A DNA stretch of 64,000 nucleotides. Origin: Streptomyces spinoverrucosus (GTDB taxonomy: Bacteria; Actinomycetota; Actinomycetes; Streptomycetales; Streptomycetaceae). Shown piece after piece: positions 1 through 64,000 of the stretch. The notes under the pieces were generated by a model. The model made no database searches and was not told where the DNA came from. It saw only the letters and a program-made list of their open reading frames with translations. The position numbers and the translations under genes are program-made. The DNA lies in the NCBI RefSeq assembly GCF_015712165.1, contig NZ_JADPZX010000001.1, forward strand, positions 3,799,001 through 3,863,000, read 5' to 3'. How positions within the stretch are numbered: position 1 is the first letter of the stretch; every line of letters starts with the position of its first letter.

Positions 1-270
1 TTGCCTCTCACCTGGAGTACAAAGGAGACAACGGCCCGCGAGACCAAGGACATCCGAGAGGATCACCTTTTAAACGCATTTGGCCCCACGGACCGCGCAT
101 GAACACCGGGCACCCACGCGACGTCGACCCGTCGATTACGGGCCAGCCGCACCAGGTCACGGGCAAAGATCCCGACCTGATGGGCAACATATCGAGGACG
201 CTTGGTAACCCGATGCGCATGCCAGCGGCGGTACGAGAACTCGTACCGCCGCAACCCTGTCCGGAACCTT
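1..270. other. Left edge without a supported gene
   Basis: No convincing gene is seen between the window edge and the stop of the Fic-like gene. Minus-strand frames run through it, but the longest one reads across the perfect hairpin at 225-252 and has weak third-position GC bias. A gene cut by the window edge cannot be excluded. Confidence 0.4.
225..252 (-). terminator. Hairpin terminator of the Fic-like gene
   Basis: Perfect inverted repeat with 13-bp arms (GCGGCGGTACGAG and its complement) and a 2-nt loop. It lies about 20 bp beyond the stop of the minus-strand gene ending at 271. No clear T-run follows, as is common for Streptomyces terminators. Confidence 0.6.
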
Positions 271-1092
271 TTACGCCGCCCCGCGCTGCAGCGCCTCGCA
301 CACCGCCGTCGACTCGCGCGCGCCCAGCTCGACCGCCCGGCCGCAGTGCGCGATCCATGCGGCCATGCCCTCGGGAGTGCCGGAGAGGTAGCCCTCGAAC
401 GCCGCCAGATAGGCCGCCCGGCCCAGCTCGGCGTGTCCCACCTCCGCCGGGCAGACCGACTTCGGGTCGAGGCCGCTACCGACCAGGACAATCCGCTCGG
501 CCGTGCGTGCGACCAAACCGTTGTGCGAAACGAAGGGGCGCAGCGCGAGCAGCTCGCCGTGCACGACGGCGGCCATGACCAACGCGGGCGCCGAACTGCC
601 CCCGATGATCAGCTCGGACAGCCCCTCCAGCCGCCCCGACACCTCGGCCGCGTTCGGCAGCGGCTGACCGATCAGCGGCTCGTCGACCGGCTCACCCTGC
701 TGCCGGGGCCGCCCCACCTGGTCGGCCTTGTCCGCGGCCGCCACCAGGTGCAGCCGGGCCAGCACCCGCAGCGGCGACTGCCGCCAGATGGACAGCAATT
801 GCCCCGCCTCGGCGGTCAGCCGCAGCGCCGCCCCCATCACACGGGCCTCGTCGCCACTGAAGTCGGTACGCCGGCGCACCTCTTCGAGGGCCCAGTCCGC
901 GCCGGACAGCGCGGCGGAACCGCGGGCCCCGCGCAGCGCCGCCTCGGAGGTGATCTCGTTGCTGCGCCTGCGCATGACCCGGTGGCCGTAGACCCGGTCC
1001 ACGGCCTTGCGCACGGACTCCACGGACTCGGCCACACCGGGCAGTGAGCCCAGTGCAGCGAGCGGATCGGCGGTCGCGCCTGTCGTACTCAT
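271..1092 (-). CDS. Fic/Doc-like family protein with degenerate active motif
   Basis: Predicted soluble protein of 273 residues. The C-terminal half carries LRPFVSHNGLVARTAERI, which aligns with the Fic motif HPFxxGNGR, but the catalytic His and the second Gly are not conserved. AMP-transferase activity is therefore doubtful. Streptomyces homologues are often labelled oxidoreductase or Fic family without experimental support. The ATG at 1092 was chosen because the residues upstream of it are low-quality and it begins the well-conserved-looking part. It is divergent from the ATPase gene starting near 1194, so about 100 bp serve as a shared promoter region. Function unknown. Confidence 0.7.
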   Translation of the reverse strand: MSTTGATADPLAALGSLPGVAESVESVRKAVDRVYGHRVMRRRSNEITSEAALRGARGSAALSGADWALEEVRRRTDFSGDEARVMGAALRLTAEAGQLLSIWRQSPLRVLARLHLVAAADKADQVGRPRQQGEPVDEPLIGQPLPNAAEVSGRLEGLSELIIGGSSAPALVMAAVVHGELLALRPFVSHNGLVARTAERIVLVGSGLDPKSVCPAEVGHAELGRAAYLAAFEGYLSGTPEGMAAWIAHCGRAVELGARESTAVCEALQRGAA

Positions 1093-1193
1093 GAGTACGA
1101 CACTACGCACCCGCCGCGGAAACCCCACGAAGGAGTGGTCTTCTTCACGCCTCGCCGACCACCGTGCCCGACGCGCCACTACGCTTGATGAAC

Positions 1194-2174
1194 ATGAAAA
1201 TTGCTTTCGTTGGCAAGGGCGGCAGCGGAAAGACCACCCTGTCCTCCCTGTTCATTCGCCATCTGGCGGCCGCCGGATCCCCGGTCGTCGCGATCGACGC
1301 CGACATCAACCAGCACCTCGGGGCCGCGCTCGGCCTCGACGAGGCGGAGGCCGCCCGTCTGCCCGCGATGGGCGACCGGCTGGCGCTGATCAAGGACCAC
1401 CTGCGCGGCACCAACCCGCGCATCGGCTCGGCCGAGTCGATGATCAAGACGACGCCGCCCGGCGAGGGCTCGCGGCTGCTGCGGGTGCGCGAGGACAACC
1501 CGGTCTACGACGCCTGCGCCCGTCCGGTGGAACTCGACGGCGGGGCCGTCCGTTTGATGGTCACCGGCCCCTTCACGGACGCGGACCTCGGGGTCGCCTG
1601 CTACCACTCCAAGACCGGAGCGGTGGAGCTGTGCCTGAACCACCTGGTGGACGGGCCCGAGGAGTACGTCGTGGTCGACATGACGGCGGGCTCGGACTCC
1701 TTCGCCTCCGGCATGTTCACCCGCTTCGACATCACGTTCCTCGTCGCCGAGCCGACCCGGAAGGGGGTCTCCGTCTATCGCCAGTACAAGGAGTACGCCC
1801 GCGACTTCGGCGTCGAGCTGAAGGTCGTCGGCAACAAGGTCCAGGGCCAGGACGACCTCGACTTCCTCCGTGCCGAAGTCGGGGACGACCTGCTCGTGAC
1901 GGTCGGGCACTCCGACTGGGTGCGTGCCATGGAGAAGGGCCGGCCGCCCCGGTTCGACCAGCTGGAGGACGTCAACCGCCGCGCCCTGGACACGCTGCGG
2001 ACGACCGCCGACGCGACGTACGAACGACGCGACTGGGAGCGCTACACCCGCCAGATGGCGCACTTCCACCTGAAGAACGCCCAGTCCTGGGCCAACGAAC
2101 GGCACGGGGTCGACCTGGCCGCCCAGGTCGACCCCGACTTCGTGCTCAGCGAGGGCGTCGTCGAACCCGTCTGA
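1194..2174 (+). CDS. CooC/MinD-type P-loop ATPase
   Basis: A 326-residue SIMIBI-class ATPase. The deviant Walker A motif GKGGSGKTT is at residues 7-15 and the switch motif DADINQHLG follows at about 37-45. This pattern is typical of CooC, which supports nickel insertion, and of related MinD/ParA proteins. No DNA-binding domain is visible. A second ATG lies 6 nt upstream at 1188; neither has a strong Shine-Dalgarno sequence, so the start is uncertain. The gene is monocistronic and converges on the lipoprotein gene ending at 2181, with only 6 bp between the stops. The target protein or metal centre is not known from the sequence. Confidence 0.85.
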   Translation: MKIAFVGKGGSGKTTLSSLFIRHLAAAGSPVVAIDADINQHLGAALGLDEAEAARLPAMGDRLALIKDHLRGTNPRIGSAESMIKTTPPGEGSRLLRVREDNPVYDACARPVELDGGAVRLMVTGPFTDADLGVACYHSKTGAVELCLNHLVDGPEEYVVVDMTAGSDSFASGMFTRFDITFLVAEPTRKGVSVYRQYKEYARDFGVELKVVGNKVQGQDDLDFLRAEVGDDLLVTVGHSDWVRAMEKGRPPRFDQLEDVNRRALDTLRTTADATYERRDWERYTRQMAHFHLKNAQSWANERHGVDLAAQVDPDFVLSEGVVEPV

Positions 2175-2180
2175 CGACGC

Positions 2181-3446
2181 CTACGGCCGGTCCGCCGGGA
2201 CCCCGGGCGCACCCTTCGGGGCCGGGGCGGGGCGGGCCGACAGGAAGGACTCCCAGCCCTGCTTCGGGGCCTGGCCGACCTTGAGCGTGCGCAGCTTGGC
2301 GAGGATCTTCGGGTCCTGGGCGTCCAGCCAGTCGACGAGCTGGCGGAAGGACACGCAGCGCACCTCGGGCTTGGTGCACACCTGCTTGACGACGTCCTCG
2401 ACGGCGCGCATGTAGGTGCCGCCGTTCCAGGACTCGAAGTGGTTGCCGATGATCAGGGGCGCGCGGTTGCCGTCGTACGCCCGCTGGAAGCCCTGGAGCA
2501 GCCCGTCGCGCATCTGGTTGCCCCAGAACTCGTGCATGCCGGGGTCGCCCTGGGTGGTGGTGCCCGACTGGTTGACCATGAAGTTGTAGTCCATGGTCAG
2601 CTGCTCGTACTTGTGCCCGGGGAACGGCACCAGCTGCATGGACACATCCCACAGGCCGTCCTTCTTGCCGGGCCAGACCTGGTTGTTGACGCCGCTGGTG
2701 TCATAGCGGAAGCCCAGATCCCGGGCGGCCTTGCGGAAGTTGGCCTGGCCCTCCAGGCAGGGGGTGCGGGCGCCGATGAGTTCCCGGTCGTAGTCGAAGG
2801 GCAGCGGAGCGGCGTTCTTCAGGCCGCTGTTGGTCTTCCAGGACTTCACGAACTGCTTGGCCTGGGCGATCTCGTCCTTCCACTCCTCCACCGACCACTC
2901 GCCGACGCCACCGCCGCTGCCGCAGAAGTGGCCGTTGAAATGGGTGCCGATCTCGTTGCCCTCCAGCCACGCCAGCCGCAGTTGCTTCACGGTTTCGGCG
3001 ATGCCCTGCCGGTCGTTGAAGCCAATGTCCGAGCGGCCCGGCGAGTGCTGCGGCGGTCTGTACAGGTCGCGTTTGTCCTCGGGGAGCAGGTACACGCCGC
3101 TGAGGAAGTACGTCATGGTGGCGTTGTTGGCCTTTGCCACCTCGCGGAAGTGGGAGAACAACCGCTGGCTGTCCTCACCCGCGCCGTCCCAGGAGAACAC
3201 CACGAACTGCGGGGGCTTCTGACCGGGCTTCAGCCGCTCGGCGCGGGACAGGTGGGGCTGCGCACCGGTGAACGCGGTGGAGCCGTCCCCGATCAGCCGG
3301 ACCGCGCTCCTGGGCGGCGCCGGCGCACCCTGGGGGCCGGAGACCCCTCCCTCCGAACTGTCGGAACCGGTCCCACAGCCCGCGAGTGATACGGCACAGA
3401 CCGCGGCGCCCACGGCGCCCGCGGCGATCCTCCGGGTGGCGGCCAT
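2181..3446 (-). CDS. Polysaccharide-deacetylase-like lipoprotein
   Basis: Predicted exported lipoprotein of 421 residues. The N-terminus has a hydrophobic signal segment ending in the lipobox LAGC, followed by a Ser/Gly-rich linker. The mature part begins with QFVVFSWDGAGED and contains EIGTHFNGHFCG and YDTSGVNNQVW, resembling the (beta/alpha) barrel of carbohydrate esterase 4 / NodB-type deacetylases. The expected Asp and His residues occur (SWDGA, THFNGH). The substrate cannot be told; cell-envelope polysaccharide is a guess from location. Start 3446 was chosen because GGAAGGTGGGCGGA precedes it and it begins the signal peptide. The region 3447-3739 upstream is AT-richer and must hold divergent promoters. 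Confidence 0.75.
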   Translation of the reverse strand: MAATRRIAAGAVGAAVCAVSLAGCGTGSDSSEGGVSGPQGAPAPPRSAVRLIGDGSTAFTGAQPHLSRAERLKPGQKPPQFVVFSWDGAGEDSQRLFSHFREVAKANNATMTYFLSGVYLLPEDKRDLYRPPQHSPGRSDIGFNDRQGIAETVKQLRLAWLEGNEIGTHFNGHFCGSGGGVGEWSVEEWKDEIAQAKQFVKSWKTNSGLKNAAPLPFDYDRELIGARTPCLEGQANFRKAARDLGFRYDTSGVNNQVWPGKKDGLWDVSMQLVPFPGHKYEQLTMDYNFMVNQSGTTTQGDPGMHEFWGNQMRDGLLQGFQRAYDGNRAPLIIGNHFESWNGGTYMRAVEDVVKQVCTKPEVRCVSFRQLVDWLDAQDPKILAKLRTLKVGQAPKQGWESFLSARPAPAPKGAPGVPADRP

Positions 3447-3739
3447 TCCGCCCACCTTCCTTCCCCAGTCGACGAGTCGGCAGCGCCGCCAAGGTCGCAC
3501 GGAGCGAGGAAGGAATTAGTACGACAAGCCGATGAAATGTCCACTTCACTCACTGGAGTGATTGGTTAACCCATTTGCCGGGAAAATCCATGCTCGTCCT
3601 TTACTCTGCATTACGATTCGTTTACTGAAAGTTGCTGATCCCGCCACTGCACGCCGTGACCCACGGCCGCGACCCGACCCCGCCCCGGCGGGGGAACCAC
3701 CTGTTCCGCGACCGCGCTGCCCCGGAGGAGACGGGAAAC

Positions 3740-6700
3740 ATGTCAGCCTGCGTCCCCACTCGAGCCCCCGACCCGCATCGACCTCAGCGGGTCCACCCAT
3801 CCCACAGCCCGCCGCCGACCCGGCGGCGCCGGTTCCATATCGCCGGCGCCGACGTGTCGGCCTCCATCTCCGTCTTCCTGATCGCGCTGCCACTCTCCCT
3901 GGGCATCGCCCTCGCCACCGGCGCGCCGCTCCAGGCCGGGCTCGTCGCCGCGGCGGTGGGCGGTCTGGTCGCCGGGCGACTCGGCGGCTCCCCGCTCCAG
4001 GTGAGCGGCCCGGCGGCCGGCCTCACGGTCGTCACCGCCGACCTGATCCACCGCTACGGATGGCGTACGACGTGCGCCATCACCGTGCTCGCCGGGCTCG
4101 CCCAGCTCGGCCTGGGCTGTCTGCGCGTGGCCCGCTCCGCGCTCGCCGTCAGCCCCGCGATCGTGCACGGCATGCTGGCCGGCATCGGCGTCACCATCGC
4201 CGTGGCCCAACTGCACATCGTGCTCGGCGGCACCCCGCAGAGCGTCGTCCTGGACAACCTGCGCGCGCTGCCCGCCCAGCTCGCCGACCTGCATCCGGCC
4301 TCCGTCACGACAAGCGCGCTCACGCTCGCCCTGCTACTGGCCTGGCCCCGGCTGCCCGGCCGGGCGGGCCGCCTGCTGCGCAAGGCACCCGCCGCGCTCG
4401 TCGCCGTCGCCGGGGCCACCGCAGCCGCCTCGCTGGCCGGGCTCACCCTGCCCAAGGTCGAACTGCCCAACTGGAGCAGCCACGCCCTGGCCGGACTGCC
4501 CGAGGGTCCGGCGCTCGGCCTCGTCGCCGCCGTGCTCACCACGACGCTGGTGTGCAGCGTGCAGTCGCTGCTCGGCGCGGTGGCCGTCGACAAAATGGCC
4601 GCCGCCCGGACCGGCCTCGCCGGCCGCGTCCCCCGTTCCGACCTCGACCGCGAACTGCTCGGTCAGGGCGCCGCCAACATCGTCTCCGGCGGACTCGGCG
4701 GGCTGCCGGTGGCGGGCGTGGCCGTGCGCAGTACCGCGAATGTGCATGCCGGTGCGGTGAGCCGGAACTCCACGATGCTGCACGGCGTTTTCGTAGTGAT
4801 CGCCACGCTGCTGATGGTCCCGATCCTGGAGTTCATCCCGCTCGCCTCGCTCGCCGCCCTGGTGATGGCCGTCGGCATCCAGATGGTGTCCCTGAACCAC
4901 ATCCGTACGGTGACCCGCCACCGTGAGGTGCTGGTGTACGTGGTCACCACCCTCGGCGTGGTGCTCCTCGGCGTCCTGGAGGGCGTGGCGCTGGGGATCG
5001 CCGTGGCCGTCGGCGTCGCCCTGCACCGCCTCACCCGCACCCGCATCACCCACGAAGTGACGGAAGGAGTCCATCACGTACAGGTAAGGGGACAGTTGAC
5101 GTTCCTCGCGGTGCCACGGCTCAGCCGTGCCCTGCACCTCGTACCCCAAGGGGCCGACGTCGTCGTCGAGTTGGACGGCTCGTTCATGGACCACGCGGCG
5201 TACGAGACCCTGCAGGACTGGCAGAACACCCACACCGCGACGGGCGGCACCGTCGAGCTGACCGGCCGCCGCCGCGCCGGGGTCCGAATCGCCGAGCCCA
5301 TGAGCTTCCCCGACCGTCAGGGGGAGACCGGGGTCAGCGAGCCGGACGCTTCCGCCGGTTGCCGTTGCAGTCCGTGGACGCCGTGGCGCAACCACCAGTG
5401 CGAGGTGCAGCAGCCGCTGCTCGCGATGCCGGGGGGTGCGGTGTGGGGTGGGGGCTCGGACGGGTTCGGCGGCCTGGAGGGTTCGGTGGGTTCGGCGGGG
5501 TCGGCGGGTTCGGCGGGTTCGGCCAGCGCGGCGAACTCGGAAGGCTCGACAGGTTCGAGGGGTTCGGCGGGTGTTGCGGGCACGGGGGGCGTTGCGGGCA
5601 CGGCGGGCTGGGAGGGCTCGGCGGGCGTTACGGGCACGGCGGGCTCGGAAGGTTCGGCGGGCGCGAAGAGCACGGCGAGCTCGACGGGCGCGAAGAGCAC
5701 GGCGGGCTCGGAAGGTTCGGCGGGCGCAAAGGGGTGGGCAGGCTCGGAGGGCTGGTTGCGCTCGGAGGGCTCGGCAAGCTTGCAGAGCTCCCCGCGCTCG
5801 GAGGGTTTCGCGAGCTCGCAGGGCGCGTACGGGTTTGCCGGGCCTGCCGGGTCCGACTGCTCTGTCGACTCCAATGGATCCACCGTCTTCGGCAGGTCCG
5901 ACGGCTCCGGCACCCCCAGCACCCCCAGCTACTCCGGCGCCCCCGGCCGTCCTCACAGCTCCGGCGACTGGGGCACCGTTCACAGCGCTAACGGCTTCCC
6001 ACGCTCCGACGACTCGCTCAACGCCGACGACTCCCACGCCGGCTCCCACGATCCCGGCGGCTCCCAAAGCCACCGCGGCTCCATCGCTCCCAACAGCCCC
6101 CAAAGCCACCTCGGCTCCAAAGCCCCCGGCGACCCCCACCGCCCCGGCGGACCCGGAGGAACCGGCCCCGGCCCCGGCCCCGGCGGACCCAACGCTCCCC
6201 ACGTTTCTCACCACCCCGGCAGCCCCGCCCACTCCACCGGCCCCACCACCCCCACCACCCTCACCAACTCCCCCAGCCCCCACCCCCATCCCTACCCCCA
6301 CCCCCACGACACCCCCGCCAGCCACCAACTGGCCCGAGGCATCAGCGCCTTTCAGAGCAACACGGCCCCCCTCGTCCGGGGCGAACTCGCACGGCTGGCC
6401 CGCGAAGGTCAGCGCCCCGTCCAGCTGTTCCTCACGTGCGCCGACTCCCGTCTGGTCACCTCGATGATCACCTCCAGTGGTCCGGGCGACCTGTTCGTGG
6501 TGCGCAACGTCGGCAACCTGGTGCCACAGCCCGGCGAGGAGAGCGGCGACGACTCGGTGGCGGCGGCCATCGAGTACGCGGTGGACGTACTGAAGGTGCG
6601 GTCCATCACGGTCTGCGGCCACTCCGGTTGCGGAGCCATGCAGGCACTGCTCAACTCCGAGCCGGGCAGCGCCCGCACGCCGCTCAGACGGTGGCTGCGG

Positions 6701-6985
6701 CACGGGCTGCCCAGCCTGGAGCGCATGGTCGCCGACGACCGGCCCTGGCCCCGGCTGGCCGGGCGGCCGCCAGCCGACGTGGCCGAGCAGCTGTGCCTGA
6801 CCAACGTCGTACAGCAACTGGAGCACCTGCGCGCTCACGAGTCGGTGTCCCGGGCGCTGCACGAGGGCGCGTTGGAGCTGCACGGGATGTACTTCCACGT
6901 CGGCGAGGCACAGTCGTATCTGCTCACCGAGACGAATCAGGGGCAGGTGTTCGACACCGTCCGCGCGGCGGGCCTGTCCGCGTGA
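3740..6985 (+). CDS. SulP anion transporter fused to beta-carbonic anhydrase
   Basis: A 1081-residue bifunctional membrane protein. Residues about 30-435 form the SulP transmembrane domain, about 440-525 a STAS domain, and about 860-1081 a beta-class carbonic anhydrase. The anhydrase has the zinc ligands C900 and D902 in CADSR, then H961 and C964 in HSGCG. Such fusions are thought to move bicarbonate and interconvert it with CO2. Between the domains lies an unusually long low-complexity linker, residues about 565-860, first Gly/Ser/Ala-rich, then Pro/Ser/His-rich. The ATG at 3740 has a strong GGAGGAGACGG ribosome site; an upstream in-frame ATG at 3632 lacks one. The frame stays open and in phase across the whole repeat. 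Confidence 0.88.
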   Translation: MSACVPTRAPDPHRPQRVHPSHSPPPTRRRRFHIAGADVSASISVFLIALPLSLGIALATGAPLQAGLVAAAVGGLVAGRLGGSPLQVSGPAAGLTVVTADLIHRYGWRTTCAITVLAGLAQLGLGCLRVARSALAVSPAIVHGMLAGIGVTIAVAQLHIVLGGTPQSVVLDNLRALPAQLADLHPASVTTSALTLALLLAWPRLPGRAGRLLRKAPAALVAVAGATAAASLAGLTLPKVELPNWSSHALAGLPEGPALGLVAAVLTTTLVCSVQSLLGAVAVDKMAAARTGLAGRVPRSDLDRELLGQGAANIVSGGLGGLPVAGVAVRSTANVHAGAVSRNSTMLHGVFVVIATLLMVPILEFIPLASLAALVMAVGIQMVSLNHIRTVTRHREVLVYVVTTLGVVLLGVLEGVALGIAVAVGVALHRLTRTRITHEVTEGVHHVQVRGQLTFLAVPRLSRALHLVPQGADVVVELDGSFMDHAAYETLQDWQNTHTATGGTVELTGRRRAGVRIAEPMSFPDRQGETGVSEPDASAGCRCSPWTPWRNHQCEVQQPLLAMPGGAVWGGGSDGFGGLEGSVGSAGSAGSAGSASAANSEGSTGSRGSAGVAGTGGVAGTAGWEGSAGVTGTAGSEGSAGAKSTASSTGAKSTAGSEGSAGAKGWAGSEGWLRSEGSASLQSSPRSEGFASSQGAYGFAGPAGSDCSVDSNGSTVFGRSDGSGTPSTPSYSGAPGRPHSSGDWGTVHSANGFPRSDDSLNADDSHAGSHDPGGSQSHRGSIAPNSPQSHLGSKAPGDPHRPGGPGGTGPGPGPGGPNAPHVSHHPGSPAHSTGPTTPTTLTNSPSPHPHPYPHPHDTPASHQLARGISAFQSNTAPLVRGELARLAREGQRPVQLFLTCADSRLVTSMITSSGPGDLFVVRNVGNLVPQPGEESGDDSVAAAIEYAVDVLKVRSITVCGHSGCGAMQALLNSEPGSARTPLRRWLRHGLPSLERMVADDRPWPRLAGRPPADVAEQLCLTNVVQQLEHLRAHESVSRALHEGALELHGMYFHVGEAQSYLLTETNQGQVFDTVRAAGLSA
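5430..6330 (+). repeat. Low-complexity coding repeat with strand skew reversal
   Basis: Minisatellite-like DNA inside the SulP-carbonic anhydrase gene. From about 5430 to 5830 the plus strand is packed with GGTTCGGCG-type 9-nt units (Gly-Ser-Ala). From about 5880 to 6330 it becomes C-rich, encoding Pro, Ser and His. All units keep the reading frame. Confidence 0.85.
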
Positions 6986-7455
6986 GCGGCTCCCGGGACG
7001 CCGCCCCGGAGCCGCCGCACTGGGACGCCCAACCGCGAGGCGGGCCCCGGGACGCCGCCCCGGAACCGCCGCCACGGGACGCCCACCCCCGAGGCGGGTC
7101 CCGAGGCAGCCCCCGGGACGCCGCCCCGGGACCGCCAACCCGGGATGCCCACCCCTGAGGCGGGCCCCGGGACAGCGGTCCGGGATGTGAGGGGCGTAAC
7201 AACGCTGAACCGGCTTCGGGCGGCGTCCGTGGGAAGGAATGACCAGGCGTCGGAAGCGGTCCGGAGCCGGACTGGCGTGCCGGCGGCATACCGGGACCAC
7301 GCCCCCGACAGGTCTAAACCAATATCCCGTCGACCCTTGTCATCAGGCCACCAGGTCTGATGAGCTGTGGCCTGGGACACAACGGACACCCTTCGAGAGG
7401 GAGATGTCGTGAGCAACGAGAGCCTGGCCAACCTGCTGGGGAAGGAGACGGGACA
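6986..7455 (+). promoter_or_regulatory. Intergenic region and leader of acs
   Basis: The 470-bp gap holds the 54-bp repeats and then a stretch with dyads. At 7309-7322 CAGGTCTAAACCAA resembles the DasR/GntR operator consensus TGGTCTAGACCA (10 of 12). At 7340-7363 TCATCAG and CTGATGA form 7-bp arms. AGGCCAC (7345-7351) and GTGGCCT (7367-7373) form an alternative overlapping stem. A short upstream reading frame occupies 7409-7459. The regulator assignment is tentative. Confidence 0.35.
6992..7185. repeat. 54-bp tandem repeat, about 3.5 copies
   Basis: Units begin with CCCGGGACGCCGCCCCGG at 6992, 7046 and 7112, with a diverged fourth at 7166. The spacing is 54, 66 and 54 bp; the middle unit has a 12-nt insertion. 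The array starts 7 bp after the carbonic anhydrase stop. The core is near-palindromic. Confidence 0.8.
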
Positions 7456-7459
7456 GTGA
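7409..7459 (+). CDS. Short upstream frame resembling the acs N-terminus
   Basis: A 16-codon frame starting at GTG reads [16 protein letters not shown]. Its stop overlaps the acs GTG as GTGA. GAGAGGGAGATGTC precedes it as a good ribosome site. The peptide resembles the acs N-terminus ([16 protein letters not shown]), suggesting a local duplication with a frameshift. It may be translated and coupled to acs, or may be a relic of the original start. Confidence 0.4.
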
Positions 7460-9417
7460 CCGACGAGCGTTCTTCCCTCTCCAACCTGCTCAAAGAAGAG
7501 CGCAGGTTCGCGCCCCCCGCCGACCTGGCCGCCCACGCCAATGTCACGGCGGAGGCGTATGAACAGGCCAAGGCTGACAGGCTCGGCTTCTGGGCCGAGC
7601 AGGCCCGCCGGCTGACCTGGGCCAAGGAGCCGACCGAGACGCTGGACTGGTCGAACCCGCCGTTCGCCAAGTGGTTCAAGGACGGCGAACTCAACGTCGC
7701 GTACAACTGCGTGGACCGGCATGTCGAGGCCGGGCTCGGCGACCGCGTGGCCATCCACTTCGAGGGCGAGCCCGGCGACAGCCGCGCCATCACCTACGCC
7801 GAGCTCAAGGACGAGGTCTCCAAGGCCGCCAACGCCCTGCTGGAGCTGGGCGTTCAGAAGGGCGACCGGGTCGCCGTCTACATGCCGATGATCCCGGAGA
7901 CGGCGATCGCGATGCTGGCCTGCGCCCGTATCGGCGCCGCGCATTCCGTGGTCTTCGGCGGCTTCTCGGCGGACGCCCTCGCCACCCGTATCCAGGACGC
8001 GACCGCCAAGGTCGTCATCACCTCCGACGGCGGCTACCGGCGCGGCAAGCCCTCCGCGCTGAAGCCGGCCGTGGACGAGGCGGTGGAGAAGGCGGGCAAC
8101 GTCGAGCATGTGCTCGTGGTCCGCCGGACCGGCCAGGAGGTCGCCTGGGCCGAGGGCCGGGACGTGTGGTGGCACGACCTCGTCGAGCGGCAGTCCGCCG
8201 AGCACACGCCGGAGGCGTTCGAGGCGGAGCACCCGCTGTTCATCCTCTACACCTCCGGTACGACGGGTAAGCCGAAGGGCATCCTGCACACCTCCGGCGG
8301 CTACCTCACCCAGACGGCATACACCCACCACGCGGTCTTCGACCTCAAGCCGGAGACCGACGTGTACTGGTGCACGGCCGACGTCGGCTGGGTGACCGGG
8401 CACTCGTACATCGTCTACGGGCCGCTCGCCAACGGCGCCACCCAGGTGATGTACGAGGGCACACCCGACACCCCGCACCAGGGCCGCTTCTGGGAGATCG
8501 TGCAGAAGTACAAGGTCACGATCCTCTACACCGCGCCCACCGCGATCCGTACGTTCATGAAGTGGGGCGACGACATCCCCGCGAAGTTCGACCTCTCCAG
8601 CCTGCGGATCCTGGGCTCGGTCGGTGAGCCGATCAACCCCGAGGCCTGGATCTGGTACCGCAAGCACATCGGCGCCGACGCCACGCCCGTCGTGGACACC
8701 TGGTGGCAGACCGAGACCGGCGCGATGATGATCTCGCCGCTGCCCGGCGTCACCGAGGCCAAGCCCGGCTCGGCGCAGACACCACTGCCCGGCATCGCCG
8801 CGACGGTCGTCGACGACGAGGCGCACGAGGTGCCCAACGGCGGCGGTGGCTACCTGGTCCTCACCGAGCCGTGGCCGTCGATGCTGCGCACGATCTGGGG
8901 CGACGACCAGCGGTTCATCGACACGTACTGGTCGCGCTTCGAGGGCAAGTACTTCGCCGGCGACGGCGCCAAGAAGGACGACGACGGCGACATCTGGCTG
9001 CTCGGCCGCGTCGACGACGTCATGCTCGTGTCCGGCCACAACATCTCCACCACCGAGGTCGAGTCCGCCCTCGTCTCCCACCCCTCCGTCGCCGAGGCGG
9101 CCGTGGTGGGCGCGGCGGACGAGACGACCGGGCAGGCGATCGTCGCCTTCGTGATCCTGCGCGGTACGGCCGCGGAGACCGAGGATCTGGTCGCCGAGCT
9201 GCGTAACCACGTCGGCGCCACCCTCGGCCCGATCGCCAAGCCCAAGCGGATCCTGCCGGTGGCGGAGCTGCCCAAGACCCGCTCCGGCAAGATCATGCGC
9301 CGCCTGCTGCGGGACATCGCCGAGAACCGCCAGCTCGGTGACGTGACCACGCTGACCGACTCCACGGTCATGGACCTCATCCAGGCCAAGCTCCCGGCGG
9401 CGCCCAGCGAGGACTGA
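7456..9417 (+). CDS. acs: Acetyl-CoA synthetase (AMP-forming)
   Basis: A 653-residue cytoplasmic enzyme that activates acetate to acetyl-CoA through acetyl-AMP. It has the P-loop-like motif [11 protein letters not shown] near residue 264, the acetate-pocket stretch [11 protein letters not shown], and the C-terminal TRSGKIMRR with catalytic lysine K612, the usual site of regulatory acetylation. The length is normal for the family. The GTG at 7456 is chosen because the frame upstream of it does not resemble the family and because it overlaps the stop of the short upstream frame. It is probably transcribed alone: a strong hairpin follows at 9432-9473. The N-terminus is odd in having the duplicate-like leader frame described separately. 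Confidence 0.95.
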
Positions 9418-9431
9418 CCCCGGCGGATACC

Positions 9432-9473
9432 GGGCACCCGGCGGGAGACGCTTCAACGGCGCGCCGGGTGCCC
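9432..9473 (+). terminator. Terminator of acs
   Basis: Perfect 12-bp arms GGGCACCCGGCG and CGCCGGGTGCCC with an 18-nt loop, followed by CTTTC, 14 bp beyond the acs stop. Confidence 0.8.
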
Positions 9474-9516
9474 CTTTCATCCGTAACGTGAAGATCACCG
9501 AGACGGCCCAGCGCAT

Positions 9517-9531
9517 CTTAGGTAAGCTAAG
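9517..9531. promoter_or_regulatory. Iron-box-like dyad upstream of nhaA
   Basis: CTTAGGTAAGCTAAG is a 15-bp imperfect palindrome (CTTAG/CTAAG arms) about 95 bp before the nhaA start. It resembles one half of the actinobacterial DmdR/IdeR iron box TTAGGTTAGGCTAACCTAA, but the full 19-bp consensus is not met. Confidence 0.2.
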
Positions 9532-9623
9532 GAACGCGTCAACAACGCGACAATGATCCGAGGGTGCGCCGGGAAGTCTGGTCGGCATGTCATTTGTGCT
9601 GCCCACAGCCCGGAGGTCTTCCC

Positions 9624-11045
9624 GTGACCATGCCCCGCCCCGCCCGCAAGGCCTTCGCCCGCCTGTCCCTGCCCGAGCGGACCTTCGTCGCGGACGCGCT
9701 GCGCACCGAGACGGTCGGCGGTGTGCTGCTGCTCGTCGCCGCGGTCGTCGCGCTGATCTGGGCGAACATACCCGCGTTGCGCGACAGCTACGAGAGCGTC
9801 TCGCACTTCCACATCGGCCCCGCCGCCCTCGGCCTCGACCTGTCCATCGCGCACTGGGCCGCGGACGGGCTGCTCGCGATCTTCTTCTTCGTCGCCGGTA
9901 TCGAGCTCAAGCGTGAGCTGGTCGCCGGCGATCTGCGCGACCCCAAGGCGGCCGTCCTGCCGGTGGTCGCCGCGCTGTGCGGCATGGCCGTCCCGGCACT
10001 GGTCTACACCCTCACCAACGGCATCGGCGGCGGCTCCCTCGCGGGCTGGGCCGTGCCCACCGCCACGGACATCGCCTTCGCGCTCGCCGTGCTCGCGGTC
10101 ATCGGTACGTCGCTGCCGAGCGCCCTGCGCGCCTTCCTGCTGACGCTCGCCGTCGTGGACGACCTGTTCGCGATCCTGATCATCGCGATCTTCTTCACCA
10201 GCTCGATCAACTTCGCGGCGCTGGGCGGCGCTCTCGTCGGCCTCGGCGTCTTCTGGCTGCTGCTGCGCAAGGGCGTACGCGGCTGGTACATCTACGTCCC
10301 GCTGGCCCTGGTGATCTGGGCGCTGATGTACAACAGCGGCGTGCACGCGACCATCGCCGGCGTCGCCATGGGCCTGATGCTGCGTTGCACCACCCACAAG
10401 GACGAGGAGCACTCCCCCGGCGAGCACATCGAGCACCTCGTGCGCCCCCTGTCCGCGGGCCTCGCCGTACCGCTGTTCGCCCTGTTCAGCGCGGGCGTCG
10501 CGGTCTCCGGCGGCATGCTGGGGGACGTGTTCAGCAGGCCGGAGACGCTGGGCGTGGTCCTCGGTCTCGTCGTCGGCAAGACGATCGGCATCTTCGGCGG
10601 CACCTGGCTGACCGCCCGCTTCACCCGGGCCTCGCTCAGCGACGACCTCGCCTGGCCGGACGTCTTCGCCGTCGCCTCGCTCGCCGGCATCGGCTTCACC
10701 GTCTCGCTGCTCATCGGCGAACTGGCCTTCGAGGGCGACGCGGTCCTGACCGACGAGATCAAGGCCGCCGTACTGACCGGCTCGCTGATAGCGGCGCTGA
10801 TCGCGACGGTGCTGCTGAAGATCCGGAACGCCAAGTACCGCAGTCTCTGCGAGGCCGAGGAGCGCGACGAGGACCTCGACGGCATCCCGGACATCTACGA
10901 GGAGCACGACCCGGCGTACCACCTGCGGATGGCGGAGATCTACGACCGGAAGGCCGCCGAGCACCGCCGGATCGCCGAAGTCAGGGCCGCCGAGCTTGCC
11001 GAAGTGGGCGGCGGGGCAGGCGATGAGGGCGACGGTCCGGCATGA
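9624..11045 (+). CDS. nhaA: Na+/H+ antiporter NhaA
   Basis: Integral membrane protein of 473 residues, exchanging Na+ (Li+) for protons. The NhaA signatures are visible: FFFVAGIELKRE, WAVPTATDIAFALAV, and the paired aspartates in LAVVDDLFAIL, which are the ion-binding carboxylates. About a dozen hydrophobic segments follow. The last 65 residues form a charged cytosolic tail ending in Glu/Ala/Gly-rich sequence. Start GTG 9624 is preceded by CGGAGG at a good distance; ATG 9630 is also possible. The next genes follow closely on the same strand, but no functional link is evident. Confidence 0.92.
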   Translation: MTMPRPARKAFARLSLPERTFVADALRTETVGGVLLLVAAVVALIWANIPALRDSYESVSHFHIGPAALGLDLSIAHWAADGLLAIFFFVAGIELKRELVAGDLRDPKAAVLPVVAALCGMAVPALVYTLTNGIGGGSLAGWAVPTATDIAFALAVLAVIGTSLPSALRAFLLTLAVVDDLFAILIIAIFFTSSINFAALGGALVGLGVFWLLLRKGVRGWYIYVPLALVIWALMYNSGVHATIAGVAMGLMLRCTTHKDEEHSPGEHIEHLVRPLSAGLAVPLFALFSAGVAVSGGMLGDVFSRPETLGVVLGLVVGKTIGIFGGTWLTARFTRASLSDDLAWPDVFAVASLAGIGFTVSLLIGELAFEGDAVLTDEIKAAVLTGSLIAALIATVLLKIRNAKYRSLCEAEERDEDLDGIPDIYEEHDPAYHLRMAEIYDRKAAEHRRIAEVRAAELAEVGGGAGDEGDGPA

Positions 11046-11134
11046 TCTGACGAGACGGTACAAAAGACGGGACCGTGCGCAGTCAGGCACAGACGGACCC
11101 CGTACGCAGAAGTAAGCAGAAGAGGGAGACCGCG

Positions 11135-11641
11135 ATGAGCGCACCCGACGGCAGCCCGGTCGGCGCCGAACGCAGCATCGGCCAGCTGTTCGCCTCCGCG
11201 ACGGCCGAGATGTCGGCGCTGGTGCACGACGAGATCGCGCTGGCCAAGGCCCAGCTGAGGCAGGACGTCAAGCGCGGTGCGACGAGCGGCGGCGCGTTCA
11301 TGGCGGCCGGCGGGCTGCTGCTGTTCTCCCTGCCGATGCTCAACTTCGCTCTGGCGTACGGCATCCGGACCTGGAGCGGGTGGAACCTCGCGATCTGCTT
11401 TCTGCTGTCCTTCGCGGCGAACGTCCTGATCGCCCTCGTCCTGGCGCTGATCGGCCTGGTGTTCGCGAAGAAGGCCAAGAAGAGCAAGGGCCCGCAGAAG
11501 GTGGCCGCGTCGATGAAGGAGTCGGCGGGCGTGCTGCAGAAGGCCAAGCCGCACCCGCGTCCCGCGCGGCCGGAGCTGCCCGAGCTTCCCCGGGACCGCG
11601 CGCCCGAGGCCATCGAGGCTGTGGCACGCTCGTCGTCATGA
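11135..11641 (+). CDS. Actinobacterial holin-X-like membrane protein
   Basis: Predicted 168-residue protein with two central transmembrane segments (residues about 50-75 and 85-110) flanked by charged regions. The pattern GQLFASATAEMSALVHDEIALAKAQL is typical of the phage_holin_3_6 (actinobacterial holin-X) family. In Streptomyces these are chromosomal housekeeping membrane proteins of unknown role; no phage genes are near. The ATG at 11135 has an AGAGGGAGAC ribosome site. Its stop overlaps the next gene start as ATGA, so the two genes are probably translationally coupled. Confidence 0.8.
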   Translation: MSAPDGSPVGAERSIGQLFASATAEMSALVHDEIALAKAQLRQDVKRGATSGGAFMAAGGLLLFSLPMLNFALAYGIRTWSGWNLAICFLLSFAANVLIALVLALIGLVFAKKAKKSKGPQKVAASMKESAGVLQKAKPHPRPARPELPELPRDRAPEAIEAVARSSS

Positions 11642-12576
11642 CGGAACCCGACACCCCTTCGGCGCAGCCCGCCTCGGTCATCCGGCCCGACGGCCCCTGG
11701 ACGCACCGGGACGTGGCGGCGAACGGCGCGCGCTTTCACATCGCGGAGCTGGGCGACGGACCGCTGGTGATGCTGGTGCACGGCTTCCCGCAGTTCTGGT
11801 GGGCCTGGCGGCACCAGCTGGTCGCGCTCGCCGACGCCGGGTTCCGGGCCGTCGCCATGGACCTCAGGGGTGTCGGCGGCAGCGACCGCACGCCTCGGGG
11901 GTACGACCCGGCCAACCTCGCCCTCGACATCACCGGCGTGGTCCGCTCACTCGGTGAGCCGGACGCCGCGCTGGTCGGGCATGACCTCGGCGGCTATCTG
12001 GCGTGGACGGCGGCCGTGATGCGGCCGAAGCTGGTACGCCGTCTGGTGGTCGCGTCGATGCCGCATCCCCGGCGCTGGCGCTCGGCGATGCTCTCCGACG
12101 TGCGGCAGACGGCGGCGAGTTCGTACATCTGGGGGTTCCAGCGGCCGTGGATCCCGGAGCGGCAGCTCGTCGCGGACGACGGGGCGCTGGTGGGCCGGCT
12201 GATCCGGGACTGGTCCGGGCCGCGACTGCCGGAGGACGAGGCGGTGGCGGCGTACCGGCGCGCGATGTGCATCCCGTCGACGGCGCACTGCTCCATCGAG
12301 CCGTACCGCTGGCTGGTCCGCTCCCTGGCCCGCCCCGACGGCATCCAGTTCAACCGCCGGATGAAGCGCCCCGTCCGCGTGCCGACCCTGCATCTGCACG
12401 GCTCCCTCGATCCCGTGACGCGCACCCGCAGCGCGGCCGGCTCCGGCGAGTACGTCGAAGCCCCGTACCGCTGGCGGCTGTTCGACGGCCTCGGCCACTT
12501 CCCGCACGAGGAGGACCCGGCGGCGTTCTCCAACGAGCTGATCGGCTGGCTGAAGGACCCCGAACCGGACCGCTGA
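11638..12576 (+). CDS. Alpha/beta-fold hydrolase
   Basis: A 312-residue enzyme of the epoxide-hydrolase/haloalkane-dehalogenase branch. The oxyanion motif HGFPQFWW is near residue 42. The nucleophile elbow GHDLGG near residue 112 has Asp as predicted nucleophile, and the C-terminal His lies in FDGLGHFPHEE. An Asp nucleophile and the HGFP motif favour epoxide or halide-carbon hydrolysis over ester cleavage. The substrate is unknown. The gene overlaps the holin-like gene by 4 nt. Confidence 0.85.
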   Translation: MTEPDTPSAQPASVIRPDGPWTHRDVAANGARFHIAELGDGPLVMLVHGFPQFWWAWRHQLVALADAGFRAVAMDLRGVGGSDRTPRGYDPANLALDITGVVRSLGEPDAALVGHDLGGYLAWTAAVMRPKLVRRLVVASMPHPRRWRSAMLSDVRQTAASSYIWGFQRPWIPERQLVADDGALVGRLIRDWSGPRLPEDEAVAAYRRAMCIPSTAHCSIEPYRWLVRSLARPDGIQFNRRMKRPVRVPTLHLHGSLDPVTRTRSAAGSGEYVEAPYRWRLFDGLGHFPHEEDPAAFSNELIGWLKDPEPDR

Positions 12577-12745
12577 ACTGGGCCGTCCGGCCGAAAGACC
12601 ATGGCCCTCGGCCGGTCGGCGAGCCGAAGCGCCCGCTATGCGGAGCAGTACGCCTGTACTACGAACTGCCAAATGCCTGGCGCATAGGCCAATTGGCGGC
12701 CTCGGAAGCGGTTATCGACCTTGGGGCGGGGGCACACGTCGGGGT

Positions 12746-12925
12746 ATGGGCTGGACGCACGACTACAGTGACGCAGCACGCACTCGCCGCTCGGGCAACA
12801 GCCCGGGCCCCCACCGCCGGGGCACCCAGCAACTGGCGGGCACGGACCCGAGGGTGGGCATCCCGCGCATTCTGCGCCGCCGGGCCCGCTGGGTCTCGGT
12901 ACGGCTGCGTCACCCGCGCGGGTGA
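12746..12925 (+). CDS. Small basic protein, unknown
   Basis: A 59-residue frame starting MGWTHDYSDAART and ending RRRARWVSVRLRHPRG. It is strongly basic, with an Arg-rich C-terminus and no membrane segment. Third codon positions are mostly G or C, as in real genes here. GGGGCGGGGG lies about 16 nt before the ATG and GGGG immediately before it, so the ribosome site is imperfect. The stop lies 10 bp from the convergent marP stop. The function is unknown; the charge suggests nucleic-acid or ribosome contact, which is a guess. Confidence 0.5.
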   Translation: MGWTHDYSDAARTRRSGNSPGPHRRGTQQLAGTDPRVGIPRILRRRARWVSVRLRHPRG

Positions 12926-12934
12926 CGCCCTCCA

Positions 12935-14134
12935 CTACAGCGCGCAGCTGTCGCTGCCCACCTGCTGGTTCGCCGTACGCCCCTTGGTGATGTCCTCGCG
13001 GATCTCGTCCACGGTCAGCGCGTACCCCGTCTCGGCGTCGTCGAGGGACTTCGCGAAGACGACCCCGTAGACCTCGCCCTCGGGCGTGAGCAGCGGGCCG
13101 CCGGAGTTGCCCTGGCGGACGGTCGCGTACAGCGAGTAGACATCGCGGCGGACGGTGTCCCGGTGGTAGATGTCCGGGCCGTTGGCGGTGATGCGCCCGC
13201 GCACGCGCGCGGCGCGCACGTCGTAGGCCCCGTTCTCCGGGAAGCCCGCGACGATCGCGCTGTCCCCGCTCGCCGCGTCGTCGTCGGCGAACCTCAGGGC
13301 GGGCGCGTCCAGATCGGGTACGTCGAGTACGGCGATGTCGCGCTGCCAGTCGTACAGGACGACCGTCGCGTCGTACCGTCGGCCCTCCCCGCCTATCTGG
13401 ACGGTGGGTTCGTCGACGCCGCCCACCACGTGCGCGTTGGTCATGACGCGGCGCTCACCGAAGACGAACCCGGTGCCCTCCAAGACCTTGCCGCAGCTCT
13501 GGGCGGTGCCCATCACCTTGACGATGGAGCGCTGGGCGCGGGTGGCGACGGGGCTGTTGGCCAGGGCCGGGTCGGGCGGCTGTACGTCGGTGATGGGCTC
13601 GTTGGCGAACGGGCTGAAGACCTGCGGGAAACCGTTCTGCGCGAGCACCGAGGAGAAGTCCGCGAACCAGGTGTCGGCCTGCGCGGGCAGCGCGCGGGAG
13701 ACGCCGAGCAGCACCTTCGAGCTGCGCACCTCCTTGCCGAGCGTCGGCAGGGTGGTGCCGGCCAGCGCCGAGCCGATCAGCCACGCCACCAGCAGCATGG
13801 CGACGACGTTGACGAGGGCTCCGCCGGTGGCGTCCAGGGCGCGGGCCGGGGACCAGGTGATGTACCGGCGCAGCTTGTTGCCGAGATGGGTCGTCAGGGC
13901 CTGGCCGACCGAGGCGCAGACGATCACGACGACCACCGCGACGACGGCGGCGGTGGTGCTCACCTCCGCGTTGGCGGTCAGCGCGTCCCAGATGACGGGC
14001 AGTGAGTAGACGGCGACGAGGCCGCCGCCGAGGAAGCCGATCACCGACAGGATGCCGACGACGAAGCCCTGGCGGTAGCCCACGATCGCGAACCACACGG
14101 CGGCGACCAGCAACAGGATGTCCAGCACGTTCAC
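12935..14134 (-). CDS. MarP-type membrane serine protease
   Basis: A 399-residue membrane protease. Residues 1-125 form a CvpA/colicin-V-like domain with four hydrophobic segments. Residues about 195-390 form a chymotrypsin-fold periplasmic-side domain with triad H235 (TNAHVVGG), D266 (DWQRDIAVLD) and S344 (GNSGGP). Cysteines C214 and C397 could form the redox-sensitive disulphide known in mycobacterial MarP. The mycobacterial enzyme supports acid and oxidative stress survival by acting on cell-wall hydrolases; the target here is unknown. It lies downstream of the Nudix gene, 78 bp away on the same strand. Confidence 0.9.
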   Translation of the reverse strand: MNVLDILLLVAAVWFAIVGYRQGFVVGILSVIGFLGGGLVAVYSLPVIWDALTANAEVSTTAAVVAVVVVIVCASVGQALTTHLGNKLRRYITWSPARALDATGGALVNVVAMLLVAWLIGSALAGTTLPTLGKEVRSSKVLLGVSRALPAQADTWFADFSSVLAQNGFPQVFSPFANEPITDVQPPDPALANSPVATRAQRSIVKVMGTAQSCGKVLEGTGFVFGERRVMTNAHVVGGVDEPTVQIGGEGRRYDATVVLYDWQRDIAVLDVPDLDAPALRFADDDAASGDSAIVAGFPENGAYDVRAARVRGRITANGPDIYHRDTVRRDVYSLYATVRQGNSGGPLLTPEGEVYGVVFAKSLDDAETGYALTVDEIREDITKGRTANQQVGSDSCAL

Positions 14135-14212
14135 CGCTTCAAGCCTCGCCTCATCACTTCGCGATCACTCCTGGTCGGCCGTAGGCCCGGCCACAGCACG
14201 AGGGCCACCCTG

Positions 14213-14908
14213 TCATGACCGCCAGTCGAGCGGGACCTGCTTGTCGCGGTCCCACGGTCTCTCCCAGCCCGCGTAGTGCAGCAGGCGGTCGATGATTCCG
14301 GCTGTGAAGCCCCAGACAAGTGCCGATTCGACCAGAAATGCCGGACCTCGGTGACCGCTTGGGTGGACGGTGGTGGCGCGGTTGGCGGGGTTCGTGAGAT
14401 CCGCCACGGGGACCGTGAAGACCCTGGCCGTCTCGTTCGGGTCAACCACCCCCACGGGGCTGGGCTCCCGCCACCAGCCCAGCACCGACGTCACGACGAA
14501 GCCGCTGACCGGGATGTAGAGCTTGGGCAGCACGCCGAACAGCTGCACCCCGGACGGGTCCAGGCCGGTCTCCTCCTCGGCCTCGCGCAGAGCGGCCCGC
14601 AGGGGTCCGTCGGCGTGCGGGTCGCCGTCCTCGGGGTCGAGGGCACCGCCGGGGAACGAGGGCTGTCCGGCGTGCGAGCGCAGCGAGCTCGCCCGCTCCA
14701 TCAGCAGCAGCTCGGGGCCGCGCTCGCCCTCGCCGAACAGGATGAGTACGGCGGACTGGCGGCCGGCGCCGTCCTTCGGCGGCAGGAAGCGGCTCAGCTG
14801 GCGCGGCTGGACCGTCTCCACGGCGCGCACGACCGGGTCCAGCCAGTCGGGCAGCCCCTCCTTGCTGAGCACCACCGGGCCGCCCTGCGTCTCACTCGCT
14901 CGTGTCAT
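14213..14908 (-). CDS. Nudix hydrolase, CoA pyrophosphatase-like
   Basis: A 231-residue cytosolic protein. The Nudix box is recognisable as GGALDPEDGD...REAEEETGLD with the metal-binding REAEEE core, and an LLLMERASSLRSHAGQPSFPGG segment upstream matches the CoA-diphosphatase (YeaB/NudL) subgroup. Predicted to cleave CoA or related diphosphates. The ATG at 14908 follows GGGGGTGG. Probably co-transcribed with marP downstream. Confidence 0.85.
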   Translation of the reverse strand: MTRASETQGGPVVLSKEGLPDWLDPVVRAVETVQPRQLSRFLPPKDGAGRQSAVLILFGEGERGPELLLMERASSLRSHAGQPSFPGGALDPEDGDPHADGPLRAALREAEEETGLDPSGVQLFGVLPKLYIPVSGFVVTSVLGWWREPSPVGVVDPNETARVFTVPVADLTNPANRATTVHPSGHRGPAFLVESALVWGFTAGIIDRLLHYAGWERPWDRDKQVPLDWRS

Positions 14909-14990
14909 CGCCACCCCCGTCGTTTTGAAGCGTCCAACGCGGGACGGCACCGAGATCGTTCCGAGCGGGGCGAACGCGTCGTTGCTCCCG

Positions 14991-16313
14991 TCATCCGGCC
15001 CCCAGGGGCGGGGCCGGCCTGCCGCCCGCGTCCAAGTACGCCTGCGGGGGCTTCAGACGTTGGCCGGGGAAGCCGCCCTTCTCGTACTTGAGCAGCTTCC
15101 TCGCCTTCTCCGCGTCCGTCTCGCCCTCGCCGTACGCCGGGCAGAGCGGGGCGATGGGGCAGGCGCCGCAGGCGGGCTTGCGGGCGTGGCAGATGCGGCG
15201 GCCGTGCCAGATCACGTGGTGCGAGAGGTCCGTCCAGTCACTCTTGGGGAAGAGCGCGCCGACGGCGGCCTCGATCTTGTCGGGGTCGGTCTCGTCGGTC
15301 CACCGCCAGCGCCGGACGAGTCGCTGGAAGTGCGTGTCGACGGTGATGCCGGGCCGCCCGAAGGCGTTGCCGAGCACGACGAAGGCGGTCTTGCGGCCTA
15401 CGCCGGGCAGCTTGACGAGGTCCTCCAGCCGGCCAGGGACCTCGCCGCCGAAGTCCTCCGTGAGGGCTTTGGACAGCCCTATCACCGACTTGGTCTTGGC
15501 CCGGAAGAAGCCGCACGGCCGCAGGATCTCCTCGACCTCCTCGGGGTTGGCGGCGGCCAGGTCCTCAGGGGTCGGGTACTTGGCGAACAGGGCCGGGGTC
15601 GTCTGGTTGACGCGCAGGTCGGTGGTCTGGGCGGACAGGACCGTGGCGACCAGGAGCTGGAAGGGGTTGTCGAAGTCGAGCTCCGGGTGGGCGTACGGAT
15701 AGACCTCGGCGAGTTCGCGGTTGATCCGGCGGGCCCGGCGGACCAGGGCGGTGCGGGACTCGTCGCTCGGCGGCTGCGGGGTGACCGTCTTCGCGGGCGC
15801 GGCCTTCTTCACGGGGGCGGAGGCCTTCTTGGGCGCGACCGTGGGCTTCTTACGGGCGACGGTGGCCTTCTTGACGGGGCCGGCACTCCTGGCGGTGGCC
15901 TTCTTGGCGGGGGTCTTGTTGGCGGGAGCTTTCGCGCCAGCGGTCTTCTTGGCCGGGGCGTTGCCGGCGGGAGCCGTCTTCCCGGCACTCTTCTTGGCGG
16001 GGGCCTTACCGGTGGGCGCTTTCGCCCCAGCGGCCTTTCTGGCCGGGGCGTTGCCGGCGGGAGCCGTCTTCCCGGCACTCTTCTTGGCGGGGGCCTTGCC
16101 GGTGGGCGCCTTCTTCCCAGCGGTCTTCTTGGCCGCCGCCGACTTCGCAGGAGCGGCTTTCTTGGTGGCGGCACTCTTGGCCGGAACGGCCTCTTTCGCG
16201 GTGGCGGTCTTGGCGGCAGCCTTCTTCACTGGCGCCCGTTCAGTCGCTTTTGTCGCTTTCTCTCCGCCGTCGGAATCCTGTTCGCCCACAGCGGAATCTC
16301 GACGTACAACCAC
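14991..16313 (-). CDS. nth: Endonuclease III with histone-H1-like N-terminal tail
   Basis: A 440-residue base-excision DNA glycosylase/AP lyase. The catalytic domain starts near residue 190 and has the helix-hairpin-helix LPGVGRKTA with the catalytic Lys, the VDTH Asp, and four cluster cysteines spaced C-X6-C-X2-C-X5-C near the C-terminus. The first 185 residues are unusual, rich in Lys, Ala and Pro ([16 protein letters not shown] units), resembling the C-terminal tails of histone H1 and HupS. Part of the tail is a 30-residue tandem duplication. It probably adds non-specific DNA binding. The GTG at 16313 follows GGGGGG at about 8 nt; starts further inside would shorten the tail. Divergent from crp. 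Confidence 0.9.
15951..16130 (-). repeat. 90-bp tandem repeat in the nth tail
   Basis: GGCCGGGGCG begins near-identical units at 15951 and 16041, giving a period of exactly 90 bp or 30 codons. Differences between copies are few and mostly synonymous or Lys/Arg exchanges, so the duplication looks recent. Confidence 0.85.
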
Positions 16314-16461
16314 CCGCGCAGCCCCCCTAGGCCTGTGCTCTCACTGGCATTTTGGACACCCGGCCAGCCTAAGCCCCGGCACCGACATCCGCCCCGGACC
16401 CCGAAGATCAGCGCCCAATTGGACCCCTGCCGCTTACCACGGCACGGCGGTGCGGCATCCT

Positions 16462-16475
16462 TGTGACAGATCACA
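16462..16475. promoter_or_regulatory. CRP-like dyad in the nth/crp divergent promoter
   Basis: TGTGACAGATCACA is a perfect inverted repeat (TGTGA/TCACA) with a 4-nt centre, about 92 bp before the crp start. The half-sites equal the CRP half-site, but the spacing is 2 bp shorter than the standard CRP site (6-nt centre), so autoregulation is possible rather than shown. Confidence 0.4.
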
Positions 16476-16566
16476 CTGTTTGGACCGTCCGGCAAAATGG
16501 GCACCAGGGTGCCTTGGTACACCGGGGGAACAAGATCCCCTGAGCAGGTCGACAAGGAGAGAACTC

Positions 16567-17241
16567 GTGGACGACGTTCTGCGGCGCAATCCGCTCTTCG
16601 CGGCGCTCGACGACGAGCAGGCCGCGGAGCTGCGCGCCTCCATGAGTGAGGTGACCCTCGCGCGCGGTGACTCCCTCTTCCACGAGGGCGACCCCGGCGA
16701 CCGGCTCTACGTGGTCACCGAGGGCAAGGTCAAGCTCCACCGCACGTCCCCCGACGGCCGCGAGAACATGCTGGCCGTGGTCGGCCCCAGCGAGCTCATC
16801 GGCGAGCTGTCGCTGTTCGACCCGGGCCCGCGCACGGCGACCGCCACGGCACTGACCGAGGTGAAGCTGCTCGGCCTCGGCCACGGCGACCTCCAGCCCT
16901 GGCTGAACGCCCGCCCCGAGGTGGCCACGGCGCTCCTGCGCGCCGTCGCGCGCCGACTGCGCAAGACCAACGACGCGATGTCCGACCTCGTCTTCTCGGA
17001 CGTCCCCGGCCGTGTCGCGCGCGCCCTGCTGGACCTGTCCCGCCGGTTCGGCGTGCAGTCCGAGGAAGGCATCCACGTCGTCCACGACCTCACCCAGGAG
17101 GAGCTGGCCCAGCTGGTCGGCGCGTCCCGCGAGACGGTCAACAAGGCGCTGGCCGACTTCGCCCAGCGCGGCTGGCTGCGGCTGGAGGCACGCGCGGTGA
17201 TCCTCCTGGACGTGGAGCGCCTCGCGAAGCGGTCGCGCTGA
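16567..17241 (+). CDS. crp: Crp/Fnr-family regulator Crp
   Basis: A 224-residue transcription factor. Residues about 10-125 form the cyclic-nucleotide-binding beta roll, with the phosphate-binding cassette IGELSLFDPGPRTATATA at 78-95. Residues 175-200 hold the winged helix-turn-helix with recognition helix SRETVNKALADF. It matches the Streptomyces Crp protein known to affect spore germination and antibiotic production. The GTG at 16567 follows AAGGAGAG and gives the family length. A long frame upstream of it is the antisense of nth, not an extension. Confidence 0.95.
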   Translation: MDDVLRRNPLFAALDDEQAAELRASMSEVTLARGDSLFHEGDPGDRLYVVTEGKVKLHRTSPDGRENMLAVVGPSELIGELSLFDPGPRTATATALTEVKLLGLGHGDLQPWLNARPEVATALLRAVARRLRKTNDAMSDLVFSDVPGRVARALLDLSRRFGVQSEEGIHVVHDLTQEELAQLVGASRETVNKALADFAQRGWLRLEARAVILLDVERLAKRSR

Positions 17242-17346
17242 CGCCGGGTCCGGGGTGCCCGAACGGCCTCGCCCTCGAACGCCGGACGGGCCGAGGGACA
17301 GGGACCGGCGCCGAGACGCCCGGGGAGTACGCGCGCGTGCACGGTC

Positions 17347-17826
17347 TCAAGGCGCCGACGCCCGGCTGAACGGACGCCGCCCAGGGGCATTTCCTCGTTC
17401 GCGTACCGCGATGCGGGCCAGCTTCGTCAGCATCATGCCGTTGCGGACCTTGACGACGTAGTCCACGGGCAGTCCGTGCATCCGGATGCCGGGGCCCCTC
17501 AAGGCGTGCCAGTCGAGGGTGAAGAGGGTGTTCTCGCCCCAGGGAAGCAGAGTCATGGCGATGCGGGCCGCGCCGAAGGGGGCTGCCTGCGCCTCCAGTT
17601 CGAGGCGGTGTTCGGGTTCGCAGATGCGGACGACGCAGGTGTCGTCGAGGGTGAGCGGGCCGGCGCCGACCCGGACCTTGAGGCGGGCACCCACTTCCGG
17701 CCAGTGCGGGTCCGCGGCGAGGACCCGCTGGGTTCCTGTCACCCACTCCCCGTAGCGACGGCCGTCGGAGAGCAGGCTCCAGACCTCGGGGGGCGAGGTG
17801 AGGATCAGACGGCGGTTCCGGGCCAC
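17347..17826 (-). CDS. SRPBCC-family protein
   Basis: A 159-residue protein with the START/polyketide-cyclase-like fold pattern: an N-terminal strand ARNRRLILTSPPEVWSLLSDGRRYGEW, beta strands, and a C-terminal amphipathic helix after LDWHALRGPGIRMHG. Such proteins bind hydrophobic ligands; none can be named here. The GTG at 17826 sits 10 nt after GGAAGGAG, while the earlier GTG at 17835 is too close to it. It is a single gene between crp and the MBL gene. Confidence 0.75.
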   Translation of the reverse strand: MARNRRLILTSPPEVWSLLSDGRRYGEWVTGTQRVLAADPHWPEVGARLKVRVGAGPLTLDDTCVVRICEPEHRLELEAQAAPFGAARIAMTLLPWGENTLFTLDWHALRGPGIRMHGLPVDYVVKVRNGMMLTKLARIAVRERGNAPGRRPFSRASAP

Positions 17827-17919
17827 GCCGACCACGCTCCTTCCGGAGGACGCGGGACATGTCCTCAAGGGTGAGCGTGTCGCGGCAGGGACGCACCTCG
17901 GCCCGACCACCGAGGGGTA

Positions 17920-18750
17920 CTAGATGAGCCCGTGCTCCTCCAGGTAGTCCAGCTGGGCCCGTACCGACAGCTCCGCCGCCGGCCACAGGGAGCGGTCCAC
18001 GTCGGCGTACACATGGGCGACGATCTGGGACGGCGTCCGGTAGCCGTCCTCGACCGCTGTCTCGACCTGGGCGAGGCGGTGGGCGCGGTGGGCGAGGTAG
18101 TACTCCACGGCGCCCTGGGCGTCCTCCAGAACGGGCCCGTGGCCCGGGAGGACGGTGTGGACGCCGTCGTCGACCGTGAGGGACCTCAGGCGCCGCAAGG
18201 AGTCCAGATAGTCGCCCAGACGGCCGTCGGGGTGCGCCACGACCGTCGTACCGCGTCCCAGCACGGTGTCGCCCGTCAGCACCGCCCGGTCGGCCGGGAG
18301 ATGGAAGCTGAGCGAGTCCGCGGTGTGGCCGGGCGTCGGTACGACCCTCAGCTCCAGGCCGCCGACCCGGACCACGTCCCCGGCGGCCAGCCCTTCGTCG
18401 CCCAGCCGCAGCGCCGGGTCCAGCGCCCGCACCTTGGTGCCGGTCAGCTCCGCGAAGCGGGCGGCGCCGGCGGCGTGGTCCGGGTGGCCGTGGGTGAGCA
18501 GCGTCAGGGCGACGCGCTTGCCGGCCTGCTCGGCGGTGTCGACGACGTTGCCGAGATGCCCCTCGTCCAGCGGGCCCGGGTCGACCACGACGGCCACCGG
18601 GGAGTCGGGCTCGGACAGGATCCAGGTGTTCGTGCCGTCCAGCGTCATCGCGGAGGGGTTGGGCGCGAGGACGTTGACCGCGCGCGGGGTGGCGGGTCCG
18701 GTGAGGACCCCGCCCCGGGGCTGGCCGGGCAGGGCGCTTGCGTCCGTCAT
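17920..18750 (-). CDS. MBL-fold metallo-hydrolase
   Basis: A 276-residue metallo-beta-lactamase-fold hydrolase. The metal ligands are THGHPDHAAG, TPGHT, TGDT and PGHGP. It resembles the LACTB2/RNase-Z-like group with a C-terminal helical domain (HRAHRLAQVETAVEDG, dimer-like helices). It may act as a ribonuclease or thioesterase; this is not decidable. The ATG overlaps the upstream Nudix gene stop as ATGA, so the pair is coupled. Confidence 0.85.
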   Translation of the reverse strand: MTDASALPGQPRGGVLTGPATPRAVNVLAPNPSAMTLDGTNTWILSEPDSPVAVVVDPGPLDEGHLGNVVDTAEQAGKRVALTLLTHGHPDHAAGAARFAELTGTKVRALDPALRLGDEGLAAGDVVRVGGLELRVVPTPGHTADSLSFHLPADRAVLTGDTVLGRGTTVVAHPDGRLGDYLDSLRRLRSLTVDDGVHTVLPGHGPVLEDAQGAVEYYLAHRAHRLAQVETAVEDGYRTPSQIVAHVYADVDRSLWPAAELSVRAQLDYLEEHGLI

Positions 18751-19616
18751 GCGGGGGCTCCACCGGTCGGGATGTGCTTGGTGAACTCGTCGTGGCCCGG
18801 CCAGGAGAGCACGATCTCCTCGCCCTCCAGACGGGCCTGTGCCAGGACGGGCGTCAGGTCGCGGCCCGGGGCCGCCGCGAGCGCCGCCGCGGCCGTCTCG
18901 TACGCCGTCAGCTGCCGCAGCGTCGCGATCGTGGGCGGCATCATCAGCAGCTCGCCCTTGTCGTACGAGGCCGCCGCCTCCGCCGGCCGGATCCACACCG
19001 TGCGGTCCGCCTCCGTGGAGGCGTTGCGGGTGCGCTGGCCCTCGGGGAGCGCGGCGACGAAGAACCAGGTGTCGTAGCGGCGGGCCTCGAACTCGGGGGT
19101 GATCCAGCGCGTCCAGGCGCCCAGCAGGTCGGAGCGCAGCAGCAGACCGCGGCGGTCCAGGAACTCCGCGAAGGACAGGTCGCGCGCGACCAGGGCGGCG
19201 CGGTCGGCCTCCCAGTCCGGCCCGGTCGTGTCGCCGACGACCGAGTCGGGGGCCGGGCCTGCCAGGAGGACGCCCGCCTCCTCGTACGTCTCCCGTACGG
19301 CCGCGCAGACGATCGCCTGGGCGGCCGTGACGTCGACGCCGAGCCGGTCCGCCCACCACGCGCGCGTGGGGCCCGCCCAGCCGACGTGACGGTCGTCGTC
19401 GCGCGGGTCGACGCCGCCGCCCGGGTACGCGTAGGCGCCCGCCGCGAAGGCCATGGAGGCGCGGCGGCGCAGCATGTGGACGGCGGGGCCGGTGCCGGTG
19501 TCCTTGAGCAGCATGACCGTGGCCGCGCGCTTGGGGGTCACCGGCGTGAGCGAGCCCGCCGCCAGCGCGCGGATCCGGTCCGGCCACTCCGGTGGGTACC
19601 ACTGACCGTTCGCCAT
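18747..19616 (-). CDS. Nudix hydrolase, NUDT19-like
   Basis: A 289-residue Nudix protein. The fold begins at KRAATVMLLKD; the box is split by an insertion, from YPGGGVDPRDDD to AAVRETYEEAGVLL, as in the NUDT19/RP2p-like subgroup that hydrolyses CoA esters. The C-terminal half is helical. It is translationally coupled to the MBL hydrolase. The start ATG at 19616 begins MANGQWYPPEWP. Confidence 0.85.
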   Translation of the reverse strand: MANGQWYPPEWPDRIRALAAGSLTPVTPKRAATVMLLKDTGTGPAVHMLRRRASMAFAAGAYAYPGGGVDPRDDDRHVGWAGPTRAWWADRLGVDVTAAQAIVCAAVRETYEEAGVLLAGPAPDSVVGDTTGPDWEADRAALVARDLSFAEFLDRRGLLLRSDLLGAWTRWITPEFEARRYDTWFFVAALPEGQRTRNASTEADRTVWIRPAEAAASYDKGELLMMPPTIATLRQLTAYETAAAALAAAPGRDLTPVLAQARLEGEEIVLSWPGHDEFTKHIPTGGAPA

Positions 19617-19684
19617 GGGCGCGAGGCTATCCCGTGGTGAGCGGATGTTCGAGAGGCAGTGATCACCTCGGCCGCCGACGTGCC

Positions 19685-20152
19685 CTACGGCTGGGTGAGC
19701 TCCACCTGGATCTCGACCTCCACCGGCGCGTCCAGCGGCAGCACCGCCACGCCCACCGCGCTGCGCGCGTGCACGCCCTTGTCGCCGAGGACCTCGCCGA
19801 GCAGCTCGCTCGCGCCGTTGACGACGCCGGGCTGGCCGGTGAAGTCCGCGGCCGAGGCGACGAAGCCGACGACCTTCACCACGCGCGCGATGCGGTCCAG
19901 GTCGCCGACGACGGACTTGACGGCCGCCAGCGCGTTCAGGGCGCAGATGCGGGCGAGGTCCTTGGCCTCCTCCGCGGTGACCTCCCCGCCGACCTTGCCG
20001 GTGACCGGAAGCTTGCCCTCCACCATCGGGAGCTGGCCGGCGGTGTAGACGTAGGGCCCGCTCTGCACGGCCGGTTGGTAGGCGGCCAGCGGCGGGACGA
20101 CCTCGGGCAGCGTCAGGCCCAGCTCGGCGAGCTTCGCCTCGACCGCGCTCAC
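19685..20152 (-). CDS. ridA: RidA-family enamine/imine deaminase
   Basis: A 155-residue member of the YjgF/YER057c/RidA family, hydrolysing reactive enamines such as 2-aminoacrylate. The signature SGPYVYTAGQLP is near residue 35, and the expected C-terminal VEVEIQVEL is present. The usual substrate-binding Arg near the C-terminus is not obvious (HARSAVGVAVLP), so it may belong to a diverged subgroup. The GTG start overlaps the stop of the upstream DUF4177 gene as GTGA. Confidence 0.85.
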   Translation of the reverse strand: MSAVEAKLAELGLTLPEVVPPLAAYQPAVQSGPYVYTAGQLPMVEGKLPVTGKVGGEVTAEEAKDLARICALNALAAVKSVVGDLDRIARVVKVVGFVASAADFTGQPGVVNGASELLGEVLGDKGVHARSAVGVAVLPLDAPVEVEIQVELTQP

Positions 20153-20310
20153 GCCTGCTTCTCGCGCTTCAGGTAGGCCACCAGCTGCTCGGGGTTGTTC
20201 GGCCCGGGCACGACCTGGACGAGCTCCCAGCCGTCCTCGCCCCAGGTGTCCAGAATCTGCTTCGTGGCGTGGACGAGCAGCGGCACGGTTGCGTATTCCC
20301 ACTTGGTCAT
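20149..20310 (-). CDS. DUF4177-type small protein
   Basis: A 53-residue protein beginning MTKWEYATVPLLVH and containing WGEDGWELVQVVPG, characteristic of the DUF4177 family. The compact beta-hairpin/helix has no known function. It overlaps ridA by 4 nt and is probably co-transcribed with it. Confidence 0.8.
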   Translation of the reverse strand: MTKWEYATVPLLVHATKQILDTWGEDGWELVQVVPGPNNPEQLVAYLKREKQA

Positions 20311-20364
20311 GGGCCGACTGTATCCGCTGGCGGGGGCGGTCATCGCGGCCGACCGGAGTGACAG

Positions 20365-20408
20365 TTGTCCACAGGGCGCCGAGCCGACCGGGGGTCGGGT
20401 TATCCACA
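20365..20408 (+). promoter_or_regulatory. Two DnaA boxes upstream of the ArsA pair
   Basis: TTGTCCACA (20365-20373) and TTATCCACA (20400-20408) have the same orientation, 35 bp apart, 44 bp before the ArsA-like start. Both match the Streptomyces DnaA box consensus exactly. They may bind DnaA to tune transcription or to titrate it. Confidence 0.55.
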
Positions 20409-20451
20409 GGGGGCCGATTGGTTCCCGCGCGAACTGGTTACGCTCGAAGAC

Positions 20452-21429
20452 GTGAGCAGGCTCCAGGTCGTCAGCGGCAAGGGCGGGACCGGTAAGACGA
20501 CGGTCGCCGCGGCCCTCGCGTTGGCTCTCGCCACGGAAGGGAAGCGGACGCTTCTCGTCGAGGTCGAGGGCCGCCAGGGCATCGCACAGCTCTTCGAAAC
20601 GGAGGCGCTGCCCTATGAGGAACGGAAGATCGCCGTCGCCCCCGGCGGCGGAGAGGTGTTCGCCCTCGCCATCGATCCCGAACTGGCCCTCTTGGACTAC
20701 CTCCAGATGTTCTACAAGCTGGGGAGCGCCGGACGGGCCCTGAAGAAGCTCGGCGCGATCGACTTCGCCACCACCATCGCGCCCGGCCTGCGGGACGTAC
20801 TGCTGACCGGCAAGGCGTGCGAGGCGGTCCGGCGCAAGGACAGGTCCGGGCGGTTCGTGTACGACTACGTCATCATGGACGCCCCGCCCACGGGCCGGAT
20901 CACGCGCTTTCTGAACGTCAACGACGAGGTCGCCGGGCTCGCGAAGATCGGCCCGATACACAATCAGGCGCAGGCCGTGATGCGGGTGCTGAAGTCCCGG
21001 GAGACGGCCGTCCACCTGGTGGCCCTCCTGGAGGAGATGCCCGTCCAGGAGACCGCGGACGGCATCGCCGAGCTGCGGTCGGCGAAGCTGCCGGTCGGTC
21101 GGGTGATCGTGAACATGGTGCGGCCCGAGGTGCTGGACGCGGCCGATCTGGAACTCGTACGGACCGTGCCGCGCACCGACCTCGCCCGGTCGCTGTCGGC
21201 CGCCGGGCTCGGCGGGGCGCGGCGCGGGCAGAACGCCGAGAAGCTGGTGGACCCGCTGCTGGCGCAGGCCGAGGAGTACGCCGAGCGGTATCTGCTGGAG
21301 CACGAACAGCGGGCCGTCCTCGCCGAGCTGGGCCTGCCGCTGCACGAACTGCCGCTGCTCGCCGAGGGCATGGACCTGGCGGGCCTGTACGAACTGGCCA
21401 CCGAGCTGCGGAAGCAGGGCATCTCATGA
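20452..21429 (+). CDS. ArsA/Get3-like ATPase, first of pair
   Basis: A 325-residue ArsA-family ATPase. The deviant P-loop GKGGTGKTT is near residue 9 and the switch region VEVEGRQGIAQLF replaces the usual DTDPA. MDAPPTG is near residue 147. Arsenite-binding cysteines are absent and no ars genes are nearby. The family role in actinobacteria is unknown; a protein-targeting or heterodimeric ATPase role with the next gene is plausible. The start GTG at 20452 is chosen because the P-loop then sits at the usual distance. Stop overlaps the next start as ATGA. Confidence 0.85.
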   Translation: MSRLQVVSGKGGTGKTTVAAALALALATEGKRTLLVEVEGRQGIAQLFETEALPYEERKIAVAPGGGEVFALAIDPELALLDYLQMFYKLGSAGRALKKLGAIDFATTIAPGLRDVLLTGKACEAVRRKDRSGRFVYDYVIMDAPPTGRITRFLNVNDEVAGLAKIGPIHNQAQAVMRVLKSRETAVHLVALLEEMPVQETADGIAELRSAKLPVGRVIVNMVRPEVLDAADLELVRTVPRTDLARSLSAAGLGGARRGQNAEKLVDPLLAQAEEYAERYLLEHEQRAVLAELGLPLHELPLLAEGMDLAGLYELATELRKQGIS

Positions 21430-22814
21430 GTCCGGACCCCACGCAGGCACACCACCGCCTCTCTCCCGCGCGCGTGCTCGACGTCGACCCGCTGCTGGAC
21501 GACCCGAAGACCCGCATCGTGGTGTGCTGCGGCTCGGGCGGGGTCGGCAAGACCACCACGGCCGCGGCGCTGGGGCTCAGGGCCGCCGAGCGCGGCCGCA
21601 AGGTCGTCGTGCTCACCATCGACCCGGCGCGCCGTCTGGCGCAGTCCATGGGCATCGACTCGCTGGACAACACCCCGCGCCGGGTGAAGGGCGTCGAGGG
21701 CGACGGCGAACTGCACGCCATGATGCTCGACATGAAGCGCACCTTCGACGAGATCGTCGAGGCGCACGCGGATCCGCAGCGGGCGGCCGCGATCCTGTCG
21801 AACCCCTTCTACCAGTCGCTCTCGGCGGGCTTCGCGGGTACGCAGGAGTACATGGCGATGGAGAAGCTGGGCCAGCTGCGGGCCCGGGACGAGTGGGACC
21901 TGATCGTCGTCGACACGCCGCCCTCACGCTCCGCGCTGGACTTCCTGGACGCGCCCAAGCGGCTCGGGTCGTTCCTGGACGGGCGGCTGATCCGGCTGCT
22001 GACGGCCCCGGCGAAGCTGGGCGGCCGGGCGGGGATGAAGTTCCTGAACGTCGGGATGTCGATGATGACGGGCACGCTCGGCAAGCTGCTCGGCGGTCAG
22101 CTGCTGAAGGACGTCCAGACGTTCGTGGCCGCGATGGACACCACGTTCGGCGGGTTCCGCACGCGCGCGGACGCCACGTACAAGCTGCTCCAGGCGCCCG
22201 GGACGGCGTTCCTGGTGGTGGCGGCCCCGGAGCGGGACGCGCTGCGCGAGGCCGCGTACTTCGTGGAGCGGCTGGCCGCCGAGGACATGCCGCTGGCCGG
22301 GCTGGTGCTCAACCGTGTCCACGGCAGCGGCGCCGACCGGCTGTCGGCCGAGCGGGCGCTCGCCGCCGCGGAAAATCTTGAGGAGCCCCGCATTGTGGAT
22401 CAGGGGGGCGGGAAAGCTGGACTTCGTAACTCTCCCGACACGTACGGCGATTCAGATTCACCCGCTTCCGAGGCACCGGCTCCCGACGAAACGCCGACTC
22501 CTGACGAGGGCTCCCCCACCGCCACGGACGTCAACGGCACGCCGACCCCCACGGCACCGGAGCAGGACCCGGAGGACACCTCGCAGCGCACCACCGACCA
22601 GCTCACCGCGGGCCTGCTGAGGCTGCACGCGGAACGTATGCGACTGCTCTTCCGCGAGCAGCGCACGCGAGACCGCTTCACCGCACTGCACCCCGAGGTG
22701 GCAGTGGTGGAAGTGGGCGCGCTGCCCGGCGATGTGCACGACCTCGCGGGGCTGCGGGACATCGGGGACCGGCTCGCGGCCCACCGGCCGGAGCTGTCCG
22801 TCGACGACGCGTGA
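21426..22814 (+). CDS. ArsA/Get3-like ATPase, second of pair, with insert
   Basis: A 462-residue partner ATPase. It has the P-loop GSGGVGKTTT near residue 38, the switch I TIDPARRLAQSMG, and VVDTPPSRSALDFLDAPKR near residue 160. Between residues about 318 and 390 an acidic, Pro/Thr-rich segment (APDETPTPDEGSP-like) interrupts the fold before the last helices. Such a pair just upstream of wblA is a conserved Streptomyces arrangement. The two proteins probably form a heterodimer, like the two halves of ArsA. A bidirectional terminator at 22821-22873 ends the operon. Confidence 0.85.
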   Translation: MSPDPTQAHHRLSPARVLDVDPLLDDPKTRIVVCCGSGGVGKTTTAAALGLRAAERGRKVVVLTIDPARRLAQSMGIDSLDNTPRRVKGVEGDGELHAMMLDMKRTFDEIVEAHADPQRAAAILSNPFYQSLSAGFAGTQEYMAMEKLGQLRARDEWDLIVVDTPPSRSALDFLDAPKRLGSFLDGRLIRLLTAPAKLGGRAGMKFLNVGMSMMTGTLGKLLGGQLLKDVQTFVAAMDTTFGGFRTRADATYKLLQAPGTAFLVVAAPERDALREAAYFVERLAAEDMPLAGLVLNRVHGSGADRLSAERALAAAENLEEPRIVDQGGGKAGLRNSPDTYGDSDSPASEAPAPDETPTPDEGSPTATDVNGTPTPTAPEQDPEDTSQRTTDQLTAGLLRLHAERMRLLFREQRTRDRFTALHPEVAVVEVGALPGDVHDLAGLRDIGDRLAAHRPELSVDDA

Positions 22815-22820
22815 AGGAGG

Positions 22821-22873
22821 GCTGAAGGGCACCTGAGGGCGGGCCCCCTGAGGGGACGCCCGCAGCCTTCAGC
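22821..22873. terminator. Bidirectional terminator between the ArsA operon and wblA
   Basis: Outer arms GCTGAAGG and CCTTCAGC enclose inner GGGCG/CGCCC pairing. The right arm overlaps the wblA stop codon, so the same hairpin may end both convergent transcripts. Confidence 0.55.
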
Positions 22874-23207
22874 TCACCGCCGCGAAGTTCTCGTACACCT
22901 CGTCGTCGTCGAGGGGCACCAGGCCGGCGCCCCGCTCGTACTCCGTCCGCGCGGTCTCCAGCAGCCGGCGCCAGGAGGTGACGGTCGGGCGCCTGCGCAG
23001 CAGTGCGCGGCGCTCCCGCTCGGTCATTCCTCCCCACACGCCGAACTCGACGCGGTTGTCCAGCGCATCGGCCAGGCATTCCGTGCGTACCGGACATCCG
23101 GTGCACACCGCCTTGGCCCTGTTCTGCGCTGCTCCCTGAACGAACAGTTCATCCGGATCGGTAGTGCGGCAGGCCGCCTGCGCACTCCAGTCGGTTACCC
23201 AGCCCAT
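22869..23207 (-). CDS. wblA: WhiB-like developmental regulator WblA
   Basis: A 112-residue [4Fe-4S] WhiB-like protein. Cluster ligands are C13, C35, C38 and C44 (C-X2-C-X5-C core in CTGCPVRTEC), followed by the turn GVWGGMTERERR and a basic C-terminus. WblA is known in Streptomyces as a pleiotropic regulator that limits antibiotic production and is needed for sporulation. The start ATG at 23207 (MGWVTDW) is chosen because the family begins here and GAGAGGA lies upstream; an in-frame ATG at 23264 would add 19 residues. The gap to the PBP gene is long (418 bp), consistent with a complex promoter and leader. Confidence 0.93.
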   Translation of the reverse strand: MGWVTDWSAQAACRTTDPDELFVQGAAQNRAKAVCTGCPVRTECLADALDNRVEFGVWGGMTERERRALLRRRPTVTSWRRLLETARTEYERGAGLVPLDDDEVYENFAAVS

Positions 23208-23625
23208 ACCGGCGCCGTCCTCTCCCGAATCGAGGCTCCCCCACGGCGGCAGCGGCATATTCACCGCCGCCAGTTGAGGACGTTACGGAAGGTGGGCACA
23301 GTGCAACACCCCCAGCGGGCCCAATCTTGAATGGCCCGAACGGACTATGCGTAAGCGGCAGATCACCCGGGGGAGTGAGCCCGCGACATGCGCGACATTC
23401 CCGGCGATGCGGGACGTTTCAGTTGCGCCACAACGGACGCCCGGTGACACACAAGGCGGATTCGGACACGTACCCAACACGCCTCGGCAAAAAAGGCCGA
23501 GGGGATCCGGAACGATTCGGGGTCGCCGGACGTATTGATACGTGGCCCTACTGCTGTGACAGTTGAGAGCAGCTTAGGCCAAGGCATATACGCGTGTCCG
23601 GCGAATGAGAACGTAGGCTGCCCTC
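23208..23625. promoter_or_regulatory. Long wblA / PBP divergent intergenic region
   Basis: This 418-bp region has no gene. It contains a hairpin at 23482-23502, CCTCGGC and GCCGAGG, with an A-rich loop (AAAAAAG); read from the wblA strand the loop is a T-run. The region near 23530-23600 is AT-richer and is the likely PBP promoter. Known wblA regulators such as BldD and AdpA could act here, but no site was assigned. Confidence 0.4.
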
Positions 23626-25917
23626 ATGCCAAAGAAGCGCTCGGGCGGTGGTCTGTCGCCAACGCAGCAGGCCGCCAAGTTCCTCGGTGTCAGTGTGCTC
23701 GCGGGAGCCGTCATGGCCGGCATCGCGCTGCCCGCCGCCGGCGCGCTGGGCCTCGCGGCGAAGGGCTCGGTGGAGAGCTTCGACGAGCTCCCCGCCAACA
23801 TGAAGACCCCGCCACTCAGTCAGCGGACCACCATCCTCGACTCCCGCGGCGACCACATCGCGACGGTCTACTCCCGCGACCGCACGGTGGTCGACCTCAA
23901 GGACATCTCGCCGTACATGCAGAAGGCGATCGTCGCGATCGAGGACTCGCGCTTCTACCAGCACGGCGCGGTCGACCTCAAGGGTGTCCTGCGCGCCCTG
24001 AACCGCAACGCGCAGAGCGGCGGCGTCGCCGAGGGCGCGTCCACGCTCACCCAGCAGTACGTGAAGAACGTCTTCGTGGAGGAAGCCGGCGACGACCCGA
24101 CGAAGGTCGCGCAGGCCACCCAGCAGACCCTCGGCCGCAAGATCCGCGAACTGAAGTACGCGATCCAGGTCGAGGAGGAGCTCGGCAAGAAGAAGATCCT
24201 CGAGAACTACCTGAACATCACCTTCTTCGGCCAGCAGGCGTACGGCGTCGAGGCCGCCTCCCAGCGCTACTTCTCCAAGTCGGCCAAGGACCTCAGCCTC
24301 CCGGAGGCGGCGCTCCTCGCGGGCATCGTCCAGTCGCCCAGCCGCTACGACCCGGTCAACGACGAGGCGGAGGCCACCAAGCGGCGCAACACCGTCCTGC
24401 AGCGCATGGCCGACGTCGGTGACATCTCCCAGGCGGACGCCGACAAGGCCATGCGGGAGCCGCTGGAGCTGAAGGTCAGCCGGCCGCAGAACGGATGCAT
24501 CACCGCCGTCAAGGGCGCCAGTTTCTTCTGCAAGTACGTCGAGAAGGTCTTCCTCAACGACCCGGTCTTCGGCGAGACCAAGGAGGAGCGGGCGAAGATC
24601 TGGAACCAGGGCGGCCTGACCATCCAGACCACCCTCGACCCGCAGGCCCAGGAGTCGGTCCAGGACTCGCTCAAGGATCACGTCTACAAGGACGACCAGG
24701 TCGCCGCGGCGACCACCCTGGTCGAGCCCGGCACCGGCAAGATCCTCGGCATGGGCCAGTCGAAACCGTACGGCTACGGCAAGAACGAGACCGAGTACAA
24801 CTACTCGGTCGACTCCGCCTGGGGCGGCTCCAACTACGGCTTCCCGACGGGTTCGACGTTCAAGCCGTTCGTCGCGGCGGCCGCGCTGGAGGAGGGGCGG
24901 CCGGCCACGCAGGAGTACTCGTCGCCGTACGAGATGGACTACCCGAGCCCGGTCCAGACGTGCTCCGGCAAGCCGTGGGTGAACGGCGGCCCGAAGAAGG
25001 CGACCGTCGAGAACGAGGACGAGTCGGAGGTCGGGCCGTACCGGCTGGAGGAGGCGATGGCGAAGTCGGTCAACACCTACTTCGTCCAGATGATCTCGGA
25101 CATCGGCCTCTGCCCGGTCATGAAGATGACCGACAAGCTGCACGTCGTGCAGGGCAACGGCGACAAGCTCCCCGAGGTGCCCGCCATCTCGCTCGGTTCC
25201 AAGGGCATCTCCCCGCTGACCATGGCGACCGCGTACGCCGCCTTCGCCTCGCGCGGTATGTACTGCACGCCGATCGCCATCGAGTCGATCAAGCAGAAGA
25301 TCGGCAACGAGGAGAAGTCGCTGCAGGTGCCGAAGTCGACCTGCTCGCGGGCCATGTCCGAGCGGACGGCCGACACCATCAACACCCTGCTGCGCGGTGT
25401 GGTCGACTCCGGTACGGGCCAGGAGGCGGGCCTCTCCGACCGCGACAGCGCCGGCAAGACGGGTACGACGGACGAGCGCAAGAACGCCTGGTTCGTGGGC
25501 TACACGCCCAACCTGGCCGGCGCGGTCTGGGTCGGCAGCGCCACCCAGCAGGTCCAGATGGAGAACATCACCATCGGTGGCGTCCCGCACGACAAGGTCT
25601 ACGGCGGCCGCGTCCCCGGCCCGATCTGGCGCGACGCCATGACCGGCGCCCTCGCGGGCAAGGAGGCGGGGTCCTTCAACATCGTCGACATCCCGGACGC
25701 CGACGACCGCGACCGCCGGGACGGTGACCGTGGCGACGGCGGCGACAACGACAACGGCAACGGCGACAACGACGGCGGCCTGATCGAGGGGCTGACCAAC
25801 GGGGGCACGGACGGGGGGACGTTCCCGGAGCCGTCGTTCTCCATCCCCGAGGGATGGATCCGGGGCGGCGACAACGGAGGGAACAACGGGAACGGGAATG
25901 GGGGGAACTGGCCGTGA
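23626..25917 (+). CDS. Bifunctional class A penicillin-binding protein
   Basis: A 763-residue cell-wall synthase. A short basic N-terminus and one transmembrane helix (residues about 18-45) precede the GT51 glycosyltransferase, with E106/D107 in EDSRFYQHG, GASTLTQQYVKN and LENYLNITFFG. The transpeptidase domain has S410-T-F-K413, S481-V-N483 and K611-T-G-T614. The C-terminal tail (about 690-763) is Asp/Gly/Asn-rich and probably disordered. The ATG at 23626 begins MPKKRSGGG. It is monocistronic and followed by a strong terminator. Confidence 0.95.
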   Translation: MPKKRSGGGLSPTQQAAKFLGVSVLAGAVMAGIALPAAGALGLAAKGSVESFDELPANMKTPPLSQRTTILDSRGDHIATVYSRDRTVVDLKDISPYMQKAIVAIEDSRFYQHGAVDLKGVLRALNRNAQSGGVAEGASTLTQQYVKNVFVEEAGDDPTKVAQATQQTLGRKIRELKYAIQVEEELGKKKILENYLNITFFGQQAYGVEAASQRYFSKSAKDLSLPEAALLAGIVQSPSRYDPVNDEAEATKRRNTVLQRMADVGDISQADADKAMREPLELKVSRPQNGCITAVKGASFFCKYVEKVFLNDPVFGETKEERAKIWNQGGLTIQTTLDPQAQESVQDSLKDHVYKDDQVAAATTLVEPGTGKILGMGQSKPYGYGKNETEYNYSVDSAWGGSNYGFPTGSTFKPFVAAAALEEGRPATQEYSSPYEMDYPSPVQTCSGKPWVNGGPKKATVENEDESEVGPYRLEEAMAKSVNTYFVQMISDIGLCPVMKMTDKLHVVQGNGDKLPEVPAISLGSKGISPLTMATAYAAFASRGMYCTPIAIESIKQKIGNEEKSLQVPKSTCSRAMSERTADTINTLLRGVVDSGTGQEAGLSDRDSAGKTGTTDERKNAWFVGYTPNLAGAVWVGSATQQVQMENITIGGVPHDKVYGGRVPGPIWRDAMTGALAGKEAGSFNIVDIPDADDRDRRDGDRGDGGDNDNGNGDNDGGLIEGLTNGGTDGGTFPEPSFSIPEGWIRGGDNGGNNGNGNGGNWP

Positions 25918-25941
25918 GCGGCCAGTACTAGTCGGAACGCC

Positions 25942-26007
25942 GACGGGGGCGCCCTTCTTTCGGTACGCCAATGGGGGCGCCCTTTCTTGAGGAGGGGCGC
26001 CCCCGTC
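25942..26007. terminator. Terminator between PBP and YqeY-like genes
   Basis: GACGGGGGCGCCC (25942-25954) pairs perfectly with GGGCGCCCCCGTC (25995-26007), 13 bp. The loop holds a third copy of GGGGGCGCCC, so alternative hairpins are possible. It lies between convergent genes and may serve both. Confidence 0.7.
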
Positions 26008-26046
26008 GTCGTACAGCCGCTGTCGCGGTGACCGCCGGCTGCGGTC

Positions 26047-26511
26047 TCAGCTCGCGAGGAGCTTCTTCACCGCCGCTGCGACACGGCCGCCCTCCGCCTG
26101 GCCCGCGACCTTCGGGTTCACGATCTTCATGACCGCACCCATGGCCCGCGGCCCCTCCGCGCCGGCCGCCTTCGCCTCCTCGACGGCCTGGGCGACGATC
26201 GCGTTCAGCTCCTCGTCGGACAGCTGCTTGGGCAGGTACGCGGCGAGCACCTCGCCCTCCGCCTTCTCCCGCTCGGCCGACTCGGCGCGACCACCCTGCG
26301 CGAAGGCGTCCGCGGCCTCGCGGCGCTTCTTCGCCTCACGGGTGATCACCTTCGTGACCTCCTCGTCGGAGAGCTCGCGCTTCTCCTTGCCCGCGACCTC
26401 CTCCTTGGTGATCGCGGCGAGCGTCAGCCGGAGCGTCGAGGAGCGGAGCTCGTCGCGCTCCTTGATCGCGGCGTTGAGGTCTTCCTGCAGCTTCGACTTG
26501 AGCGTGGTCAT
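26047..26511 (-). CDS. GatB/YqeY domain protein
   Basis: A 154-residue helical protein starting MTTLKSKLQEDLNAAIKERDELR and containing the YqeY signatures AAYLPKQLSDEE and GAVMKIVNPKVAGQAEGGRV. The domain resembles the tRNA-binding tail of the GatB amidotransferase subunit. A standalone role is unknown. It is divergent from the phosphoesterase gene. Confidence 0.88.
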   Translation of the reverse strand: MTTLKSKLQEDLNAAIKERDELRSSTLRLTLAAITKEEVAGKEKRELSDEEVTKVITREAKKRREAADAFAQGGRAESAEREKAEGEVLAAYLPKQLSDEELNAIVAQAVEEAKAAGAEGPRAMGAVMKIVNPKVAGQAEGGRVAAAVKKLLAS

Positions 26512-26605
26512 GGGGTCGATTGTCGCAGGTGTGCACGGCCGGACGCCCGTTGATTTAAGGGGCGGCCGGACGCGGGTGCGTGACACTGTCTGACACGATG
26601 GGCGT

Positions 26606-27532
26606 ATGCGCGCGCGATACGGAGTACCCCTCGGCATCACGGCGGTCGCGGCCGCCGGTCTCCTCTACTCGGCCGGGTTCGAGGCCCGTTCCTTCCGCCT
26701 GCGACGGGTGACCGTCCCCGTCCTGCCCGCGGGCATGCGCCCGCTGCGCGTGCTGCACGTCTCCGACATCCACATGGTCGGCGGCCAACGCAAGAAGCAG
26801 CGCTGGCTGCGCTCGCTGGCCGGCCTGCGCCCCGACTTCGTCATCAACACCGGCGACAACCTCTCCGACCCGGAGGGCGTGCCGGAGGTGCTGGACGCGC
26901 TGGGCCCCCTGATGGAGTTCCCGGGCGCGTACGTCTTCGGCTCCAACGACTACTACGGCCCCAAGCTGCGCAACCCCGCCCGCTACCTGCTCGAGAAGGC
27001 CCAGGGCCGCCACGGCCTGAACGGCAACGCGCCCGCGGTCGGCGTCGTCCACAACCCGTGGGAGGACCTGCGGGACGGTTTCGACGCGGCGGGCTGGCTG
27101 AACCTCACGAACACGCGCGGGATGCTGAAGATCGACGGCGTGGCGGTCGAGATGACCGGCGTGGACGACCCGCACATCAAGCGGGACCGGTACGCGCAGG
27201 TGGCCGGCGGTCCGTCGGCGTCGGCGGACTTCTCGATGGGCGTGGTGCACGCCCCGTACCTGCGCAGCCTGGACGCCTTCACGGCCGACGGCTACCCCCT
27301 GATCCTGGCCGGCCACACCCACGGCGGCCAGCTCTGCGTCCCCTTCTACGGCGCCCTCGTCACCAACTGCGACCTGGACACGGAGCGGGTGAAGGGCCTG
27401 TCGACGCACACCTCCGAGGGCCGTACGGCGTACATGCACGTGTCGGCGGGGTGCGGGACGAACCGGTACACGCCGGTGCGGTTCGCTTGTCCGCCGGAGG
27501 CTACGTTGATGACGTTGGTGGGGCGGGAGTAG
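26606..27532 (+). CDS. Membrane-anchored metallophosphoesterase
   Basis: A 308-residue protein with an N-terminal hydrophobic anchor (residues about 8-25) and a calcineurin-like phosphoesterase domain: DIH near 53, GDN near 91, GSND near 112, and the closing GHTHGGQ near 238. It resembles the YkuE/YaeI group of lipid-linked phosphoesterases. The active site probably faces outward or the membrane surface. Substrate not known. Confidence 0.88.
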   Translation: MRARYGVPLGITAVAAAGLLYSAGFEARSFRLRRVTVPVLPAGMRPLRVLHVSDIHMVGGQRKKQRWLRSLAGLRPDFVINTGDNLSDPEGVPEVLDALGPLMEFPGAYVFGSNDYYGPKLRNPARYLLEKAQGRHGLNGNAPAVGVVHNPWEDLRDGFDAAGWLNLTNTRGMLKIDGVAVEMTGVDDPHIKRDRYAQVAGGPSASADFSMGVVHAPYLRSLDAFTADGYPLILAGHTHGGQLCVPFYGALVTNCDLDTERVKGLSTHTSEGRTAYMHVSAGCGTNRYTPVRFACPPEATLMTLVGRE

Positions 27533-27733
27533 GAAGTAGGGCCTGAGGGGCTGAGGGGCGGACGGGGCTGGCTGGTCCGCTGGGGGCCACCTCCCAAGGC
27601 GGACGAGCCGTAGGGGCGGAGTCGCGGGGACTACGTCGCGGGCACGGCATCGCGGGCACGGCTAAGGACACTGGAGTAACCCACACAGTCCACCCACAAT
27701 GCCCCGTTTGCCCGATCTGCTTAGCGTGAGGGC

Positions 27734-28528
27734 ATGACCGCCCCGATACCCAGGGACATTCCGGACCTCCCCGCGATCCCGGGTGTTCCCGCGCTGCAGC
27801 CCTCCCCGGTTCCCGCCACGGCGGTGCTACCCCCCGTCCGCCGCCCCCTGACCGCCGTCTTCCGCATCCTCACCGCACTGACGGCGGCGACCGGCGTCAC
27901 AATCTTCCTGCTCCTCGGCAGCCCGCTCCGCATCCTGAGCCACTTCACGATCCAGAGCAGCATCCTGCTGACTCTCGTCCTCCTGGCCGCGGCCCGCCGA
28001 GCCTGGACGGCCCGCCGCCCCCTGCCGTCGGCCGTGACGGGTGCGGCACTGCTCTACGTAGTGATCGCGGCCCTCGTCCACCACCTGCTCCTGGCGAACG
28101 CGTCGAGCCCGTTCGCGATGACGACGACGATGACCGGTGATACGCAGCCCACACTGCTGCAGTCGATCGCCAACCACGTCCTGCACACGGCGGTCCCGAT
28201 CGCGGCCGTACTGGACTGGCTGCTCCTCACACCCCGCGGACGCCTCCACCTCCGCCAGGCCAGCACGTGGCTCCTGTACCCGCTGGCCTACCTGGCCTTC
28301 TCCTTCGCCCGGGGCGAGTACCTGCCCCCCGGCACGCCGGGCAGCTACCTCTACCCCTTCCTCGACGTCGACCAGCACGGCTACAAGAGCGTCCTCGGCA
28401 ACGCCCTCCTCCTCGGCCTCTCCATCTACGCCCTGGCCGTCCTCCTGGTCGCCCTCGACCACGCCCGCCCGAACCCCGTCCGCCACCGCGCCAAAACCGG
28501 ATTTCGTCTCCAGCCACCAGTGGGCTAA
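27734..28528 (+). CDS. Pr6Pr-family integral membrane protein
   Basis: A 264-residue protein with a Pro-rich cytosolic N-terminus (residues 1-38) and six predicted transmembrane helices. HFTIQSSILLTLV near residue 76 and the PLAYLAFSFARGEY and YPFLDVDQHGY segments match the Pr6Pr family. Function unknown. It is the last core gene before tRNA-Pro. Confidence 0.75.
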   Translation: MTAPIPRDIPDLPAIPGVPALQPSPVPATAVLPPVRRPLTAVFRILTALTAATGVTIFLLLGSPLRILSHFTIQSSILLTLVLLAAARRAWTARRPLPSAVTGAALLYVVIAALVHHLLLANASSPFAMTTTMTGDTQPTLLQSIANHVLHTAVPIAAVLDWLLLTPRGRLHLRQASTWLLYPLAYLAFSFARGEYLPPGTPGSYLYPFLDVDQHGYKSVLGNALLLGLSIYALAVLLVALDHARPNPVRHRAKTGFRLQPPVG

Positions 28529-28560
28529 AGTAAACGACGTCGCCGCGACAGCAGCGACAT

Positions 28561-28634
28561 CGGGGTGTAGCGCAGCTTGGCAGCGCGCTTCGTTCGGGAC
28601 GAAGAGGTCGTGGGTTCAAATCCCGCCACCCCGA
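28561..28634 (+). tRNA. tRNA-Pro (anticodon CGG)
   Basis: A 74-nt cloverleaf: acceptor CGGGGTG pairs with CACCCCG, the anticodon stem is CTTCG/CGAAG with loop TTCGGGA, giving anticodon CGG, and the T arm holds GGTTCAAAT. CCA is not encoded. The 3' half is the left attachment core of the integrated element, which keeps the tRNA intact. Confidence 0.95.
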
Positions 28635-28637
28635 CAG
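28593..28637 (+). repeat. attL core of the integrative element
   Basis: A 45-bp sequence starting in the tRNA anticodon loop (TTCGGGACGAAG) and ending CCCCGACAG, repeated exactly at 39169-39213. One mismatch later the match resumes for 12 bp (GAAACACCAGGT). Confidence 0.93.
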
Positions 28638-28645
28638 AGAAACAC

Positions 28646-28685
28646 CAGGTGAGGCAGACCGTAACGTTACGGTCTGCCTCACCTG
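28646..28685. terminator. Perfect 40-bp palindrome after tRNA-Pro
   Basis: 20-bp arms beginning CAGGTGAGGCAGACCGTAAC meet without a loop at AACGTT, followed by TTTTC on the plus strand. Placed between the tRNA and the int stop, it is likely a bidirectional terminator. Confidence 0.75.
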
Positions 28686-28692
28686 TTTTCTG

Positions 28693-28712
28693 TGCGTGTC
28701 TATCTGCGTGAC
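28693..28712 (+). other. Left candidate integrase arm site
   Basis: TGCGTGTCTATCTGCGTGAC recurs with one change at 39051-39070. Each copy contains TGCGTG twice, 12 bp apart. Placement near both att cores suggests arm-type binding sites for the integrase. Confidence 0.5.
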
Positions 28713-29878
28713 TATCGCGCCGGACCCTGCTTGAAGATGCCGTCCATGATCACAGCGCCGGTCTGGATGACGGGCCGGATCTGCTTCCGGTAGACCTCCT
28801 CAGTCACGGCCGTACCGGAGTGTCCGACGAGCCGGGAGATCTCCTCCAGCGGGACGCCGCGATCGGACAGCAGGGACACGAAGCTGTGCCGCAGCTCCCT
28901 CGGTGTCCACTCGTCGGCGTTGACCCCGTTGGCATCCTTGAGCGCCTGGCGGAAGGCGCGCCGGACGTTAGTCGCGTCGAGCGGCTTGCCAACGGCCGAC
29001 GAGAAGACCAGGCCGTGTTCCTCCCACTTGTCACCGGCGGCGAGCCGTTCCCAGCCCTGGTCCTCAAAGTGCTGCCAGAGGACCTCCACGCAACGCGCCG
29101 GCAGGGCGAGCGTTCGCCGAGACTTCCGGGTCTTCGTGTCCCCACCGCGCCGGACCGAGCGCCAGACCGCGATGTGCGGAGGCTGCGGCGGCTCAACGTC
29201 CGGACTTCCCTTGAGGAAGACGTGGTCCCAGGTCAGCGCCCGCAGCTCCTCCGTGCGCGCACCGGTCAGCAGGGCAACGACGATGTAGGCGTGCATCGAC
29301 GTGCCCTCGGCAGCATTCAGCACCGCCTCGGCCTGGGCGAAGGTGAGCGCCTTGGACGGCCGGCCAGGCTGGCCCTGGGGCACAGAGCACAGCTCCACCA
29401 CGTTGCGCTTCACCTTGTCCCGCGCCATGGCCCGCTTGACCGCCCGGTTCAGGCAGGAGTGGACCGCCTGAAGGCTGCGCGTGCTCAGAGTCTGAGCCTT
29501 GGCGGCCAGCCAGCGGTCGACGTCCTCTGCACTGAGGTCACGCAGCTTCCGGGCACCCAAACCCGGTATGACGTGCTTCTGGCTCAGGTGGGTGCAGTTC
29601 TCAACGGTGCGCTGGTCACGGCCCGCGAGACCGTAGGCAAGCCAGTCGTTCACCGCGTCGGCGACGGTGTACCCCGTGGGTGCGATCGCGAGACCGTCTT
29701 CGTGGTCACGCAGAACCTCTTTGAGCTTGTTCTTGGCCTCCGTCTTGGTCTTGCCACTCCCCCGCTTGACGATCCGCTTACCGCTCGGATCGAAGCCGAG
29801 GTTCGCCGTGGCGATCCAGCGCTGTCTCTTCTCGTCCCAGTGGAGGCCGCCGTCACCCCGGCTACGTCGCTTGGCCAT
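28712..29878 (-). CDS. int: Tyrosine site-specific integrase
   Basis: A 388-residue phage-type integrase that recombines att sites in tRNA-Pro. Residues about 1-65 form the arm-binding domain (WDEKRQRWIATANLG), 70-160 the core-binding SAM-like domain, and 175-375 the catalytic domain. Catalytic residues: R208 (TGARTEEL), R330 (ELRHSF), H353 (VGHSG) and nucleophile Y363 (EEVYRKQ). The usual first His of the HxxR box is Arg, as often in actinobacterial integrases. The ATG at 29878 overlaps the xis stop as ATGA. Longer upstream frame sequence is antisense of other genes and rejected. Confidence 0.95.
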   Translation of the reverse strand: MAKRRSRGDGGLHWDEKRQRWIATANLGFDPSGKRIVKRGSGKTKTEAKNKLKEVLRDHEDGLAIAPTGYTVADAVNDWLAYGLAGRDQRTVENCTHLSQKHVIPGLGARKLRDLSAEDVDRWLAAKAQTLSTRSLQAVHSCLNRAVKRAMARDKVKRNVVELCSVPQGQPGRPSKALTFAQAEAVLNAAEGTSMHAYIVVALLTGARTEELRALTWDHVFLKGSPDVEPPQPPHIAVWRSVRRGGDTKTRKSRRTLALPARCVEVLWQHFEDQGWERLAAGDKWEEHGLVFSSAVGKPLDATNVRRAFRQALKDANGVNADEWTPRELRHSFVSLLSDRGVPLEEISRLVGHSGTAVTEEVYRKQIRPVIQTGAVIMDGIFKQGPAR

Positions 29879-30066
29879 CAGATGGCCTCTCCCAACTGGT
29901 CCTGAATGAAGTCGCGTACGGCGTCGGTGGGTACTCGACGCGCTCCGTCGATCTTGATGGAGGCAAGGCGGCGGGTGCGGATGAGGTCGTAGACCTTGCT
30001 GCGTCCAACCTTCAGCCGCGCCATGACTTCCGGCACGGTCAGCAGCTCTGGAGTGACGGTGGTCAT
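29878..30066 (-). CDS. xis: Excisionase, HTH type
   Basis: A 62-residue DNA-binding protein (MTTVTPELLTVPEVMARLKVGRSKVYDLIRTRR in its first half, given here only as the HTH region residues 8-33). It belongs to the MerR-like HTH_17 excisionase family. It overlaps int downstream and the Rep stop upstream, giving a Rep-xis-int operon as in pSAM2. Confidence 0.9.
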   Translation of the reverse strand: MTTVTPELLTVPEVMARLKVGRSKVYDLIRTRRLASIKIDGARRVPTDAVRDFIQDQLGEAI

Positions 30067-31442
30067 GCTGCGACTCCTTCCTGGTCGAGTTGGTCGCGTA
30101 CGGCTTCACGAGCTGTCTCGCGGTTGAGCTGGAGGCCGCGGGCGATGGTGGCGGCGAGCACGGATTCACCGGGGGTGTGGCCGTGGCCGGCGTACTGCCA
30201 GTCGGCGAAAACGAGGACGGTGTCCGGCTCGCGGTCGTCCAGGGCGAGGGCGGCGTGTTCCTGTGCGGCGCGGTAGTCGGCGCGGGCCTGGCGGAGGGCG
30301 CCGAGGGTGGTCGAGTAGCGGCGGGATTTAGAGGAGAAGTGACCTCGGAAGCCGAGCATGTGCGCCCAGGCCCACAGGCGGCGGTCGGGGTACAGGGGAT
30401 CTAGCATCTTGCAGGCTTCGACCAGGCGGCGGGTGTGGTGGGGGACGTCGTGCCGGTCGAGTTCGGAAAGTTCGCCGATGCGGCGGTCGAGGGTTCCGGT
30501 GTTCTCGGCGGCCTTGGTGGCGTACTTGGCGACGTAGGAGGCGACGGCCTGTTCGGTGATGTCGGAGCCGTCCCCGAACGCCTTCACTGGCCGGACGTCG
30601 AGTTGGGTGCCCCAGCGGAAGGTACGGGCCGGTTGGTCCTCGGCGGCCGGGACGGAGACGGAGGTGTAAGAGTGCGCGGCGGCGGCGCGGATCGCGTCGG
30701 TGAGGAGGTCGACGGTCGCCCAGGCCGGTGGCGCGGTGTCGGGCCCATCCGGACCGTCGAGCCTGATCACAGCATGGAAGTGCAGGGCACCACGCTTCTG
30801 GAACTCGGCCACCTTGCCGTAAGACACTCGAAGGTGGTCGGGGAGCTCCCGGCGGGAAAGGCCGGCGCGGACGGCGATCTCGCGGCGCAGTCGTGTGGTG
30901 AAGCGCTGCCAGAGCTGTCCGGCATGGTTGTTGAACAGGACGGCGCCCGCGTAGTCGTACGTGGTCGGGTCGAGGGCGGTGCCCAACTCCGGGGCGTCTG
31001 GGGTGTGTCGGGTGCCGCAGCGGCAGGTGCCGTGGTCGGGGCGGTTGTGGACCGGGCCGAAGGAGGGGGCGGTGAGGGTGGCGAAGACGCGGGGGTGGTC
31101 TCGGACGGTGGTGGGGATGTCGCGGCGGTCGTCTCCGGCGAGTCCTGCGCGGATGAGGTGGTAGGTGTCTCCGGCGTAGGTCCAGGCGCAGGAGGGGCAG
31201 CGGGAGGCGCGGCGGTTGCCGCAGGCGAGGCGGAGGCGTCCGCCGGGTTCGTTGGCGGTGGTGTAGTGGTGCAGGGTTTCGCCGGTGGTTTTGTCCTTGT
31301 GGAGGGTCCAGCCGGTGAGGTGGATGGGGTTGGAGCAGCCGCCGGTGCGGCGGATCTGGTCTTCCCAGCGGTGGTAGTCAGGAGCCGAAGCCACCCTCAG
31401 CAGGTCGCCGAGGGTGGTCGGGTCGAGCAGGGTGTCAGGCAC
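30063..31442 (-). CDS. RepSA-like replication initiator
   Basis: A 459-residue rolling-circle replication initiator of the actinomycete RepSA type. Zinc-ribbon cysteines appear at CGNRRASRCPSC and CRCGTRH. The HUH metal motif is HFH at residues 221-223, and the nucleophile is probably Y303 or Y307 in ASYVAKYATK. The double-strand origin may lie in the gene, as in pSAM2. GTG 31442 follows GGGAGGGCGCCC and overlaps the stop of the upstream zinc-ribbon gene; the longer frame upstream is Pro/Ala noise. It overlaps xis by 4 nt. Confidence 0.9.
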   Translation of the reverse strand: MPDTLLDPTTLGDLLRVASAPDYHRWEDQIRRTGGCSNPIHLTGWTLHKDKTTGETLHHYTTANEPGGRLRLACGNRRASRCPSCAWTYAGDTYHLIRAGLAGDDRRDIPTTVRDHPRVFATLTAPSFGPVHNRPDHGTCRCGTRHTPDAPELGTALDPTTYDYAGAVLFNNHAGQLWQRFTTRLRREIAVRAGLSRRELPDHLRVSYGKVAEFQKRGALHFHAVIRLDGPDGPDTAPPAWATVDLLTDAIRAAAAHSYTSVSVPAAEDQPARTFRWGTQLDVRPVKAFGDGSDITEQAVASYVAKYATKAAENTGTLDRRIGELSELDRHDVPHHTRRLVEACKMLDPLYPDRRLWAWAHMLGFRGHFSSKSRRYSTTLGALRQARADYRAAQEHAALALDDREPDTVLVFADWQYAGHGHTPGESVLAATIARGLQLNRETAREAVRDQLDQEGVAA

Positions 31443-31617
31443 GGGCGCCCTCCCGCGTGGGGCGGGTGGTGGTGCCGGTGCCGTGGCAGGTCGGGCAGTG
31501 GGCGGTGGTGGTGCGCAGGTGGCCGCGGGCGTTGCGGCCGTCGGTGGTGATGTGGACGGAGGCGAAGCCGTCGCAGGCCGGGCAGATCCTCGGTCGGGGC
31601 GGGGTGTGGTGGGCCAT
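31435..31617 (-). CDS. Small zinc-ribbon protein
   Basis: A 60-residue protein with two CxxC knuckles: CPACDG and CPTCHGTG, the second resembling a DnaJ-type CxxCxGxG repeat. It probably binds zinc. It is commonly found beside Rep in such elements; the role is unknown. AAGGAACC precedes the ATG at 31617; the stop overlaps the Rep start. Confidence 0.75.
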   Translation of the reverse strand: MAHHTPPRPRICPACDGFASVHITTDGRNARGHLRTTTAHCPTCHGTGTTTRPTREGARA

Positions 31618-31656
31618 GATGGTGGTTCCTTTCGATTGCGGTTGGAAGGGACGGCC

Positions 31657-31695
31657 CCGGGTGGCGGCGTGCTTGGCGGCTTGTGCGCCACCCGG
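31657..31695 (-). ncRNA. Stem-loop repeat, copy A
   Basis: Arms CCGGGTGGCG (31657-31666) and CGCCACCCGG (31686-31695) enclose a 19-nt loop GCGTGCTTGGCGGCTTGTG. The same loop occurs in copy B at 32302-32343 with a compensatory T-A to C-G change in the stem. It lies between the GGDEF gene and the zinc-ribbon gene. It may be an intercistronic RNA element, a processing site or an attenuator; the class is unassigned. Confidence 0.45.
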
Positions 31696-31702
31696 TGGCC
31701 GG

Positions 31703-32254
31703 TCAGCGAGCAGTGCGCGAGCCCCGGCGGCTGCGGCCCTTGGCGGCGTACATGGCCGCATCAGCGGCGGCGAGGGCATCGGTGAGCGCGGGCACCGGCA
31801 GCTCAGCGACCGGGCAGACCCCCACTGAGGCGGCCAGCGGCAGGATCGCGCCCTCGTGGTTCGTGGGCTGGTGGAGTGCGGTGGTGAGGGCGTCGAGGTC
31901 GACGGCGTCCAGGTCGCGGATGACGGCGACGAATTCGTCTCCGCCGAGTCGGCCGGCGGTTCCGTGGCGTCCGCACCAGCTGCTCAGCCGTTGGGCGGTG
32001 GCGATGAGGGCGGCGTCTCCGGCGGCGTGGCCGTGGGTGTCGTTGAGGGTCTTGAAGTGGTCGAGGTCGACCAGGAGCACGGCCGCGCGGGGGTGGCGGC
32101 GGATGCAGTGTTCGGCGCGGGCGGTCCATCCGGCGCGGGTGTGCAGGCCGGTGAGGGGGTCGCGGCGGGCGGAGGCGAGGCGGCGGGTGAGGACGCTTCC
32201 GTGCAGGGCCCAGCCGAGTAACGGCAGGAGGGTCGCGGCTGTCTGCGGGTCCAC
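31703..32254 (-). CDS. Soluble GGDEF diguanylate cyclase
   Basis: A 183-residue protein with one hydrophobic N-terminal stretch and a complete GGDEF domain. Metal-binding D63 and D65 lie in LLVDLDHFKTLND; the active motif GGDEF is at 104-108. The product-inhibition I-site RxxD is degenerate (R96-H-G-T99), so feedback may be weak. C-di-GMP controls BldD and development in Streptomyces, so an element-borne cyclase could affect the host. GTG 32254 follows AAGGGAGAA. Flanked by the two stem-loop copies. Confidence 0.88.
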   Translation of the reverse strand: MDPQTAATLLPLLGWALHGSVLTRRLASARRDPLTGLHTRAGWTARAEHCIRRHPRAAVLLVDLDHFKTLNDTHGHAAGDAALIATAQRLSSWCGRHGTAGRLGGDEFVAVIRDLDAVDLDALTTALHQPTNHEGAILPLAASVGVCPVAELPVPALTDALAAADAAMYAAKGRSRRGSRTAR

Positions 32255-32301
32255 GGTGTTCTCCCTTTGGCGATGGCGGTTGGTTTGGCGGGACGGTCAG
32301 C

Positions 32302-32343
32302 CCGGGGGCGGCGGCGTGCTTGGCGGCTTGTGCGTCGCCCCGG
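32302..32343 (-). ncRNA. Stem-loop repeat, copy B
   Basis: The loop sequence of copy A is kept, with stem CCGGGG-CGGCG pairing to CGTCG-CCCCGG; one base is bulged. The position that is T-A in copy A is C-G here, and another is a G-T wobble. It lies between the SpdD-like and GGDEF genes. Confidence 0.45.
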
Positions 32344-32351
32344 TGATCCGT

Positions 32352-32669
32352 TCAGCGGCGGTGCTGGGCGTTGACGAGTGAGCGGATGACCAGGGCGCAG
32401 ATGGCCAGCGAGGCGGCGGTGACGGCGACCGCGAGGAGCATGGAGACCAGGACGGCGCCGACGACCAGGACGACGGCGGTGCCGCCGCCGACGAGGGCGA
32501 GCGCGGTGCCCGGGGTGAGCTGGACGACCGGGCGAGACGGAGGAGCCGGGGAGGTGGAGGCCGGCGGCGGGGTCGGGGTGCCGGGCGTGATGGTCGTCGG
32601 CTCGACGACGGCGGGCGGGGTGACCGTGCCGGTGGGCTGGGGCATGGTTGGGTGCTTGGGCCGGAACAT
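32352..32669 (-). CDS. SpdD-like small spread protein
   Basis: A 105-residue protein with a Pro/Thr-rich N-terminal half and two transmembrane segments between residues about 52 and 95. It resembles the small membrane Spd proteins that aid intramycelial plasmid spread. GTAAGGAGACCC precedes the ATG at 32669. Confidence 0.65.
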   Translation of the reverse strand: MFRPKHPTMPQPTGTVTPPAVVEPTTITPGTPTPPPASTSPAPPSRPVVQLTPGTALALVGGGTAVVLVVGAVLVSMLLAVAVTAASLAICALVIRSLVNAQHRR

Positions 32670-32681
32670 GGGCGGGTCTCC

Positions 32682-32837
32682 TTACTTAACGGCGGTGTCG
32701 ATGACGGGGGCCAGGAGGCTGTCGGCGAGGAGGTAGCCGCCGAGGAGGAGTACGGCGATGAGCCACCAGGGCGGGCGGATGAGCTTGACGCCGAGGACTC
32801 CGACGCAGAGCAGGGCGAACCAGAGCGGGACGTCCAT
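32682..32837 (-). CDS. Small membrane spread protein
   Basis: A 51-residue protein consisting of two hydrophobic segments (MDVPLWFALLCVGVLGVKLI and a second at residues 25-46). AGGAGG lies just upstream of the ATG at 32837. SpdC-like position between other spread genes; function inferred from context only. Confidence 0.65.
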   Translation of the reverse strand: MDVPLWFALLCVGVLGVKLIRPPWWLIAVLLLGGYLLADSLLAPVIDTAVK

Positions 32838-32848
32838 CGGGTGGCCTC

Positions 32849-33040
32849 CTAGCTGACCTTGCAGCGGTGGGTGCGGGCGGCGAGCTGTGCGGCGGACTGG
32901 GAGGTGTAGTCGGCGGACCAGCCGCAGCGGTCGTTGGTGCACACGGCGGCGTGCTTGGTGCGGCCGTGGCGGTCGCGGTGGGTGCCGATCTGCACGGGAC
33001 CGATCCGCATCACGGAGTGGAAGTGGTCGCGGGCGGGCAT
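32849..33040 (-). CDS. Mobile-element transfer-associated small protein
   Basis: A 63-residue basic protein with a C-X4-C pair (CTNDRCGWSA) and C-terminal HRC, possibly metal-binding. Typical of a family found only in Streptomyces integrative elements. GAGAGGAGACC precedes the ATG at 33040. Confidence 0.65.
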   Translation of the reverse strand: MPARDHFHSVMRIGPVQIGTHRDRHGRTKHAAVCTNDRCGWSADYTSQSAAQLAARTHRCKVS

Positions 33041-33041
33041 G

Positions 33042-33236
33042 TCAGTCGGTCTCCTCTCGGGTCAGGGTTGGGTCGGGGAAGGCGGCGCGGATGCCGGCGG
33101 CGGTGGCCGGGTCGGCGGTGCGGCGGGCGGCTTCCTCGGCGAGCAGGTGGGCGAGGTAGGGCCGGTCCGCAGCGACCATGTCGCGGGCGCTGTCGAGGTA
33201 GTCGGCGCTGGTCAGGTCAGCCGGGTCACGCGTCAT
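33042..33236 (-). CDS. Small element protein, unknown
   Basis: A 64-residue acidic, helical protein starting MTRDPADLTSADYLDSARDM. No recognised domain. AAGGGACC precedes the ATG at 33236. It is one base from the next gene and surely in the same operon. Confidence 0.6.
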   Translation of the reverse strand: MTRDPADLTSADYLDSARDMVAADRPYLAHLLAEEAARRTADPATAAGIRAAFPDPTLTREETD

Positions 33237-33255
33237 AGCGGTGGTCCCTTCCTGG

Positions 33256-33930
33256 TCAGGCGAGCTGGGCGGCGATGGCGTCGGCGAGCTGGGGCGGGAC
33301 GCCGAGGCGGGTGCGGAGTGTGTCGGTGTCGATGGGGTGGCCGGTGCGGTGTTCGTGGTCGGCGGCGACCTTGCGGGCGTGGTCGACCAGCGCGGCCGGG
33401 ACCGGCGGAGCGGGGACCGCGGGCGGAGCCGGGGCGTGCTGGGGTTCGGGTGCGGGGAGTTCCGGGGGTTCTTCGGTGTCGTCCACGCTCACGAGGTCGT
33501 GTTCGTCCGTGAAGGTCGGCGGTTCGGGCGCCGGTTGGGTGGGTGCCGGCGCTTCCGGCTCGTGGTGGGTGGCGGTGTGGGCGAGGAGGGTGCCGCCCAT
33601 GAAGGCCAGGGCGGGCCAGGCGGCGACGAGGATGCGGAGCCAGGCCGGGACGTCGTTCAGGTCGAGGAGTCCGGCGGTGGCGACGTTGGCGCCGAGCGAG
33701 GCGACCAGGGCGATGACGAACCAGGACCAGGCCAGCCGGGACGGTCCGTCGGTGCGCAGTCGGCGCCAGGCGGCGACCAGGAGCAGGTCGACGCTGACCG
33801 GGTAGGCCCAGGCTTTCCAGCCGTCCTGTCCGGCAGCGGCGGCCAGGTCATGGAGGTGGGCGAAGGACAGTGCCCCGGCGATGACGGCCTGGACGAGCAC
33901 GGCGTCGATGCGGAGAGCGGGGCGGGCCAT
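33256..33930 (-). CDS. DUF2637/SpdB2-like membrane protein
   Basis: A 224-residue protein. Four transmembrane segments lie within residues 8-115 (DUF2637 pattern: SFAHLHDLAAAAGQDGW, AYPVSVDLLLVAAW). A Pro/Glu-rich linker follows (about 120-180) and then a small helical domain at the C-terminus. SpdB2 of pSVH1 forms complexes for plasmid spread in the mycelium; a similar role is inferred. The ATG at 33930 is better spaced from AGGAGAC than the GTG 3 nt upstream. Confidence 0.75.
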   Translation of the reverse strand: MARPALRIDAVLVQAVIAGALSFAHLHDLAAAAGQDGWKAWAYPVSVDLLLVAAWRRLRTDGPSRLAWSWFVIALVASLGANVATAGLLDLNDVPAWLRILVAAWPALAFMGGTLLAHTATHHEPEAPAPTQPAPEPPTFTDEHDLVSVDDTEEPPELPAPEPQHAPAPPAVPAPPVPAALVDHARKVAADHEHRTGHPIDTDTLRTRLGVPPQLADAIAAQLA

Positions 33931-34015
33931 CACGTCTCCTTCCTGTCTTCAGGCATGGGGGGGGGGTAGGGAGCTGGCACGAAGGGCGGTCGCGCCGACC
34001 GAGGAGCGGGGAGGG

Positions 34016-35371
34016 TCAGGCAGTGGCGGGCGCTGTCTTGGACAGCGGCACCCGGGCCTTGGGCAGCGGGGCGAGGGCAGGCCGGAAGGCGGCCAGGGCG
34101 GGCACGTCGGGAGTGCGGTCGACGTGCTTGTTGCAGATGTTCACGGCCTCGCGCAGCGTGGTGTGCGGGGCGCGGATGCGGGCCCAGCCGCCGGTCGAGT
34201 CACCGGTGACAGCGACGCCGGGGGTGTCGGTGGGGATCTGGATGGCGGCCAGGACGGCGTCGGGTGACACGTCGCCGAAGGCCATGTTCGCGGACGTTTC
34301 GTCGTTGACGCGGTGGGCGGTACGGCCAGTGAGCTGGGCACGGAGCATGGTTATGCCCTTGCCGAGTTCGGAGCCGAAGCGCTGCCCGCAGATTTCGAGG
34401 TAGATGCCGGCGGCGCGGCCGAGCTGGGCGAGGCGGACCAGCGCGGTGATGATCCGGTCGCGGCGCTTCTCCTCCTCCTTGCTCGCGAAGAGGGCGAGTT
34501 CGGCGACCTCGTCGACCAGGACCACGACCGGCACCGGCCGCAGGTCCTCGCGCAGGTCCCAGATATCAGCGGCGATCTCCGCATCCGGCACGGCGACGCT
34601 GATGCGCTGCTCGGCCCGGATGAGCTGGTAGACGTCCTCCATGTGTCCGACGAGGGCTTCGAGGAGATCGAGGGCGGTGTCGGGGTTGTCGGCGAGTGCG
34701 GAGAACCGGCGGGCCAGCGGGAACAGTTCCACGCCTTGCTTGCAGTCGATGCCGACCAGGGCGACATGGTGTGGGGCGAGCCCGGCGACCAGGTTGCGCT
34801 GGTAGACGGACTTGCCGGACTCCGTGGCCCCGAGGGTCAGTGCGTGAGGGACGGCCCGGTAGTCGCGGTAGTGCACCGCACCGTCCTCCCGCAGCGCCAC
34901 CGGGACGCGCATCGGCCGGGTCTCGGCAGTGGCGGGCATCTGCACCCGCTGGAGAACGTCGTAGCCGGTCATCCGTACCTCGACCACACCCGAGCGCAGT
35001 TCACGGGAGGTGACGCCGTAGACGCCGAAGGAGTGGCGGAGCCGGTCGGTGGCGGCGGCCACGTCGAAGGCGTCTTGTCCCGGTTGAAGCTTGAGGCGCA
35101 GGACCAGGCCGGTACGGGTGGGCCGTAACCGCAGGATGCGTGGCGGCCGGGACTCAGGCGCCGGCCGATTCGTCATCCGGGCCAGAGCCAGCCGCCAGCG
35201 TGAGGGCGGGACCGTCAGCCCGCACGCTTCCATGACCGAGGCGTAGCGGACCAGGACCCGCACCGTCGCGACCAGGGCCCCGAAGGTGAGCCAGTACCAG
35301 GCGGGGCGCCGCCACCGCAGGAGACCCGCAGCAGCGACGACCACAACCACAGCGACCATTAACCACGTCAT
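34016..35371 (-). CDS. TraSA/TraB-like FtsK/SpoIIIE DNA translocase
   Basis: A 451-residue conjugation protein that moves double-stranded DNA between hyphae. N-terminal transmembrane segments at about 4-18 and 24-40 anchor it. The motor domain has Walker A GATESGKS at 181-188 and Walker B VVVLVDE at 282-288. This single-protein transfer system is characteristic of Streptomyces plasmids and pSAM2. A C-terminal winged helix would normally read clt repeats, and HTTLREAVNICNKHV lies in that region. A run of ten G residues follows the gene at 33957-33966. The start ATG is at 35371. Confidence 0.92.
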   Translation of the reverse strand: MTWLMVAVVVVVAAAGLLRWRRPAWYWLTFGALVATVRVLVRYASVMEACGLTVPPSRWRLALARMTNRPAPESRPPRILRLRPTRTGLVLRLKLQPGQDAFDVAAATDRLRHSFGVYGVTSRELRSGVVEVRMTGYDVLQRVQMPATAETRPMRVPVALREDGAVHYRDYRAVPHALTLGATESGKSVYQRNLVAGLAPHHVALVGIDCKQGVELFPLARRFSALADNPDTALDLLEALVGHMEDVYQLIRAEQRISVAVPDAEIAADIWDLREDLRPVPVVVLVDEVAELALFASKEEEKRRDRIITALVRLAQLGRAAGIYLEICGQRFGSELGKGITMLRAQLTGRTAHRVNDETSANMAFGDVSPDAVLAAIQIPTDTPGVAVTGDSTGGWARIRAPHTTLREAVNICNKHVDRTPDVPALAAFRPALAPLPKARVPLSKTAPATA

Positions 35372-35373
35372 GA

Positions 35374-35724
35374 TCAGGCAGCCTTCGAGCCCGCAGCGGC
35401 CAGCGACGTGACAGCGACCGCCCGGAACGCGATGCCGTGCCGCTTCTGGCCGTTGAACTCGTTCTCCCACGGCCGGGCGATCAGACCCGTCAGCGCGACC
35501 GGGGTCCCCATGGCCAGCTCACCGGAGATACCGGTCTCCGGGACGGTCACGGACAGAATCTCGACTTCGTCGTTGGCCGCGAACATCACGTTCACGGTCA
35601 TGAGCTTGGCACCGGTCTCGGCGTCGACGGCCAGCTCACCGGTCCGGCGGTCCTTCACCTTCGGCTCCGGAGTCTTGGCGACCATCACGGTCGCGGCGGA
35701 GGTGTCGACGGGAATCTGACGCAC
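35374..35724 (-). CDS. SCO3933-family regulatory protein
   Basis: A 116-residue protein with an OB-fold-like pattern (VKDRRTGELAVDAETGAKLMTV near residues 23-44, LTGLIARPWENEFNGQKRHGIAFRA near 77-101). Similar proteins are annotated as SCO3933-family regulators and usually sit next to tra in such elements. It may bind single-stranded DNA. Promoter operators lie immediately upstream at 35736-35815. Confidence 0.75.
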   Translation of the reverse strand: MRQIPVDTSAATVMVAKTPEPKVKDRRTGELAVDAETGAKLMTVNVMFAANDEVEILSVTVPETGISGELAMGTPVALTGLIARPWENEFNGQKRHGIAFRAVAVTSLAAAGSKAA

Positions 35725-35735
35725 AGCGGATCACT

Positions 35736-35815
35736 CCTCTATAGAGGCTGGACTTCGTCACTCATGTATATGAGTGACATGAAGAAGAGTGCATCACTCC
35801 TATACATGAGTCAAC
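35736..35815. promoter_or_regulatory. Cluster of operators for the KorSA-like repressor
   Basis: Three dyads in 80 bp: CCTCTATAGAGG (35736-35747), TCACTCATGTATATGAGTGA (35758-35777) with perfect 8-bp arms, and CTCCTATACATGAGTCAAC (35797-35815). The last recurs with one change at 36665-36683. They lie between the transfer operon and the GntR gene stop, where the transfer promoter must be. Confidence 0.65.
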
Positions 35816-35863
35816 CCGCCGCGACAGAGAACTCGCGACGGGCTATGAGGAGTTGAGCGGTCG

Positions 35864-36643
35864 TCAGTCGACTGCTGGGATCCGGTACTCGAAAACGAAC
35901 TGGTCAGCGGCCATGAGGGTGTCGCAGACCTCGACGACGAGCCCGGCCGTGGTGCGGGCTTCCCGGATCAGGTGAACGACCGGGGCGCCTGGGCTGAGAG
36001 CCAGTTCGGTGGCCTCCGCCTTAGTGGCCGGCCGTGCTTGCAGCGTCTCGACGAACTCGGCGAACTCGTGCCCGTGGTCTTCGAGTCGGGCGTAGATGCC
36101 ACCGCCGCCGGGGTTCTCGGCGAACAGCTCGGGGATGTCCTTGACGACGTCCCACGGGAGGTAGGAGGAGGCGGTCTCGACCGGGGTGCCGTTACGGAAG
36201 TAGAGGCGCCGCCGGGCCAGCACCTGAGTGCCGGCGGGGACGCCCAGTCGCTGAGCGGCATCCGCGGGGGCCTCCATCGGGCCGATGTAGAGGACGCTCA
36301 CCTTGGCCGTGGCGCCGGACTGCGCGGACTCCGCGAGGTACGCGGCCTTACCGCCCTGGCGGAGCGAGCGCCGGAAGCGGTCGGAGGAGCGGTGCCGCAC
36401 CGGCGGCCGGTCCTTCACGATCGAGCCCTTGCCGTGCCGGGTCTCGACGAGTCCGCTCGCTCGTACCTCGACCATGGCCTTGCGGATCGTGCCGCCGGAC
36501 ACGCCGTAGCGGTCGACCAGCTCCGATTCACTCGGCACCATGTCGCCGGGCTTGAGGACACCGGCCCGGATCTGTTGGACGATCTCGTCCGCGATCTGCA
36601 CGTATCGAGGCCCCGACCTGCCCCCTTCTACCGCAGTTCCCAT
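35864..36643 (-). CDS. GntR-family (HutC type) repressor, KorSA-like
   Basis: A 259-residue regulator. The winged helix at residues about 12-75 (YVQIADEIVQQIRAGVLKPG, VSGGTIRKAM) is followed by a UTRA ligand-binding domain from about 95 to the end. In pSAM2, KorSA represses the activator pra and so replication and transfer. AGAAGGAC precedes the ATG at 36643. A matching operator at 36665-36683 lies 21 bp upstream, suggesting autoregulation. Confidence 0.88.
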   Translation of the reverse strand: MGTAVEGGRSGPRYVQIADEIVQQIRAGVLKPGDMVPSESELVDRYGVSGGTIRKAMVEVRASGLVETRHGKGSIVKDRPPVRHRSSDRFRRSLRQGGKAAYLAESAQSGATAKVSVLYIGPMEAPADAAQRLGVPAGTQVLARRRLYFRNGTPVETASSYLPWDVVKDIPELFAENPGGGGIYARLEDHGHEFAEFVETLQARPATKAEATELALSPGAPVVHLIREARTTAGLVVEVCDTLMAADQFVFEYRIPAVD

Positions 36644-36664
36644 AGTCCTTCTCTGCCTCCTATG

Positions 36665-36683
36665 CTCCTGTACATGAGTCAAC
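36665..36683. promoter_or_regulatory. Operator overlapping the Nudix start
   Basis: CTCCTGTACATGAGTCAAC differs by one base from the site at 35797-35815. It covers the ATG of the Nudix gene and lies in the GntR promoter region, so one protein could control both divergent genes. Confidence 0.6.
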
Positions 36684-37126
36684 CACAGGAAGCCACGTCG
36701 CCGCCGCTGCACTCCGTATCCGTTGCTGGAGTGGTGGTGCGCGAAGACGGGCGTCTCCTGGCGATCCGCCGAGCCGACAACGGCACCTGGGAGCTCCCCG
36801 GCGGTGTACTCGAACTGGACGAGACCCCGGAGGCCGGCGTAGCCCGCGAAGTCTGGGAAGAGACAGGCATCCGCGTCGAGGTCGACGAGCTCACCGGCGT
36901 CTACAAGAACACCACCCGAGGCATCGTGGCCCTGGTCTTCCGGTGCAAGCCGTCCGGCGGGGTCGAGCGCACGTCCAGCGAGTCGACGGCTGTCTCGTGG
37001 CTCACGCCCGACGAGGTCAGCCAGCGCATGGCCGAGGTCTACGCGATCAGGCTCTTGGACGCCCTAGACGGTGCTGGTCCCCATGTGCGAAGCCACGACG
37101 GCAAGCACCTCATCCCAGTGGGATAA
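36674..37126 (+). CDS. Nudix hydrolase, Pif-like
   Basis: A 150-residue Nudix protein. The box reads GGVLELDETPEAGVAREVWEETGI with the REVWEE metal site. In pSAM2 the Nudix gene pif gives immunity against redundant transfer between carriers; the position beside korSA supports the same role here. No Shine-Dalgarno sequence precedes the ATG at 36674 or the one at 36662, so the mRNA may be leaderless. Divergent from the GntR gene. Confidence 0.8.
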   Translation: MSQPQEATSPPLHSVSVAGVVVREDGRLLAIRRADNGTWELPGGVLELDETPEAGVAREVWEETGIRVEVDELTGVYKNTTRGIVALVFRCKPSGGVERTSSESTAVSWLTPDEVSQRMAEVYAIRLLDALDGAGPHVRSHDGKHLIPVG

Positions 37127-37518
37127 GACTTTCCCTACTTCATCAAGGCCCGCGCACGGCGCGGGAGCGCGCCGCCTGTACGGCGGGGCCGCCGCCCTGT
37201 CTTCGCCAGCGGCGGCCCCGCCCGGCGGCGCGCTGGCGGCAGCGGGCATGAAGGGGGAGACACCCTCTGTGGCTGGGGCGGTCGGCTCCACGGCTTTAGG
37301 CAGCCACTTTGGGGCGAGCCTCTAAGATCTTGGCCCCAACGTCGTGCTTTAACGGGCAGGTCCACAGACTGCCCGACTCGCCATCAGCTTACGGGGCCAA
37401 GATCACTCGCCCCAAAGCAGCTCCAGCCCAAAGCCGCTCCGCCGACCTCATAGCAAAAATGCCTGCCGCCAATTACTACATCTGAGATGCTTACTCGCCA
37501 GAAGCTAGGAGGCAGTCC
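37127..37518. other. Gene-free region with two large palindromes
   Basis: Between the Nudix and cargo genes. First, 14-bp perfect arms GGCGGGGCCGCCGC (37182-37195) and 37209-37222, extended by outer 10-bp arms at 37167-37176 and 37224-37233. Second, CTTTGGGGCGAG (37307-37318) and GATCTTGGCCCC (37326-37337) are mirrored at 37393-37404 and 37406-37417, with an inner CGGGCAG/CTGCCCG hairpin at 37353-37375. The first is a terminator candidate; the second could be a transfer or single-strand origin. The last 70 bp are AT-rich and likely the cargo promoter. Confidence 0.6.
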
Positions 37519-39012
37519 ATGTCTGAAGCACCGCACGCCTCAGCGAGGCTCTGGAAGTCCATGGATCACTTCCAGCCCGAAGTTTATGTGAAACACGTCG
37601 ACTTCAAAGAGGGGTCACCTTACGAAGGACAGAGTGTAACCCTTGCCCCTATCACGCTGGTGGCCGGGGCTCACGGCTCAGGAAAGACCACCTTCCTATC
37701 GCTGATTGCGGAATGCTTGCGAGCTGGGGCCCGATATTACGAAGTACCGCCGATTATCCGACCCCAAGGACACGGGGAGCCATTCCTGGGAGGCCAATGC
37801 CTCCTTAAGGTGCAGCGCAGTAGCGGCGAAGTTGAAATTCACGCAGACTTGGATGTTGGTAGACGAACCTCGCAGGAAAGCGATTCCACAGAGGTAGAGT
37901 TCCTCCCGATCCTCCAAGGCTCCTATGACGTCTCATCTGATATTCAGATATTCTTTCAAGACGTTCGCCTGAAATTCCTTGAGAAAGACCTGGCCGGAGA
38001 GCCGTGGGAGCAAAAGAAGAAGGATTTGGATGCCCTTCGCGCCATCCTGGGTTTTTCGTACGATGAGGCAACCTATTACCCGCTTGACGTAGACAACTCG
38101 GGGGTCGTATTCCCGTACGTCAGAGGGAGGCGAGGGGAGGAGTGGATCGACTCGTTCCAGATGAGCTACGGGGAGCTGACTGTACATAAACTCCGATGGG
38201 AAGTTGCCAACGCCCCTGCGAATTCTGTGCTGCTCCTGGACGAGCCCGAAGCCAACATTGCCCCACGAGGACGAGGAGCACTCGTCGACGAGATTGCTCG
38301 GCTAGCTCGCGGATCAAACCGTCAAGTTATCATCGCCACACACTCAGCCGAATTCCTTGGGCGCGTTCCACTATCAGCAATTCGCATGTGTGTTCGAGTT
38401 GGTAGCTCTAGGGCGATCCTCACTCCCTCGCGGCCCGCAGATCTCCGTGATTCCATCGGAGTAGATCACCCGCTTCGTTTTTTCTTGGTGGTCGAGGATG
38501 AGACGGCTGAAGCAGCCTTGTCGCTGCTTCTCACAGCACGCCAATTCCCACTCCTCAGTGAAACTGAAATAATCAAGGCGGGCTCGTGGACGGATGTAAT
38601 CGTTACACATGTCTCCATTTCGTCATCGAGTCGCGTGCGATCAGTCGCTGTAATCGATGGCGATCAAAGAACCAGGGTGCCGACCTCCAAGCGGTCCAGT
38701 AGGATACTTTTCCTGCCCGGTATCGAGCCACCCGAAAAGGTATTCATTCAGCATGCAGCGCGCCATCCAGAACAGCTGGCACGTCGGCTCAATTGCTCAA
38801 TTCAATCCATCAGCGTGTACATCGCCGAAATGCTAGGAACTGATCACCATAGGTGGCTGACACTTCTAGCTAAGCGCACCGGGCACGATTGGCGTCATTG
38901 CTTGAGAGCAGCTTTTGAGATCTGGTACTCGAATCCTGAGAATGAGTCAGAGGCCAGTGCACTCGTCGAACAGATCGTAGAAGCACTACAGCAAGGGCCC
39001 AGAGAAGTGTGA
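37519..39012 (+). CDS. OLD-like AAA ATPase with Toprim domain
   Basis: A 497-residue protein with an ABC/SMC-type ATPase followed by a Toprim-like nuclease domain. Walker A GAHGSGKT ends at K56 and T57; the signature-like MSYGE is at 215-219, Walker B LLLDEPE at 238-244, and the H-loop H275. Toprim residues are E326 in VVEDETAE and D380/D382 in VIDGDQR. This order matches OLD-family anti-phage nucleases, but no UvrD-like GajB or reverse transcriptase partner is present. The GC content and codon use are clearly lower than in neighbours, a sign of transfer. AGGAGG precedes the ATG. It sits as cargo next to attR; anti-phage defence is inferred. Confidence 0.8.
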   Translation: MSEAPHASARLWKSMDHFQPEVYVKHVDFKEGSPYEGQSVTLAPITLVAGAHGSGKTTFLSLIAECLRAGARYYEVPPIIRPQGHGEPFLGGQCLLKVQRSSGEVEIHADLDVGRRTSQESDSTEVEFLPILQGSYDVSSDIQIFFQDVRLKFLEKDLAGEPWEQKKKDLDALRAILGFSYDEATYYPLDVDNSGVVFPYVRGRRGEEWIDSFQMSYGELTVHKLRWEVANAPANSVLLLDEPEANIAPRGRGALVDEIARLARGSNRQVIIATHSAEFLGRVPLSAIRMCVRVGSSRAILTPSRPADLRDSIGVDHPLRFFLVVEDETAEAALSLLLTARQFPLLSETEIIKAGSWTDVIVTHVSISSSSRVRSVAVIDGDQRTRVPTSKRSSRILFLPGIEPPEKVFIQHAARHPEQLARRLNCSIQSISVYIAEMLGTDHHRWLTLLAKRTGHDWRHCLRAAFEIWYSNPENESEASALVEQIVEALQQGPREV

Positions 39013-39050
39013 GGCACCTCTACCCACGAGGCCGGGCAGAGCAAGGAGCC

Positions 39051-39070
39051 TGCGTGTCTAACTGCGTGAC
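39051..39070 (+). other. Right candidate integrase arm site
   Basis: TGCGTGTCTAACTGCGTGAC, 19 of 20 bases identical to 28693-28712 and in the same orientation, 98 bp inside the attR core. The remaining sequence between the cargo stop and attR holds no gene. Confidence 0.5.
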
Positions 39071-39168
39071 AACGAAGGCATACAGCAGCGGACAACTGCA
39101 CACACTTGCGGACCATCCCAGCAGGTAGGAGGCGCAACAGCCGCAGGTCGGCAGTTCGCCCAAGTTGC

Positions 39169-39213
39169 TTCGGGACGAAGAGGTCGTGGGTTCAAATCCC
39201 GCCACCCCGACAG
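39169..39213 (+). repeat. attR core of the integrative element
   Basis: Exact 45-bp copy of the tRNA-Pro 3' part, from the anticodon loop to just past the acceptor stem. It lacks the 5' half and so is not a tRNA gene. Confidence 0.93.
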
Positions 39214-39226
39214 TGAAACACCAGGT

Positions 39227-39260
39227 CAGGCCCGGTGCTGAGCGATCAGCGCCGGGCCTG
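39227..39260. terminator. Hairpin beyond attR
   Basis: CAGGCCCGGTGCTGA pairs with TCAGCGCCGGGCCTG across a 4-nt loop with one G-T pair. It is probably the original tRNA-Pro terminator displaced by the element. From here to 39534 no gene is supported. Confidence 0.6.
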
Positions 39261-39534
39261 ATGTGGTGTGTGGTCCCGCTGCGGGAGTTGTTGGAGGGCT
39301 GGCTTCGCGATGCAGTGCTCCCCGGCGGCTCCGGATCACGGGCGGCGGCAATCTTCCAGAGATGCCGGACGCCGCGTGGGATGGCCGGCACCCACAGTGG
39401 GCCCCGGGGGGTTGCTGACTGTCGGGCCTTCCCTGGCCGTTCGGCTGGGTCGAGCCGGACGTGGGCATGGCAGCGGGCCGGCCCGGACACCCCGGGAAGG
39501 GTGGCCGGGCGGGGCGTAGTGCGTTCAGCGGCTG

Positions 39535-39867
39535 TCAGCTCTCCGGATGATGAACCGCGAACACCGAGTACGCGTGGGCGTCCGGCTTGGCCAGTTCGGC
39601 GGCCTTGTCTCGGTAGATCTGGCAGTCGGGGTCCGCCATGGTCGCCTTGATGTCGGCCTTGCTGCGCCACTGGGCGAAGTAGATGAGCCGCTTGCCGTCA
39701 TTGCTGGTGAGGATGTTCACCGAGAGGCATCCCGGGCGGTGGCGGATGTGTTTCTCGGCGCCCTCGCTGAGCAGTTCGGCAAGCTCCTGTTGGCGCTCGG
39801 GCTCGACCTCGAAGACGTTGATCATCGAGACACTGCCGTCGTCGGCACGGATGACTGTTTCGCTCAT
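39535..39867 (-). CDS. ABM-family antibiotic biosynthesis monooxygenase
   Basis: A 110-residue ferredoxin-like alpha+beta barrel protein: INVFEVEPERQQELAELL, RPGCLSVNILTSNDGKRLIYFAQWRSKADI. The family includes cofactor-free quinone-forming monooxygenases (ActVA-Orf6, TcmH) and heme-degrading enzymes. In this cluster it could oxidise a hydroquinone or phenol to a quinone. GAGGAGCC precedes the ATG at 39867. It follows the antiporter gene, 50 bp away, on the same strand. Confidence 0.8.
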   Translation of the reverse strand: MSETVIRADDGSVSMINVFEVEPERQQELAELLSEGAEKHIRHRPGCLSVNILTSNDGKRLIYFAQWRSKADIKATMADPDCQIYRDKAAELAKPDAHAYSVFAVHHPES

Positions 39868-39917
39868 GGTGGTGGCTCCTCAAGAGGGGGAGGGGAAGGG
39901 AAGGGAGGAGGGCTCGG

Positions 39918-41249
39918 TCAGGTGATTCGGGCCAGTTCGGGGAGCTGGGTTTCCGTATGGTCCGCCGTCCTCAACTGCTTCTCCATGGACTCGGGCAGCG
40001 CCAGCTTGTACAGCGGCAGCGCGCCGGCGGTGGTGACCACCGCCACCAGCACCAGGAGGGAGAAGACGTCCTGCGTGATCATCCCCTGCGCCAGGCCGAT
40101 GTTGATGAAGATGAGGATCATCAGGCCACGGGCGTTCATCAGCCCGCCCACGGCGTAGGACTCACGCCAGGAGAATCCCGAAGCCTTCATCCCCAGGGCG
40201 CAGCCGAAGTACTTTCCGGCGAAACCGGCTGCCAGGATCAGCAGGAAGGGAAGCACCATGCCCCATCCCGCGAGTCCGTTCAACTGGGTGTTCAGGCCGG
40301 AGAAGGCGAAGAAGACGGGCAGGAGCAGCACGCACACGAAATCCATCATGCGGCTGTGCAGCGCCTCGCGGAAAGCGGCGTTTCGCGGCATGGCGAGGCC
40401 GGCGATGAATCCGCCGAACACCGAGTAGATGCCGATGTAGTCGGTGAAGTAACCGCATAGCACGACGATACCGACCACCAGGTACATCTGGTCGAAACCG
40501 AGGCTCCCGGAGCGTTCCACCAAAGCACCCAGCGGGCGCAGCAACTTGGCCACGACCAGCAACATGACAAGAGCGAATATGACCGCGAGCCCGATGGTGC
40601 GGACCGCGTGCAGTGGGCCTTGGTCGGCGTGCATCGCGGACAGTGCGGCGAGGAAGCACCACGCCGCCGCATCGTCGACCGAGGCACCGAGCAGCGTCAT
40701 GCGCCCCAGCGTCGTATTCTGCAGCCCGCGCTCGTAGAGAATTCGGGCCAGCATGGGGAACGCGGTAATCGACAGGGCACCGCCGAGAAAGCAGGCGAAT
40801 TCGACCGGGCCCACGTCGTCGCGGGACAGGCGGCCGTGGAGGACGTATCCCACCCCGGCCCCGAGCAGCAATGACGGCACCACACCCGAAATCGCCAGGA
40901 CCGCCGCCTGTCTGCCCTGCTTCGCCCCGTCGGCCGACGTGTGGTCCAGTCCCGCCCCGACGAGGAACATGAAGAAGGTGAGCCCGATGGTGCTCAGCAC
41001 ATACAGAATCGGCTTGGTTTCCACCGGGAAAACGGATTTCTGCGCAGCGGGAAACAGTGCGCCGAAGAATGTCGGCCCGAGCAGTACACCCGCGATCATC
41101 TCTCCCAGCACGCGAGGCTGTTTCGCGAGGACCGCGAGCCGGCCGCAGATGGCTGACGCGGCGATGATGACGACGACGGCGGGCAGGACTTTCAATACCA
41201 GTTCGAGATTTTTATCGGCGGCCGCCGCCGCGTGGATGGCATGCTGCAC
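39918..41249 (-). CDS. CPA2-type cation/proton antiporter
   Basis: A 443-residue membrane protein with about 12 transmembrane segments and the Na_H_exchanger pattern: QPRVLGEMIAGVLLGPT and LLGASVDDAAAWC with the paired Asp. No TrkA-N regulatory tail is present. Such antiporters occur in some polyketide clusters, where they may provide pH homeostasis or self-protection against an ionophoric product. The GTG at 41249 follows GAGGGGGA. Confidence 0.85.
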   Translation of the reverse strand: MQHAIHAAAAADKNLELVLKVLPAVVVIIAASAICGRLAVLAKQPRVLGEMIAGVLLGPTFFGALFPAAQKSVFPVETKPILYVLSTIGLTFFMFLVGAGLDHTSADGAKQGRQAAVLAISGVVPSLLLGAGVGYVLHGRLSRDDVGPVEFACFLGGALSITAFPMLARILYERGLQNTTLGRMTLLGASVDDAAAWCFLAALSAMHADQGPLHAVRTIGLAVIFALVMLLVVAKLLRPLGALVERSGSLGFDQMYLVVGIVVLCGYFTDYIGIYSVFGGFIAGLAMPRNAAFREALHSRMMDFVCVLLLPVFFAFSGLNTQLNGLAGWGMVLPFLLILAAGFAGKYFGCALGMKASGFSWRESYAVGGLMNARGLMILIFINIGLAQGMITQDVFSLLVLVAVVTTAGALPLYKLALPESMEKQLRTADHTETQLPELARIT

Positions 41250-41783
41250 GAATCCCCCTCACCTCGACAGATGCAGATGCGATAGCAGGTGCGACACCCG
41301 AGGATGGCCGGTCGTCACTGCGGATCGCATGGAAGTCGCTTGCGCCGTCGGATCATCCTCCTCTGGCACGTTCGGGGTGTGCGTTGCAAGTAGAAATCAA
41401 GCCATCGAGCAAGGCGACAGAGGGCTGACTGCGCCACCACCGCTCACTGCCTTTTCTTTGCTTTCGGATTACCTGCTTCGCACATGCGGCTGATAATCTC
41501 GCAATAGTCGGGAGAGGTTGACTCCCGAAAGGCTTGACCGTGCGAATCGGGGGGATTATGCAGGCCGGCAAGTTGGTCATGTGAGTCCGAGCGTTCGGAC
41601 GAGTCACCGTGCGCCCGACGTCTCCACGCGCTGAGGCAGCGTCCACACCCATGCCATGACTCCCGCAGCGGGACGAACAGTGCTGTTGTCCGCTGCGCAC
41701 GTCGATGGCCGTATCCGGCCCCAACTCAAGGCTGGGCCATACAGGCCCGCCTCTTGGTTCTGCCTGGAGAATCCGAGGAGAGT
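41250..41783. promoter_or_regulatory. 534-bp divergent regulatory region
   Basis: Between the antiporter and the LuxR-type gene. It is AT-richer than its surroundings near 41450-41500. One clear dyad, TCGGGAG at 41508-41514 and CTCCCGA at 41522-41528, could be an operator. No credible gene was found. Confidence 0.4.
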
Positions 41784-42509
41784 ATGGACAACGTTCACGT
41801 AGGCCAGAGTCGAACGAGCGTGGAGCCTGCTTCAGTCGTGGCGTCACCGGTCTTGGGGTCGCAGGTCGCCCAAGTTCTCCTGATCGACGAGGAAGCCCTG
41901 TTCCGTGAGGGACTGTGCAGTCTCCTGGCCGATGCCGAGGAGATCACGGTCGTCGGCGACACCGAGGACGTGAGCGAGGCGATCGCCCTGGCCGCCGAAC
42001 GCGGCCCCCATGTCATCCTCCTCGGCATCCGTGACGCCGACGGTGCGACAACAGCGGTGCGGCGCCTGCGGCAGGCTGCCCCCCAGGCAGCCGTCGTGAT
42101 CCTGGGTGCCCATGCCAGCTTCGGTCTCATGCAGGAACTCCTCAGTGCGGGAGTGCGTGGGTTCCTCTCGCGCACCGCCTCCGGTCAGGAGCTGATCGCC
42201 ACCGTGCGCGCCTGCCACGAGAGCAACCGGCGAGTGTTCCTCGCCGTACCCCCCGAGGCGCTACTGCTGTCCGGGATGCAAAGCCACGGTGTCCGGCTCA
42301 CCGAGCGGGAGCGGGAGGTGCTCGACCTGACGGCCTGCGCTATGAGCAACGCACAGATCGCCGCTTCGCTCGGCCTGTCGGAACCGACCGTGAAGCGGCA
42401 TCTGCGCAACATCTTCAGCAAGCTCGGTGCCGTCTCGCGGATCGACGCGGTCAACAAGGCACGGGCAGCGTCACTGATCTCGGGGCGGCGGCCGGCCGAC
42501 TTCTTCTAG
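41784..42509 (+). CDS. LuxR-family response-regulator-like protein, atypical
   Basis: A 241-residue NarL-type protein. The receiver domain spans about residues 30-145 and the LuxR HTH about 175-235 (LTEREREVLDLTACAMSNAQIAASLGLSEPTVKRHL region). The acidic pair is present (LIDEEALF), but the phosphorylation position reads VILLGIRD, with G81 where Asp is expected. It is therefore probably phosphorylation-independent, controlled by ligand or abundance. No partner kinase is nearby. GAGGAGAG precedes the ATG at 41784. Its TAG stop overlaps the convergent MFS stop within CTAG. Confidence 0.85.
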   Translation: MDNVHVGQSRTSVEPASVVASPVLGSQVAQVLLIDEEALFREGLCSLLADAEEITVVGDTEDVSEAIALAAERGPHVILLGIRDADGATTAVRRLRQAAPQAAVVILGAHASFGLMQELLSAGVRGFLSRTASGQELIATVRACHESNRRVFLAVPPEALLLSGMQSHGVRLTEREREVLDLTACAMSNAQIAASLGLSEPTVKRHLRNIFSKLGAVSRIDAVNKARAASLISGRRPADFF

Positions 42510-43948
42510 GCGGCCTTCGCAGGGCGGCCGATGTACGCGGCCACCACACCGGCCCCGGCGAGCAGGACGAGACCGGCCACCGCCAGCGCGACCCGGGTGC
42601 CATCGGTGACCGACGACGCACCGCCGATCACCGCGCCCAGGACGGCCACGCCCAGGACGGCGCCGGTCTGGCGGGCGGAGTTCAGCGCACCCGAGGCGAT
42701 ACCTGCCTGCTCCTTGGCCACCGACCCCACGATCGCGGTCATCAGCGGCGGAATGGAGAAGGAGACACCGAAGCCCAGGACCAGCAGGCCGATGCACATC
42801 GCGACGAGCGAGACGGTGGAGTCCGCTGTGGAGGCGGACTGGATCAGGACCCCGACGCCCATCATCAGGAACCCGGCGATGGCGGGCTTGCGGGCGCCGA
42901 TCCTGGCTACGAGTCGGCCGGTGAAGATCGGGTTGAAGGCCGTCGGCAGGGTGAGCGGCAGGAAGGCCAGGCCCGCGGTGAAGGCCGAGTAGTGGTGCGC
43001 CTCCTGGAAGAAGAGCGACAGGACGAACAGGACCCCCGAGAGCCCGAAGTTGACCAGGAGTCCGGCGAACAGACCTGCGGACAGCGTCCGGTTGCGGAAC
43101 ATCTCCAGTGGCAGCATCGGGGCGTGCGTCGCGCTCCCCCTGCGGCGCTCGGCGCATACGAACGCCACCCCAGCCACCGCGAACACCGCGAATCCGCCGA
43201 GCACTTCGGTCGACCCCCAACCCTTGGGCTGGCTCTCGATGAGCGCGTACGTCAGGCCGGCGAGGGCGAGGACCGCGCTGATCTGCCCCGGCAGGTCGAC
43301 TCCCTTGGCAGGTTTGGGGGCGCTGACCGGCGCGTACTTCATCGTCAGGGCGATGCTGACGAGCCCGACCGGGATGTTGAGCAGGAAGATGGACTGCCAC
43401 CCGAGCGTGTCGGTGAGGACACCGCCGACCAGGGGGCCCGCGGCCAGCGCGGTGCCGCTGATCGCGGCCCAGCCGCCCATGGCCCGCGCACGGGCCGGCG
43501 GGTCGGTGTAGGCGTGCGCGATGATCGCCAGTGACGTGGGCAGAAGCAGGGCGCCCGCGACACCGAGCAGGGCTCGCAGGGCGATCAGCGCACCCATGGA
43601 CGTGGCCACCGCAGAGAGGCCGGAGAAGACGGCGAACAGCCACAGGCCGGTCAGGAAGACCTTCCGGCCGCCGTAGCGGTCGGAAAGCGCGCCGGCGGTG
43701 AGCAGCAGGGCGGCGAAGGTGAGCGTGTACCCGTTGGATACCCACTGCAGTCCGCTGAGCGAGCCGGACAGGTCCGCACCAATGGCGGGCAGCGCCACCG
43801 TGACGACCGTGGTGTCCAGCATCACCATGAAGTAACCGAGCGACAGCCCCAGAAGGAGGAGCCCCTTCGATGCGGTGGCAGATGTGCCCGGTGGGGCCCC
43901 GGGAGACGATTGGGAGACGTTCATCGGGCTGGCTGACTGGCTGGACAT
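42506..43948 (-). CDS. DHA2-family MFS exporter
   Basis: A 480-residue drug:proton antiporter with 14 predicted transmembrane segments. Motif C-like GTALAAGPLVGGVL near residue 160 and the N-terminal LDTTVVTVALPAIG are typical of EmrB/QacA antibiotic exporters. It is the likely exporter and self-resistance gene of the cluster. The ATG at 43948 follows GGGAGGACAG. It is divergent from the LysR gene. Confidence 0.9.
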   Translation of the reverse strand: MSSQSASPMNVSQSSPGAPPGTSATASKGLLLLGLSLGYFMVMLDTTVVTVALPAIGADLSGSLSGLQWVSNGYTLTFAALLLTAGALSDRYGGRKVFLTGLWLFAVFSGLSAVATSMGALIALRALLGVAGALLLPTSLAIIAHAYTDPPARARAMGGWAAISGTALAAGPLVGGVLTDTLGWQSIFLLNIPVGLVSIALTMKYAPVSAPKPAKGVDLPGQISAVLALAGLTYALIESQPKGWGSTEVLGGFAVFAVAGVAFVCAERRRGSATHAPMLPLEMFRNRTLSAGLFAGLLVNFGLSGVLFVLSLFFQEAHHYSAFTAGLAFLPLTLPTAFNPIFTGRLVARIGARKPAIAGFLMMGVGVLIQSASTADSTVSLVAMCIGLLVLGFGVSFSIPPLMTAIVGSVAKEQAGIASGALNSARQTGAVLGVAVLGAVIGGASSVTDGTRVALAVAGLVLLAGAGVVAAYIGRPAKAA

Positions 43949-44133
43949 GACTGTCCTCCCAAGGAGGTACGGGGGTGTTTCTGAGCAAAAGCCGCAGAGC
44001 GGCGGCATGGGACATCGCCGGGACCAGTTGTGGGCAGGGGCGACAGCTGAAATCCTTGCAGCGCGAACCCGGTTGCAGAAGCGGGCACTTCCGATGACGA
44101 CCATCGGCAGGGCCGATCAGAAGGGCGGGAGCT

Positions 44134-45042
44134 GTGGAACTGCGTCACCTGCGGACGTTCCGGACCGTGGCGCGCACACTCAACTTCACCCGGGCCGCCG
44201 CGGAGCTCAACTACGCCCAGTCCAGCGTCACCGAACAGATCCAGGCCCTGGAGACCGAGCTCGCCGCCAAGCTCTTCGACCGCAGCCATCGCAAGCTGTC
44301 GCTGACCCCCGCCGGTGAGCGCCTGGTCGAGTACGCCGACCAGATGCTCCTGCTCGCCCAAGAGGCGCGCACTGCCGTCGAGGACGAAGGCCAGGAACCC
44401 GGCGGCCAGTTGACCGTCGGCGGGCTGGAAACCCTGTGCGCGCACCGGCTGCCGCCCATCCTCGCCCGCTACCGCCGGCTCTACCCGCGCGTCCAGGTGA
44501 CGCTGCGCGAGGGCGGCCGCGGCCAGCTCTACGAGTGGGTCCGGCGAGGCGAGATCGACGTCGCGCTCACCTTCGGCCAGGCCCCCCAGGACAAGCTCCT
44601 CGCGAGCGAGTCACTCGCCACTGACCGACTCATGGTGGTCACGCCCACGGGGCACCGACTCGCGTCGTACGCCCAGGTCGGCGGCCCGGACCTGCGCGGC
44701 GAGTCGTTCCTGGCCACCCCGCAGGGCTGCGGCTTCCGGGAGATGCTCGACACGCTGATCCACACGCTGGGACCGGACGCACCCGTCATCGACACCCAGG
44801 TCGCAAGCATGGCCGCGCTGTGCCAGTGCGCGTCCGCGGGCATGGGCTGCGCGCTGCTGCCCGAGATCGCGGTGGTTGGAGCCGCCGCCCGCGGCGAAGT
44901 GGCCGCGGTACCTCTGAAGGGCAGCGCCTCGCACACCCAGGTCACGATGACCTGGCTGCGCCGGGCGGAGCTGCGGGCCAGCGTCCCGGCGTTCCTGGGC
45001 ACGGCCCGCGAGGCCTTCCAGGAGCTCGAACGAGCCGCCTGA
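44134..45042 (+). CDS. LysR-family transcriptional regulator
   Basis: A 302-residue regulator with the N-terminal winged HTH (residues 1-60: LRTFRTVARTLNFTRAAAEL, SSVTEQIQALE) and a periplasmic-binding-protein-like effector domain from about 90. Its divergent position to the MFS gene suggests it controls that exporter, perhaps in response to a pathway aromatic. The GTG at 44134 follows GGGCGGGAG. Confidence 0.9.
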   Translation: MELRHLRTFRTVARTLNFTRAAAELNYAQSSVTEQIQALETELAAKLFDRSHRKLSLTPAGERLVEYADQMLLLAQEARTAVEDEGQEPGGQLTVGGLETLCAHRLPPILARYRRLYPRVQVTLREGGRGQLYEWVRRGEIDVALTFGQAPQDKLLASESLATDRLMVVTPTGHRLASYAQVGGPDLRGESFLATPQGCGFREMLDTLIHTLGPDAPVIDTQVASMAALCQCASAGMGCALLPEIAVVGAAARGEVAAVPLKGSASHTQVTMTWLRRAELRASVPAFLGTAREAFQELERAA

Positions 45043-45247
45043 CGCCGCGACGGGCCTGAACGACACCGGCCTTCGCACCGGACAGTGACGGTCAGGGCAT
45101 CCTCCAGGATCACTCGACGTACGCCCTCCGATACCGTGGGCTCATACCTTGGTCCCGCACACCTTGTGTACGGCTCAAATAGCTGCCTAAGTTCCAGACC
45201 TGAAGTCACGCAATGCCAAGCGGCGCATAACTGTGTGCGGAGGGCAG

Positions 45248-46069
45248 ATGGAAATAGGCACCCTTGGTCCGTTCAGATTTCAGATCAACGGAAACGAAGC
45301 GGGCCCCAGAGCACCCAAGATCCGGCAGATGCTCGCGCTGTTCTCCGTGCGCAGCAATCAGGTCGTCCTGATGCAGCACCTGGTGCAGGAACTCTGGTCC
45401 GAATACCCGCCGCGCAGTGCGAAGATAACGCTGCAGACCTATATCGTCCGGCTGCGCCAACAGCTCGCCAAAAACCTTGAGGAGAGCGGCACCGCACTCG
45501 ATCCGAAGGATCTCCTCCAGACCTTCCACGGCGGATATCAGCTCACCGTCGACCCGGCTGTCCTGGAATACCGCCGGTTCGAGGAACTCGCGGCCCGGGG
45601 GCGCCGTGAAATCGCCACGGGCGACTATGCTCGCGCCGCGCTGCTCCTGCGGTCGGCCCTGGACATGTGGCGCGGCTCCGCCCTGGTCGACATCAGCACC
45701 GGCCCACTGCTGCACGCCCATGTGACCAGGCTGAACAACGCCCGGGTGACCGCTGTCGAACAGCTCATGGAGGCCGAGCTGCGCCAGGGCCGGCATCTGG
45801 ACATCCTGGGCGATCTCACGGATCTCACTGCCGAGCACCCTTTTCACGAAAACCTGCACGCGCAATTGATGGTCGCCCTGTATCGAGCCGGCCGCCGTTC
45901 CCAGGCTCTTGAGGTGTTCGCCGGGCTCCGGAGCGCTCTTGTCACCCACCTGGGTATCGATCCGTCGTACCGGCTGAACCGTCTGCACCGGGCGATCCTC
46001 AACGGCGATCAAACCCTTGAAGACCTCCCGCAGTCTGGCGGAATCCTGCTCGACCGCTTCGCAGCCTGA
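45248..46069 (+). CDS. SARP-family pathway activator
   Basis: A 273-residue Streptomyces antibiotic regulatory protein. The N-terminal OmpR-like winged helix spans residues about 5-95 (FRFQINGNEAGPRAPKIRQML, TLQTYIVRLRQQL) and the bacterial transcriptional activation domain about 103-250. These usually switch on the adjacent biosynthetic operon by binding direct repeats. The ATG at 45248 follows GGAGGGCAG. A 15-bp repeat array starts 18 bp after its stop. Confidence 0.9.
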   Translation: MEIGTLGPFRFQINGNEAGPRAPKIRQMLALFSVRSNQVVLMQHLVQELWSEYPPRSAKITLQTYIVRLRQQLAKNLEESGTALDPKDLLQTFHGGYQLTVDPAVLEYRRFEELAARGRREIATGDYARAALLLRSALDMWRGSALVDISTGPLLHAHVTRLNNARVTAVEQLMEAELRQGRHLDILGDLTDLTAEHPFHENLHAQLMVALYRAGRRSQALEVFAGLRSALVTHLGIDPSYRLNRLHRAILNGDQTLEDLPQSGGILLDRFAA

Positions 46070-46086
46070 CGAACCGCTCGCACTTT

Positions 46087-46249
46087 CCCGGTGAACTCCT
46101 CCCGGTTCGCATCCTCCCGGTCCGTATCTTCCCGGTCCGTAACTTCCCGGTCCGTAACTTCCCGGTCCGCATCCTCCCGGTCCGTATCTTCCCGGTCAAC
46201 GCTTCCCCGGTGAACACGTCCTGTTTCACGCCTTCCCGGTTCACACCTT
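46087..46249 (+). repeat. 15-bp tandem repeat array before the halogenase gene
   Basis: CCCGGT begins units at 46087, 46101, 46116, 46131, 46146, 46161, 46176, 46191, 46206 and 46235. The central seven have an exact 15-bp period and consensus CCCGGTCCGTAACTT. The array fills the gap between the SARP gene and the halogenase gene. It may be an operator array or a minisatellite; no spacers exist, so it is not CRISPR. Confidence 0.85.
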
Positions 46250-46265
46250 TCGAAGGAGACCGTAA

Positions 46266-47615
46266 GTGAATTCTGCCCAGAACCCGCCCGAGCAGGTGGA
46301 TGCCATCGTCATCGGTGCCGGCCCGGCGGGCACCACGGCGGCGACCAAGCTCGCCCAGTCGGGGCGCTCCGTGCTCGTTCTCGAACGGCGTTCCCTCCCT
46401 CGATTCCACATCGGCGAGTCGCTGCTGCCGCCGATCACGGCCATTCTCGAAGAACTCGGCGCGTACGAGCGCGTCCTGGAGCAGGGGTACGTGCTCAAGC
46501 ACGGGGCGGAGTTCAGCGGCGGCCGCAAGGGGCGGTTCGGGCGCATCCCGTTCGCCGGGCAGGGGCCCGGCCGCCACCACGTCACGTTCCAGGTCGAGCG
46601 GGCTCACTTCGACAAGACGATGGCCGACGTGGCGCAGGACAGCGGTGCCACGGTGCTGCAGGAGGCGACGGTCCACGAACTGCTGCGGGACGGCGACCGG
46701 GTCGTGGGCGTGCGCTACGAGTACGGCGGACGCAGCCACACCGCCCACGCGCCGTACGTCATCGACGCCGGCGGCCGAGCCAGCAAGGTGGCACACACCT
46801 TCGGGCTGCGCCGCAGCCTCGACAGCCTGCGCATGGTGGCGGCGTACCAGCACTTCCAGGGCCTGGACGAGAAGTACAACCCCGGCGTCGAGGGCGACCT
46901 GCAGATCGGCGGCCACGCCGACGGCTGGGTGTGGGCGATCCCGATCTGGTCGGACACCATCAGTGTCGGCGCGGTCATGCCGCGCGACCTCCTGCACGGC
47001 GTGGCCGACCGCGAGGCCGTCTTCCGGGACCACGTGTCCCGTATCGCCCGGATCACCCAGCGCCTCACGGGCACGCGGCCCATCGGCGAGCTGAAGGTGG
47101 AGACCGACTACTGCTACTACTCCGACACGATCACCGGCGACGGGTGGTTCATGGTCGGCGACTCCGCGACCTTCTTCGACCCGATCTTCTCCGGCGGTGT
47201 CTTCCTCGCCATGTGCACCGGCCTGAAGGCCGCCGAAACGGTGGACGCCACCCTGTCCGAGCCGGAGCGCACCGACGAGCTTCAGCTCGCCTACTCCAAC
47301 TTCTACAAGACCGGCTACGACGTCTACGGACGCCTCATCCACGCCTACTACGAGGCCGGTTACAGCCTGCGCGGCTTTCTGACGGACGCGGGCTTCGAGA
47401 TCTCCGGTGACCAGCTCGGCACCAACAAGTGGGTCGCGCGGCTGGTCAGCGGTGACTTCTGGAACCCGCGCAACGTCCTGCTCCGGCACCTGCGCGCCCA
47501 GTCCAAGTGGGACACCTTCGCCCCGTTCGAGCCCCACTGGGGCTGCCCCTTCTACGAGGAGCTGAACGTGGCGGAGGACGAGGAAACCGCCAGGGAACCC
47601 GCCTCCGTGGCGTGA
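46266..47615 (+). CDS. FAD-dependent halogenase
   Basis: A 449-residue flavoenzyme. The FAD motif GAGPAG is at 18-23, the halogenase signature WVWAIP at 221-226, and the second flavin motif GDSATFFDPIFSGGV at 298-312. K78 in VLKHGAEF is at the position expected for the catalytic Lys that forms chloramine or positions HOCl. It resembles the phenol/pyrrole group that often acts on carrier-bound substrates (PltA, CndH) more than free-Trp halogenases. Substrate: probably the 6-methylsalicylate ring. The start GTG 46266 follows AAGGAGA. Confidence 0.9.
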   Translation: MNSAQNPPEQVDAIVIGAGPAGTTAATKLAQSGRSVLVLERRSLPRFHIGESLLPPITAILEELGAYERVLEQGYVLKHGAEFSGGRKGRFGRIPFAGQGPGRHHVTFQVERAHFDKTMADVAQDSGATVLQEATVHELLRDGDRVVGVRYEYGGRSHTAHAPYVIDAGGRASKVAHTFGLRRSLDSLRMVAAYQHFQGLDEKYNPGVEGDLQIGGHADGWVWAIPIWSDTISVGAVMPRDLLHGVADREAVFRDHVSRIARITQRLTGTRPIGELKVETDYCYYSDTITGDGWFMVGDSATFFDPIFSGGVFLAMCTGLKAAETVDATLSEPERTDELQLAYSNFYKTGYDVYGRLIHAYYEAGYSLRGFLTDAGFEISGDQLGTNKWVARLVSGDFWNPRNVLLRHLRAQSKWDTFAPFEPHWGCPFYEELNVAEDEETAREPASVA

Positions 47616-47633
47616 CGCCCGGCCCTCCAGGCA

Positions 47634-47675
47634 GAGCCCCGACGAGCGGAGCGGTTGCGCTGCTCGCCGGGGCTC
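47634..47675 (+). terminator. Hairpin between the halogenase and hydroxylase genes
   Basis: GAGCCCCGACGAGC and GCTCGCCGGGGCTC pair at 13 of 14 positions with a 14-nt loop. It may end halogenase transcripts or lower downstream expression. Confidence 0.6.
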
Positions 47676-47716
47676 CCCGTCGTCCGCCCTCTTCCCGCTC
47701 CCAGGAGAGCCACCCC

Positions 47717-49576
47717 ATGCGACCTCAGACCTTCGCCGTGATCGGCGGCGGACCCGCCGGTCTCTTCCTCGCCCGACTTGTCAAGATGTCTACCCCGCAG
47801 GCCTCGGTCACCGTCTACGAACGCAACGCCGCCGACGCGACCTTCGGCTTCGGAGTCGTCTTCTCCGACCGCACGATGGCCGCCTTCGAGCGAGCCGACC
47901 CGGAAACCTGCCGGCGCCTGCGCGAGGCGAGCGTGCAGTGGACCGACATGGAACTGCGACACCAGGGCCGCGCCCTGCGGTACGGCGGCTACGGGTTCAC
48001 CGCGATCTCCCGCAGGACACTCCTGCGCATCCTCCAGGAGCAGGCCGCGGAGGTCGGCGCCCGGCTGCGCTTCCACCACGAGATTCCGCTCGCGGACGCG
48101 GTCGGCGACGCGGATGTCGTAGCGGTCGCGGACGGCGCCAACTCCGCGACCAGAAAGGCGTACGCGCAGGCCTTCGGCACGACCGTCGACGCGTCGGGGC
48201 CCCAGTACATCTGGTTCGGGACCCCGGCGCGCTTCGACCGGGTGACCTTCCCCTTCGTACAGACGCGCTTCGGCCCGCTCGCCGCGCACGCCTACCCTTA
48301 CGAGCCGGGGACCAGCACCTTCATCGTCGAGACGGACACGGCCACCTGGCGGGCGGCGGGAATGGACGTTTCCACGCGGGGGGCGCAGGCCCCGGGCGTG
48401 AGCGACATCCACTCCAGGGAACTGCTCGAAGAGATCTTCAAGGAGCATCTGGACGGCCATCCCCTGCTGGTCAACAACAGCAAGTGGGCCTCGTTCCAGG
48501 TGGTGCGCAACAACAACTGGTCGCACCGGAACATGGTCCTGCTGGGGGACGCTGCCCACACCGCCCACTTCTCGGTCGGCTCGGGCACCAAGATGGCCAT
48601 GGAGGACGCGATCGCCCTCGCCGAGGCCCTGGGCTCCGAGGGCACGACGGCCGACGCGTTCCGCGCGTACGAGACCCGGCGGCGCCCGGAGGTGCGGCGC
48701 ACCCAGGACTGGGCCGCGCCCAGCATGCGGTGGTGGGGCACGTTCGCCCGGCGGCTGCACATGGAGCCGGAGCAGTTCGGCTTCCACTTCCTCACCAGGA
48801 CCGGAGCCATCTCGTACGCGGGTCTGAAGCGTCGTCACGCGTCGCGTATCGACGAGGTCGAGTCCTGGTTCGCACGCCGGTCGTCTCCCGACGCCCCACG
48901 GGAGTCCGGAGCTGCTCGCTCGGCCGTCTCCCTGCCGCTCACCGTGGACGGCACCGTGCTGGCGAACCGCATCGCCACCGTGACGCCACCGGACGCCGTC
49001 GAGTCGAGCGCCCGGGCCGGCGGCGGACTCGTCATCGTGGACTGGTCCGCGGACGGCCCCGACGGCGGCAAGGACGCCTGGCTGGCGACGATCGAGCGGG
49101 TCCGGGGGCAGGGTGCGCAGCCCATGGCCCTGGTGCGGGCGCAGGACGCGGTCGGCGAGGAGTTCGCGCGAGCGGTGGGGATACGGCTGATCGAGCGGGT
49201 GCTGCCCACAACCGCGGCGCTGCGGGACGGTGCGTCGGTGATGGTCGGCGTGGACTGTCCGCCCGTACCCGCGTGGAGCGCCGAGGGCGAGGACTTCGTC
49301 CAGTGGTGCGCGGAGCAGACGCGGGCCGGTGCCATCGGCGTACATCTCCGGCTGCGGGAGGACGAGTTGACCGTGGCGGGGTGGATGCGGGCCCTCGGCT
49401 ACGCGGACCTGGTGCGCGAGCGTTCCCGCAAGGTGGTCCTCCTGGACGCGCCCGACGGTTGGGCGCTCGGCGCTCCCGACTCGCATCGCGGTGAGGGCTG
49501 GGGGACGCGGATCCACACGGCCCTGCTGTCCGGCCGACTCGACGCCGTCGTGGCACACCCGCTGGGCCGGACCTGA
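47717..49576 (+). CDS. Salicylyl-CoA 5-hydroxylase-like flavoprotein
   Basis: A 619-residue enzyme. Residues 1-390 form a class A flavin monooxygenase (GGGPAG at 9-14, GDAAHTAHFSVGSGTK near 277), closest in pattern to salicylyl-CoA 5-hydroxylase SdgC. Residues about 410-619 resemble the old-yellow-enzyme domain fused in that family (LPLTVDGTVLANRIATVTPP start), but the barrel is shortened and degenerate. Predicted to hydroxylate an o-hydroxybenzoyl-CoA or carrier thioester at C5 to a gentisyl type hydroquinone. The ATG at 47717 follows CAGGAGAG. Confidence 0.8.
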   Translation: MRPQTFAVIGGGPAGLFLARLVKMSTPQASVTVYERNAADATFGFGVVFSDRTMAAFERADPETCRRLREASVQWTDMELRHQGRALRYGGYGFTAISRRTLLRILQEQAAEVGARLRFHHEIPLADAVGDADVVAVADGANSATRKAYAQAFGTTVDASGPQYIWFGTPARFDRVTFPFVQTRFGPLAAHAYPYEPGTSTFIVETDTATWRAAGMDVSTRGAQAPGVSDIHSRELLEEIFKEHLDGHPLLVNNSKWASFQVVRNNNWSHRNMVLLGDAAHTAHFSVGSGTKMAMEDAIALAEALGSEGTTADAFRAYETRRRPEVRRTQDWAAPSMRWWGTFARRLHMEPEQFGFHFLTRTGAISYAGLKRRHASRIDEVESWFARRSSPDAPRESGAARSAVSLPLTVDGTVLANRIATVTPPDAVESSARAGGGLVIVDWSADGPDGGKDAWLATIERVRGQGAQPMALVRAQDAVGEEFARAVGIRLIERVLPTTAALRDGASVMVGVDCPPVPAWSAEGEDFVQWCAEQTRAGAIGVHLRLREDELTVAGWMRALGYADLVRERSRKVVLLDAPDGWALGAPDSHRGEGWGTRIHTALLSGRLDAVVAHPLGRT

Positions 49577-49590
49577 TGCCGGCCCCGGCT

Positions 49591-50067
49591 CTACTCCGCC
49601 TCGGGCGGGGAGGGCCGGGGCCCGCGGGACGCCTGGGCCTCGGAGAGGCCGGCCTCCAGGCGGCGCAGCACCTCAAGGGTCCGGCCGAGCTCGGCGGAGC
49701 TCATCCCGCCAACCGCAGCCTGCTCCAACTCCCGCCAGAGCTCCTCCACTTCGTGTCGTAGCGCGCGGCCCTTGTCGCTGAGGGAGACCATCACGATCCG
49801 CTGGTTGTCGGGCGGGCGGTGCCGTGTGACGAAGCCCTGGGCCTCCAGGCGCTGGAGCATCTTCGTCACCGTCGACGCCTCCAGCCGGAGCGCCGTCACC
49901 AGGTCCCCCTGCGGCTGGTGGTCGCGGTTCCACAAGCGCATCAGCAGCAGCTCCTGCCCGGGGAAGAGGCCCACCCGGCGCAGCAGGGCGCCCGCGAGGT
50001 TGCGGTGGGTGCGCGCGATGCTCGCCAGCAGCTGGTTCACCGATCCGTCGTCAAATGCGGAATTCAC
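49591..50067 (-). CDS. MarR-family regulator
   Basis: A 158-residue MarR winged-helix protein (QPQGDLVTALRLEASTVTKML; RHRPPDNQRIVMVSLSDKG wing). Such regulators usually sense aromatic acids, fitting a salicylate-type product. The GTG at 50067 follows GGAGGACGCG. It is divergent from the PKS gene and converges on the hydroxylase gene, 14 bp apart. Confidence 0.88.
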   Translation of the reverse strand: MNSAFDDGSVNQLLASIARTHRNLAGALLRRVGLFPGQELLLMRLWNRDHQPQGDLVTALRLEASTVTKMLQRLEAQGFVTRHRPPDNQRIVMVSLSDKGRALRHEVEELWRELEQAAVGGMSSAELGRTLEVLRRLEAGLSEAQASRGPRPSPPEAE

Positions 50068-50176
50068 CTGGCGCGTCCTCCTGCGGTGGACCTCGGCCTA
50101 CTTCTGCGCAGAGGCTACAAGTACCCTGCCCGGCAACCTGCTTGGACGTGGCGATCCCTTGCCGCCCAACGATTGG

Positions 50177-50195
50177 TCGGCTAACGTTTAGCCGA
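50177..50195. promoter_or_regulatory. Candidate MarR operator
   Basis: TCGGCTAA and TTAGCCGA form perfect 8-bp arms around CGT, with flanking TTGG and CCAA extending the symmetry imperfectly. It lies 110 bp before marR and 115 bp before the PKS gene. Confidence 0.6.
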
Positions 50196-50310
50196 GCCAA
50201 GTTTCTGCTGCCGGACGCGCCCACCCCCATGTGCGCCGCAAGCGGGCGGCATGTCGCGTTGCCCAGGATCTTCTCGTACGCCCGACGCAGGCAGTGACGA
50301 GGGGGCTCCA

Positions 50311-55662
<5,352 letters not shown>

Positions 55663-55739
55663 TCAGGCGACCGGCCGGCGCCACCACCGGCGCCGGCCCC
55701 CGATCCGTGCGTACAGGACCGCAGAAACAGGAGAAACCC

Positions 55740-57443
55740 ATGACACGAGCGGGTGTCGTCCCCTGGCCTGAGGAGTTCGTCCGGCAGTACGTCGCGAAGG
55801 GCTACTGGCGGCAGCGACCGCTGGGTGCGCTGATGTGGGAGTGGGCGGACGCGTACGGGCCGCGCGTGGCCCTGGTCGACGGCGACCGGCGCGTCACCTA
55901 CCGGGAACTGGCCGAGACCGCCGACAACCTGGCGGAGGGCATGGCCGGCACCGGCCTGAAGCGCGGCGACAACATCCTCGTCCAGCTTCCCAACTGCTGG
56001 GAGTTCATCGCCCTCGTCCTCGCCTGCGCCCGGCTGGGTGTGGCGCCGGTTCTCGCCCTGCCCCCGCACCGCGAGCACGAGCTGACGTACATGGCCGAAC
56101 TCGCCGAGGTCTCGGCCGTGGTGGCGCCCGGCAGCTGGCGCGGCTTCGACCACCAGTCGCTCGCCGAACACGTCGCACGGACACGCGGCCACGGATGCCG
56201 GGTCCTGATCGTCGGGGACACCGTGCGTCCCGGCAACGTCGACCTGCGGGCGCTGATGACCGCCGCCACCGGTGACCCCGCCGCCCGGCGGCACAGGTTG
56301 GACACCTTGGCCCCCGACGCGAGCGAGGTGCTGCTGTTCTTGCTGTCGGGCGGAACCACGGGCCTGCCGAAGATCATCGCCAGGACGCACAACGACTACG
56401 AGTACAACGCCCGCCGCAGCGGCGAGGTCTGCGGCTACGGCCGGGACACGGTCTATCTCGCCGTCCTGCCCGTCGCGCACAACTTCGCCCTGGCCAGCCC
56501 CGGCGTGCTCGCGGCGCTGATGAGCGGCGGCCGGGCCGTACTGATGCCGTCGCCGAACCCCGAGGCCGCCTTCGCCGCCGTGGAAAGGGAACGGGCGACA
56601 GTCACCTCGCTCGTCCCCGCCGTGGCCCGACGGTGGCTGGAGGCCGCGGCGAAGGACCACCACGACCTGTCCAGCCTGAGGGTGGTCCAGGTCGGTGGGT
56701 CCGTGCTGTCCTCCGCCGAGGCGCAGAGCCTCCTGGGCGGTCTCGGCGGGCGGCTCCAGCAGGTCTTCGGGATGGCCGAGGGTCTTCTCAACTACACGCG
56801 GCTCGACGACCCCGACCACCTGGTCCTCACCACCCAGGGGCGGCCCATCTGCCCCGACGACGAGATCCTCCTCGTCGACGAGGACGACGTGCCCGTACCC
56901 CCGGGGCGGCCGGGCCGCCTCCTGACCCGCGGCCCCTACACGCCCAGGGGCTACTTCGCCGCGCCCGAGCACAACGCGCGTGCCTTCACCGCGGACGGCT
57001 GGTACCGAACGGGCGACGTCGTGCACCGGGACGCGGCAGGCAATGTCACCGTGGAAGGCCGCACGAAGGACCTGATCAACCGCGGCGGCGAAAAGATCTC
57101 CGCCGACGAGGTCGAGGATCTGGTGCGCAGCCTGCCTCAGGTCGCGGACGTCGCCGTGGTGCCCGCACCGCACCGGGAGCTGGGCGAGTCGGTGTGCGCC
57201 TGTGTCGTCCTCAAGGGCGGGCAGACCCTCGACCTCGCGGACATCCAGCGCCTGTTCCACGAGCGCGGTGTGGCCGCCTTCAAGACCCCGGAACTGCTCA
57301 TGTTCCTCCCCGCGCTGCCCCAGACGCCGGTCGGAAAGATCGACAAGAAAGCCCTGCGGAAGCTGGCCGAACCAGCCGTCCCCACCCGGCCGACACCCGG
57401 CCGGGCCCGGCCCGCGCGGGTGACCGCGCTCCCGCGCCCGTAA
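55740..57443 (+). CDS. Aryl-AMP ligase, DhbE/EntE/salicylate type
   Basis: A 567-residue adenylating enzyme. The core motif LSGGTTGLPKI is near residue 202. LPVAHNFALASPG near residue 242 matches the pocket of 2-hydroxybenzoate-activating ligases, where the Asn contacts the 2-OH. The C-terminal GKIDKKAL has the catalytic Lys. It has an extended Pro/Arg tail. Predicted substrate: 6-methylsalicylate or a derivative, loaded to CoA or a carrier. No separate carrier or CoA transferase gene is visible. The ATG at 55740 follows AGGAGA. Confidence 0.9.
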   Translation: MTRAGVVPWPEEFVRQYVAKGYWRQRPLGALMWEWADAYGPRVALVDGDRRVTYRELAETADNLAEGMAGTGLKRGDNILVQLPNCWEFIALVLACARLGVAPVLALPPHREHELTYMAELAEVSAVVAPGSWRGFDHQSLAEHVARTRGHGCRVLIVGDTVRPGNVDLRALMTAATGDPAARRHRLDTLAPDASEVLLFLLSGGTTGLPKIIARTHNDYEYNARRSGEVCGYGRDTVYLAVLPVAHNFALASPGVLAALMSGGRAVLMPSPNPEAAFAAVERERATVTSLVPAVARRWLEAAAKDHHDLSSLRVVQVGGSVLSSAEAQSLLGGLGGRLQQVFGMAEGLLNYTRLDDPDHLVLTTQGRPICPDDEILLVDEDDVPVPPGRPGRLLTRGPYTPRGYFAAPEHNARAFTADGWYRTGDVVHRDAAGNVTVEGRTKDLINRGGEKISADEVEDLVRSLPQVADVAVVPAPHRELGESVCACVVLKGGQTLDLADIQRLFHERGVAAFKTPELLMFLPALPQTPVGKIDKKALRKLAEPAVPTRPTPGRARPARVTALPRP

Positions 57444-57479
57444 CGGCAGCCCACCCGTACGCCAGGAAAGGAAACGAGG

Positions 57480-58076
57480 ATGGAATCCACCGGCAGCCCC
57501 ACTCCGCACGACCGGCTCACGCTCCGGGGAGTCGACCACCTGGCCCACGTCACCTGGGACCCCGAGGCCACCGTGAGCTTCTACCGCGACGCTCTCGGCC
57601 TGCCGCTCGTCCACGCCGTCACGGGAACCGGCTGGCTGTCGGAGAACTTCCCGGACTTCGTCCACTTCTTCTTCGCCCTCGGCAACGGCAACCACCTGGC
57701 CTTCTTCTACTACTTCGACCTCCCCCAGGACCAGGCCCCCGACGACCTCATGCACGTGTCACGGCACATCGCCCTGCACGTCGACACCGAGGAAGAGCTC
57801 CTTGCCTGGCGCGGCAGGCTCAAGGCCGCCGGAATCCGGGTCACGCCACCGCTGGCCCACGAGATGATCGAATCCATCTACTTCGACGACCCGAACGGCA
57901 TCCAGCTCGAAATCACCCGTCCGCTGCGGGAGTTCGGGGGCATCGACGCGCGCGACGCCGAGCTGACCGTGGCCGCGCTGACCGACGTGGTCCGCAAAGG
58001 CGATCCGTCGCTCAAGGCCACCTGGCAGCGCAAGGCCGAACTGATCGCCGCACGACACGAGAGGGACACCAACTGA
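57480..58076 (+). CDS. VOC-family protein
   Basis: A 198-residue vicinal-oxygen-chelate fold protein, with paired modules in its first 140 residues. Candidate metal ligands are H19 or H22 (GVDHLAH), H98 (HIALHV) and E143 (QLEITRP). It may be a ring-processing dioxygenase, isomerase or binding protein for the aromatic product. The C-terminal 50 residues are a helical extension. The stop overlaps the next start (TGATG). Confidence 0.75.
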   Translation: MESTGSPTPHDRLTLRGVDHLAHVTWDPEATVSFYRDALGLPLVHAVTGTGWLSENFPDFVHFFFALGNGNHLAFFYYFDLPQDQAPDDLMHVSRHIALHVDTEEELLAWRGRLKAAGIRVTPPLAHEMIESIYFDDPNGIQLEITRPLREFGGIDARDAELTVAALTDVVRKGDPSLKATWQRKAELIAARHERDTN

Positions 58077-58318
58077 TGGCCACCCTGTACATCCTCGACG
58101 TCCCCGAATTCCGGGCCCTGTTGGACGCGGTCACCAGCGATACCGCAACGACCGAGACCGTCGGCGACTACGTGTGCGTCACCACCGCCGAGGGACCGCT
58201 CGTTCTGGAGCGCGAGCGGATCGGCGCCCGTGACGCCGTCTGGTTCTCCGCGCTGACCGGCGGATACAGCGGAACCATGGCCAGGTTCGACAAGTCCGTG
58301 CTCCGGCTGGAAGATTGA
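58076..58318 (+). CDS. Small protein coupled to the VOC gene, unknown
   Basis: An 80-residue protein starting MATLYILDVPEFRALL and ending FDKSVLRLED. It has alternating strands and helices, no cysteine motif and no membrane segment. Overlap with the VOC gene suggests equal expression and perhaps a complex. No family recognised. It is the last gene of the cluster; the next 180 bp hold no gene. Confidence 0.7.
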   Translation: MATLYILDVPEFRALLDAVTSDTATTETVGDYVCVTTAEGPLVLERERIGARDAVWFSALTGGYSGTMARFDKSVLRLED

Positions 58319-58500
58319 GACCGGTCGGCATGACTCACCAGTCAGCTGCGCAGGCACCGGGCAATGGGCTTCGCATCTTCGGCGGCGCGCTGAGGGTGTC
58401 TCGGCGCCGGCCGGTTACGGCGGCATCTTCCGTGCGCGGGCGGCGCCGCGTACAGCCCGGCACTGGCGGACTTCGTGTTCATGGTCCGGTGCCGCGGATC

Positions 58501-58836
58501 TCACTGATCCTTCCGGCGGAGCAGGAAGTCGTCGACCGGTTGGGGCTTCCTGCGCTGCCTGCGAACGACATCGCTCGGCGAGGGAACAGGCCGGGGCGGC
58601 ACGGGCTGCTCCGCAACGGCCCGGTTGTCCGCCTCGTCCGGTGCTCCGGAGCTGTGCGGGACGGCCTCCCGTACGGCGGTGCCCTCGTCGGTCGTCCCCG
58701 GATCGCCCGTCTCCCGCTCGGCAGCCGCTGCCCCGGCCGGTGACGCACCGGCCGACGGTGCTACGGCTCGGGTGATCTCGTCGCGGTAGTCCTCGGCCGT
58801 GCGCTCGACACAGCACAGCTGCCGCCGCAGCACCAC
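58501..58836 (-). CDS. Small disordered protein, unknown
   Basis: A 111-residue frame with GC-rich third positions. It begins VVLRRQLCCVERTAEDYRDE and ends QPVDDFLLRRKDQ; the middle is rich in Ala, Pro, Glu and Thr and is probably disordered. GTG 58836 follows CCGGAG. It lies 50 bp after the membrane-protein gene on the same strand. Overlapping frames on both strands make the call uncertain. Confidence 0.4.
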   Translation of the reverse strand: MVLRRQLCCVERTAEDYRDEITRAVAPSAGASPAGAAAAERETGDPGTTDEGTAVREAVPHSSGAPDEADNRAVAEQPVPPRPVPSPSDVVRRQRRKPQPVDDFLLRRKDQ

Positions 58837-58885
58837 CTCCGGACCGCTTCCAACGGACAACAACGTGCGGCGAGGTTCTGGCGGC

Positions 58886-59290
58886 CTATCGACGTGACCG
58901 CCGCTCCGGATCCCGCCAAAAGGCGATCACGGCCGAAACGGCCGCGGTCGCCACGAGGCTCCCCAGCATCACCATCCCCACCCCGATCACGAACAGGCCG
59001 CTGGAGTCGTCCGACCAGTCGTAGTACGCCGCTGCGGTCAGGGCGCCCGTGGTGCCGAGTACGGCGCCTGCGACGTAGCGCCGGGATGCCGCCCAGTACA
59101 CCGGGGCCAGCAGAGTCAGTACCAGGCCGATCACCTGCCACGCCTCGTACGGGCCGCTCGTCGTGCCGTCGGGTTGCACGTCACGGTGCTGGTCCCAGCC
59201 CAGCCAGGCGGCCCACGCCGCCAGTGCTACCGCGGCCGGGACGAGGATCGGCGACAGCTGGGGAACGGGTTTCGGGAGTCCTTGGCGCAT
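58886..59290 (-). CDS. Small integral membrane protein
   Basis: A 134-residue protein with four predicted transmembrane helices (about 12-28, 48-66, 72-90, 98-122) and a basic C-terminus (FWRDPERRSRR). No recognised family. GTG 59311 is an alternative start adding seven residues. It is divergent from the lipoprotein gene. Confidence 0.7.
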   Translation of the reverse strand: MRQGLPKPVPQLSPILVPAAVALAAWAAWLGWDQHRDVQPDGTTSGPYEAWQVIGLVLTLLAPVYWAASRRYVAGAVLGTTGALTAAAYYDWSDDSSGLFVIGVGMVMLGSLVATAAVSAVIAFWRDPERRSRR

Positions 59291-59477
59291 GGGCCAAGCG
59301 TTCCGGCTCACCCCCGCACCCGAACAGAGCGCGAGTACTCACCTCTGCCTGAGTACAGCGACGCCGCAGAGTGTCGGTGAGGACCTTCGCGGGACCCCTC
59401 CCGGCTCCACCCCGGTAAACAGTGGGCACCGATGTGAGGACCCACCGCACCACCCAACCCCCACCCCGGAGGCCCGC

Positions 59478-60200
59478 ATGACGCGCGCCCAGTCCGTCGT
59501 ACGCGCAGCCCTCGCCGCGCTGAGCGGCGTCGCCCTCCTGTCGGCCTGTGGGGAGTCCGAACCCGGGATCTCCGGGCCGGAGTTGTTCCGGGAGTACACG
59601 AGGTCCACCGACGTCGAGAACGACAAGTTCCCCACCGACGACGAGTACTCGAGCGAGGACCGGCTCGCCAACTTCGCCGCCCGCTACACGCCCGAGCAGT
59701 TGCAGTACGCCCTCCTCGCGGCCACCCCCTGCGACGACGCCGCGACCGAGCCCCCGTGCGCGCCCGACGCGGACGTCCGCGACGCGGCGGAGGACTTCGC
59801 CGGGGCCTCCGGCAAGCTGTACCAGCGGTCCGTGGTCGTGAAGCACGAGGACGGATCCCTGGAGTTGGTGACCCTGTACGTGGCTCAGTCCGGCGGCAAG
59901 GAGACCGCGCTCATCGACTCCGACGGCGCCGTCTACACCGGTGGTCTCGACGACTTCCGGCGGAACAACGAGATCTTCCGCTCGGACGACACCATCCTCA
60001 CGCCCGAGGGCATCGACGCCGTCCCGGGTGAGGGGGAGGTCGTCGCCGTCTCGGGGCACACGCCCCCGAACTGGGTGCCGTGGATCGTCGGCGGCGCCGC
60101 CGTCGTGGTGTTGCCCGTGGCCGGGGTCGCCGCGGGGCGGTGGCTGGCGCCCCGGCGCCGGATCAGGACACGACAGAGCCCGCCGAGCCCCACCGGCTGA
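59478..60200 (+). CDS. Lipoprotein with C-terminal membrane anchor
   Basis: A 240-residue exported protein. The signal peptide ends in the lipobox LLSAC, residues about 25-190 are an acidic extracytoplasmic domain with a Cys pair (CDDAATEPPC), and a C-terminal helix WVPWIVGGAAVVVLPVAGV precedes a basic tail. Two membrane anchors at both ends are unusual. Function unknown. The ATG at 59478 follows CGGAGG. Its stop abuts the convergent GtrA stop (TGATCA). Confidence 0.75.
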   Translation: MTRAQSVVRAALAALSGVALLSACGESEPGISGPELFREYTRSTDVENDKFPTDDEYSSEDRLANFAARYTPEQLQYALLAATPCDDAATEPPCAPDADVRDAAEDFAGASGKLYQRSVVVKHEDGSLELVTLYVAQSGGKETALIDSDGAVYTGGLDDFRRNNEIFRSDDTILTPEGIDAVPGEGEVVAVSGHTPPNWVPWIVGGAAVVVLPVAGVAAGRWLAPRRRIRTRQSPPSPTG

Positions 60201-60650
60201 TCACTCGCCGTCCTTCACCTTCGGCTGCTTCGGCAGCATGATCATGCGGGCGACCACGAACGTCACCGGGATCGCCGCCATCGAGGCGATCAGCGGGGCG
60301 AGGCGGTTGCCGGCGTGCAGGACGTCGACTATCACGTACACGCCCGCCGTGGTGACCACGAAGCTCGTGGCGTTCGTCAAGGGGAAGAGGAGGAACTTCC
60401 GCCACGTGGGGCGGGTTCGGTACGTGAAATAGGTGTTGAGGAAGAACGATCCCGTCATGCTCAGGGCCGTCGCGACGACGTGTGCGGCCAGGTACGGCAT
60501 GTGGGGCAGGAACAGGAGATAAAGGCCGTAGTACGTCCCGGTGTTGATGACACCGATCACGGCGAAGGTCAATACCTGCCCCGTGATCGGGCGCGGCCGG
60601 GCAGGGTGCGTGGCCGTTGGGGTGCCGGCCAGAGAATTCAGCTCACTCAT
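60201..60650 (-). CDS. GtrA-family membrane protein
   Basis: A 149-residue protein with four transmembrane helices and the GtrA pattern FAVIGVINTGTYYGLYLLF near residue 29 and SFFLNTYFTYR near 68. Such proteins are thought to flip undecaprenyl-linked sugars. The ATG at 60650 overlaps the upstream glycosyltransferase stop as ATGA, fitting a GtrA/GtrB-type pair. Confidence 0.88.
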   Translation of the reverse strand: MSELNSLAGTPTATHPARPRPITGQVLTFAVIGVINTGTYYGLYLLFLPHMPYLAAHVVATALSMTGSFFLNTYFTYRTRPTWRKFLLFPLTNATSFVVTTAGVYVIVDVLHAGNRLAPLIASMAAIPVTFVVARMIMLPKQPKVKDGE

Positions 60651-61627
60651 CAGGGAATGAGATCCCTCGTCCTGCCGCCCGCCCTGCGTTCGGGCGTTCC
60701 TTCCACATTCGTCGCCTTCACCAGGAAGTGCGGGCGGCCCTTCACCTCGTAGTAGATCCGGCCCGTGTACTCGCCGATGATCCCCAGCATGATCATCTGC
60801 ATGCCGGCCGCCGCCGTGACGGCGGTGATGATCGTGACGTAACCGGGCGTGTCCACGCCGTTGACCAGTGCGGCGATCACGATCCACGCCGTGTACAGGC
60901 CGGTGCACAGCAGCAGGCCCATGCCGAGGTAGAGGGCCGCCCTCAGTGGTCTGTTGTTGAAGGAGATCAGGCCGTCCATGCCGTAGTTGAGCAGGCCCCG
61001 CAGCGTCCACGAGCTGCGGCCGTGCTCGCGTACGGCGTTCTCGTACTCGAAGGTCGTGCTGGGGAAGCCCACCCACGCGAACAGGCCCTTGGAGAAGCGG
61101 TTGTACTCCGTGAGGTCCAGGACCGAGTCCACCACCCGGCGGGACAGCAGCCGGAAGTCGCCCACGCCGTCCATGAGTTCCACGTCCACCAGCCGGTTGA
61201 CGAGGCGGTAGTAGAGGCGTGCCGTCACCGTGCGGAGCATTCCGTCGCCGGTCCTGGTGCGCTTCGCGATGACCTGGTCGTGGCCCTCTCTGTGCAGCTC
61301 CACCATGCGGTGGATCAGTTCGGGCGGGTGCTGGAGGTCCGCGTCCATGATGATCACGGCGTCTCCGGAGGCATGCCGCAGACCGGCGAGGAGGGCCGCC
61401 TCCTTGCCGAAGTTGCGGCTGAAGGAGACGTAGCGCACGCGCGCGTCCATCTCGGCCAGCTGCTTCAGCAGCAGCAGCGTGCGGTCGCGGCTGCCGTCGT
61501 CGACGTACACGAACTCCATGTCGTGGCCCAGTGGCAGGAGTTCCTCCGCGACCTTCTGGACCGCCTCGTGGAAGCGTTCGATGACGTCTTCCTCGTTGAA
61601 ACAGGGCGCGACGATCGATATCAGCAT
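60650..61627 (-). CDS. GT2 glycosyltransferase, GtrB/DPM1-like
   Basis: A 325-residue enzyme with a GT-A domain (IVAPCFNEED, YVDDGSRD, MDADLQHPPE) and two C-terminal transmembrane helices (about 232-255 and 263-290). The DADLQ metal motif is intact. It probably makes polyprenyl-phosphate-linked sugar for surface glycosylation with GtrA and the YfhO protein upstream. Confidence 0.92.
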   Translation of the reverse strand: MLISIVAPCFNEEDVIERFHEAVQKVAEELLPLGHDMEFVYVDDGSRDRTLLLLKQLAEMDARVRYVSFSRNFGKEAALLAGLRHASGDAVIIMDADLQHPPELIHRMVELHREGHDQVIAKRTRTGDGMLRTVTARLYYRLVNRLVDVELMDGVGDFRLLSRRVVDSVLDLTEYNRFSKGLFAWVGFPSTTFEYENAVREHGRSSWTLRGLLNYGMDGLISFNNRPLRAALYLGMGLLLCTGLYTAWIVIAALVNGVDTPGYVTIITAVTAAAGMQMIMLGIIGEYTGRIYYEVKGRPHFLVKATNVEGTPERRAGGRTRDLIP

Positions 61628-61676
61628 GGTTCCCCCAGGTGCTCGGTCTTCGGTTTTCGGCGGGCGCCGTGGCCGG

Positions 61677-64000
61677 TCATGCGCTCGCCCGCTCGGGTAG
61701 TGGAGTCGTCGGTCGGGGCGGGGCGGGGTGGGGCGTGGTACGTCGTCGAAGGCGGCGGTCGCGTACGGCGGCGAGGGCGGCCAGCGCGAGCAGGGTCAGC
61801 AGTGACGCCCCGCCGACCGCGCCGCCCAGCCGCAGGCCTGGTGGGTGGAACGTGCAGGTGACGATCGTGGCGGAGCCGTTCAGGGGTACGGCGATCAGGC
61901 CGTAGTACTGGCCTGCGGGTACGGCCGGATCGTCCCCCGTCGCGCAGCGCCAGCCCGCGATCCGGGGCGCCGCGATCACGGCCGTTCCCCTGCTGCCGGG
62001 CGGGAGTTCGGCGCGGATCTCGCCGCTGTCGGAGACCGTCGTCCTCGTGGCGCCGGTGGCCGTGAGCCGTTCGGCCGCCGTGCGCAGGCGCGCGGTGTCC
62101 AGGCAGCCGACCGCGTCTTCGGGGACGACGCTCTCGCGGTCGGGGGACAGTTCGATGCGCAGGCGGCCGGACGCGGGGACCGCGCCGAGTCGCTGCATGG
62201 CGGCGATCTTGGTCACGGGGTGGTCCGCCCGGAAGCGGCCCGTCAGGCCGTCGGCCGTGGCGCCGGAGAGGCGCGCGGTGCCGGAGAAGTGCGGCGCCCA
62301 CAGGTAGACCTCGTCGCCGGTGGGGCAGTTGGCCGTGATCGTCGGCCTGCGCCCGTTCGCTCCTCCGCCCTCCATGCGTACGCCCGGGCGGTCGTCCGTG
62401 CTGCGCGGCGGCGGGGTGCCGTCCGCCGTGCGTACGGTGATGCGGGGGACGGTGTAGACGCGGGCGCCCAGCAGCAGTTCCTGGTTGCGGTACGGCGAGG
62501 GGCCGAAGTCGGCGACCGTCCGGCGCGCGTCGGTCGGCCGCACCGTGACCAGCGACGGCACCTCCTGGCGGGACACGCTCACCGTGCCGCCCTCGTTCCG
62601 GAACCACCTCTGGTGCGGGTCCGGCGGGGAGTGCACCCGTGCGCCGACGGAGAAGATCACGTCCGTCACGGCGTTGTCGAGGCTCTGCACATTGCGGCCG
62701 CGCGAGGTCCAGCCGTCCCCGAGGGCGGTGAGGGTGCGGCTGAGGACGTCGGAGGTGAGGCTGCTGTAGTACTGGGCGCCCTGCCCGCCGACCATCAGCG
62801 GGTCGTTGCCCACGGTCTGTTCCCGGCCCGGGTCGGTGCGGTACCGGGGCCATCCGTCGGCCTGCGCGATCGCCTCCGCCTGCCGGTCCTGCCGGGCTCC
62901 CCAGGTCGCGTAGTCGTCCATGTGCCCCAGGCGCAGCCGGCCGGCCACGGCGGAGGTCGCGGTGGCCTCGCCGAGTTGCGTACCGACGAGCAGCGTCACG
63001 GCCAGCGCCGGCAGCACGACACGGCTTTTGGCACCCAGGCGCGCGCCCCGGGCCTGGCGGACGGCGAGCAGCGCCAGCCCGCCCACCGCCCCCAGCACGG
63101 CCACGAAGAACACCGGCCAGGCGAACGGCCGTATCAGATAGCTTCCGCTCGCCACGACCGCGATCAACGCCAGTAGCCCACCCGCGGCGCCCAACTCCCG
63201 CCACCTGGGCATCCCGTACGCCAGCGCGTGCCACGCCGCGATCACCAGCAGCGCGCACAGCACGAACGTCTGCCGGTACGGGCTGCCCTGCGGTGTCGCG
63301 AAGGCGTGCCAGAGCAGATGCGTCGGGCCCCACTGCAACGACAGCGCGACGGCGACCACCAGCAGCGTCCAGCCGTACCGCACGCGCCGGGGCACCGCCC
63401 GGTGGAAGGGCAGGGCGAGGGCCAGCAGCAGCGCGGTGGTCCCGACGTACACGGCCGGCGAGCCGAAGCCGTATGTCGCGGGCAGCAGCCGGGCCAGCAC
63501 GTCCTCCGTGGGCACCGGCACGAACTCCCGGACCCGGCCGGGGTAGGCGTGCTTGGTGCCGAAGTACACGACCGTCACCAGCGGCGCGGCCAGGCCCACG
63601 CCGAGGCCGACGGTGAGCACCGCCCGGCCAGCCGCGCCGAGCTTCTGCCGCAGCGGGGCCGAGGCGAGCGCAAGCCGGAGCAGCAGCACCAGGCCGGCGG
63701 CGAGGGTGGCCATGTACGCCGTGTAGAAGTTGGCGATCCAGGCGACCGCCACGATCAGCACACCGAGCACCTGGCGCAGCCGGCGGCCCCGGACCCCGTC
63801 CTGGTCCCGGTCCCGCAGCGTCCACTCACCGACCAGGCACAGCAGCGGCAGCGCGACGAGGCCGTCCAGCCACATCGTGTTGTACGAGGAACTCGCCAGC
63901 GTCCAGCCGCACAGGGCGTACGACGCGCCGAGCAGACCCGCCGCCCACCAGCGGCCGGGGCGCATGGTGAGCAGCAGCCAGGCCATCGCGGCGGCGGCCG
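61677..64000 (-). CDS. YfhO-type membrane protein, 5' end outside the window
   Basis: At least 774 residues, with the frame open to the right window edge. About ten transmembrane helices occupy the visible N-terminal 400 residues, then a large extracytoplasmic beta-rich domain, and a final helix near the C-terminus before an Arg-rich tail. It matches the YfhO/DUF6541-like family linked to GT-C transferases; glycosylation of teichoic acids is known for Bacillus YfhO. Operon with GT2 and GtrA is likely: 49 bp separate it from GT2. Confidence 0.85.
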   Translation of the reverse strand, partial: AAAAMAWLLLTMRPGRWWAAGLLGASYALCGWTLASSSYNTMWLDGLVALPLLCLVGEWTLRDRDQDGVRGRRLRQVLGVLIVAVAWIANFYTAYMATLAAGLVLLLRLALASAPLRQKLGAAGRAVLTVGLGVGLAAPLVTVVYFGTKHAYPGRVREFVPVPTEDVLARLLPATYGFGSPAVYVGTTALLLALALPFHRAVPRRVRYGWTLLVVAVALSLQWGPTHLLWHAFATPQGSPYRQTFVLCALLVIAAWHALAYGMPRWRELGAAGGLLALIAVVASGSYLIRPFAWPVFFVAVLGAVGGLALLAVRQARGARLGAKSRVVLPALAVTLLVGTQLGEATATSAVAGRLRLGHMDDYATWGARQDRQAEAIAQADGWPRYRTDPGREQTVGNDPLMVGGQGAQYYSSLTSDVLSRTLTALGDGWTSRGRNVQSLDNAVTDVIFSVGARVHSPPDPHQRWFRNEGGTVSVSRQEVPSLVTVRPTDARRTVADFGPSPYRNQELLLGARVYTVPRITVRTADGTPPPRSTDDRPGVRMEGGGANGRRPTITANCPTGDEVYLWAPHFSGTARLSGATADGLTGRFRADHPVTKIAAMQRLGAVPASGRLRIELSPDRESVVPEDAVGCLDTARLRTAAERLTATGATRTTVSDSGEIRAELPPGSRGTAVIAAPRIAGWRCATGDDPAVPAGQYYGLIAVPLNGSATIVTCTFHPPGLRLGGAVGGASLLTLLALAALAAVRDRRLRRRTTPHPAPPRPTTPLPERASA

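Follow-up and report, generated by a model that had tools for sequence, protein, structure and literature searches.

We analysed a 64,000-nucleotide window of the Streptomyces spinoverrucosus genome (NCBI RefSeq GCF_015712165.1, contig NZ_JADPZX010000001.1, positions 3,799,001–3,863,000), in which positions 39535–58318 hold a discrete cluster of 13 genes. All of the parts named in an initial annotation are present in this region, though it overlooked an 80-residue gene behind the VOC gene, even as the region it marked out stops at 58318, exactly where that gene stops. The annotated four pathway-type regulators and two transporters are found as a LuxR-type response regulator (41754–42509, plus strand; PF00072 and PF00196), a LysR-type regulator (44134–45042, plus; PF00126 and PF03466), a SARP-type activator (45233–46069, plus; PF03704 and PF00486), a MarR-type regulator (49591–50067, minus; PF01047), a predicted DHA2-family MFS exporter (42506–44104, minus, with a probable start near 43948; TIGR00711 above its cut-off) and a CPA2-type cation:proton antiporter (39918–41249, minus; PF00999, with TIGR00932 below its cut-off). 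The 110-residue ABM-domain protein (39535–39867, minus; PF03992), a possible oxygenase or cyclase, had been taken for a quinone-forming monooxygenase. The protein is there, but this role is not established, as its closest solved relative is 9lsd (FasU, titled polyketide cyclase), followed by ActVA-Orf6.

The MSAS-type iterative type I PKS (1803 residues; 50251–55662, plus) was identified by domain search as KS-AT-DH-KR-ACP on a single protein, the architecture given for 6-MSAS-type enzymes in passages of PMC2636887. Catalytic motifs are intact in all five domains, including the KR, and the AT carries the malonyl-type motif VAFHS, both as had been annotated, so that nothing here points to an inactive PKS. 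The sequence supports an enzyme of the 6-MSA synthase type with 6-MSA as its predicted product. Only one of the genome's ketosynthase matches lies inside the window, and a Pfam scan of the window proteins, outside of which some small ORFs fall, found no KASIII-type acyltransferase, second PKS or NRPS, in line with the earlier remark that scaffold genes and an acyltransferase are lacking nearby.

The halogenase (449 residues; 46266–47615, plus; PF04820) is predicted to be an FADH2-dependent chlorinating enzyme. Aligned with 8zop and CmlS it shows GAGPAG, LKHGA, WVWAIP and FFDPIFSGG, and thus carries the GxGxxG, lysine, WxWxIP and FxxPxxSxG motifs of the CmlS/ChlB4/PltA class of flavin-dependent halogenases. 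The AMP ligase (55707–57443, plus) is of the annotated 2-hydroxybenzoate type, with the salicylate-AMP ligase 5wm2, presumably CahJ, as best solved relative (E 2e-160) and a score of 584.5 bits on TIGR02275, the (2,3-dihydroxybenzoyl)adenylate synthase model, below its equivalog cut-off of 723.55. It is found as a pair with an FAD monooxygenase (47717–49576, plus; the ORF list starts it at 47507) that resembles salicylyl-CoA 5-hydroxylase, as expected of the proposed SdgC-like C5 hydroxylase. The homology covers the hydroxylase half of the bifunctional model NF006101 (residues 77–494, E 1.8e-126), with 423.2 bits against a cut-off of 1078 and only profile positions 4–418 of 768 matched. A single weak profile match (probability 33.6%) in the C-terminal part recalls an OYE domain, and we do not claim a decayed copy of it.

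The VOC metalloprotein (57480–58076, plus), which had also been noted, is a putative ring-cleaving dioxygenase, and the gene for its 80-residue partner (58076–58318, plus) starts within the VOC stop codon (TGATG). By both sequence and Foldseek the best match of the VOC protein is 9U42, titled a VOC-type homogentisate 1,2-dioxygenase, the Foldseek E-value being 7.6e-11 against 7.8e-7 for the next match, with a poor superposition (TM 0.34); 9u42 is not among the 50 VIA-align matches listed. The two proteins share the fold class and five His/Glu residues (H20, H62, H96, H127 and E144), which comprise the metal triad and flanking histidines and are invariant in 26 of 26 relatives, but they are only about 28% identical and the substrate differs. 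These similarities make a ring-cleaving dioxygenase probable. The partner matched no Pfam or NCBIfam family, and we know of no small partner for 9U42 itself. No paper on a VOC-type homogentisate dioxygenase was recognisable among the open-access matches listed, and none was found in the open-access literature for PDB entries 9LSD, 8ZOP or 9U42.

Relatives of the VOC protein and its small partner occur in degradation-type operons together with an AMP ligase, a monooxygenase, a hydrolase and a maleate-isomerase-like gene. In 11 plasmid loci examined, from 15 listed of 75 matching, a partner homologue stands behind the VOC gene every time (fused to it in a Variovorax locus), with an AMP ligase in 10, isomerase-type and hydrolase genes in 9 each and a monooxygenase in 8; two loci (L134 and L135) are exceptions in gene context, and a cupin gentisate dioxygenase occurs in just one of the 11, the locus from which the query was taken. 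The S. spinoverrucosus genome gave no match to the hydrolase of these operons at E 1e-5, a search in which positive controls were found in 3 of 12 genomes. The hydrolase is thus apparently absent from the genome while the VOC and partner pair is kept. No maleate-isomerase-type gene lies beside the VOC gene in the window, and elsewhere the genome holds only 29–30% matches, at 5.47 Mb.

A second genome (G194) carries 12 of the 13 genes in unchanged order, with identities of 75–90%, which is more than chance. The exception is the MarR gene, missing there between the corresponding genes and kept in TRM70350; the ABM gene is kept in both. Three genomes hold the PKS, ligase, hydroxylase, VOC and partner together but gave no relative of the halogenase, which makes chlorination look optional. 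In S. violascens (G202) the stretch examined stops at a contig end just behind the SARP gene, and for that reason the whole genome was searched, with no halogenase relative at E 1e-30. A more distant PKS (57% identical) in genome G100 adjoins a ChlB3-like gene, which speaks for the 6-MSA reading of the PKS. The VOC protein of G100, although its gene stands next to a PKS, groups with catabolic ones in a tree that carries a long-branch warning.

Starting from the observed gene content, motifs, homology and synteny, and the lack of a hydrolase match in the genome, we infer a self-contained route that begins with a 6-MSA synthase and continues with a module resembling salicylate-type catabolism, leading to a ring-opened, perhaps recyclised, chlorinated product; we would put the probability of this reading at roughly one half (0.52). 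The PKS would make 6-MSA, the AMP ligase would activate it, and the SdgC-like enzyme would hydroxylate C5, para to the phenol, to give 6-methylgentisate or its thioester. The halogenase would chlorinate the ring; with C5 already occupied, C3 is the likeliest position. Ring opening after 5-hydroxylation is predicted from the likeness of the VOC protein to homogentisate 1,2-dioxygenase and from its partner's occurrence in degradation-type operons, and the pair would cleave the ring in the homogentisate/gentisate fashion. With no hydrolase to continue the catabolic route, a chlorinated ring-opened keto acid, or a lactone or furanone formed by its closure, may be the product or its precursor. The MFS protein would export this product under the control of the SARP, LysR, LuxR and MarR proteins. 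The individual reactions and the order in which they follow one another are predictions from sequence, as are the chlorine position, the final structure and whether the intermediates are bound to CoA, bound to ACP or free acids.

The initial annotation had instead proposed that the pathway ends with the aromatic ring intact, as chlorinated 6-methylgentisate or a quinone derived from it. On such a view the VOC protein would serve in resistance, sequestration or isomerisation and the ABM protein would form the quinone. The PKS, ligase, hydroxylase, halogenase and ABM protein are all in place for such a product, and antibiotic-binding VOC proteins, namely TnmS3 and the mitomycin-resistance protein Mrd, are among the fold matches. 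However, the VOC protein retains every metal-site residue of the dioxygenase and travels with a partner gene from degradation-type operons, and the nearest solved relative of the ABM protein is titled a cyclase. We thus find the intact acid or quinone unsupported and consider it unlikely, the product being more likely ring-opened. More doubtful still is a different role for the VOC protein and its partner, in which they would isomerise, epimerise, rearrange or otherwise convert the hydroxylated thioester to a product that is neither a plain aryl acid nor a gentisate-type ring-opened acid. Against it, sequence comparison gives the VOC protein three solved relatives, namely the homogentisate dioxygenase and two proteins of the MhqO type, and no epimerase is among them.

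A precedent for a different use of 6-MSA comes from cahuitamycin, where passages of PMC4757757 describe a 6-MSAS and CahJ, the former unlinked, feeding an NRPS. Like that system, the present cluster combines a 6-MSA synthase with activation of the salicylate-AMP-ligase type, and it might supply 6-MSA or a modified 6-MSA starter to an NRPS encoded elsewhere, as for cahuitamycin C; an NRPS near 1.20–1.21 Mb indeed adjoins a second ligase, 53% identical to that of the cluster. But a salicylate synthase (TIGR03494, scoring above cut-off) and a ligase are already encoded at this NRPS locus, and in our cluster the ligase and tailoring enzymes adjoin the PKS, together with a hydroxylase, VOC pair, exporter and regulators of its own, all of which makes such a supply role very improbable.

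Other known systems share parts of the proposed route. The 6-MSA branch of chlorothricin biosynthesis, with the genes ChlB1–ChlB4, likewise combines a bacterial 6-MSA-type PKS with a flavin halogenase (ChlB4, PDB ID: 7fco, matches the cluster halogenase at E 8.9e-39). In place of a ChlB3-like acyltransferase, a free ACP and a scaffold PKS in the window, our cluster has the ligase, 5-hydroxylase and VOC pair; neither a KASIII-like acyltransferase (ChlB3) nor a scaffold PKS of chlorothricin type was seen among the window proteins scanned with Pfam. Salicylate degradation via salicylyl-CoA 5-hydroxylase, the sdg pathway, has the same pairing of an AMP ligase with an SdgC-like hydroxylase; here, by contrast, the module would be fed by a PKS, ring cleavage is proposed for the VOC pair, and the hydroxylase matches half of the bifunctional model. 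In Tsukamurella, Rhodococcus, Variovorax and others, the VOC-type operons share the AMP ligase, monooxygenase, VOC protein and small partner. They differ in also encoding a hydrolase and an isomerase-type protein, and neither a PKS nor a halogenase is present in their annotated stretches. The acyltransferase role of ChlB3 in chlorothricin is described in PMC9573744.

In fungal patulin-type pathways the 6-MSA ring is thought to be opened, and we know of no halogenase in them. They likewise start from 6-MSA (described as their precursor in passages of PMC2636887) and use other enzymes, a likeness drawn without sequence comparison. It is possible, at somewhat less than even odds, that the cluster is a bacterial counterpart of this fungal ring opening that employs different enzymes, with a polyketide aryl acid, chlorinated in some strains, cut by a two-gene VOC dioxygenase to a ring-opened or recyclised acid. 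Such a product class was not found tied to a bacterial 6-MSA synthase in the literature searched. Nor did the open-access literature searched yield a bacterial cluster that unites these parts (a halogenase, a glyoxalase, an ABM protein, a salicylyl-CoA 5-hydroxylase or a ring-cleaving dioxygenase alongside the polyketide synthase), the only match being fungal, and we thus rejected an already characterised cluster; methylgentisate and methylgentisic are also absent from the open-access gentisyl-CoA literature found. If the reading is right, catabolic enzymes would have been recruited into natural-product assembly, and the VOC protein with its 80-residue partner would be a two-gene ring-cleaving dioxygenase for para-hydroxylated aryl acids, a module that Proteobacteria and Actinobacteria carry in degradation-type operons and that also occurs in two kinds of biosynthetic-looking clusters. 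The predicted product would then be a ring-opened compound and not a simple chlorinated benzoic acid, for which metabolomics would otherwise seek the wrong masses.

To the left of the cluster, a pSAM2-type integrated element lies at a tRNA-Pro gene, with 45-bp repeats at 28593–28637 and 39169–39213 and no further copy in the window by a 14-base word search. The cluster was considered as cargo of this element and rejected as such, since the repeats end about 320 bp to the left of the ABM gene.

The segment at 39535–58318 holds 13 genes, encoding an ABM protein, a CPA2 antiporter, a LuxR-type response regulator, an MFS exporter, LysR and SARP regulators, a halogenase, a salicylyl-CoA-5-hydroxylase-like monooxygenase, a MarR regulator, a type I PKS, a 2-hydroxybenzoate-type AMP ligase, a VOC protein (57480–58076) and an 80-residue protein (58076–58318). 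The genes named in the initial annotation are all present, but it had overlooked the 80-residue gene behind the VOC gene, whose start overlaps the VOC stop codon (TGATG from 58074). We could fix the cluster borders because the gene sets recur in two other genomes: G194 has 12 of the 13 genes (all except MarR) in the same order at 75–90% identity, and strain TRM70350 has the ABM, hydroxylase, MarR, PKS, ligase, VOC and 80-residue partner genes at 86–95% identity. GtrA-, GT2- and YfhO-like genes flank the cluster on the right and an integrated element on the left. This pSAM2-type element (28593–39213) lies at a tRNA-Pro gene (28561–28635) and is bounded by 45-bp repeats, between which are genes for an integrase, RepSA, and FtsK-like, GntR/UTRA and DUF2637 proteins; it also holds a GGDEF-domain gene (31703–32254).

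The PKS is a single protein of 1803 residues with KS, AT, DH, KR and ACP domains, in which the motifs DTACSSS, EAHGTGT, IGHLEAG, GHSVGE, VAFHS (malonyl-type AT), HPVQGVEIIP, GGLGALG with the Ser/Tyr motif, and LGLDSV are intact. PMC2636887 describes the same architecture for 6-methylsalicylate (6-MSA) synthases, with orsellinate differing by one reduction. A PKS in genome G100, 57% identical over 1779 residues, adjoins a KASIII-like gene. Among solved structures that gene is closest to ChlB3 (582 bits, full length), which introduces 6-MSA to an ACP according to PMC9573744; this neighbourhood lends indirect support to the window PKS being a 6-MSA synthase. Another PKS, about 50% identical, is found on plasmid pLS1-1 of an ant-associated Pseudonocardia (L131), accompanied by a cupin protein, an adenylate-forming enzyme, an acyl-CoA reductase and a P450. 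The AMP ligase is closest to the salicylate-AMP ligase 5wm2 (E 2e-160) and does not reach the cut-off set in the model for 2,3-DHB ligases. NF006101, the model of the bifunctional salicylyl-CoA 5-hydroxylase, fits the monooxygenase with its hydroxylase half, at 423 bits against a cut-off of 1078. Among the 80 loci fetched with the hydroxylase as query, such ligase–hydroxylase pairs are common.

Matches to the VOC protein occur in 75 plasmid records, of which 15 were listed and 11 fetched (H21, H24, H28 and H29 left out). A homologue of the 80-residue protein follows the VOC gene in all 11 loci, fused with it into one protein in Variovorax (L136). An AMP ligase is present in 10 of the 11, a hydroxylase-like monooxygenase in eight, and a specific alpha/beta hydrolase in nine, with a different hydrolase in L130; L134 has the VOC protein and partner only. 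Nine loci also carry a gene recorded as maleate cis-trans isomerase or Asp/Glu racemase, the product of which does not reach the cut-off in any family model that it matches. A cupin gentisate dioxygenase (one query) was found only in L135, itself the source of the query. Judged from gene content, the simplest route for these loci would be activation, para-hydroxylation, ring cleavage by the VOC protein and its partner, hydrolysis and maleate isomerisation. The alpha/beta hydrolase has no match in the window's own genome at E 1e-5 and matches in three of 12 genomes (G308, G286 and G100); isomerase matches in the window's genome are distant (29–30% identity).

A close VOC protein (E up to 1e-40) occurs in 11 of 394 genomes of the family: four have a PKS of this kind nearby (G000, which is the window's own genome; G194; S. 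violascens G202; and G100), two have degradation-type operons (G308 and G286), and five have a PKS-free cluster that we call group B. All five of the latter contain an AMP ligase, an MFS gene, another FAD monooxygenase, a gene that we read as methyltransferase-like, and a 265–340-residue protein (no Pfam family in the one member scanned), together with LysR in four and ABM in three. At E up to 1e-60, two of 394 genomes of the class have a close VOC protein, G000 and G561, the latter likewise in group B. Group B loci (L104–L113, L124–L125; G084, G057, G171, G304, G140 and G561) span two Streptomycetaceae genera and Frankia. In a tree of 26 VOC proteins, one supported set (98/97) unites six proteins from PKS clusters with six from group B, and that of G100 groups with the catabolic ones. 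Nine of the 10 positions inspected, including the metal residues, are identical in all 26 proteins. The 6-MSA-type PKS and ChlB3-like acyltransferase of G100 (C1, about 986600–1001400; L116, L117) abut a complete VOC degradation-type operon, which includes both hydrolase and isomerase.

Ring opening is the reading that we rank first, with a probability of about one in two. 6-MSA would be activated, hydroxylated at C5 and chlorinated on the ring, for which C3 is our guess, and the ring would then be cleaved, probably between the carboxyl-bearing and hydroxyl-bearing carbons as in gentisate cleavage. The predicted product is a chlorinated methyl-maleylpyruvate-like acid, which could cyclise to a hydroxybutenolide or a similar compound. 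The ABM protein may be a cyclase or an oxygenase: its nearest solved relative is FasU, titled a polyketide cyclase, and ActVA-Orf6 is among the next; the structure model of the ABM protein has a pLDDT of 77. Our searches of an open-access literature library found no bacterial 6-MSA cluster with such a module.

We consider it less probable that the end product is an intact aryl acid or quinone, as initially proposed (chlorinated 6-methylgentisate or a quinone). That the VOC protein catalyses another reaction also ranks behind ring opening. We likewise place lower the reading that the cluster feeds 6-MSA into an NRPS, in the manner described for cahuitamycin (PMC4757757). The NRPS near 1.2 Mb in the window's genome (about 1198700–1212300; L146) has its own ligase, of the salicylate-AMP type, and a salicylate synthase.

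The halogenase shows the sequence motifs typical of its class and can be aligned with 8zop and CmlS. Judging by its distribution, it looks optional to this type of cluster: a search of nine genomes (E 1e-30) gave a relative of 90% identity in G194, a 138-residue fragment in TRM70350, and a 33% match elsewhere in the genome of G084, with none in S. violascens, WM6378, NBC_00154, G100 or G561. PKS, hydroxylase, ligase, VOC protein and partner are still together in S. violascens, WM6378 and NBC_00154. In TRM70350 the antiporter and halogenase are present only as fragments meeting at one point, which is either a deletion or an assembly fault; the truncated genes are fused (L009 9690), the region is about 7 kb shorter than in the window, and the remainder of the halogenase is found nowhere in that assembly. 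Hydroxylase, VOC and halogenase relatives seem to co-occur on three other actinobacterial contigs (153183, 433090 and 31331 bases), judged solely from equal contig sizes across three protein searches. Between SARP and halogenase lies a 15-bp tandem repeat of 6.5 copies (46100–46197), which is missing from the gap of about 40 bp in G194. In a further Streptomyces cluster (G060:C1, about 3343500–3346200; L126), relatives of the antiporter (71% identity) and of the halogenase (53% identity) are found as a pair, and a SARP gene is adjacent.
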